From IMG/VR virus record IMGVR_UViG_3300044997_000645, positions 1-31,483 of that record: DNA of 31,483 nt; one strand, written 5' to 3'. The stretch's first letter is position 1, and each line of letters starts with the position of its first letter. Made by a program: the position numbers and the translations under genes. The DNA is from a virus. Shown here piece after piece: positions 1 to 31,483 of this stretch. The notes under the pieces were generated by a model that was not told where the DNA came from, did no database searches, and saw nothing but the letters and a program-made list of their open reading frames with translations.

Positions 1-1
1 T

Positions 2-945
2 GGTAATGTGGCCACAGCAGGCACAGTGAGTGCCACAGGTAATATCACTGGTGGCAACATTGCCACAGCAGGTACTGCTAGTGCAACTGGCACAGGTACA
101 TTTGGTAATGTGGCCACAGCAGGCACAGTGAGTGCCACAGGTAATATCACTGGTGGCAACATTGCCACAGCAGGTACTGCTAGTGCAACTGGCACAGGTA
201 CATTCGGTAATGTGGCCACAGCAGGCACTGTCAGTGCCACAGGTGATGTAACCGGTGGTAACGTGCTCACAGCAGGCACTGTCAATGCAACTGGCACAGT
301 GACCGGTGGCAACATTGCCACAGCAGGCACAGTGAGCGCTACTGGCACAGGTACATTTGGTAATGTGGCCACAGCAGGCACAGTGAGTGCCACAGGTAAT
401 ATCACTGGTGGCAACATTGCCACAGCAGGTACTGTCAATGCAACTGGCACAGTGACCGGTGGTAACGTGGCCACAGCAGGCACAGTGAGCGCTACTGGTG
501 ATGTAACCGGTGGTAACGTGCTCACAGCAGGTACTGTCAGTGCAACTGGCACAGTGACCGGTGGTAATGTTGCCACAGCAGGCACTGTCAGTGCAACTGG
601 CACAGTGACCGGCGGCAACATTGCAACTGCAGGCACAATGAGTGCCACAGGCACAATCACATCTGCCAACACAATCACAGGTGGCAACATTGCCACAGCA
701 GGTACTGTCAGTGCCACAGGTGATGTAACTGGTGGCAACATCGTCACAGCAGGTACTGTCAATGCAACTGGCACAGTGACCGGCGGCAACATTGCAACTG
801 CAGGCACTGCTAGTGCAACTGGTACAGGTACATTTGGTAATGTGGCCACAGCAGGTACTGTCAGTGCAACTGGCACAGGTACATTTGGTAATGTTGACAC
901 AAGTGGCACAGTGAGTGCAACTGGTAATATCACTGGTGGCAATGT
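2..945 (+). repeat. Coding tandem repeat array, block 1 of the fibre gene
   Basis: Units of about 42-51 nt, all multiples of three, recur with near-identical DNA. Recurrent modules begin with GCCACAGCAGGCAC or CACAGCAGGTACTG and end with a GGTGGTAAY or GGTGGCAAC core. Several module types (GTGTFGN, DVTGGN, TITSANTITGGN) are mixed in differing order, which suggests shuffling by recombination. Related blocks lie at about 1760-3190 and 3990-4150. Confidence 0.9.
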
Positions 946-3900
946 ACTCACAAACGGATTAGTAAGTGTTCAAGGCAACATCCACGGTGGTAACGTTGTA
1001 ACCAATAATGTGTTAGCTACAGCTAACTCTACACTGACACTGAGTGCTAGTTCAATCAGCCTGAATCCAGTCAGTAACGTAAGCCTCAACAACCGTTGGA
1101 TTAACAACTTGGCTTATCCTGAGCAATCAAGCGACGCTGCAACAAAACAGTATGTTGACGATCTGGCACAGGGATTGAACATACACGACAGTACCTATGC
1201 AGCCACTGGAAATACTTTGGCCAACATCACTGGCGGTGCGACTACTTACTACAACGGTCCTAACGACAACGGTAGTGGTGCTACTATTACTACAACCACA
1301 AGTTATGGCAACATTGACGGTGTTAACATTGCTATAGCCAACACACGTATTTTGGTGCGTGCTGAAGCCAATGCAGTTTGGAACGGTATCTATGTGTACT
1401 CCAACGCCACAACCCTCACTCGCGCTATAGACTACGACTCAATTCCGGAAGTTGAAGCCGGCGACTTTGTGTATAACTTGTACGGTTACACATACGGCAA
1501 CACTGGCTGGGCACAGACCAGCACGATCAGTAACGTGGGACTGCCTGGCAATAACATTGTATTCACACAGTTTTCGGGCTCTGGTGCCTACACTGGTGGT
1601 AATGCTATATCTTTTGATGGCGTGGTAGTCAACGTTAATGTCGACACAAGTGGTGACAACACCATTGGTATCAACGGCAACAACGAGCTGCACATTCCTG
1701 CTGGTGCTATATTGACTACACCCAACATTGGTGAGGCAACAGGTACCAGCGTTAGTGTTACAGGTGATGTAACCGGTGGTAATTTGCTCACAGCAGGTAC
1801 TGCTAGTGCAACTGGCACAGGTACATTCGGTAATGTGGCCACAGCAGGCACTGTCAGTGCCACAGGTGATGTAACCGGTGGTAATTTGCTCACAGCGGGT
1901 ACTGCTAGTGCAACTGGCACAGGTACATTTGGTAATGTGGCCACAGCAGGCACAGTGAGTGCAACTGGTACAGGTACATTTGGTAATGTTGACACAAGTG
2001 GCACAGTGAGTGCAACTGGCACAGTGACCGGTGGTAATGTGGCCACAGCAGGCACTGTCAGTGCAACTGGCACAGTGACCGGTGGTAATGTTGCCACAGC
2101 AGGCACAGTGAGCGCTACTGGCACAGGTACATTTGGTAATGTGGCCACAGCAGGCACAATGAGTGCCACAGGCACAATCACATCTGCCAACACAATCACA
2201 GGTGGCAACATTGCCACAGCAGGTACTGTCAGTGCCACAGGTGATGTAACCGGTGGCAACATCGTCACGGCAGGTACTGTCAATGCAACTGGCACAGTGA
2301 CCGGTGGTAACGTGGCCACAGCAGGCACAGTGAGCGCTACTGGCACAGGTACATTTGGTAATGTGGCCACAGCAGGTACAGTGAGTGCAACTGGCACAGT
2401 GACCGGTGGTAATGTTGCCACAGCAGGCACAGTGAGTGCAACTGGTACAGGTACATTTGGTAATGTGGCCACAGCAGGCACAGTGAGCGCCACAGGCACA
2501 ATCACATCTGCCAACACAATCACAGGTGGCAACATTGCCACAGCAGGTACTGCTAGTGCAACTGGCACAGGTACATTTGGTAATGTGGCCACAGCAGGCA
2601 CAGTGAGTGCCACAGGTAATATCACTGGTGGCAACATTGCCACAGCAGGTACTGCTAGTGCAACTGGCACAGGTACATTTGGTAATGTGGCCACAGCAGG
2701 CACAGTGAGTGCTACTGGTGATGTAACCGGTGGTAACGTGCTCACAGCAGGTACTGTCAGTGCAACTGGCACAGTGACCGGTGGTAATGTTGCCACAGCA
2801 GGCACTGCTAGTGCAACTGGTACAGGTACATTTGGTAATGTGGCCACAGCAGGCACAATGAGTGCCACAGGTAATATCACTGGTGGCAACATTGCCACAG
2901 CAGGTACTGTCAATGCAACTGGCACAGGTACATTTGGTAATGTGGCCACAGCAGGCACAGTGAGTGCCACAGGTAATATCACTGGTGGCAACATTGCAAC
3001 TGCTGGCACAATGAGTGCCACAGGCACAATCACATCTGCCAACACAATCACAGGTGGCAACATTGCAACTGCTGGTACTGTCAGTGCCACAGGTGATGTA
3101 ACCGGTGGTAACATCGTCACAGCAGGTACTGTAAGTGCTACAAGTAACATCACTGGTGGTAACATTACAACTGCTGGCACATTGAATGGCGGCAATATTG
3201 TGATCAGCAGTGACGACATCACTGATACAAATGGTCGTGTAAACATTAATACAGCGTTGGGCGCAGTGGACTTTGCAGTCAACGGAACAGCTGCCAATGT
3301 GATGTATGTGAATGCCTCAACCAACACAGTGAGTTTTGGTAGTGCAACACAGACTACCAATTCGATTGTGGCGTTTAACTCAAGCAATTCGATCTTGATG
3401 CCAGTTGGTAACACATCACAGCGTCCATCTGGCGTGACAGGTCAGTTCCGTTTCAACACTACAATCAATAGCTTGGAATTGTTTGACAACAATTCCTGGG
3501 TCAGTGTTGGTCAGCCAGACTTTACCTTGATTACAGATCAACAGTTCAGCGGCGACGGCACCACAACTGTGTTTAGTCTAGCAGGCAATGCTACTACAGC
3601 TGGTACAATTGTCAGTATCAACGGTGTGCAACAGTTGCCAGTTACTGCTTATGCGGTGTCAGGGAATGAATTGACATTCACAGAAGCTCCTGTTGCAGGT
3701 GATCAGATTGATGTGCGTGTGTTGGTAACAACTAGTACTGTATACGGCATCAGCAACAGTGATGGCAGCGCTCAGATCTACGTTGAAGACGGCAGTGCAA
3801 CGGTTGCAGTCATTGGCGACCTAAGTGTATCGGGTAACGCAACCTTGAGTGGCAACATTTTGGGTGATCGCATCCAGAATGGTACAACCACCATTGATAT

Positions 3901-4909
3901 TCAAACAGCCAGCGGCAATGCCAACATCACTGTTGGTGCTGTCAGCAACGTGGCTGTGTTTGCAACCACTGGTTTGTTCATTAGCGGCAACATCAACACC
4001 ACAGGCACAATCACATCTGCCAACACAATCACAGGTGGCAACATTGCCACAGCAGGCACAGTGAGCGCAACTGGCACAGTGACCGGTGGTAATGTGGCCA
4101 CAGCAGGCACAGTGAGCGCAACTGGTAATATCACTGGTGGCAATATCAGTACAGCTGGTACAGTGACTGCCACTACACTGAGTGGTTCACACACAGGTTC
4201 AGGTGCTGGCTTGTCAAGTATTACCGGTGCCAATGTCACAGGTACTGTGGCCAATGCCACCAATGCCACCAACGTAACCGGTACCGCTGGCACACTGGGG
4301 TACTCAACTGCCGGAGTAGGCGTTGGCTCCTCCGGTGTTGGCGGCCCGCAAGTGATGGGTAGCACCAGCAATGCAGCTCAACTGACGTTGAAACGAGAAG
4401 GCGCATATTTAATCAACATGGGTCTTGACACCGACAACGTATTCAAAATTGGCGGCGGGAACGACGGAAACAATACGTATCGTTTCCAAGTAAACTCATC
4501 AGGTGTGGCCACAGTTACAGCAACCAGCGCACGTTATGCTGACTTGGCTGAGATGTACGCAGCTGACGCCGAGTACGCTCCTGGCACAGTGGTGTGCTTT
4601 GGCGGTGATCAAGAAGTCACAGTTTGCACTCACGAAAGTGACACTCGTGTGGCAGGTGTTGTTAGTACAAACCCCAGCTACCTTATGAATGCCACACTGG
4701 AAAGCGAGCACGTGGCGGCTGTGGCCCTGACAGGTCGCGTGCCAACTCGTGTGACTGGTCCAGTACGCAAAGGTGACTTGATGGTAAGTGCTGGTAACGG
4801 TGCTGCCAAAGCTGACAACAATGCACGCAACGGTGCGGTAATTGGTAAAGCTCTGGAAAACTTTGACGGTGACCAAGGCACAATCGAAGTTGTGGTTGGT
4901 CGCTTCTAA
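2..4909 (+). CDS. Repetitive tail-fibre-like protein, 5' partial
   Basis: The reading frame is open to the left edge, so the true start lies upstream; at least 1635 residues are visible. Most of it is a degenerate 14-17 residue repeat of the type ATAGTVSATGTVTGGNV, which suggests a long beta-structured fibre shaft. Two unique parts interrupt the repeats. The first (about nt 950-1760) has the phage-fibre motif DAATKQYVDDLAQGLN. The second (about nt 3190-3990) has an FSGDGTTTVFSL...INGVQQLP...AYAVSG module common in fibres of marine T4-like phages. The C-terminus (about nt 4380-4909), with ARYADLAEMYAADAEYAPG, resembles the terminal domain of phage fibre proteins that acts as an intramolecular chaperone or self-cleaving (peptidase G2-like) unit. 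The likely role is host recognition at the tail or baseplate. Fibre identity is family-based inference; the repeat structure is seen directly. Confidence 0.75.
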   Translation, partial: GNVATAGTVSATGNITGGNIATAGTASATGTGTFGNVATAGTVSATGNITGGNIATAGTASATGTGTFGNVATAGTVSATGDVTGGNVLTAGTVNATGTVTGGNIATAGTVSATGTGTFGNVATAGTVSATGNITGGNIATAGTVNATGTVTGGNVATAGTVSATGDVTGGNVLTAGTVSATGTVTGGNVATAGTVSATGTVTGGNIATAGTMSATGTITSANTITGGNIATAGTVSATGDVTGGNIVTAGTVNATGTVTGGNIATAGTASATGTGTFGNVATAGTVSATGTGTFGNVDTSGTVSATGNITGGNVLTNGLVSVQGNIHGGNVVTNNVLATANSTLTLSASSISLNPVSNVSLNNRWINNLAYPEQSSDAATKQYVDDLAQGLNIHDSTYAATGNTLANITGGATTYYNGPNDNGSGATITTTTSYGNIDGVNIAIANTRILVRAEANAVWNGIYVYSNATTLTRAIDYDSIPEVEAGDFVYNLYGYTYGNTGWAQTSTISNVGLPGNNIVFTQFSGSGAYTGGNAISFDGVVVNVNVDTSGDNTIGINGNNELHIPAGAILTTPNIGEATGTSVSVTGDVTGGNLLTAGTASATGTGTFGNVATAGTVSATGDVTGGNLLTAGTASATGTGTFGNVATAGTVSATGTGTFGNVDTSGTVSATGTVTGGNVATAGTVSATGTVTGGNVATAGTVSATGTGTFGNVATAGTMSATGTITSANTITGGNIATAGTVSATGDVTGGNIVTAGTVNATGTVTGGNVATAGTVSATGTGTFGNVATAGTVSATGTVTGGNVATAGTVSATGTGTFGNVATAGTVSATGTITSANTITGGNIATAGTASATGTGTFGNVATAGTVSATGNITGGNIATAGTASATGTGTFGNVATAGTVSATGDVTGGNVLTAGTVSATGTVTGGNVATAGTASATGTGTFGNVATAGTMSATGNITGGNIATAGTVNATGTGTFGNVATAGTVSATGNITGGNIATAGTMSATGTITSANTITGGNIATAGTVSATGDVTGGNIVTAGTVSATSNITGGNITTAGTLNGGNIVISSDDITDTNGRVNINTALGAVDFAVNGTAANVMYVNASTNTVSFGSATQTTNSIVAFNSSNSILMPVGNTSQRPSGVTGQFRFNTTINSLELFDNNSWVSVGQPDFTLITDQQFSGDGTTTVFSLAGNATTAGTIVSINGVQQLPVTAYAVSGNELTFTEAPVAGDQIDVRVLVTTSTVYGISNSDGSAQIYVEDGSATVAVIGDLSVSGNATLSGNILGDRIQNGTTTIDIQTASGNANITVGAVSNVAVFATTGLFISGNINTTGTITSANTITGGNIATAGTVSATGTVTGGNVATAGTVSATGNITGGNISTAGTVTATTLSGSHTGSGAGLSSITGANVTGTVANATNATNVTGTAGTLGYSTAGVGVGSSGVGGPQVMGSTSNAAQLTLKREGAYLINMGLDTDNVFKIGGGNDGNNTYRFQVNSSGVATVTATSARYADLAEMYAADAEYAPGTVVCFGGDQEVTVCTHESDTRVAGVVSTNPSYLMNATLESEHVAAVALTGRVPTRVTGPVRKGDLMVSAGNGAAKADNNARNGAVIGKALENFDGDQGTIEVVVGRF
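1755..3190 (+). repeat. Coding tandem repeat array, block 2 of the fibre gene
   Basis: The same module set as block 1 is repeated here in a different order, still in frame. The segment encoding GTMSATGTITSANTITGGN occurs in both blocks and again near nt 4000. High identity between copies means assembly may have collapsed or expanded the array. Confidence 0.9.
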
Positions 4910-4928
4910 GCAATCAACATAGACCAAA

Positions 4929-4958
4929 ACAGGGCTCCTGAGAGCCCTGTTTTTTTTT
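4929..4958 (+). terminator. Rho-independent terminator after the fibre gene
   Basis: A perfect 9-bp stem, ACAGGGCTC and GAGCCCTGT, with a 4-nt loop (CTGA) is followed at once by a run of T ending at 4958. It lies 19 nt after the fibre stop codon. It should end transcription from the left before the next late promoter. Confidence 0.93.
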
Positions 4959-4987
4959 GGCTGTACCCCTGCGCTTGTGTTGTTTTG

Positions 4988-4995
4988 ACTAAATA
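4988..4995 (+). promoter_or_regulatory. T4-type late promoter (ACTAAATA)
   Basis: ACTAAATA resembles the T4 late consensus TATAAATA, recognised by the phage sigma factor gp55 with sliding clamp gp45. It sits 21 nt before the ATG at 5017, just after the terminator, with GAAAG as a possible ribosome site between. Confidence 0.6.
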
Positions 4996-5016
4996 TATGC
5001 ACACTGAAAGAATGCC

Positions 5017-5682
5017 ATGCTCACAGCAAGATATCGCACAGACTACGCCGGTGAATTTGTAATATTAGAAATCAAATGGGTTGCTGGCAAAAAAGAAGAA
5101 TTACGAGAATGGATTCCAAATTCCATCGAAAATCGACACCGTTCCGGGCGTGCAGCCTGCATTGGCAGCAAACTTGATCGCTGGCGTTTTAACTATGCAC
5201 ATCTACAACGTCATCGGGGGGGACTGTTGGCCAGTAAAACACTACAAACCTATGGCACTGGATCAATCGCTCTGGACATGCGATTGGACTTTGCTGTGGA
5301 AACAGATCCCAAGATTCTAACCAAAATTTTAGAAACTGGTTATCAAAGAGACAATATTGTGTACACCACTGCACGTAATTGTATCAGGAGTCCTGGAGAA
5401 TTTTATCTAATCCCACACAAACCCAGACTATTTGATGAGATTATTACAGTCTATCTTGCTGCATTTGATGGTCATCAAGAAATATTTCTATTGGGCTACA
5501 CAGATGAAACTGAAATTAATGCGCCAAATTGGCAAACACAGCTTACTGAATTATTTTCAGCCTATTCTGGTGTTAAGTTTTATCTAGTGGGCGAAAGTAC
5601 ACGCATGCCCGATGCCTGGGTCGAATGTTTCAATGTTCGCACCATGTCCTATTTAGAGTTTATCAGCTATTGCGATGTATAA
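5017..5682 (+). CDS. Unknown conserved-looking phage protein, 221 aa
   Basis: I do not recognise this family. The protein begins MLTARYRTDYAGEFVI and has no signal peptide, membrane segment or cysteine motif. A central part (residues about 60-115) reads like a mixed alpha/beta fold. The segment IFLLGYTDETEIN (about 157-169) followed by LVGEST could be two core strands of a Rossmann-like domain. GAAAG lies 6 nt before the ATG and a late-type promoter 21 nt before it, so late expression is likely. The gene stands alone on this strand between the fibre terminator and the convergent Nudix gene, whose 3' end it overlaps by 16 nt. A structural or assembly role is inferred only from timing and position. 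Confidence 0.75.
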   Translation: MLTARYRTDYAGEFVILEIKWVAGKKEELREWIPNSIENRHRSGRAACIGSKLDRWRFNYAHLQRHRGGLLASKTLQTYGTGSIALDMRLDFAVETDPKILTKILETGYQRDNIVYTTARNCIRSPGEFYLIPHKPRLFDEIITVYLAAFDGHQEIFLLGYTDETEINAPNWQTQLTELFSAYSGVKFYLVGESTRMPDAWVECFNVRTMSYLEFISYCDV

Positions 5683-6107
5683 ACACTAGATTCAATGATT
5701 AGAATTTTATTCTGCACTGCCTCAAAGTTCACTGTTGACCACAGCCCTGGATGCATGGGCTTGGGCCATGTACCACTGTTGACCCAAGCATAGCCCACAT
5801 GTTCGTGATTCAGTACGGGTTGAAATTCTTGATCTACAATGCAAAAAAATGTATGATATTCGAAAACTGAATCTATCGTGGTAAACTTTTCCAACGGCAG
5901 CATACGCACATAGCCGGGCATTGATCCCAGTTCTTCTCCACATTCTCTTGTGATAGCGGTCATTAAAGTTTCTCCAAATTCTACACGGCCGCCTGGCAAT
6001 CCCCACGATCCGGGATGCTTTGAGTCATTGCGCATGAGATACAAATAGCGACGAGTAGCAACTGAGTAAAACAAAACGCCTACAGCTTTTACAACACTAG
6101 GCTCCAT
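5667..6107 (-). CDS. Nudix hydrolase
   Basis: The Nudix box is complete: G40-x5-E46-x7-R54-E55-x2-E58-E59-x-G61 (GGRVEFGETLMTAITRECGE...). These residues bind divalent metal and hydrolyse nucleoside diphosphates linked to another group, such as dinucleotides, nucleotide sugars or oxidised dNTPs. The preceding SWGLPGGR is also typical. T4 has its own Nudix enzyme, NudE, but the substrate here cannot be read from sequence. I chose the ATG at 6107 because GGAGG lies 3 nt upstream; a longer start at 6161 has no ribosome site and would overlap gp15 much more. It is the last gene of the minus-strand HNH-14-15-Nudix run and overlaps the end of gene 15 by 19 nt. Length is 146 aa, normal for the family. 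Confidence 0.9.
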   Translation of the reverse strand: MEPSVVKAVGVLFYSVATRRYLYLMRNDSKHPGSWGLPGGRVEFGETLMTAITRECGEELGSMPGYVRMLPLEKFTTIDSVFEYHTFFCIVDQEFQPVLNHEHVGYAWVNSGTWPKPMHPGLWSTVNFEAVQNKILIIESSVYTSQ

Positions 6108-7498
6108 GTGCCTCCGGGGTAGAGACCTTGATATGATTTGATCCAACTTCGTCCAGTCCATTCGTACTGTATTTCTGTTGTGATGTTGGTGACATACTGT
6201 ATATTATCTGAACTCAAGCTGCCGTCAAAAGAAATTTGCCAACAAAATCCATCGTACTCGACAATGTCATTGACTCGAGCAATCAGTGGTTGTCCGCTGA
6301 CTCCGGCCCAGGCTTCGGCATAGCCTTCGTTAAATGTTCCGGTATCTTCAGTAAACAAATAACGTTGCCCAGCAACTGGTTCAGGTAGCCCAGCACCAGG
6401 CCCACTGCGCAAAGGATCAATAACAGCCAATACTGGTTCCAGTGTATTGCTGGGAGTTGATCCAGCATCTACTGTAAACAATAAAAATCGATCGTCTGTG
6501 GGATCGTAACTAACGTGACCCACAACTTCTGTTCCATCATCCTGTTCCAATTTGATATAGCTGATGCCATCTCTCAATACACCGTATACTCCCACAACAT
6601 TGTGCCATAACAAATTACTGTCTGGACTACTTGGTGGAGTCAGACTGGTGTTGGGTTGATCTACTACCTGTTGCTCACGCAAGACCTGCAATCGGCCAAC
6701 CGAACCAGGACTTCCGCCTATCAACAATGCCTGATACCCATAGGGTGTAATCACCTGTCGTGTGCCCAACAATAGATCATTGTCAAGAATAGCATTACTG
6801 GCATCGCCATTGGCATCAAACACACTCATAACAATGCGTTCGACCACACCCAGTTTCTTGACCTTAGCCGGGCTGGACAACCAAATTGGTATGCTAAAAG
6901 TAAGTGTGGCAATGTCTATGAGATTTTCGGTTCCGGCCGGAATGGTTCGATTGCTCCATTTTGTTGACTCCAGATTACACACAGTGAGACTGGTCCAGTC
7001 GATAAAGTTGTCGGTGCTTTGTATTTCTAGACTGGGATTGAACAACACTAGAATTTGTTCCAGTAACTGCATCTTTTGATTGGTATTTGATGTCCAAATA
7101 TCCAGCGCAATGGTCAACTTGTAAGGAACTGGCATCAAACGTTCAATAGTAAACGCATTGCCCTGTGTGGTTTCATAACTGTCGGTGTCCTCGTCATAGG
7201 TGCGTTGACGCACTTGAATATTGCTTACAAAATTGGGTTCCTGCATTCTTAGGCGATCATAGTCTAATCCGGTGACATAAAATGTCATCAATGGTGTTGC
7301 TGGCATGTCGTTGGCCGAATTTTGTTGCATGATAGCTTGTGCTTGGCGACTGGCATCACCGTAGCGAACTGGCACACGAATCAAAGTATCGTTTTTGCCA
7401 GCTTGATTTCTGCCGTACTCGACACTAAAGTTTGAGAAGATTCTAGCAAACTGTAGCAGGAATCGACGTATTTGAGCGTCGTAGAAATATTGTGCCAT
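6089..7498 (-). CDS. 15: Tail completion and sheath stabiliser protein, gp15-like
   Basis: In T4, gp15 caps the tail tube and sheath and joins the tail to the neck. The N-terminus here matches that family: YFYDAQIRR near residue 4, FSNFSVEYGR, then a D-x2-IRVPVRYGD block corresponding to T4 YFYNSSFRR...FSN...DKFIRVPITY. A further block, PYKLTIALDIWTSN followed by QILVLFNPSLE (about 126-155), matches the T4 YELSIFTRYEDD...QILPYFQP region. At 469 aa it is far longer than T4 gp15 (272 aa). The extra C-terminal half (about 240-469) contains tryptophan- and glycine-rich stretches such as FCWQISFDGS and YEWTGRSWIKS, which look like added beta domains. The start codon abuts the gp14 stop (TAAATGG), so the two are translationally coupled. 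Confidence 0.8.
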   Translation of the reverse strand: MAQYFYDAQIRRFLLQFARIFSNFSVEYGRNQAGKNDTLIRVPVRYGDASRQAQAIMQQNSANDMPATPLMTFYVTGLDYDRLRMQEPNFVSNIQVRQRTYDEDTDSYETTQGNAFTIERLMPVPYKLTIALDIWTSNTNQKMQLLEQILVLFNPSLEIQSTDNFIDWTSLTVCNLESTKWSNRTIPAGTENLIDIATLTFSIPIWLSSPAKVKKLGVVERIVMSVFDANGDASNAILDNDLLLGTRQVITPYGYQALLIGGSPGSVGRLQVLREQQVVDQPNTSLTPPSSPDSNLLWHNVVGVYGVLRDGISYIKLEQDDGTEVVGHVSYDPTDDRFLLFTVDAGSTPSNTLEPVLAVIDPLRSGPGAGLPEPVAGQRYLFTEDTGTFNEGYAEAWAGVSGQPLIARVNDIVEYDGFCWQISFDGSLSSDNIQYVTNITTEIQYEWTGRSWIKSYQGLYPGGTWSLVL

Positions 7499-8797
7499 TT
7501 ATCGTCCTGGTGGTCTTGGGTTGGCCGACAAGTTACCGCCTTGGTTACCATTGTCAGCCTGCGGTTTAAGTATCTGGCTAAGACTCTGACGACTTGGAAT
7601 ATTGCCTTGATCTGAGGTAGCAACAGTGTAGGTATTGTTAACAAAGCCAGCACGTTGAGTCAATGCACCTGTGGCCAAATCAAGGTCAGTTCGCACATTG
7701 TCCTCGATCTTGACCCAACTGGTACCGCTGAATCTAAACAGTCGATTGGGAAAATAATCCAATCGCAGTGCATAATCTCCGGCTGTTGGGTTGGGAGGAA
7801 AATGCACACCTGGGGTCACAGGCAATCCGTTGGGTGCTTGCCCGTCTCCAACAAGGTACCCCATAGTATAACCAAAGCTCTTGGGTGTGATGCGGTCGTC
7901 TGGCGCTGGCCCAGCGCCAGCGGGTTGTCCATCGGCTGTGGGCAATATATAGAATTTTGTAACGTCATAGCCACTGAGTGGAACATCGGATTGAGCCTGG
8001 ACCAGTAACGCATCATTGATTTCTAGATCTTTGAGTCTGGTACTTGTTTGATCGCCCACTGTGGCGGGCGTGACCACTGGTCGCCAGTAATCAGCATCAG
8101 TGATATCGATACCCGGCGGCACATTTTGTTTGGCCACATAATAGGTGCCACCGTTGTTGACAGTTTCGCCGCCGGGATAAAAATTACCATTGTCCCAGAT
8201 ATTTTCCGGCATAAATGGTTGATTAAGAATCTGATTGAACTCTTGAGCATTGACCAATGGAGTGGCCTTGACTCGCCACAGGTGTGGCAACCAAGTCTGA
8301 CTGAATCCTTCACTGGCACAGTTGCCATCTTGTATCACATAGTATCTGGGCAAGGCATTGGGAATTGATCTATCCAACGGATGGTAATCTTTTAGGTTTG
8401 GCACTTCAATAACATCGCCACTCATCAACTTGCGACCAAGTGTGTCAATCATGTTGTTGTAGTGAAATGTGATAAATAAGGTGTCATTGTTTAAAAATAG
8501 GCCAAATTGTGTTAGATCAAAATCAATATCCTGTGTTCGGTATACACCACGCATGATATACACATCTGGGTCGTAGGCTCGATCACGATTTTCCAACAAC
8601 AACAAATCTTCAATAAACAGGGGATTGGTAGTGTCGTAGGTTGGCAGGGTAGCATCGCCTGGGTTATTGGTCTGCTCTGGATCCAAGATAGGCCCAAGGT
8701 ACTTGTGAACGAAGATGTCAATACCACCCACAGTATATTGTTCGTAAATTATTTTATCGAGATATTGATAATCGTTTGTCCTATTAGGACGATACAT
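7499..8797 (-). CDS. 14: Neck / head-completion protein, gp14-like
   Basis: gp14 forms the neck ring between portal and tail with gp13 in T4. Recognisable features are an internal DVYIMRGVYRTQDIDFDL (about 77-94), matching T4 SIQMRGVECYYVPREF, and LMSGDVIEVPNLKDYHPLD (about 123-141), matching the T4 pattern EGDLIYFPMDNSLFEI, followed by YYVIQD. The order gene 14 then gene 15 is also T4-like. It is 432 aa against 256 in T4. The additional C-terminal part carries an aromatic module GETVNNGGTYYVAK...DADYWRPV (about 207-240) and a WVKIEDNV region, probably surface decoration domains. The ATG at 8797 has no close Shine-Dalgarno; AAGGAG is 22 nt upstream inside the end of the HNH gene. Confidence 0.78.
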   Translation of the reverse strand: MYRPNRTNDYQYLDKIIYEQYTVGGIDIFVHKYLGPILDPEQTNNPGDATLPTYDTTNPLFIEDLLLLENRDRAYDPDVYIMRGVYRTQDIDFDLTQFGLFLNNDTLFITFHYNNMIDTLGRKLMSGDVIEVPNLKDYHPLDRSIPNALPRYYVIQDGNCASEGFSQTWLPHLWRVKATPLVNAQEFNQILNQPFMPENIWDNGNFYPGGETVNNGGTYYVAKQNVPPGIDITDADYWRPVVTPATVGDQTSTRLKDLEINDALLVQAQSDVPLSGYDVTKFYILPTADGQPAGAGPAPDDRITPKSFGYTMGYLVGDGQAPNGLPVTPGVHFPPNPTAGDYALRLDYFPNRLFRFSGTSWVKIEDNVRTDLDLATGALTQRAGFVNNTYTVATSDQGNIPSRQSLSQILKPQADNGNQGGNLSANPRPPGR

Positions 8798-8804
8798 AGA
8801 CAGT

Positions 8805-9146
8805 CTAGGAATTTTGTTTCTCCTTTGTCAATTTTTGTTTCGAGTATTTGTAGATTCTTGAAGTTATTTGATATCGTTGCTGACTGTTACCATAACCATG
8901 CATCATCTTGCAAGCATACACTATCTTTTTTTTCTCTTTGCCAGTGACCATCTTAGCAAGAAACTGGTGTGCAATAAAGTGTTCTTTTCCAGGAAGTGAA
9001 ACTAAGTTGCTCTTTTTTTTCGTACCTCCTAACAAGTTGGGAATCGTATGATGAGTTTCGGTATAAAAGTCGCTGGCAAATATACGGGCTTGAGCTCGGT
9101 TAATAATTTGGGAATACCAGCGGGTGCAGTTGCTATCACAGAACAT
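8805..9146 (-). CDS. HNH homing endonuclease (free-standing)
   Basis: The 113-residue protein has the layout of phage HNH homing enzymes: WYSQIINRAQARI near the N-terminus, then YTETHHTIPNLLGG (H32, H33), SNLVSL (N47) and EHFIAH (H56, H60). These His/Asn residues form the metal-binding nuclease site. The tail QRYQITSRIYKYSKQKL also fits the family. ATG 9146 is the first ATG; a TTG at 9182 in frame is less likely. Such genes spread by cutting alleles that lack them. It sits just ahead of gene 14 on the same strand, with only 7 nt between stop and the gene 14 ATG. A late-type CATAAATA lies 5 nt before its start codon. Confidence 0.85.
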   Translation of the reverse strand: MFCDSNCTRWYSQIINRAQARIFASDFYTETHHTIPNLLGGTKKKSNLVSLPGKEHFIAHQFLAKMVTGKEKKKIVYACKMMHGYGNSQQRYQITSRIYKYSKQKLTKEKQNS

Positions 9147-9151
9147 TGTTG

Positions 9152-9159
9152 TATTTATG
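9152..9159 (-). promoter_or_regulatory. Late-type promoter motif for the minus-strand HNH-14-15-Nudix run
   Basis: The minus strand reads CATAAATA from 9159 to 9152, one base from the T4 late consensus. It is the only such motif I see upstream of the four minus-strand genes. It ends only 5 nt before the HNH start codon, so a transcript from it would be nearly leaderless for HNH but have a normal leader for gene 14. Confidence 0.5.
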
Positions 9160-9166
9160 GGTTCGA

Positions 9167-9195
9167 TTGACCAATAATTCAAAAGACCGTATAAT
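9167..9195 (+). promoter_or_regulatory. Sigma70-type promoter, leaderless layout
   Basis: TTGACC (9167-9172), a 17-nt spacer and TATAAT (9190-9195) form a near-perfect host-type promoter. The ATG at 9203 comes 7 nt after the -10 box, where transcription should start, so the mRNA would have almost no 5' leader. It is probably an early promoter. Confidence 0.85.
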
Positions 9196-9202
9196 TACAC
9201 AC

Positions 9203-9454
9203 ATGGACGAACTACTTCAACGCCTGGATCGAGCAAAACAAGCCATGGCCAATGTCAAAAAGAAAGTTGTGCGTCAAGATTTGTTAAAAATGGTTCGAGT
9301 TGTAGATTGTGCCATTGTGGCCGCAGATCGAGAACGTGTCGAGTGTCGCAGATTACGTAGAGAAACATTAAGGTACCAAGAACTGGTTAAAAATGTAAAC
9401 GATTTACTTACAAACTTAGAACAGCACATAACTTTTGCCAAGCTGCTCGGTTGA
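9203..9454 (+). CDS. Small basic, probably helical protein of unknown function
   Basis: This 83-residue protein begins MDELLQRLDRAKQAM. It is rich in Arg, Lys, Leu and Glu, with heptad-like leucine and valine spacing across most of its length, suggesting a coiled coil or helical bundle. It contains only two cysteines and no known motif. I chose ATG 9203 over an upstream in-frame TTG at 9146, because a strong sigma70-type promoter ends at 9195. It stands immediately before a larger gene driven by the same type of promoter, whose -35 box overlaps this gene's stop codon. Early expression is inferred; function is unknown. Confidence 0.7.
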   Translation: MDELLQRLDRAKQAMANVKKKVVRQDLLKMVRVVDCAIVAADRERVECRRLRRETLRYQELVKNVNDLLTNLEQHITFAKLLG

Positions 9455-9479
9455 CCACTGGATAATTTTCTTGTATAAT
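9451..9479 (+). promoter_or_regulatory. Second sigma70-type promoter, leaderless layout
   Basis: TTGACC (9451-9456), 17-nt spacer, TATAAT (9474-9479), then 7 nt to the ATG at 9487. The boxes and both spacings equal those of the promoter at 9167-9195, although the spacer sequence differs. The -35 box contains the TGA stop of the gene before. Confidence 0.87.
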
Positions 9480-9486
9480 ACAACTT

Positions 9487-10632
9487 ATGGCCAAAACAAA
9501 CAAAATCAAGCGTCTCAAACCCAAAAGCACCGATGCTGGCTACAGCAACTTGGAGCCCGAGTGGCAAACGCAACCTGCTGACGAAAATCGAGTCAGTGCA
9601 CTGACTCGGTCATTTCATTGGTACAACTACCACTATGATAAACGGGATGCCAAAGACATGCTGTGTCATTACTTGGAACACAATCAACGCCCTCAAGATG
9701 CTCGCATAATGCGAAGCATTCCGGACAGTCAAATTCGTGTTACTCCTGCGTGGGTCTGTCGTATGACTCTGATGGGACTGGTGTTAAAAGAACACGAGCA
9801 GGACAACATCAATCGGCAACTGGACGAAATGCTACAGTCAAAACAAGATGATAGTTATAAACAGCTCGAAATTGCTACTGATTCAGTTGCAGCAAAACCC
9901 ACAATTCAGGATCATCTGCGTGAAAAAGTAAGTGAGTGCTGTGGTGAGCTCGAGGGCATGTTTGATGATTTCGTTGCAGACGGTGCAAAAATAACAGCAA
10001 ACTTCAAACCCATCTCATTGATGCGCAGCATGAATATCAGCCCCAACATGATTGGTCGGGTTTTGCAAGTGTGGGAGTTGAGACTGGCCGAATTCAACAA
10101 AGTGTTGGACGGCAATGATCGTCAGTTGATCGAAGGCTATAGTCACCTCACAAGAGTGCAACTTCGCAACTGTGTGAAATTCTGCGAAGCTGTGATCAAT
10201 GACGGCAACAGTTATGTTCAACTGAAAAAGGTAGAACGCAAACCACGTGCTAAAAAAGCTGTCAGCCCTGAAAAATTAACTCGTAATTTCAAGTTTCTGC
10301 AAGAGTTTGCAGATCTTAAACTCAAATCAGAACCGGTTACCAAACTGGTAGGTGCTGTTGAAGCTTGGTTGTACGACACAACCAAACGCAAGCTAATTCA
10401 TGTGATGGCCGACAGTCATTCTACCACACTTACAATCAAGGGTTCGTCTATCATTGGATTTGATGCTCTGACCACTGTGCAAAAAACCCTGCGCAAACCC
10501 GAAGAGCAACTCAAATCAGTGGTCGGTGCCGGAAAACCGGCTGCTCGCAAGGCATTTGCTGCAATCAATGCCACCGAAACCAAGTGGAACGGCCGAGGCA
10601 ACGACAATCTGATCATTCTTAGGGCTTGGTAA
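9487..10632 (+). CDS. Unknown basic protein, 381 aa, early-type promoter
   Basis: I do not recognise a named family. The N-terminus is basic (AKTNKIKRLKPKS), followed by SALTRSFHWYNYHYDKRDAK (about 38-57) and a long helical middle. The C-terminal third is rich in Lys/Arg (KVERKPRAKKAVSPEKLTR near 251-270) and ends with a beta-rich segment, GSSIIGFDALTTVQKTLRKPEE. Such a charge pattern would suit binding DNA or RNA, but this is inference. There is no signal peptide or membrane segment. It is expressed from a consensus sigma70-like promoter, so it is probably made early, unlike the late gene 13 that follows. The first 20 residues may be disordered. Confidence 0.85.
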   Translation: MAKTNKIKRLKPKSTDAGYSNLEPEWQTQPADENRVSALTRSFHWYNYHYDKRDAKDMLCHYLEHNQRPQDARIMRSIPDSQIRVTPAWVCRMTLMGLVLKEHEQDNINRQLDEMLQSKQDDSYKQLEIATDSVAAKPTIQDHLREKVSECCGELEGMFDDFVADGAKITANFKPISLMRSMNISPNMIGRVLQVWELRLAEFNKVLDGNDRQLIEGYSHLTRVQLRNCVKFCEAVINDGNSYVQLKKVERKPRAKKAVSPEKLTRNFKFLQEFADLKLKSEPVTKLVGAVEAWLYDTTKRKLIHVMADSHSTTLTIKGSSIIGFDALTTVQKTLRKPEEQLKSVVGAGKPAARKAFAAINATETKWNGRGNDNLIILRAW

Positions 10633-10636
10633 AACT

Positions 10637-10644
10637 ACTAAATA
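10637..10644 (+). promoter_or_regulatory. T4-type late promoter for gene 13 (ACTAAATA)
   Basis: ACTAAATA lies 21 nt before the gene 13 ATG. It is the same octamer as at 4988 and marks the switch from the early-type to the late-type gene. GGAACGGAG provides the ribosome site. Confidence 0.65.
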
Positions 10645-10665
10645 CAGGGAACGGAGCTTGCGTAT

Positions 10666-11436
10666 ATGGCATTAGAAAATCAATCTAGTCTAGACACACT
10701 AAAACAAAATCTCTTTGATTATTCGCGCCTGCAAATTGGCGATCAGATCGTTGATATTGAACTGGATGCCGAACATTACGAAGCTGCATATCAACGCACC
10801 ATTGGTGTATATCGCCAACGGGCACAAAATGCCTACGAAGAAAGCTACAGCTTTTTGGAATTAGTGACCAACGTCAACATCTATGATATGCCGCAAGAAG
10901 TGGTCAGTATTAGACAAATTTTTCGCAGAACCTTTGGTGACTCAACCGGACCATTTGCATCGAACTTTGATCCGTTCAGTCAAGCTTCGATGAACGTTTA
11001 CCTAATGAACTTCAATGTGGCCGGAGGGCTGGCCACTTATGATTTCTATAGTCAATATGTAGAAATGGCTGGACGTATGTTTGGTGCCTACATGAACTAT
11101 ACTTACAATCCAGTGACCAAAAAATTACAACTAATCCGTGACCCCAAAGGTACAGGTGAAGCAGTATTGATATGGACTTACAATTTAAAACCAGAATTTA
11201 ACTTGCTGAGTGATTTTCAAATTCGTCAATGGATCCGCGATTACATGGTTGCAGCTTGCAAGATGATCATTGGTGAAGCACGAGAAAAGTTTGGAACCAT
11301 TGCTGGCCCTCAGGGCGGCGGAACTCTAAATGGCACCGCCCTGAAAGGCGAAGCACAAACCCAAATGGATGCGTTAACTGATCAACTCAGGAATTACGTA
11401 GATGGTTCACAACCATTGACCTGGGTAATCGGATAA
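10666..11436 (+). CDS. 13: Neck protein, gp13-like
   Basis: gp13 partners gp14 in the T4 neck and completes the DNA-filled head. The 256-residue protein fits the gp13 family of T4-like aquatic phages: N-terminal helices (LKQNLFDYSRLQIGDQIVDI), then YEESYSFLELVTNVNIYDMP, a beta-rich centre ending in LIRDPKGTGEAVLIWTY, and helix RQWIRDYMVAACKMIIGEAR (about 188-207) with a glycine-rich loop AGPQGGG. T4 gp13 is 309 aa. It is on the plus strand while 14 and 15 are on the minus strand, so the usual 13-14-15 order has been broken. Part of its sequence (11263-11330) recurs in altered form at 12191-12258. Confidence 0.8.
   Translation: MALENQSSLDTLKQNLFDYSRLQIGDQIVDIELDAEHYEAAYQRTIGVYRQRAQNAYEESYSFLELVTNVNIYDMPQEVVSIRQIFRRTFGDSTGPFASNFDPFSQASMNVYLMNFNVAGGLATYDFYSQYVEMAGRMFGAYMNYTYNPVTKKLQLIRDPKGTGEAVLIWTYNLKPEFNLLSDFQIRQWIRDYMVAACKMIIGEAREKFGTIAGPQGGGTLNGTALKGEAQTQMDALTDQLRNYVDGSQPLTWVIG
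11263..11330 (+). repeat. Source copy of a 68-bp duplication within gene 13
   Basis: This stretch, encoding MIIGEAREKFGTIAG and onward, matches 12191-12258 without gaps at 60 of 68 positions by my hand alignment. The second copy carries a stop codon (TAG at 12239). Confidence 0.9.
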
Positions 11437-11541
11437 TTGTGTAGTTTTCTAACCGGTCATCATGCATACATTAGAAGATTGCTGTAGACATATTCACATG
11501 CTTTGAGAAACTTTAAAACATTTAAACGTAAAAGAAATCAA

Positions 11542-12189
11542 GTGAAAGTATTGGTCAACGGATGCAGCCATATGGCCGGCACTGAATTGAATGCCAGCGC
11601 CAAAGTTGCAAGAACAATGACTTGGCCAAACTTAATCAATGATTGGGCCAGTGTGGTTAATATTTCTATTGCTGCATCTAGCAATGATTCGATATGTCGT
11701 AGAACAATTTTAGAACTTGACAAAAACAATTATGATTTTGTATATGTTCAGTGGACTCACTTTGATCGTATCGAACTCCAGATACCTTTTTACAAAGATC
11801 AAGGCGCTAAACACGAGTGGTTTTGTATCAACAGCGGAAATGCAGTTGACAAGAGCGATCTCAATGGCAATTCAGACTTAATATTTGACATCGCTCGTAG
11901 TGTTTTTTTAAAACAATTCAATAACACCTGGTTTGACAACTTTAATATTGCACAAATGGCAGTGTTACAAACCTATCTAAAAAATCGCAATATACCCTAT
12001 CAATTTGGGTTTGTATTAGGTGAAGAGTACTGCCGAGTAAAAGAAAGCTCTCTTATCGATGTAGATCGTGTTGTTGATCTTGCTTGGATTGATTTTTGCA
12101 ACAAACATAGGTTTCAACGACTAATAGCTCACTATGGACGTGATGCACATGAAGCCTACGCTCAACGTATCACTTTACTAAGGAATTAA
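11542..12189 (+). CDS. SGNH/GDSL-type hydrolase-like protein
   Basis: The N-terminus VKVLVNGCSHMAGTE carries the block I nucleophile motif (Ser9, in NGCSH). ASSNDSICRR fits block II, and YVQWTHFDRIE fits the third block. Near the C-terminus, YGRDAHEAYAQRI offers the Asp and His of the catalytic set. Relatives occur in aquatic T4-like phages, often annotated SGNH hydrolases, acting as esterases or acetylhydrolases on sugars or lipids; the substrate here is unknown. I prefer the GTG at 11542, which gives MKVLVNGCS as is usual for the family; a TTG at 11503 would add 13 basic residues. The gene looks AT-richer than its neighbours and lies between gene 13 and a broken copy of part of gene 13, which suggests acquisition by recombination. 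Confidence 0.75.
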   Translation: MKVLVNGCSHMAGTELNASAKVARTMTWPNLINDWASVVNISIAASSNDSICRRTILELDKNNYDFVYVQWTHFDRIELQIPFYKDQGAKHEWFCINSGNAVDKSDLNGNSDLIFDIARSVFLKQFNNTWFDNFNIAQMAVLQTYLKNRNIPYQFGFVLGEEYCRVKESSLIDVDRVVDLAWIDFCNKHRFQRLIAHYGRDAHEAYAQRITLLRN

Positions 12190-12190
12190 C

Positions 12191-12258
12191 ATGATTATTG
12201 GTAAAGCACGAGAAAAGTTTGGAACCAATGCTGGTTCCTAGGGCAGCGGAACTCTAAA
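12191..12258 (+). repeat. Degenerate copy of part of gene 13
   Basis: It reads MIIGKAREKFGTNAGS and then stops at TAG 12239-12241, but the nucleotide similarity to 11263-11330 goes on to 12258 (60/68 identical). It starts 1 nt after the SGNH stop codon. It is a relic, not a working gene. Confidence 0.9.
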
Positions 12259-12445
12259 AAGAAAAAGTAAAATACACCGGTGAGAAAAATGGTTTCTGCT
12301 GTAAGAAACACACAGAAGAACAACGGCAAAAAAGAAAAAGAAAAACTTACACAACCAAAAAAAAATATGTTATTATTGTAAAAAAGCAGTAGACGCTATG
12401 AACTATGGGAGATGGCACGGTGATAGATGTAAACACAAAAAGTAA
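12259..12445 (+). pseudogene. Decayed tail of a homing endonuclease (NUMOD3-like motif plus zinc finger)
   Basis: Two pieces in different frames look like the C-terminus of a HNH or GIY-YIG homing enzyme. In one frame (about 12279-12345) GEKNGFCCKKHTEEQRQKRK matches the NUMOD3 pattern G-F-x-G-K-K-H-(S/T)-E-E-x-(K/R)-x-K. In the second frame (12368-12442, stop at 12443) CYYCKKAVD is followed by YGRWHGDRCKHKK, the C-x2-C...(R)WH-x2-(N/R)CK zinc finger that ends many such enzymes. The frame changes across a run of nine A (12357-12365). No start codon or nuclease domain is present, so the piece is broken. It begins exactly where the gene 13 copy ends and overlaps the 5' end of the kinase gene. 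Family assignment is by eye. Confidence 0.65.
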
Positions 12446-13121
12446 AAAACCAATTATTATTGGAGTAGTGGGACTGATTGGAAGCGGAAAGGATACCATT
12501 GCTGATTACTTGCAAAACATACATCAATTTAGACGTGAAAGTTTTGCTCATGCTCTCAAAGATGCTGTAGCACAGATATTTGGTTGGGATCGAGAATTGC
12601 TGGAAGGACGAACCAAAGAGTCCAGGAATTGGCGTGAGCAAGTGGATTCATGGTGGGCAGAACGTCTCGACATGCCCAATTTAACACCTAGACATGTATT
12701 ACAGATATGGGGGACCGAAGTTGCCCGTAAGAGCTTTCACGATGATATTTGGATTGCATCTCTAGAAAATAAACTTAGAAAAACCAAAGATGATGTGGTA
12801 ATTTCGGACTGCAGATTTCCCAACGAAATTTCAAGTATCCGGCGTGCCGGTGGCATTGTAATCCGTGTTGTTCGTGGCCCGGAACCCGAGTGGTACAATG
12901 CAGCTCTAAGTGTAAATCGTGGCCCTGACCGCAATGCTGAATGGGCGTTGAGCAAAACTCGTTTGGAAAAATATCATATTCATGCCAGCGAAACTGCTTG
13001 GATTGGCACTGAATTTGATGCGGTCATTGACAACAACGCCGATGGCCTAGATAATCTGTATGGACAGATTAGAAATCTGGTTCTAAATCTCCAGGCACCC
13101 ACGGACGGCTCATACGTTTAA
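12405..13121 (+). CDS. 1: Deoxynucleoside monophosphate kinase, gp1-like
   Basis: This enzyme phosphorylates dNMPs to dNDPs (including modified dCMP in T4) to feed phage DNA synthesis. It has a P-loop G23-L-I-G-S-G-K-D-T31, followed by a helix ADYL as in T4 gp1 (GVKRSGKDTTADFI). Other family blocks are SFAHALKDAVAQIFGW, PRHVLQIWGTEVAR (T4 RRLMQALGTDLI), an ISDCRFPNE strand (D135), and an RVVRGPEP loop. Length is 238 aa (T4: 241). The start is uncertain: ATG 12405 is used here, but GTG 12420 has GGGAGA 7 nt upstream and may be the true one. The 5' end lies inside an older homing-endonuclease sequence, so the leader has been replaced. Its 3' end overlaps the convergent zinc protein by 53 nt. 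Confidence 0.88.
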   Translation: MGDGTVIDVNTKSKKPIIIGVVGLIGSGKDTIADYLQNIHQFRRESFAHALKDAVAQIFGWDRELLEGRTKESRNWREQVDSWWAERLDMPNLTPRHVLQIWGTEVARKSFHDDIWIASLENKLRKTKDDVVISDCRFPNEISSIRRAGGIVIRVVRGPEPEWYNAALSVNRGPDRNAEWALSKTRLEKYHIHASETAWIGTEFDAVIDNNADGLDNLYGQIRNLVLNLQAPTDGSYV

Positions 13122-13461
13122 TTTCTTCCACGCAATTCAAGCACACAGTTTGTAAATTTCGTATAGTGGTATTGTGTTGGTTACCATCCACATGGTACAC
13201 CAGCAACTGGCTAGCATAACGTGATCTAAATCCACAACGATCACAGGCTGGTTTTTTCTTGTATCCTGCGGTCTTCCACTTGGGTTCCGGTGGTTTAATA
13301 CCTTGACCTCTGGCAATACATTGTCCGCAGCGAGTCCGATAGTGTACAAGTTCTCCGCGATAGTAGTTAATAGCACAGGGTCTTTGCCGACATGCAGAAC
13401 AAATGGGTCTGATCATCACATATTTATTATACAAAACCTTTTCTAAAGGTCTCAATCTCAT
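13069..13461 (-). CDS. Small zinc-binding, HNH-like protein
   Basis: The 130-residue protein begins MRLRPLEKVLYNKYV and has four CxxC pairs: CSAC (C21/C24), CGQC, CDRC and CLNC. The last two frame a VYHVDGNQHNTTIRNLQ segment, which is the His-Asn pattern of HNH folds of the treble-clef type. Very similar small proteins are common in T4-like cyanophages and relatives, but their function is not established to my knowledge. It could be an endonuclease or a purely structural or nucleic-acid-binding zinc protein. ATG 13461 is preferred with AGAAG just upstream; a TTG at 13494 would add 11 residues. It is antisense to, and overlaps by 53 nt, the end of gene 1. Confidence 0.8.
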   Translation of the reverse strand: MRLRPLEKVLYNKYVMIRPICSACRQRPCAINYYRGELVHYRTRCGQCIARGQGIKPPEPKWKTAGYKKKPACDRCGFRSRYASQLLVYHVDGNQHNTTIRNLQTVCLNCVEEIKRMSRPWVPGDLEPDF

Positions 13462-13479
13462 CTTCTTTTTGTCATTTAA

Positions 13480-13487
13480 TATAAATA
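13480..13487 (+). promoter_or_regulatory. T4 late promoter, exact consensus TATAAATA, for gene 18
   Basis: TATAAATA matches the T4 late consensus fully. It lies 29 nt before the sheath ATG, with AAAAAAGGA as ribosome site between. Confidence 0.85.
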
Positions 13488-13516
13488 TTAGCAACTAGAA
13501 AAAAGGATTTTTTACC

Positions 13517-16500
13517 ATGGCACTACTATCACCCGGCGTTGAAGTTACTGTTGTTGACCAAAGTCAATACATACCGTCTGCTGTCAACTCAGTTCCGTAT
13601 ATTTTGCTTGCTACTGCACAGAACAAAGTCTCTGGTACAGGCGCAGGTGTTGCTGTAGGCACACTAAAAGCTAATGCCAATAAAGTGAATTTAATCACCA
13701 GTCAACGTGATCTATCTGCGACCTATGGTGTTCCGTTCTTTTACAAAACCACTGCTGGTACCCCAATCAATGGGTACGAGCTCAATGAATACGGCCTGCT
13801 GGCAGCTTACAGTGCACTGGGTATTACAAATCGTGCTTACATCCAACGTGTTGACGTGGATTTGGCTGCGTTGACAGCCAGTTTGATTCGTCCTGTTGGA
13901 GCTCCTTCCAACGGTACTTATTGGCTAGACACTGTCAATACTGTATGGGGGTTGTTCCAGTGGAATCAGACCACAGCAGCATTTACCAATAAGATTCCAA
14001 TGGTGATCACCGATACCACTCAGCTCGAGAATTCTTCAACTGTGCCGCTACAGAGCATTGGATCAATTGGCGATTATGCCATCACAGCAACCAATATCAA
14101 CAACCCTGGTTATTATAAGCGTGGCGGCCCTACTGCAAATCAAACATCTGCCACTGACCTGTCTGACTACTACAACACCTGGGTTGAAGTGGGCAGTGCG
14201 GAATGGCAAACTGCCTGGGCAACTGTGCAAGGTACTCTTGCACCAACATCGCTGACTGCTGCCAACACATTCACGATCAATGGTACTACGATTACTGTTC
14301 CTGTCTCGCCCAACAACACAGTGGCAGGCGTTAGCAACGCCATTAACTCGGCAGCAATCAATGGTGTGAGTTCTGCTTATGTTGACGATAAACTGCAAAT
14401 CTATGCCACTAGCGCGGCCAACGGTGGCGATGGTGAAGTTGTTGTTGCCGCCGGCACCGGAACAGTACTAGCAAACTTGGGAATCAGTGCCGGCACCTAT
14501 TATGTGCCCACTTTCTTGGCAGCTCCTAACTATTCAGTTCCACGCTGGAGAAGTACTGATACCCAACCAGCACCAACTGGATCGGTGTGGCAATGTACCA
14601 ACAGCGTGAATCTTGGTGCCAATTTGTCAATTAAAAAATACAGCACACTACTAGGCACGTTTGTGCAGCAGGCATGCAACATATATTCAAGTGTTTCCTC
14701 TGCAACTTATCAATTGGATCCATCCGGCGGCGGCAAAAATATTGTAGCAGGTGCAACTGTGGCTGTTACTAATCCAGAGTTTAACAGTACAGCTACACTG
14801 GGAATTCAAATATTTGAAAAATATGCAGCAGGTGCCACTGTGGTGACCGGATCTAGCACAACACCTGGTCCGTTTGTTAGCGGGAATACATTTACCATAG
14901 CTGCAACTATCCCGGGACAAGAGTCAGTTAGTGCTACAGTGACTGCAACTCTAGCTGGAACTTCGGTAGCTGACTTTTTAACAGCAGTCAGTGCAGCAGT
15001 TGGTACATCAACATTTGCATCGTATGTGAGTGCTTCGGTAAACAGTTCTGGAGCGATTGTGTTTACTCACAGTGCCGGCGGCAGCATTCTGTTAAAGAAT
15101 CTAACAGGAACTCCGATCACCACTGCGGGATTTACTACCAGTACAGAATTCTGTCAACTGGGCAGCAATGCCCAGTTGGTGTTGAGTTATTGGGTGACTT
15201 CGCCAACATTTACCTATACGGCCAGCAACACCGATCCAGACCAGGACCCAGACAGCGGAACTTATTGGTATTATTCGGCTACTACTCAAGCTGACATCAT
15301 GATTCAGGACAACGGTACTTGGATGGGTTATCAAAACGTCAATAACGATGTTCGTGGCTACAATCTGTCATTGACCAATGCTGCAGGTCCTATATACAGC
15401 ACTACAGCCCCTACCACACAGAACAATTCATCGTCCAGCCCCCTAGTTTATGGTGACTTGTGGATCAATACCAGTGATTTGGAAAATTATCCAGTTATCA
15501 ACCGCTGGAGCAATGTCCAAGGAGTTGATCAGTGGGTAACAATTGACAACACTGACCAAACAACACAAAATGGTATTTTGTTTGCAAATGCTCGTTGGTC
15601 ACCAAACGGGTTGGCCAACCCTGTAACTGGTGTGTTGCCGTCGATTGCCAGTTTGTTGACCAGCAACTACTTGGACTTGGATGCCCCGGATCCTACACTG
15701 TATCCACAAGGAACACTGTTGTGGAACACACGCAGAAGCGGATTCAATGTAAAAGAATTCCAAAGTAATTATTTCAACCCTTCAGATTTTTCTGTTCCAG
15801 TTTACAGTGGTGTACAACTATATGCTTATAATGATTTTGTCATTTATAATGGTGTAATTTATGTCTGCTTGTCAACACCGCCTGGTGCCGGGTATGATCC
15901 AGATGATGCCACTTACTGGTCTGCCTTAAACACTACCAATGGTGGTGTTAATACCTGGGTCACTGCCAGTGGCAATAAAAATGACGGGTCTCCCTACATG
16001 GGTCGTTTGGCTCAACGTGCCATTATTGTTGCGGCTCTCAAGAGCGGAATAGACAGCAGTGTAGAGGCCCGTGAAGAACAGCGACAGTTTAACCTGCTAG
16101 CTTGCCCGCAGTACCCGGAGTTGATTGTCAATATGGTTGAACTCAACAATGATCGCAAGAACACTGCGTTTGTGATCGGCGATACTCCGTTGCGTTTGGA
16201 TCCTGACAGCACTTCTCTTGAGACGTGGCATTCTAACAACAGCGGTGCCGGCTTGATCACAGGCGATGGACAGGCATCGTTTGATCCGTATGTAGGGATG
16301 TTCTATCCTAGTTGCCAGACCAACGATTTGTCGGGCAGCCCAGTGGTTCAGCCGCCTAGTCATATGATGATTCGTACAATTATTCGCAGCGACGAAATTG
16401 CCTATCCGTGGTTAGCACCGGCCGGAACACTGCGTGGTGTTATCGACAATGCTGCACTGTTGGGATATGTAAACGGAACCACTGGCGAATTTGTAACCAT

Positions 16501-16966
16501 TGGTGTAAGTCAGAACTTGCGAGATTTCTTATATCAATTGGATATTAACCCAATTACATTTGTTCCGGGTATCGGTATCACCAACATGGGCAACAAGACT
16601 ACCATCAATACTGCAACCGCAATGGATCGTATCAACGTAGCACGATTGGTTGCATTTGTGCGTGGACGCTTACAAGAAATCGGCAATCAGTATTTGTTTG
16701 AGCCCAATGACCAAATTACACGCAATCAAATTACCAACGCTTGCACCAGCTTGATGTTGGATTTGGTGTCGAAACGTGGTATCTATGACTACCTAGTGGT
16801 GTGTGATCTGAGCAACAACTCACCGGCCACAATTGATGCCAACGAATTATATGTTGACATTGCGATTGAACCAGTTAAATCGGCTGAATTTATCTACATT
16901 CCATTGCGTATTGAGAATACTGGCGCAATTGGTGCCACTGTCGGTACTGTGGCCACTGCCAGTTAA
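13517..16966 (+). CDS. 18: Tail sheath protein, gp18-like, with large insertions
   Basis: Sheath subunits surround the tail tube and contract on infection. The N-terminus (ALLSPGVEVTVVDQS) and the C-terminal 350 residues (RLAQRAIIVAALK, SHMMIRTIIRSDEIAYPWLAPAG, RGRLQEIGNQYLFEPNDQITR, YDYLVVCD, NELYVDIAIEPVKSAEFIYI) are those of T4-type sheath proteins. The length is 1149 aa against 659 in T4. The excess lies in the middle (about 130-800), where sheath proteins carry outward-facing domains. One insert, TFTINGTTITVPVSPNNTVA followed by AINSA...VDDKLQIYAT (about 252-295), resembles the flagellin/hook IN motif. Another, NDFVIYNGVIYVCLSTP...DDATYWSAL (about 774-808), resembles a carbohydrate-binding module 5/12. 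These domain matches are by eye. Expression is from a consensus late promoter. Confidence 0.95.
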   Translation: MALLSPGVEVTVVDQSQYIPSAVNSVPYILLATAQNKVSGTGAGVAVGTLKANANKVNLITSQRDLSATYGVPFFYKTTAGTPINGYELNEYGLLAAYSALGITNRAYIQRVDVDLAALTASLIRPVGAPSNGTYWLDTVNTVWGLFQWNQTTAAFTNKIPMVITDTTQLENSSTVPLQSIGSIGDYAITATNINNPGYYKRGGPTANQTSATDLSDYYNTWVEVGSAEWQTAWATVQGTLAPTSLTAANTFTINGTTITVPVSPNNTVAGVSNAINSAAINGVSSAYVDDKLQIYATSAANGGDGEVVVAAGTGTVLANLGISAGTYYVPTFLAAPNYSVPRWRSTDTQPAPTGSVWQCTNSVNLGANLSIKKYSTLLGTFVQQACNIYSSVSSATYQLDPSGGGKNIVAGATVAVTNPEFNSTATLGIQIFEKYAAGATVVTGSSTTPGPFVSGNTFTIAATIPGQESVSATVTATLAGTSVADFLTAVSAAVGTSTFASYVSASVNSSGAIVFTHSAGGSILLKNLTGTPITTAGFTTSTEFCQLGSNAQLVLSYWVTSPTFTYTASNTDPDQDPDSGTYWYYSATTQADIMIQDNGTWMGYQNVNNDVRGYNLSLTNAAGPIYSTTAPTTQNNSSSSPLVYGDLWINTSDLENYPVINRWSNVQGVDQWVTIDNTDQTTQNGILFANARWSPNGLANPVTGVLPSIASLLTSNYLDLDAPDPTLYPQGTLLWNTRRSGFNVKEFQSNYFNPSDFSVPVYSGVQLYAYNDFVIYNGVIYVCLSTPPGAGYDPDDATYWSALNTTNGGVNTWVTASGNKNDGSPYMGRLAQRAIIVAALKSGIDSSVEAREEQRQFNLLACPQYPELIVNMVELNNDRKNTAFVIGDTPLRLDPDSTSLETWHSNNSGAGLITGDGQASFDPYVGMFYPSCQTNDLSGSPVVQPPSHMMIRTIIRSDEIAYPWLAPAGTLRGVIDNAALLGYVNGTTGEFVTIGVSQNLRDFLYQLDINPITFVPGIGITNMGNKTTINTATAMDRINVARLVAFVRGRLQEIGNQYLFEPNDQITRNQITNACTSLMLDLVSKRGIYDYLVVCDLSNNSPATIDANELYVDIAIEPVKSAEFIYIPLRIENTGAIGATVGTVATAS

Positions 16967-16984
16967 CCGTATGGACAATGCAAA

Positions 16985-16992
16985 CATAAATA
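16985..16992 (+). promoter_or_regulatory. T4-type late promoter for gene 19 (CATAAATA)
   Basis: CATAAATA differs from the T4 consensus only in the first base. It lies 21 nt before the tube ATG; GAGGAG follows as a strong ribosome site. A separate promoter fits the very high copy number of tube protein. Confidence 0.75.
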
Positions 16993-17013
16993 AAGTATAG
17001 AGGAGATAACACC

Positions 17014-17637
17014 ATGGCTGTTTCATCGTTAAGTAGAATGACTGTGCCGTTGGCCAGTGACCAGAGCTCACCAAGTCAAGGCTTGTTGATGCCAAAACTC
17101 AAGTATCGTTTCCGCGTTACTTTTCAAAATTTTGGTGTAAGTCAACCTGTCACTGAATTGACCAAACAAGTTATGGATTTTACTAGACCCAGTGTTGAGT
17201 TTGCAGAAATTGCACTTCCTATATACAACAGCACAGTTAAATTGGCTGGAAAATACAACTGGGCCGATGCCACATGTAATCTACGCGACGATGCCAGCGG
17301 TGCTGTGTCCAGACTAGTCGGCGAACAACTACAGAAACAATTGGACTTTATGGAAATGGCATCGGCTGCTTCGGGCATTGACTATAAGTTCTTGACAGTG
17401 TTTGAAGTGTTGGACGGCGGCAACGGCGCAGCGGTACCTGTTGCATTGGAAACATGGGAACTGTACGGTTGCTATCTCAAGTCAGTCAACTACAACGACT
17501 TGAACTACGGCACCAGCGAAGCAGCCACTATCACTATGCAAATCACATTTGACAATGCAAATCAAGTGGCCGGCGAAGGAGTTGGTGCATTGATTGGACG
17601 CACAGTTGGCGACGTGGCATCGGGCGTAGGCAACTAA
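17014..17637 (+). CDS. 19: Tail tube protein, gp19-like
   Basis: gp19 hexamers stack into the inner tail tube. The 207-residue protein fits the family: KLKYRFRVTFQNFG (about 29-42), VMDFTRPSVEFAEIALPIYNS (48-68), KLAGKYNWADATCNLRDD, a helix with QLQKQLDFME, and VALETWELYGCYLKSVNYNDLNYG followed by EAATITMQITFDNA. It is longer than T4 gp19 (163 aa), mostly by an N-terminal extension and a glycine-rich C-terminal tail (VGALIGRTVGDVASGVGN). The strong GAGGAG ribosome site and own late promoter fit an abundant protein. It is followed 6 nt later by a second tube-fold gene. Confidence 0.95.
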   Translation: MAVSSLSRMTVPLASDQSSPSQGLLMPKLKYRFRVTFQNFGVSQPVTELTKQVMDFTRPSVEFAEIALPIYNSTVKLAGKYNWADATCNLRDDASGAVSRLVGEQLQKQLDFMEMASAASGIDYKFLTVFEVLDGGNGAAVPVALETWELYGCYLKSVNYNDLNYGTSEAATITMQITFDNANQVAGEGVGALIGRTVGDVASGVGN

Positions 17638-17643
17638 TCAAGT

Positions 17644-18858
17644 ATGACCTGGGGACAGAACTTTCTTCAGGGATTTGTTGGCGGTCGTGGATTAAAAGAT
17701 TATTCTCATGCAGCCCGTACATTTCTTCAGAACGGCTATGAAAATGCTCCTCGCCAAAAGTTTTTATTTCACGTTTACTTTACCATAAATCGGGCAGTGC
17801 CCGCTCTGCAGGCTGCTTTCCCCAATGCCGACACTGCAACAATTGGTCTCATGGTCAAGACCGCACAGTTGCCCAGCTATCAAATGACGGTCGACACACT
17901 TAATCAATACAATCGCAAACGCTTGGCGCAGACCAAGATTGACTACCAGCCGTGTGTGTTTGAGTTTCACGATGATGGCAGCGATTTGATTCGCAACATG
18001 TGGTACAATTATTTTCAATACTACTACAAAGATCCCAGTCAAGCCTATGACAATGTGACCAATCAAAACGGTCAAATGGCTACTGTGATCGGTACACCGG
18101 TTGGGTTTAACTACAATGCCAGAGACATTTACAGTCCTAGCCAAGTGGTCAATGATTGGGGTTACATAGGCGAAAGTTACAGCAGCGGAGTTCCACTCAG
18201 CGGCGCAGGCAATACCAAACCTCCGTTCTTTAGAGACATACGTATCTACGGCATGAATCAACGCAAGTTTGCCGAATACATTTTGATCAATCCCTTGATT
18301 ACCGACTGGACCCACGATACCTACGACTATAGTCAGAACAACGGTGTTATGAGTCATAAAATGACAGTCAGGTATGAAACGGTCAAATACTATACCGGAG
18401 CCATCGGCAAGTCTAGACCCGATACCAATGTGGTAGGATTTGCAGATCCTGCCTACTATGACACTGTGCCAAGTTCGTTGGCCAGACCCGGTTCGACACA
18501 AACGGTGCTGGGTCAAGGTGGCTTGCTGGATGCTGGCATTGGCATCGTCCAAGACCTACAAAGTGGTACTGTTGCTGGACAGATTGGTGCTATACAAAAA
18601 GCCGCCACATCCTACAACACATTTAAAAATGCCAATCTTAGAAGTGTAGTCAATGCCGAAGTCAACCAAGCGGTCAACAATACCATTCGTGGTGCTTTGC
18701 CGGGAGCAATTCGCGGAGCCGGTTCAAGTCCATCGAATTCGCCCTTGGGCATACCCACTCAACCACTGGCTGTCAACAGCGGTGGTATATTTTTTCCTAC
18801 ACCACCGGTGTCTACTAGAAAACCAGGATTTAACCCCAGCTTGAGTGGAGGAGTTTAA
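17644..18858 (+). CDS. Second tube-fold protein (gp19-like; possible tube initiator)
   Basis: The first 260 residues resemble the gp19 fold: QKFLFHVYFTINRAV, GLMVKTAQLPSYQMTVDTLN, then RKRLAQTKIDYQPCVFEFHD with LIRNMWYNYFQYYYKD, and ITDWTHDTYDYSQNNGVMSH followed by MTVRYETVKYY. This is the order of tube proteins, but with extra loops. The last 140 residues are low complexity, rich in Gly, Ser, Pro and Asn, including a small-residue helix (DLQSGTVAGQIGAIQKAATS). In T4 the baseplate proteins gp48 and gp54 share the tube fold and start the tube. A similar role is plausible here given the position directly after gene 19, but I cannot tell which of them it matches. Confidence 0.75.
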   Translation: MTWGQNFLQGFVGGRGLKDYSHAARTFLQNGYENAPRQKFLFHVYFTINRAVPALQAAFPNADTATIGLMVKTAQLPSYQMTVDTLNQYNRKRLAQTKIDYQPCVFEFHDDGSDLIRNMWYNYFQYYYKDPSQAYDNVTNQNGQMATVIGTPVGFNYNARDIYSPSQVVNDWGYIGESYSSGVPLSGAGNTKPPFFRDIRIYGMNQRKFAEYILINPLITDWTHDTYDYSQNNGVMSHKMTVRYETVKYYTGAIGKSRPDTNVVGFADPAYYDTVPSSLARPGSTQTVLGQGGLLDAGIGIVQDLQSGTVAGQIGAIQKAATSYNTFKNANLRSVVNAEVNQAVNNTIRGALPGAIRGAGSSPSNSPLGIPTQPLAVNSGGIFFPTPPVSTRKPGFNPSLSGGV

Positions 18859-18861
18859 CTC

Positions 18862-19227
18862 ATGACCACAGTTAACGCTACCAATTACTCCATTGATCAA
18901 ACTGTAAGAATCTTTGATCAGTTTTACAATTACGAAGCCAATGTACCTGCCGAAGAGTTTGATGCGGTATTGAGTTATTTTAGAAGTGTGTTTCTCACCA
19001 ACACCGCTGCACAAAACATGACCAACAGCCTGTTTAGGGTGGCCGAAATTAGCAACATCAGTGCTTTGGAGTTATTACAGACATTTCAACAAGGTGGATC
19101 TACAGAACCCGAAGTGACCATGCTGATGGCCTACTATCTCAATACCATACGCAGTCCTGCGACGCTATTGGGGGTTCTTTCGCCTTCTACTCCTAATTTT
19201 TACACAGCCAGAAACATTAGGGCTTGA
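18862..19227 (+). CDS. Small conserved T4-like virion-region protein
   Basis: This 121-residue protein begins MTTVNATNYSIDQTVRIFDQFYNYE. It contains a helical middle (FDAVLSYFRSVFLTNTAAQN, then LFRVAEISNISALELLQTFQ) and ends LLGVLSPSTPNFYTARNIRA. Similar proteins occur beside tube and gp4 genes in T4-like cyanophages, where they have been called virion structural or hypothetical; I know no proven role. GGAGGAG lies about 10 nt before the ATG, at the end of the preceding gene. Its stop codon lies 2 nt before the gene 4 ATG. Cotranscription with the tube genes suggests a tail or head-tail joining part. Confidence 0.8.
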   Translation: MTTVNATNYSIDQTVRIFDQFYNYEANVPAEEFDAVLSYFRSVFLTNTAAQNMTNSLFRVAEISNISALELLQTFQQGGSTEPEVTMLMAYYLNTIRSPATLLGVLSPSTPNFYTARNIRA

Positions 19228-19229
19228 TC

Positions 19230-19664
19230 ATGCCTAACTTCCGCCAAGGCTTATATACAGTAAAAAACGCTGACAAGTATATCGGTAAAGGCACTCCCAA
19301 ATATAGATCTGGCTGGGAACTTACCTTTATGATGTTTTTAGACTCAAACGACAATGTACTACAATGGGCCAACGAAAGTGTTAGTATACCGTATCGTAAT
19401 CCTCTTACAGGCAAACAAAGTATTTATATTCCAGATTTTCTAGTGACCTATCGCGGACGCAATAACACTACCGTTGCTGAATTGATTGAAATCAAACCTA
19501 AAAAACAAAGTTTGCTCGATAGTCGAGCAAGTGACCGTGACCGCGCTATTGTGGCCGTGAACTATGCCAAGTGGCACTCTGCAACGTTGTGGTGTAAAAA
19601 GAATGGATTAACTTTTCGCGTAATAAACGAGGATCAAATTTACCATCAAGGCGGTAAGAAATAA
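19230..19664 (+). CDS. 4: Head completion nuclease, gp4-like
   Basis: In T4, gp4 (formerly gp50/65) completes the filled head. The 144 residues match it clearly: YRSGWELTFMMFLDSND with VLQWANESVSIPYRNPLTGK (T4 YRSNWEKFFFEWLD...WGSETAVIPY), then YIPDFLV and a C-terminal CKKNGLTFRVINEDQI (T4 EKRGIKFRILTEDGL). IPDF (Asp70) with ELIEIKPKK (Glu88, Lys90) forms a PD-(D/E)xK-like nuclease core, which T4 gp4 shares. Length is close to T4 (150 aa). ATG 19230 is preferred over the TTG two codons before, since it leaves 2 nt to the previous stop. Confidence 0.93.
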   Translation: MPNFRQGLYTVKNADKYIGKGTPKYRSGWELTFMMFLDSNDNVLQWANESVSIPYRNPLTGKQSIYIPDFLVTYRGRNNTTVAELIEIKPKKQSLLDSRASDRDRAIVAVNYAKWHSATLWCKKNGLTFRVINEDQIYHQGGKK

Positions 19665-19681
19665 CAACCCAGCACGTCAGC

Positions 19682-19689
19682 GGTAAATA
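19682..19689 (+). promoter_or_regulatory. Late-type promoter motif abutting gene 16 (GGTAAATA)
   Basis: GGTAAATA has the TAAATA core but two changes in the first two bases. It ends 4 nt before the gp16 ATG, so a transcript begun here would be nearly leaderless. Chance occurrence is possible. Confidence 0.4.
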
Positions 19690-19693
19690 TGGT

Positions 19694-20188
19694 ATGACTC
19701 GACGTTTAGAAGAACTTTTTGATTTTCCGCCCTCTAATGCTGCTCAGGATGATGAGCCTGTGAGTATTCCTGTGACACAGATAGCACTGAAAGAAATCAA
19801 CGAAACCATTGATAAAATTGATGCCGCCTTGCCCACTGTGCGTGATCTCGAAACCGGTGATCGTGAGCTGGATGACCTGGCAAACAAAGCACAGGAAACC
19901 TTTGACGATCTAATGGACTTGGGCATGCAGGTTGACAGCAGATATTCCGCAGAATTATTTGCTGTGGCCAGCACCATGTTGGGTCATGCGCTCACGGCCA
20001 AAACTGCCAAACTGAACAAAAAATTAAAAATGGTTGATTTGCAACTAAAGAAGCTAAAAATGGATCAGGATGCAGCTCGTAATGTACCCGAATCGGCCAT
20101 GGAAACTGCTCAAGGGCAAGTACTGAGTCGTAACGATTTGCTGGAACGCCTGATTGCCACAAGCTCACAAAATAATAGCAAAGCATAA
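19694..20188 (+). CDS. 16: Terminase small subunit, gp16-like
   Basis: gp16 helps the large terminase recognise and cut DNA for packaging. The 164-residue protein is acidic and helical. Its central segment DSRYSAELFAVASTMLGHAL (about 82-101) followed by KTAKLNKKLKMVDLQLKKLK corresponds to T4 [31 protein letters not shown]. Its length equals that of T4 gp16 (164 aa). Residues 33-60 (EINETIDKIDAALPTVRDLE) form another helix, as in the family. No helix-turn-helix motif is clear. It lies after gene 4, and gp17 is 6 kb further on, so the usual 16-17 pair is separated by an accessory block. Confidence 0.85.
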   Translation: MTRRLEELFDFPPSNAAQDDEPVSIPVTQIALKEINETIDKIDAALPTVRDLETGDRELDDLANKAQETFDDLMDLGMQVDSRYSAELFAVASTMLGHALTAKTAKLNKKLKMVDLQLKKLKMDQDAARNVPESAMETAQGQVLSRNDLLERLIATSSQNNSKA

Positions 20189-20191
20189 ATA
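20184..20191 (+). promoter_or_regulatory. T4-type late promoter overlapping the gene 16 stop (CATAAATA)
   Basis: CATAAATA includes the TAA stop codon of gene 16 and lies 18 nt before the ATG at 20210. It should drive the accessory block that follows. Confidence 0.7.
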
Positions 20192-20209
20192 TCGTATAGG
20201 GATACCAAG

Positions 20210-20818
20210 ATGAAAAATTTTCAACAATACCTGGCCGAAAGCGAACGAACCTACACTTACCGAATCAAAATTGTAGGTGATGTTGCACCTGATTTTATTC
20301 GCCAGTTGGAAGAAAAACTTAAACAGTTTGACATTGTAAAAATCAGCCGGCCAAAGACCACTCCGGTCCAACTCAAACCAGCTGATTTCCCCAAGCACAG
20401 CAACGACAGTGTGACCAGTATGGATGTGGAATTTCGCTACCCGGCTATAGAGCCACAGATCAAAGAAATTGCTCGGCTGTTGTTGTTGGATCCAAACAGA
20501 ATCATCATGTTGACCACGCCGCATGAAAACAGCCTGGATACCGAACGTGAAAAAATTGAAGACCAAAACAAAGATCTGTTGACCAACACTGATTATCCTG
20601 TTCCTGACACAGAACAAACGGCTCTGAGCAAGGATTACTCAGCTCCATACAATCAACATGCGGTATTAAAAAATGCCTATCGCAGTGACTTTACTGTGGC
20701 CGGTGGTAAAACTCCGCCGGCCAAAACAACAAACGACTTGCCAATGGGCACAACCAGCCCGATGACCAAAACAAAACGCCCACCACGTCCGTCGACCGGC
20801 GCACAACCTCAAGGATAA
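20210..20818 (+). CDS. Probable head-associated protein with capsid-targeting N-terminus
   Basis: The N-terminus MKNFQQYLAES resembles the capsid-targeting sequence of T4 internal head proteins (MKTYQEFIAEA). The LAE|S step fits the T4 prohead protease consensus (L/I)-x-E. The following 90 residues, TYRIKIVGDVAPDFIRQLEE, FDIVKISRPKTTPVQ and SMDVEFRYPAIEPQIKEIAR, alternate strands and helices like a small ferredoxin-type fold. The last 90 residues are polar and proline-rich, probably disordered. Similar proteins stand near terminase genes in aquatic T4-like phages, without a proven role. Packing in the head and cleavage by a gp21-type protease are inference. It has its own late promoter. Length is 202 aa. 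Confidence 0.8.
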   Translation: MKNFQQYLAESERTYTYRIKIVGDVAPDFIRQLEEKLKQFDIVKISRPKTTPVQLKPADFPKHSNDSVTSMDVEFRYPAIEPQIKEIARLLLLDPNRIIMLTTPHENSLDTEREKIEDQNKDLLTNTDYPVPDTEQTALSKDYSAPYNQHAVLKNAYRSDFTVAGGKTPPAKTTNDLPMGTTSPMTKTKRPPRPSTGAQPQG

Positions 20819-20822
20819 TATA

Positions 20823-22847
20823 ATGGATTTTTTCTATAACCTAAACAAAAAAATAGCCGAGTTGTCAACCAAGACTGAACGAGAACAAATTGCCGAAAGT
20901 AAAACAGCCGCGGCGGTTGCCAACAGCCCATTGACCAACGCATTAGACGAAGCCAGTTATTCGGCCAAAGCTGCCAGAGCCGGCAAAGACATCGGCAAGC
21001 CAGGCAAGGCATTTGGCAAGATCGCTGCTGATGCGGGCAAGCGTTATGGAAGCAAAGCCGCTGGCGAGCGTGTAGCCGGAGCTGTGTTGAACAAGTTGCG
21101 TCATCCTAAAGAAGAAAAAGAAATGGATGAGTCAGCATTACAAGCCTATCTTGGCGACAAAAAGTATGGCAAAGCAGGTATGGATGCACTACGCAAGGCC
21201 GGACGCGAACATGCAAGCAAAGAAAAAATGGCCAAGATTCGTGCCAAGTATGACAAGATGGACAAAGCAGAAGCTACGTGTAATGAGTGTGGTATGCATA
21301 AAAGTAAATGCGAATGCAGTAGTATGGAAGAAGGCAATGCTTTCACTGGCGCACTGGCCAAGACACCAAAAGGTGGCAAGTTTAAAGTTGGCGGAAAAGA
21401 ATTTACTGACACAAGTAACCTTGAAGAACTTGACATGCGTCTGCTCAGAGGCGCACAGGATTCAATGAAAGGTAGCAATACTGACACAGAAAGCGAACGC
21501 AATCGACATAAAAAATATGGCTATCGAAATGATCGCGACGACACCGGCAACGATAGCGACTATGACGAGTATGGCAATTTAAAGAACAAGAAAAAAACTG
21601 CCGTATCAGACGGTCCTACGAAAAAAGGACGTCCTGCAAAAGAAAAGCAACAGGAACGGGTGACAGCCAATAGTTACAAATACAAACAGGGTCGTACTGT
21701 CAAGACCAAAGAAGGGCTTGATTCAGACGGCGTTATGATGACTCGTTCCAGCAACATGAGCAGCGAAAGTTTTGATCACGGCGAGGAAGCAGAATACAAT
21801 GACGAAGTCGGAATGACCAAAGACTCATTGCATACTATTGTTCGTCGTGCTAGAGAACTTGAGCGTGCTTTGCGCGATAATGAGAACATGCCAGAGTGGG
21901 TGCAAGAAAAGATCGGCCAGATCAAAGGCATGATGAGCAGTGTCACTGATTACATTATCAGCACACATGAGCATGACGCTGAACAACACATGGGTCGTGA
22001 GGATATCACGATTGAACCAGTGACTGAAAAATCAGTTAGCCAAGCACAGGCACGTATGATGGCCGGTGCTGCACATAGTCCTGCTTTGGCCAAAAAAGTT
22101 GGAGTAGCTACCAAAGTAGCCAAAGAATTTAACAAGGCTGACACAGGTAAAGACATCAGTAAGTTGCCAAAGAAAGTTAAAAAGACCGACGAAGCAAACG
22201 ATGGCAGCCCGGCCAACAATAACAAATCCGGCAACATTGTTGCCGGACGCATCGGTAAAGACAAGCAAGGCGGCAAAGCTAAAAAAGCCAAAGAAGAAAA
22301 AGTGGATGAAACCACAACCAGTGGGTCAGTAGCACCTGTGCAAAATGCTGCTCCTAAAGACAGCAAAGGCATGCAGTTTGGTAAGGGTGTGTACGAAAGT
22401 CTAGATCAACAATTCAAACAAGCCCTAACTGAAGACATGAATGTTAGTGTTAACATGAGCACAGACGAACACGGCCAACTTCACAAAAACGTCACAGTCA
22501 GTGCCGAAGGCAAGGACGCCGAGGCTCTGGCAAGACTGCTCAAAATGGCTGGGCTAGGTGGGCAAGATCAATACAAGACTGTGTGCAGTAGTTGCGGAAA
22601 ATCCAACTGTGGCTGTCAAGAAATAGATGAAAACAGTCCTGATTGGCCGACCAACACAGAAACACTGGCTGCAGATCCTAATCTACGCACCTACAGCGGC
22701 GGCTTGAACGGTCCTAAGAGCACCGGGCAAAGCACCACCATCGGCGGCGGCCTGCCTAATTTGCAACCGCGTCGGCAAACCAGTATGGAAGAATCTATTG
22801 AACTCGAACACACCCTGTTCAAGACCTGGCAGAAATATAAGGGCTAA
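20823..22847 (+). CDS. Large charged, mostly disordered protein with two zinc knuckles
   Basis: I do not recognise a named family. The 674 residues are very rich in Lys, Asp, Glu, Ala and Ser, with long low-complexity stretches such as KPGKAFGKIAADAGKRYGSK and KKVKKTDEANDGSPANNNKS. Two short cysteine motifs stand out: CNECGMHKSKCEC (near 152-164) and CSSCGKSNCGC (near 589-599), both C-x2-C-x4/6-C-x-C, probably zinc-binding. A helical patch with MTKDSLHTIVRRARELERAL (about 335-354) followed by MPEWVQEKIGQIKGMM is the only clearly folded part. The composition resembles phage internal head or core proteins that coat packaged DNA, but scaffold and tail roles remain possible. AAGGA precedes the ATG, 4 nt after the previous stop. 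Confidence 0.8.
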   Translation: MDFFYNLNKKIAELSTKTEREQIAESKTAAAVANSPLTNALDEASYSAKAARAGKDIGKPGKAFGKIAADAGKRYGSKAAGERVAGAVLNKLRHPKEEKEMDESALQAYLGDKKYGKAGMDALRKAGREHASKEKMAKIRAKYDKMDKAEATCNECGMHKSKCECSSMEEGNAFTGALAKTPKGGKFKVGGKEFTDTSNLEELDMRLLRGAQDSMKGSNTDTESERNRHKKYGYRNDRDDTGNDSDYDEYGNLKNKKKTAVSDGPTKKGRPAKEKQQERVTANSYKYKQGRTVKTKEGLDSDGVMMTRSSNMSSESFDHGEEAEYNDEVGMTKDSLHTIVRRARELERALRDNENMPEWVQEKIGQIKGMMSSVTDYIISTHEHDAEQHMGREDITIEPVTEKSVSQAQARMMAGAAHSPALAKKVGVATKVAKEFNKADTGKDISKLPKKVKKTDEANDGSPANNNKSGNIVAGRIGKDKQGGKAKKAKEEKVDETTTSGSVAPVQNAAPKDSKGMQFGKGVYESLDQQFKQALTEDMNVSVNMSTDEHGQLHKNVTVSAEGKDAEALARLLKMAGLGGQDQYKTVCSSCGKSNCGCQEIDENSPDWPTNTETLAADPNLRTYSGGLNGPKSTGQSTTIGGGLPNLQPRRQTSMEESIELEHTLFKTWQKYKG

Positions 22848-22852
22848 TCAAC

Positions 22853-23146
22853 ATGCCTATACAAGTTATTACTACCGCAGGAAATGTGGCCTGGACCACC
22901 GACAAAGCAGAAATCAATGCGGTCAGTAACGACGTTACCTATCAAGTCAATGTCACTGCACTAGGCAGTGCAACTGCAGTGGGCAATTTGTATGCCAATG
23001 TGGTCAGTGTTCCTACTGGAACTACACAAGAAATTTATGTTGGTGCTGGCAACTACTTGATAATGGCAGGAACTACATTTACTGCACGGGCACTGGGCAC
23101 ACAAAGTTCGGCGCAATACAGCGTATTCAACGCCGCAGGAGTTTAA
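22853..23146 (+). CDS. Small beta-rich protein of unknown function
   Basis: The 97-residue protein reads MPIQVITTAGNVAWTTDKAE... with many Thr, Val, Ala and Gly and almost no charged residues after residue 30. The alternating pattern (TYQVNVTALGSATAVGNLYA, then TTQEIYVGAGNYLIMAGTTF) suggests a small all-beta domain, such as an Ig-like or jelly-roll decoration protein. No cysteines are present. It begins 5 nt after the preceding gene and its stop is 2 nt before the next ATG, so it belongs to the same transcript. A head-decoration role would fit the size and composition but is unproven. Confidence 0.75.
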   Translation: MPIQVITTAGNVAWTTDKAEINAVSNDVTYQVNVTALGSATAVGNLYANVVSVPTGTTQEIYVGAGNYLIMAGTTFTARALGTQSSAQYSVFNAAGV

Positions 23147-23148
23147 AT

Positions 23149-23532
23149 ATGCGGGCCAACGAGTTTGTTGCCGAAGATCGCAAAGGTAAAATTCCTGGTG
23201 GCTATGACAATGCTATGCCCGGTGCCCATTGTATGCGAGACAACGGTGGATATGATCGTCTCAATCATTTGAATCGTATGATGATGGCAGCAGCCTGCCA
23301 TGATGGCAAAAGCAAAAAATCTGTGCCTACTGATAAAATGGATCCTGCAAGTTGGGTAGAAAAATACAACACAGCACATCCATATACACAAGAAGAAAAC
23401 AACATGATCCACGGTGCTATGAAAACAATTGGTGCCGAAAGCCATCATGTTGTTTCTGATCATCGCAGTATAGAAACTCCAGACACACATAAAATTAGTC
23501 CAATCAAAGGTTTCAAAGGTTATGGCAGATGA
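23149..23532 (+). CDS. Small protein with MRANEFVAE head and FKGYGR tail
   Basis: I do not recognise a named family. This 127-residue protein begins MRANEFVAED and ends ISPIKGFKGYGR. Its middle is rich in Met, His and Asn (NRMMMAAACHDG) and is otherwise hydrophilic. The next gene starts MRAREFVTEQ and ends ISPVKPFKGYDR but has a quite different middle, so the two share both end tags. The N-terminal tag resembles the T4 capsid-targeting sequence with a V-x-E cleavage step. GGAG lies 9 nt upstream. Its stop codon overlaps the next start (ATGA at 23529), showing translational coupling. A virion role is likely but inferred. Confidence 0.75.
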   Translation: MRANEFVAEDRKGKIPGGYDNAMPGAHCMRDNGGYDRLNHLNRMMMAAACHDGKSKKSVPTDKMDPASWVEKYNTAHPYTQEENNMIHGAMKTIGAESHHVVSDHRSIETPDTHKISPIKGFKGYGR

Positions 23533-23915
23533 GAGCCCGCGAGTTTGTAACTGAACAACGTAAGCTACCGCCAGAGCTGGCCGACCCCCTACGTTATACC
23601 TACATCCTGCCTGGACTCAGTGCCGCAGATCCTTATCGCAATTATCGATTTGGGGTAGCCATGGCCCGTGCCAGAAGCGACGCCGGAGCCGACGGTATAA
23701 ACACAAATTTTCCAGAGTGGACGCCAGAAACAGAATTTGGCGAACAAGGCGTTGTTGTAGGTATGAATAACAATATCAAAAAGGTAATTGACAAGGCCTT
23801 GGCAATGACAAAAACACCAGGCGGCAAAAAGTTGGTCAGCACTGCCGATAGTGTAGAGCCCGAGTTTGTTGATATCATAAGCCCAGTTAAACCATTCAAA
23901 GGATATGATAGATAA
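23529..23915 (+). CDS. Small protein with MRAREFVTE head and FKGYDR tail
   Basis: This 128-residue protein is almost the same length as its upstream neighbour and shares its two end tags: MRAREFVTEQ at the start, ISPVKPFKGYDR at the end. The middle differs: RYTYILPGLSAADPYRNYRF then GVAMARARSDAGADG, a segment often seen in small proteins of aquatic T4-like phages (from memory, not checked). A lysine-rich helix (NNNIKKVIDKALAMTKTPGG) precedes the tail. It overlaps the previous gene by 4 nt, and its TAA shares one base with the next ATG (TAATG). I infer that the tags serve targeting or processing; the function of the centre is unknown. Confidence 0.75.
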   Translation: MRAREFVTEQRKLPPELADPLRYTYILPGLSAADPYRNYRFGVAMARARSDAGADGINTNFPEWTPETEFGEQGVVVGMNNNIKKVIDKALAMTKTPGGKKLVSTADSVEPEFVDIISPVKPFKGYDR

Positions 23916-24001
23916 TGACCCATCCCGAACCAACCCAAGTCGCACCGTGGTATCTACGTAATATTAACCAGGCATTGGCCCTTGACGAAATCACAAACTA
24001 A
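23915..24001 (+). CDS. Mini-protein of 28 residues
   Basis: An ATG overlapping the previous stop (TAATG) opens a frame of 28 codons ending TAA at 23999-24001. It starts MTHPEPTQVAPWYLRNINQ and ends ALALDEITN. The APWYLRNIxQALALDE pattern recalls short segments seen in other aquatic T4-like phages, which is why I take it as real; this is from memory and unchecked. The tight coupling to the gene before supports translation. It ends 11 nt before the secreted nuclease gene, and its last codons contain the AAAGAGAA that serves as that gene's ribosome site only partly. Function unknown. Confidence 0.55.
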   Translation: MTHPEPTQVAPWYLRNINQALALDEITN

Positions 24002-24012
24002 AGAGAACCCAA

Positions 24013-24726
24013 ATGAAACGAATCGTATTAGCATTGTTATTGGTGCCATTGGCTGCATGGGCACAAATCAATACGCAATGCCCACAATTTACAGCAAACG
24101 GCACACCACAGTATCAGGCACTGCCCGGTGATCAAGAGTTGTGTAAGACCAACTACGCAGTGATCCACCGGTGTAGTGTCAAAGCTCCAGTGGCAGTGTT
24201 TGAGCATTTAACTGTGGCCGCAATGACAGGCCCTGCTCGACGCAAAGACAATTTCCGTCCTGATCCAGCAGTTAATCCAGGATGCGGTGCCACGTTGGCT
24301 GACTATGCTACTGTAGGTCGAACGCACGATCGCGGGCACATGTCACCAGCAGGCAACAATACACAGAATGATGACATCATGTCAGAGTCGTTCTTTTTAA
24401 GCAACATGGTTGCTCAAGTGGCCAACAACAATCGTGGTGCATGGCGTTTATTAGAAGCTGCAGAACGCCAATGGGCTATGCAACCAGGAACAGATTTCTA
24501 TATTATTTCAGGCGGCATCTACGATCCTGGTCATCCAGTAACCGGTAATGGATTAGGTATTCCTACTCGTTTATATAAAATTATTATCGAAAAGAATAGC
24601 CGTCGAGTACAAGCATACATAATGCCTAATGCAAATATCAACCCGGCCACTGATTGGCCCAATTACCAAACTACTATGTCAGAAGTTGAACGTGCAACCG
24701 GTATGAGTTTTAATTTAGGGCCATGA
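24013..24726 (+). CDS. Secreted non-specific DNA/RNA endonuclease (NUC1 family)
   Basis: The first 18 residues (MKRIVLALLLVPLAAWAQ) are a typical signal peptide, with likely cleavage after AWA, so the mature enzyme would be periplasmic or secreted. The active-site motif D106-R-G-H-M of the beta-beta-alpha metal family (Serratia nuclease, PF01223) lies in VGRTHDRGHMSPAGNN. It is followed by the conserved SESFFLSNMVAQ and NNNRGAWRLLE region holding the metal-binding Asn. Cysteines C23, C44, C54 and C91 could form disulphides, fitting export. Length (237 aa) is normal for the family. It sits in a coupled run of tiny phage genes; its stop overlaps the next start. A phage gene for an exported nuclease is unusual; destroying competing phage DNA or free host DNA are possible roles. 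Confidence 0.92.
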   Translation: MKRIVLALLLVPLAAWAQINTQCPQFTANGTPQYQALPGDQELCKTNYAVIHRCSVKAPVAVFEHLTVAAMTGPARRKDNFRPDPAVNPGCGATLADYATVGRTHDRGHMSPAGNNTQNDDIMSESFFLSNMVAQVANNNRGAWRLLEAAERQWAMQPGTDFYIISGGIYDPGHPVTGNGLGIPTRLYKIIIEKNSRRVQAYIMPNANINPATDWPNYQTTMSEVERATGMSFNLGP

Positions 24727-24917
24727 GATTTCAAGAATTTGGCAAGGGTGTATATTCCAAGTCAAAATTAAAACCCTTCAAAGGCAGCAACATATCAAAA
24801 ACCGGCACACACGTGGCCCGTTTTCAACGCAAAAAAGATATTCAGCCCGGCACAGACCGCTGGTTCCGGTTATGGTTTGCCAAACCTTATCTCACCGGCG
24901 AAAACCCCTATAAGTAA
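24723..24917 (+). CDS. Small basic protein before the radical SAM gene
   Basis: The 64-residue protein begins MRFQEFGKGVYSKSK, has a KLKPFKGSN segment near residue 17, and ends LTGENPYK. It is strongly basic and has no cysteine. FGKGVY also occurs in the large charged protein (near nt 22376), and KPFKG recalls the tails of the genes at 23149 and 23529. It overlaps the nuclease stop by 4 nt (ATGA), and the radical SAM start follows 3 nt after its own stop. It is therefore a candidate partner or substrate of that enzyme, though a virion role is equally possible. Confidence 0.75.
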   Translation: MRFQEFGKGVYSKSKLKPFKGSNISKTGTHVARFQRKKDIQPGTDRWFRLWFAKPYLTGENPYK

Positions 24918-24920
24918 GGT

Positions 24921-26045
24921 ATGAGCAGTTTCTTTTGTGCGGCTCCCTGGCGGGGCTTGCACATTAATCCACAAGGCAGTGTCAAAACTTGTTGTGCCGG
25001 TGATCCTCACATGTTAGGGAGTTTGGATTCTCAAACCATTGAGGAAATTCTGCACGGACCTGTTATGCAACAAGTCAGGCAAACACTACGCCAAGGGCAA
25101 CCACACCCTAGATATTGCCACAATTGTGTGCAGGCCGAACGTTATGGAACCAGTGAACGCAACTGGCACAATCAGATCAATCCAGGATTTGATGCAGGCC
25201 AAGCCACAGACACAGAACACTATCCGGTGTTGATTGATATACGATGGAACACTACTTGTAATTTTAGTTGTAACTACTGTAACGAACATAGCAGTAGCCA
25301 ATGGGCCAGTCTAAAGAAACTATCAGTTCAATCTGGCACCAGGCCTTACTATGAACAGGTGTGCAACTACATAGAGCAACACCAACAACACATAAAAAAA
25401 GTAGCGTTGATTGGTGGCGAACCGTTATTGCTCAAAGAAAACGAACGGCTGCTGGAAGTTATGCCTGCACACTGTCGGGTAGATGTTATAACCAATTTGG
25501 GTGTGGATCTAGAAAACAATCGTATATTTAAAAAATTGTCCGAACGAAACAACGTGGGTTGGAACGTTAGCTTGGACAACACTGGAGATCGATTTGAGTA
25601 TGTGAGATACGGCGGAAGCTGGTCTCAGATTGAAAGCAACATTGCCAAAATTAAATCTTGTGCTGGCCATCGAGTGGGCATACATCCACTATATAACATT
25701 TACAACGCTACCAGATTAACAGACTTGATTGTATGGGCTCAGCAACAGGATATCTCTTTGCATTGGCAAAATCTTTATCACCCTGCATACTTGGATCCTT
25801 TGCAGTTAAGCACAGAAATACAACAACTGGCATTGAAAGAATTGAGATCGGTCTTGTCAAGACACGATTTGGAGTATACTCAACGCAAGTTTTTTCAAGA
25901 AACTGAAATGAGTTATATCAAAGCACCGCCGGCATCCTTGACTGAAGAATTAATCAACCACATAGGTCAAATTGAAAGTAAATACCATTCTGAGTCTCGA
26001 GGACAGTTTCGACAATTGTGGCCCGAACTAGCGAGCATACTATGA
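24921..26045 (+). CDS. Radical SAM protein with N-terminal SPASM/twitch-like cluster
   Basis: The motif C113-x3-C117-x2-C120 (TCNFSCNYCNEH) binds the 4Fe-4S cluster that cleaves S-adenosylmethionine; GGEPLLL near 165 is the SAM-binding loop. Ahead of it lies a cysteine region: C6 in FFCAAPW, C24/C25 in INPQGSVKTCCAG, and C66-x2-C69 in YCHNCVQAE. This resembles the auxiliary-cluster (twitch/SPASM) domain that in most enzymes follows the core, so the layout is permuted. Such phage proteins are often named twitch domain radical SAM proteins; their substrates are not known to me. The family generally modifies peptides, proteins or sugars. Its stop overlaps the gp17 start (ATGA), and it follows a 64-aa gene by 3 nt. 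Length is 374 aa. A second copy of this layout starts at 31085. Confidence 0.88.
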   Translation: MSSFFCAAPWRGLHINPQGSVKTCCAGDPHMLGSLDSQTIEEILHGPVMQQVRQTLRQGQPHPRYCHNCVQAERYGTSERNWHNQINPGFDAGQATDTEHYPVLIDIRWNTTCNFSCNYCNEHSSSQWASLKKLSVQSGTRPYYEQVCNYIEQHQQHIKKVALIGGEPLLLKENERLLEVMPAHCRVDVITNLGVDLENNRIFKKLSERNNVGWNVSLDNTGDRFEYVRYGGSWSQIESNIAKIKSCAGHRVGIHPLYNIYNATRLTDLIVWAQQQDISLHWQNLYHPAYLDPLQLSTEIQQLALKELRSVLSRHDLEYTQRKFFQETEMSYIKAPPASLTEELINHIGQIESKYHSESRGQFRQLWPELASIL

Positions 26046-27607
26046 GTCAAGATGAATCAACGCTGGTCAAAGCGCCGTATCGTAAGCAATACTGGACTGA
26101 TGAACAGCTAGAAGAATTTTTAAAATGTGCGGATCCTATAACAGGTCCTGAATATTTTATGGATAATTTCTTTTATATCCAGCATCCCACCAAGGGTAAG
26201 ATGTTGTATCATCCCTTTGATTATCAAAAGCGATTGATACACGCCTATCACAACTACAGATATAGCATATCGATGATGCCGCGACAAACTGGTAAGTCAA
26301 CCAGTGCCGCAGGATACTTGTTGTGGGTGGCCATGTTTAGACCAGACTCAACTATCTTGATTGCTGCACACAAATACACTGGTTCTCAAGAGATCATGCA
26401 ACGTATTCGCTATGCGTATGAGTTGTGTCCAGATCATATACGTGCTGGTGTCACCAGCTACAACAAAGGCAATTTGGATTTTGAAAACGGCTCACGTATA
26501 GTTTCGGCCACAACAACTGAAAATACCGGTCGTGGTATGAGTATATCCTTACTATACTGTGACGAATTTGCGTTCGTTCGACCCGGCATTGCCAAAGAGT
26601 TTTGGACTAGTATCGGTCCTACACTAGCAACTGGTGGTAAAGCAATTATTACAAGCACACCAAACAGTGACGAAGATCAATTTGCGCTGTTGTGGAAAGG
26701 TGCCAACAAGTGTGAAGATAGTTACGGCAACCCAACTGACATAGGCATCAACGGATTCAAAGCCTATCGCAGCTATTGGAACGAACATCCAGATCGTGAT
26801 GAAAAGTGGGCCGCTGAACAACGGGCACAACTGGGTGAAGATCGTTTTCGTAGAGAAATGGGTTGCGAATTCATCATCAACGACGAAACACTGATTGCTC
26901 CGGCCAAGCTGTTGGATTTACAAGGACATGAACCCTTGTATAAGACTGGGCAGGTTCGCTGGTACCAGAGCCCCAGAGCAGGTCGCACCTACGTAGTTGG
27001 TTTGGATCCTAGCTTAGGCACTGGTGGTGATCCCAGTGCTATCCAGGTGTTTGAAGCCGAAACCACAGAACAAGTAGCCGAATGGCGTCATAATCGCACT
27101 GCTATTCCGGAACAGATTCGTATACTGGCCGGCATTTGCGCCCACATTAACGAAACAGTTCGGGATCCACAGCGAATCTACTACAGTATAGAAAACAACA
27201 CCATCGGTGAAGCTGCCTTGATCAGTATTGCCGAATACGGCGAAGAAAACATACAGGGCTATTTCCTGAGTGATTTGCATCATGGTGGAAATCGTAGATA
27301 TCGCAAAGGCTTCAATACTACACAGAAACCCAAGCTGGCTGCTTGCAACAAGTTGAAAATCTTGATTGAGTCCGCTCGTATGAAAATACGCAGCCCAAGC
27401 CTGGTCAGCGAACTAAAAACTTTTATAGCTACCGGTGTGAGTTATGCGGCCAAACAGGGTGAAACTGACGACCTAGTTATGGCAACAATTTTAGTCGTGC
27501 GCATGCTGCAATTGCTACAAACCTATGACAACACCATAGATATCCAGCTGCGAGACCATGGCGACAACATAATTCCGCCCATGCCGTTCATCAGCGTACG
27601 GCGCTAA
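26042..27607 (+). CDS. 17: Terminase large subunit, gp17-like
   Basis: gp17 is the motor ATPase and nuclease that pumps DNA into the prohead. Walker A is PRQTGKST (about 80-87), Walker B ISLLYCDEF (about 168-176, Asp174/Glu175), and the coupling motif is IITSTPN. The C-terminal nuclease domain shows VVGLDPSLGTGGD (first catalytic Asp), YSIENNTIGE (Glu), and GETDDLVMAT (last Asp). The protein has 521 aa, shorter than T4 gp17 (610) mainly at the N-terminus. ATG 26042 overlaps the radical SAM stop by 4 nt; a GTG at 26018 is less likely. Gene 16 lies far upstream, separated by an accessory block. The late promoter for the next gene covers this stop codon. Confidence 0.96.
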   Translation: MSQDESTLVKAPYRKQYWTDEQLEEFLKCADPITGPEYFMDNFFYIQHPTKGKMLYHPFDYQKRLIHAYHNYRYSISMMPRQTGKSTSAAGYLLWVAMFRPDSTILIAAHKYTGSQEIMQRIRYAYELCPDHIRAGVTSYNKGNLDFENGSRIVSATTTENTGRGMSISLLYCDEFAFVRPGIAKEFWTSIGPTLATGGKAIITSTPNSDEDQFALLWKGANKCEDSYGNPTDIGINGFKAYRSYWNEHPDRDEKWAAEQRAQLGEDRFRREMGCEFIINDETLIAPAKLLDLQGHEPLYKTGQVRWYQSPRAGRTYVVGLDPSLGTGGDPSAIQVFEAETTEQVAEWRHNRTAIPEQIRILAGICAHINETVRDPQRIYYSIENNTIGEAALISIAEYGEENIQGYFLSDLHHGGNRRYRKGFNTTQKPKLAACNKLKILIESARMKIRSPSLVSELKTFIATGVSYAAKQGETDDLVMATILVVRMLQLLQTYDNTIDIQLRDHGDNIIPPMPFISVRR

Positions 27608-27610
27608 ATA
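27603..27610 (+). promoter_or_regulatory. T4-type late promoter overlapping the gene 17 stop (GCTAAATA)
   Basis: GCTAAATA contains the TAA stop of gene 17 and ends 7 nt before the ATG at 27618. It repeats the stop-overlap design seen at 20184. Confidence 0.55.
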
Positions 27611-27617
27611 CACCACT

Positions 27618-29276
27618 ATGGCAGATATTACACCCGCTCGAAAATTGTTTGATTTACTGGTCAGTAGAGATTTTGACCCAGAAATGCTGGACAGTTCCGG
27701 CAAGCCTGCCACTGATCCGGCAGAAACTGAAATTTACAGTTTTGCCTTCCGTGCCCGTTCTGGCAAAGACTACGGCACAGTGGTGATCATGCTGTCCAAC
27801 AACAATGAACTTGAAGTTTATTGCAGTGACAATGTAGGCCGCGGCATGGAGGATAACGACAAAAACGACTGGTTCGCTTTCTTAGAACAGTTGAAAAATT
27901 TTGCTGTTAGAAACTTCCTGAGCTTTGGCATCAAAAATTTGAATCGTTTGCGCTACAGCATGCAAGGGCAAGCTGCCATACGAGAAGGCCTGCTCGAATC
28001 CTGGACTGGTAACCGAACAACCAGCTGGAACGGTGCCGCAACTGAAGCACGACTGATGATTCGTCATAAAAAGAACATTGCCGAAGGCGATGCCCGTTTT
28101 CGTTACATTGAAAGCCTGTTTATTGAAACAGCCGACGGCGAGAGATACAAGTTACCATTCAAGAGCTTGACCGGTGGCCGTGCCATGCTGGAACATGTGC
28201 GCTCAGGAGGACGCCCTTATGATATCAGAGGCAATCACATCAGCGAAATGGTCACAGAATTGGCCGTACTGAGTCGTTTCCGCAGAGCCAATCAAGGTCA
28301 GATCTTTGAGGGCGACACCCAACAACTGTTGGAACAAGTGACTGAATATCAATCAAACTTGCAACGCAGTCTCAAAAGTCTCAGTACCCGCACCGGATAC
28401 AGCACCTATTTTGAATCCTGGAGTCCAGCTGATGTTTCAGAACAGGATGCAGTGATTGAAAGTTTAAAAAATCTTTTTGTCAAGCAGAGTATTGACACAA
28501 GAATCGAGTCGGCACTACCCCTGCTGGCCAAAATACAACAACAAGGAACAGCAATGAAAGAAGCCGACATATTTGAATCCTGGGCCAATCGCCTGATAGA
28601 GGGTACCTGGGCCTTGCCCGACACACCAGAAAAACAAAGCCAACTGATCGAACTACTGAGCACAAATTTGCCAGTGGGAGCCGATGCTACCAATGCTACC
28701 GAACAACTGTATGACCTGGTGGGCGATGATCACCTGTTTGATCAATTGTTGAACTTGGCCGATACAGACGCCAATGCTGATGCTCGTCAAGTTGTGATTG
28801 ATCGCTTGCAAGAACTCAGTAAATTCCCTGAAGTGCGTCAGGTGTTGGATCAGTTGCAGGTCGATACCACAGCTGAAACGAATCCACCCGAAGCAACCAA
28901 CCCGGCGGATCTTGAATCCAATTCGAGTGTGGCAGGTGGGCTAGCCGGTGGCAAAATTGGAGACAAACTGAGCGGTAAAGAAGAAACTGACGAGGCAATT
29001 GATCCTACAAATCCTAGGGATTATGAAATCCCAACCATCCAACGTCGAGCACAAGGCCAAGCGCCGTTGACCCCTCAAGACATTGAACAAAAAGATCGCA
29101 AACATGAATTTGATTTCTATCAACGTGCTCACGGTAAGCCGCACCCAGATTCTGTAACCGACAAATCCCAGTCGCCTCTAGCTGGTCAATACGGTCATTC
29201 AGGCCGGATGAACGAAGTTGGCAAAAACACCAGCTTTTTGGATCGTTTGAAAGAACTTTCTGGAATGAAGAAGTAA
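27618..29276 (+). CDS. Large unknown protein of aquatic T4-like phages, 552 aa
   Basis: I have no proven function for this protein. The N-terminal half (about 1-260) looks folded: MADITPARKLFDLLVSRDFD, then FAFRARSGKDYGTVVIMLSN, FLSFGIKNLNRLRYSMQGQA and LMIRHKKNIAEGDARFRYIE with ...ETADGERYKLPFK. A middle helical part includes ADIFESWANRLIEGTWALPD (about 315-334) and a segment with LPVGADATNATEQLYDLVGD. The last 130 residues are polar and probably disordered, ending LDRLKELSGMKK. Similar helical segments occur in large hypothetical proteins of pelagiphages and cyanophages (from memory). The late promoter at 27603 suggests a virion protein. It is the last gene before gp32, which has its own promoters. 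Confidence 0.82.
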   Translation: MADITPARKLFDLLVSRDFDPEMLDSSGKPATDPAETEIYSFAFRARSGKDYGTVVIMLSNNNELEVYCSDNVGRGMEDNDKNDWFAFLEQLKNFAVRNFLSFGIKNLNRLRYSMQGQAAIREGLLESWTGNRTTSWNGAATEARLMIRHKKNIAEGDARFRYIESLFIETADGERYKLPFKSLTGGRAMLEHVRSGGRPYDIRGNHISEMVTELAVLSRFRRANQGQIFEGDTQQLLEQVTEYQSNLQRSLKSLSTRTGYSTYFESWSPADVSEQDAVIESLKNLFVKQSIDTRIESALPLLAKIQQQGTAMKEADIFESWANRLIEGTWALPDTPEKQSQLIELLSTNLPVGADATNATEQLYDLVGDDHLFDQLLNLADTDANADARQVVIDRLQELSKFPEVRQVLDQLQVDTTAETNPPEATNPADLESNSSVAGGLAGGKIGDKLSGKEETDEAIDPTNPRDYEIPTIQRRAQGQAPLTPQDIEQKDRKHEFDFYQRAHGKPHPDSVTDKSQSPLAGQYGHSGRMNEVGKNTSFLDRLKELSGMKK

Positions 29277-29301
29277 AATCACATTCTGAGCAACTGTGCC
29301 A

Positions 29302-29309
29302 TATAAATA
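29302..29309 (+). promoter_or_regulatory. T4 late promoter, exact consensus TATAAATA, before gene 32
   Basis: TATAAATA matches the T4 late consensus fully. Here it lies just upstream of a sigma70-like promoter, so gene 32 could be transcribed both early and late, as gene 32 of T4 is from several promoters. Confidence 0.75.
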
Positions 29310-29312
29310 CTA

Positions 29313-29341
29313 TTGACGCTACTCAAACCAGCGTGTATACT
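29313..29341 (+). promoter_or_regulatory. Sigma70-type promoter for gene 32
   Basis: TTGACG (29313-29318), 17-nt spacer, TATACT (29336-29341). Both boxes match the host consensus at five of six positions. The start would fall near 29349, giving a leader of about 93 nt. Confidence 0.8.
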
Positions 29342-29385
29342 TGTAAAAGTGTATGCGCTTTTTTGTCAGCATCACAGGCAACGTA

Positions 29386-29435
29386 ACATCTAAACATTTA
29401 GATAGGCAACACATAGTAAACTTTAGAAAGGCAAC
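29386..29435 (+). promoter_or_regulatory. Tandem-repeat leader of gene 32, possible autoregulatory site
   Basis: Two adjoining 25-nt copies (29386-29410 and 29411-29435) agree at 19 of 25 positions and both end AGGCAAC. A third AGGCAAC lies at 29376. The first copy holds the palindrome ATCTAAACATTTAGAT (29388-29403). The last AAAGG serves as ribosome site for ATG 29442. T4 gp32 represses its own translation by binding its leader RNA; an equivalent here is inference. Confidence 0.55.
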
Positions 29436-29441
29436 TTAACT

Positions 29442-30437
29442 ATGGCATCATTGGCAGAAATTCGCGCAAGACTGGCCGCCAGCGAATCCAAACAAGGCGG
29501 AAACTCCACAAGCGGTGACAATTCAATTTATCCTCATTGGAATCTTGAGGAGGGGCAATCATGCACTTTACGATTCCTGCCAGACGGCAACACCAAAAAC
29601 ACATTCTTTTGGCAAGAACGAGCCATGATTCGGTTGCCATTCAATGGCATCAAGGGTGAACTGGAATCCAAACAGGTGTATACGCAAATTCCCTGTATGG
29701 AAATGTGGGGCGACACTTGCCCGGTGCTGACCGAAGTTCGCACTTGGTTCAAAGACAAGAGCCTGGAAGAAATGGGTCGTAAGTATTGGAAAAAGCGCAG
29801 CTACATTTTCCAAGGCTTTGTGCGTGAAAATTCCTTGGCCGACGACAAGACTCCGGAAAATCCAATCCGTAGATTCATCATTGGTCCTCAGATCTTTACC
29901 ACCATCAAAGGTGCGTTGATGGATCCTGAATTGGAAGAATTGCCAACGGACTATCTGCGTGGCCTGGACTTCCGTATCAGCAAATCCTCCAAAGGTGGCT
30001 TTGCTGACTACAACGGATCCAAGTGGGCTAGAAAAGAAACAGCACTGACCGAAGCCGAACAGGCGGCCATTGAGAAATACGGACTGGTTGACTTGAGCAC
30101 ATTCATGCCCAAGAAGCCAACGGATGTTGAACTCAAGGTCATCAAAGAAATGTTTGAAGCCAGTGTGGATGGTCAAAGCTATGACACAGAACGTTGGGGT
30201 CAATATTTCCGTCCAGCAGGTGTGTCGGCACCAGCAGGCAGTTCTACACCTGCAGCAATGGTGGTTGACGGTCATGAAGATGCTCGTCAAGCAACTGCCA
30301 AAACTGCACCAGCAGTGGCCGACAACTTTGATGATGAAGACAAACCAGCGGTGTCCAAACCAGCGGTGTCCAAACCAGCAACTAGTGACAAAGCGCAAGA
30401 CATCTTGGCAATGATCAGGGCTCGTCAAAAAACCTAA
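29442..30437 (+). CDS. 32: Single-stranded DNA-binding protein, gp32-like
   Basis: gp32 coats single-stranded DNA during replication, recombination and repair. The start MASLAEIRARLAA corresponds to the basic cooperative-binding (LAST-type) N-terminus. The core follows with IYPHWNLEEGQSCTLRFLPD, FFWQERAMIRLPF, PCMEMWGDTCP (remnant of the zinc subdomain), KKRSYIFQGFV and RRFIIGPQIFTTIKGAL, all as in gp32 of T4-like aquatic phages. The C-terminus has an acidic DNFDDEDK and then an unusual repeat KPAVSKPAVSKPATS before DILAMIRARQKT. Length is 331 aa (T4: 301). T4 gp32 binds zinc through one His and three Cys; fewer cysteines are visible here, so zinc binding may be lost. Gene order: 4 nt to the sulfotransferase-like gene. 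Confidence 0.96.
   Translation: MASLAEIRARLAASESKQGGNSTSGDNSIYPHWNLEEGQSCTLRFLPDGNTKNTFFWQERAMIRLPFNGIKGELESKQVYTQIPCMEMWGDTCPVLTEVRTWFKDKSLEEMGRKYWKKRSYIFQGFVRENSLADDKTPENPIRRFIIGPQIFTTIKGALMDPELEELPTDYLRGLDFRISKSSKGGFADYNGSKWARKETALTEAEQAAIEKYGLVDLSTFMPKKPTDVELKVIKEMFEASVDGQSYDTERWGQYFRPAGVSAPAGSSTPAAMVVDGHEDARQATAKTAPAVADNFDDEDKPAVSKPAVSKPATSDKAQDILAMIRARQKT
30342..30380 (+). repeat. 15-bp tandem repeat in the gp32 tail linker
   Basis: AAACCAGCGGTGTCC occurs twice in a row (30342-30356, 30357-30371), with a partial third unit AAACCAGC. It encodes KPAVS-KPAVS-KPATS. Exact copies suggest recent slippage lengthening the linker to the C-terminal tail. Confidence 0.9.
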
Positions 30438-30440
30438 CAA

Positions 30441-31103
30441 ATGTTATCGCAGTTAGATCACATTTTGTTTCCAGACCGCTGTGAGGTACTAGAAGTAGTA
30501 CCCTCACAGCGGTATGTCTATCCTATATTTAAAAATGGACATAGTAGTTTTTTGGCATTGAGAAAAAGAAACAATCTTAAACTGTTAATTAATCAACAGA
30601 TTTTGAAAATTCACAGTATTGACGTTGTGATACGAGATCCAAAAGATCGATTGGTGTCGGGTATCAACACATTTATTCAATTCATACTCAGAGATAATCC
30701 GTATCTCGATCGGTCTACAGTCCAATGGTTTGCTCAAAATTATTTGTATTTGAATCGTCATTATTGTTCGCAATTCAATTGGTTGCTAAATTTAGCAAGA
30801 TACACAACAACAGACACCAAGTTGAATTTTCTATCAATGAACGATATTGGTGTCATAACATCAGGGATCGATCGAAAACCAGCTGGCATAGAAATTGCAT
30901 CAAAAGAGTTAACACAACAGATACAACAAATAAAAAATAACGAAATGTATCAGCGCATAGACACAGTGATATTTGAATCAATTGGTCAATCCATGACATT
31001 TCATCAATTGCTGCAACAGATCAAACGAGTCGAACCCGCAGCACATGAATATGTAATTGGACACGCACAAAAAATTTTAAAACCATGTACTGTCCTAGAC
31101 TAG
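30441..31103 (+). CDS. Sulfotransferase-like protein
   Basis: Sulfotransferases move sulfate from PAPS to sugars, lipids or proteins. The 220-residue protein has YPIFKNGHSSFLALR (K31-N-G-H-S-S36), the position and form of the 5'-phosphosulfate loop of the sulfotransferase 2/Stf0-like group. It also has VVIRDPKDRLVSGINTFI (R65-S73), the usual RDP-x(2)-R-x(2)-SG 3'-phosphate loop. The remaining sequence is helical and otherwise unfamiliar. Similar small proteins are seen in aquatic phages, but activity is unproven. It looks AT-richer than its neighbours. It starts 3 nt after gp32 and overlaps the second radical SAM gene by 19 nt, so the two may act in one modification path. A strong hairpin lies within codons 12-24. 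Confidence 0.75.
   Translation: MLSQLDHILFPDRCEVLEVVPSQRYVYPIFKNGHSSFLALRKRNNLKLLINQQILKIHSIDVVIRDPKDRLVSGINTFIQFILRDNPYLDRSTVQWFAQNYLYLNRHYCSQFNWLLNLARYTTTDTKLNFLSMNDIGVITSGIDRKPAGIEIASKELTQQIQQIKNNEMYQRIDTVIFESIGQSMTFHQLLQQIKRVEPAAHEYVIGHAQKILKPCTVLD
30476..30512 (+). other. Strong RNA hairpin inside the 5' end of the sulfotransferase gene
   Basis: CCGCTGTGAGGTACTA (30476-30491) pairs with TAGTACCCTCACAGCGG (30496-30512), giving 16 pairs with one bulged C and loop GAAG. No T run follows, so it is not a standard terminator. It lies 39 nt after the gp32 stop and 33 nt after the sulfotransferase start codon. It may protect the gp32 mRNA end or limit translation of the genes behind it. Confidence 0.8.
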
Positions 31104-31483
31104 ACCATTTTGTTCGTTTCAATTCCAACGGCACTGTCAGTCCTTGCGGGCACATGGTCAATGCCCCGCAATTTGCCACGTTGGATGAAATGGAGGCCAG
31201 TCAATGGAAGTCTGAGGCCAAAGAAAAAATCAGCAACAATGAATGGCCCGCTGAGTGCAGTCGATGTCAAGAAACAGAACCCAACAGCATTCGAGTTTAC
31301 GCTACAAAATTACATAACCGAACCACGCAGACAGATTATTTACAAGTGGGGGGTGTATTGGACAATTTGTGTAATGCTGCTTGCCAGACCTGTAACGAAA
31401 ACTTGAGCACCAGGATAGGCAGTTTACAAGGTCAAGTATTTCCGGTGGTCAACAATCTTGATCGATTTTGGCAATTACCACAA
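31085..31483 (+). CDS. Second radical SAM protein, 3' partial
   Basis: The frame from ATG 31085 is open to the window edge (133 codons). It begins MYCPRLDHFVRFNSNGTVSP and has C3, C21 (SPCGHM) and C58-x2-C61 (ECSRCQETE), then LCNAACQTCNENLS near residue 99: the C-x3-C-x2-C that binds the radical SAM iron-sulfur cluster. This is the same order as in the gene at 24921 (auxiliary cysteines first, core motif second), so the two are distant paralogues. It overlaps the sulfotransferase-like gene by 19 nt, indicating coupling. Whether it also has the SAM-binding GGE loop cannot be seen because the window ends. The substrate is unknown. Confidence 0.82.
   Translation, partial: MYCPRLDHFVRFNSNGTVSPCGHMVNAPQFATLDEMEASQWKSEAKEKISNNEWPAECSRCQETEPNSIRVYATKLHNRTTQTDYLQVGGVLDNLCNAACQTCNENLSTRIGSLQGQVFPVVNNLDRFWQLPQ

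Follow-up and report, generated by a model that had tools for sequence, protein, structure and literature searches.

A sulfotransferase-like gene and N-terminal-twitch radical SAM genes form a cassette between gp32 and uvsX in T4-like phages

What does a phage do with several radical SAM enzymes whose auxiliary cysteines stand ahead of the catalytic core, and which gene is their constant partner? The window studied here, the whole 31,483-bp IMG/VR fragment IMGVR_UViG_3300044997_000645, comes from a freshwater T4-like phage and covers portions of two accessory insertions. An initial annotation had recognised two such proteins in it, and had noted that they bracket the terminase, a 552-aa protein and gp32. 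The contig ends within the second radical SAM gene; an overlapping contig, L009 (3,639 bp in common, 99.95% identity, 2 mismatches), supplies the full gene, followed by an SDR gene and a third radical SAM gene ahead of uvsX. The features are as follows.

24921..26045, + strand: rSAM1, N-terminal-twitch radical SAM enzyme, 374 aa (NF033640, Pfam, Cys/GGEP positions)
26042..27607, + strand: terL, terminase large subunit (Terminase_6N, phrog_36964); backbone gene, 5' end overlapped by rSAM1
29442..30437, + strand: gp32-type ssDNA-binding protein (phrog_1192, E 3.8e-70); backbone gene outside the cassette, left flank of the insertion site
30441..31103, + strand: ST, sulfotransferase-like, 220 aa (fold model, invariant residues, weak Pfam matches, 71/71 co-occurrence)
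31085..31483, + strand: rSAM2, short N-terminal-twitch radical SAM enzyme, first 133 of 291 aa, the rest cut off by the contig end
L009 3241-4116, cassette continuing beyond the window: complete copy of rSAM2
L009 4113-4658, beyond the window: SDR
L009 4655-5809, beyond the window: rSAM3, N-terminal-twitch enzyme like rSAM1
L009 from 5812, beyond the window: uvsX, right of rSAM3

Both proteins of the window indeed place auxiliary cysteines (6/24/(25)/66/69 in rSAM1, 3/21/58/61 in the rSAM2 fragment) before those of the CxxxCxxC core (113/117/120 and 96/100/103, respectively; GGEP at 165 in rSAM1), and rSAM3, past the contig end, brings the extended segment to three permuted enzymes. Among the 194 proteins with 200 or more residues encoded in the window and in two large relatives, 11 show the permuted pattern, each of them a radical SAM protein by HMM; the pattern is found in none of 200 shuffled sets. 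The reversal of the usual SPASM order is thus real. It is not exceptional, and we rejected it as a novelty: twitch before core is the defining trait of a known family, NCBIfam NF033640 (N_Twi_rSAM, twitch domain-containing radical SAM protein). Taking membership as a score of at least the curated 170 bits over the full model, rSAM1 (231.7 bits) and rSAM3 (240.7 bits) both belong to it, with the N-terminal twitch followed by the core. Pfam assigns SPASM to residues 6-69 and Radical_SAM to residues 111-248 of rSAM1, and PF04055 lies above its cut-off in rSAM1 and rSAM3.

The auxiliary domain has the twitch arrangement, C-x(n)-G-x4-C followed by CxxC with four ligands, in which C6, G19, C24, C66 and C69 are invariant; CxxxCxxC and GGEP are likewise invariant in 50 rSAM2 rows and 10 N_Twi rows. 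A characterised counterpart is the twitch domain of BtrN, a 2-deoxy-scyllo-inosamine dehydrogenase (PDB 4m7s/4m7t) whose single auxiliary [4Fe-4S] cluster is fully ligated (PMC6231123). The two domains align with an E-value of 0.001, or 2e-7 with a whole-family profile, and the four cluster cysteines match Cys169/187/232/235 of BtrN. However, the twitch domain is C-terminal in BtrN and N-terminal in the phage enzymes. For N_Twi_rSAM, a curated family, we found neither a solved structure nor a characterised substrate. Production of viperin-like antiviral or anti-competitor nucleotides, hinted at by weak matches of PADLOC pVip models to the radical SAM core, has hardly any credibility here: only the common core is matched, at ~22-39 bits, where many SAM families score equally; the viperin NCBIfam model gives rSAM1 38.7 bits, below its curated 180; and rSAM1, rSAM2 and rSAM3 all bear the N-terminal twitch domain that viperin lacks.

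The initial annotation had left the complete rSAM2 to be checked for loss of SAM-binding or cysteine residues. None is lost: in the 291-aa protein every motif is intact (GGEP at 143-146), and C3, C21, C58, C61, C96, C100, C103 and GGEP are invariant across 50 aligned relatives. It nevertheless differs from NF033640 members in ending early, near position 335 of the 398 in the profile, without ~60 C-terminal positions; it scores 127.4 bits (L009) and at most 148.5 bits in relatives (127-148 bits overall), below the 170-bit cut-off, and is found only paired with ST. We therefore class rSAM2 as a shorter relative, N_Twi-like only, whose chemistry could differ. Close rSAM2 relatives in bacterial genomes were sought as well, and none was confirmed among 41 pattern matches. 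Isolate phages gave only ~21-25% matches to rSAM1 and rSAM2, in 250-kb Vibrio phages, and no relative of rSAM3; no rSAM1 relative was found in plasmids.

Each radical SAM gene of the window is coupled to a neighbour, as first proposed: rSAM1 and terL share 4 nt (ATGA, 26042-26045), while ST begins 3 nt past the gp32 stop and ends 19 nt inside rSAM2, which starts at 31085. The terminase gene, the gene of the 552-aa protein and gp32 belong to the colinear core backbone of the phage, and the empty sites led us to reject them as functional partners. An N_Twi gene adjoins terL in 13 of 38 loci and is absent nearby in 10; at the gp32-uvsX junction, 28 of 101 loci are empty. rSAM1 is a separate variable-site gene of the N_Twi family outside the ST cassette. 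The earlier proposal of a shared chemical modification survives in one half: the gene group is consistent with a modification, but a common substrate for rSAM1 and rSAM2 is not supported.

The constant partner that neighbour analysis was expected to reveal is ST, an ORF (30441-31103) left unnamed by the initial annotation. It lies upstream of rSAM2 in 71 of 71 loci and never occurs without it; SDR and rSAM3 follow the pair in 55 of 58 loci, with fixed gene overlaps (14/20, 4 and 4 nt). ST-rSAM2-SDR-rSAM3 is a four-gene cassette inserted between gp32 and uvsX. Among the 101 junctions sampled by gp32/uvsX, 18 hold the full cassette, 4 hold ST-rSAM2, and those that are neither cassette-bearing nor empty hold other cargo, which by eye includes formyltransferase, hexapeptide acetyltransferase, 2OG-oxygenase, SGNH and sulfotransferase-like genes. 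The rSAM genes are under strong purifying selection (dN/dS ~0.08): median dN/dS is 0.087 for rSAM2, 0.078 for rSAM3 and 0.087 for SDR, against 0.205 for ST and 0.130 for gp32.

Co-location with gp32 and uvsX might suggest modification of DNA, nucleotides or tRNA, the cassette lying within a run of replication genes. T4 glucosylates its own DNA, and the enzymes weakly match QueE and MoaA models. But insertions at the gp32-uvsX junction vary: 28/101 loci have nothing there and unrelated enzymes are frequent occupants, so that location says little about function. Nor do the bacterial N_Twi relatives have genes for nucleic-acid modification close by; we consider this reading improbable. DNA hypermodification through a pyrimidine hydroxymethylase was rejected separately, as no PF00303 (thymidylate-synthase-fold) protein occurs in seven large relatives, one of 300 kb, in records that may be incomplete. 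No tRNA genes were found in the window.

A RiPP-like role, in which the radical SAM enzymes would act on a ribosomal peptide or a virion protein, fits the fact that most SPASM/twitch enzymes of known function modify peptides or proteins. There is also weak likeness to SkfB and several RiPP-maturase NCBIfam models, Asp/Arg-hydroxylase-like ORFs lie in or near some cassettes, and upstream of rSAM1 the window has a 64-aa ORF whose N-terminus is CTS-like. This ORF, however, is not tied to rSAM1: it was matched only in the window (own copy L001), L065 and L085, and in L065 it stands without rSAM1. The cassette junctions overlap or span few nucleotides and thus leave no room for a precursor gene, and none was found beside the cassette enzymes. 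An RRE-like domain is absent from the Pfam and NCBIfam results and, as described below, the bacterial N_Twi relatives sit among polysaccharide genes. A peptide or protein substrate therefore seems unlikely, though it is the best placed of the alternatives.

For ST, a structure was predicted with a pLDDT of 91. Sulfotransferases fill the top 31 VIA-align rows for this model, yet the best Z is only 5.8, and the best Foldseek E-value, 0.09, is a weak match. Pfam yields weak Sulfotransfer_2/1 matches, the best (E 0.007, Sulfotransfer_2) in 6 of 46 family members; ST of the window falls below the Sulfotransfer gathering score. K31, R65 and S73 are invariant in the ST family alignment; we take K31 to be the PSB-loop lysine, and R65 and S73, 8 residues apart as in SULT, to be the arginine and serine of the 3'-PB motif. 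The best structural matches are heparan sulfate 3-O-sulfotransferases (Sulfotransfer_2, PDB 3bd9), which share these PSB-like and 3'-phosphate-binding features; ST differs in being short, ~10% identical and below Pfam cut-offs. The modelled fold appears sulfotransferase-like, and the activity is putative.

Further indications come from relatives of N_Twi, a domain that is rare among bacteria. In four of the five bacterial N_Twi genomes sampled, the gene lies among polysaccharide genes (L325 and L327 by Pfam; L326 and L331 partly by eye, with glycosyltransferases and epimerases); the fifth, G719, has none nearby. In L325, tandem N_Twi copies scoring 300+ bits occur in an O-antigen export cluster, with the domain fused to a Wzt ATPase and the carbohydrate-binding Wzt_C, beside an ABC-2 permease, RmlD, WbsX and TylF. 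It is the same domain as in the phage enzymes, which by contrast stand alone. In L327, N_Twi is fused to a methyltransferase, and WbsX, TylF and exporter-like genes accompany it. Among phages, Vibrio phage K566 shows the gene orders rSAM-GT8-rSAM-rSAM-GT4 and rSAM-GT8, and the large relative G002 has a GT8 gene at 114.6 kb with GT- and FkbM-like ORFs, identified partly by eye. The cassette itself is devoid of glycosyltransferase genes, and the literature searched yielded no link between N_Twi rSAM and O-antigen.

Substrates of SPASM/twitch enzymes include peptides, sugars and nucleotides. We propose, with a probability of roughly 0.6, that the cassette performs glycan tailoring, probably on the host surface polysaccharide. 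From family, motifs, cassette constancy, selection, fold and polysaccharide association, all computed, we infer the substrate, the order of steps, their place at the host surface and their purpose. At the core [4Fe-4S] cluster the radical SAM enzymes would split SAM, and they would abstract a hydrogen atom from a sugar of the surface glycan or of an activated precursor. In line with the proposal for BtrN, the lone N-terminal twitch cluster would accept the second electron, making the net step an oxidation or a related C-H change. SDR would reduce or epimerise the oxidised centre, and ST would move sulfate from PAPS onto the sugar. Expression alongside gp32 and uvsX would put these events in early to mid infection, a timing that suits a change of host polysaccharide, for superinfection exclusion or masking, more than a late modification of virions.

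The same glycan chemistry could instead be aimed at tail fibre or head glycans. T4-like phages have long fibre proteins, the window encodes a repetitive protein (2-4909) at least 1,635 aa long, and in pelagimyophages glycan genes cluster with fibres (PMC7029224). Yet the spacing predicts co-expression with gp32/uvsX, not with late genes, and in bacteria the relatives are found beside genes for O-antigen export, which makes a virion target distinctly less probable than the host surface. A glycan target, host or virion, is favoured over the virion proteins or competitor molecules initially suggested.

More tentatively, and with the odds against it, ST and rSAM2 may be an obligate unit that, extended by SDR and rSAM3, places on the host surface polysaccharide, during infection, a new sulfated sugar made by radical chemistry: a phage serotype conversion of a radical SAM kind. 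If so, it would differ from the conversions by glycosyltransferase and acetyltransferase known to date. For N_Twi_rSAM, a testable hypothesis of glycan tailoring emerges from the BtrN-like twitch and the obligate ST partner taken together with the Wzt fusion and the polysaccharide neighbourhoods. If this hypothesis holds, radical chemistry and sulfation would be tools with which phages rewrite bacterial surfaces, and loci that naturally have or lack the cassette at a single defined site offer a comparison ready for use.

Two phage systems come close. In pelagimyophages, radical SAM cassettes are variable cargo beside GT8 glycosyltransferases in the host-recognition cluster, and O-chain modification has been proposed; the site and hosts differ from ours, and the available part of that paper does not describe an obligate sulfotransferase partner (PMC7029224). 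The marine T4-like phage TARA_ERS488813_N000010, also large, has 12 radical SAM genes and an A-type carrier, with its own Fe-S assembly genes (PMC5332604); the N_Twi family, the conserved ST-rSAM2 pair and the gp32-uvsX site are not resolved there, and the host here is likely a freshwater one.

That host probably belongs to the Burkholderiales. The host family was rejected as the source of the genes (N_Twi above the cut-off in 1 of 300 genomes). The hint to the host is a single transferred gene, located in a relative and not in the window: IscU/IscA genes are present in phage relatives, and the IscU of one of them is 89% identical to that of freshwater Burkholderiales.

The window, an IMG/VR record of 31,483 bp, comes from a T4-like phage with colinear core genes: terminase and gp32, followed by uvsX and a clamp-loader-like gene on contigs that overlap the window. 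The initial annotation had described two radical SAM proteins with auxiliary cysteines placed before the core, each translationally coupled to a neighbour; both traits are seen in the window:

24921-26045: rSAM1, four auxiliary-cluster cysteines ahead of the CxxxCxxC core
31085-31483: rSAM2, truncated by the window end, four auxiliary-cluster cysteines ahead of the CxxxCxxC core

An ATGA overlap joins rSAM1 to terL, and 19 nt are shared between rSAM2 and the 220-aa ORF of ST, a sulfotransferase-like protein. Directly upstream of the rSAM1 site lies a gene for a secreted-looking DNA/RNA non-specific endonuclease (24013-24726; Endonuclease_NS, phrog_14168), retained in many relatives.

The permuted cysteine pattern occurs in 11 of 194 long proteins (at least 200 aa) from the window and two large relatives, all 11 being radical SAM by HMM, and is absent from every shuffled set. 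The reversed order is thus real in both proteins, but it is an already known architecture, since the N_Twi_rSAM family (N_Twi, NF033640; cut-off 170 bits) covers rSAM1 (231.7 bits) and rSAM3 (240.7 bits), a third enzyme with an N-terminal twitch domain. rSAM2 scores 127-148 bits, below the cut-off, and ends about 60 profile positions early.

The sole solved match of the N-terminal domain profile is BtrN (E 0.001), where the alignment spans the C-terminal twitch domain, including cysteines 169, 187, 232 and 235; the four cysteines of BtrN fully ligate a [4Fe-4S] cluster (PMC6231123). The twitch domain is C-terminal in BtrN, whereas it is N-terminal in the phage enzymes. The predicted rSAM2 model (pLDDT 83, poor near the core loop) best matches radical SAM barrels, NifB and MoaA. 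Similarity to viperin, which would suggest an enzyme of that type, is confined to the core.

With two mismatches in 3,639 bp, contig L009 overlaps the window end and completes the locus in this order:

rSAM2, full length, 291 aa
SDR, 181 aa
rSAM3, 384 aa
uvsX, beginning 2 nt after rSAM3

Full-length rSAM2 has lost neither cysteines nor SAM motif: GGEP and all seven cluster cysteines are invariant across 50 aligned sequences (67-83% identity to the L009 protein).

The survey for a constant partner of rSAM2 returned ST, directly upstream in 71/71 non-identical loci with enough flank; no ST without rSAM2 occurred among the loci examined. SDR and rSAM3 follow in 55 of 58 such loci. Overlaps are nearly fixed (ST/rSAM2 -14 or -20 nt; rSAM2/SDR -4 in 65/72; SDR/rSAM3 -4 in 56/68), and in most loci gp32 and uvsX flank the cassette at 3 and 2 nt. 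Median pairwise dN/dS is 0.087 for rSAM2 and SDR, 0.078 for rSAM3 and 0.205 for ST, compared with 0.130 and 0.053 for the flanking gp32 and uvsX. The cassette is real, conserved and selected, and built on a known enzyme family; no earlier description of the ST-rSAM2-SDR-rSAM3 arrangement was found in the literature searched.

Because these loci had mostly been fetched using rSAM2, the site was resampled by gp32 and uvsX. Among 101 loci with both genes, the cassette is complete in 18 and limited to ST-rSAM2 in 4, a different N_Twi gene sits in 1, and 28 are empty (junction about 60 bp), the remainder carrying other cargo; the two sets of counts are not fully independent, as both queries returned some of the same contigs. 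By eye, this cargo includes ORFs of N_Twi-type and B12-type radical SAM, sulfotransferase-like, SGNH, 2OG-oxygenase, formyltransferase, hexapeptide acetyltransferase, desaturase and AMP-ligase-like proteins. Across a large group of uncultivated phages, the junction (L106-L235) is a hotspot where genes for small-molecule or glycan-type enzymes are inserted. An SGNH-hydrolase-like protein (GCSHMAGTELN) at window 11503-12189, without Pfam or PHROG matches, resembles ORFs among the alternative cargo. Gene location had been the main support for DNA hypermodification; at so variable a site it counts for less, and no pyrimidine hydroxymethylase was found in seven large relatives searched.

No Pfam match above threshold was found for ST, and 6 of 46 relatives weakly match Sulfotransfer_2. 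Its predicted model is good (pLDDT 91): the top three Foldseek hits are sulfotransferases, with insignificant E values, and sulfotransferases also fill the first 31 VIA-align rows, with 3-O-sulfotransferases at the top (Z 5.8). K31, R65 and S73 are invariant, and their placement resembles that of the PSB-loop lysine (K31) and the 3'-phosphate-binding Arg/Ser pair (R65/S73). ST is sulfotransferase-like, and we infer the corresponding activity.

Few of the Proteobacteria sampled have N_Twi genes (2/398, 1/300 over the cut-off, 1/369 and 2/385), and the context of these genes was drawn from five genomes. In L325 they stand in tandem, one fused with a Wzt ATPase and Wzt_C, beside ABC-2 permease, RmlD, WbsX and TylF; in L327 an N_Twi-methyltransferase fusion accompanies TylF, WbsX and exporter-like genes. 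In L326 N_Twi adjoins two ORFs, one GT2-like and one glycosyltransferase-like but lacking a Pfam match, near an epimerase-like ORF; in L331 it is accompanied, by eye, by GT2-like, epimerase-like and methyltransferase-like ORFs; L329 has no glycan genes around it. In Vibrio phage K566 GT8 and GT4-like genes are interspersed among four radical SAM genes (of the two for which an NF033640 score was taken, one is above the cut-off and one just under), and in the large relative G002 GT8, GT-like and FkbM-like ORFs lie directly beyond uvsX. Such guilt by association suggests a substrate class, not a single molecule. Glycan tailoring is the best-supported cassette role, at a probability slightly under 60%, with the host surface the likelier target and virion glycosylation possible. 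RiPP-type action of the radical SAM enzymes would be another reading, but a precursor gene is missing.

Earlier publications describe marine T4-like phages that combine up to 12 radical SAM genes with genes for Fe-S assembly (PMC5332604), and pelagimyophage radical SAM cassettes that lie with GT8 genes in host-recognition clusters (PMC7029224). Here, two cassette-bearing contigs of about 148 kb have 8-9 Radical_SAM matches apiece and 9-10 to NF033640 (strong in 4/9 and 8/10); a 300-kb relative has seven strong N_Twi matches and a 152-kb relative none. Radical-SAM-like HMM matches are interrupted by stops at G002 111837-112979 and G001 29705-30220, so some copies in these phages may be decayed, misassembled or over-extended matches. 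Fe-S assembly genes were located as follows:

L089 19106-19800 (G001 39106-39803): phage IscU and IscA-type genes
G002 144367-145060, in L103: IscU/IscA-type pair, by eye only

Next to the G001 pair is a radical SAM gene of non-twitch type (38127-39044). The IscU of the phage shares 89% identity with that of freshwater Burkholderiales, a hint from sequence that these may be hosts; the closest relatives of phage UvsX are in jumbo phages (65-69%).

Four small to mid-size window ORFs (20210-20818, 23149-23532, 23529-23915 and 24723-24917) share an N-terminus (MKNFQQYLAESE, MRANEFVAED, MRAREFVTEQ and MRFQEFGKG), which we take to resemble the T4 capsid-targeting sequence; owing to this likeness they may be internal head proteins. 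At window 2-4909 (+) and in the antisense frame, a fibre-like protein at least 1,635 aa long consists of GNVATAGTVSATG-type repeats, similar to those in G001 at 116487-117542.
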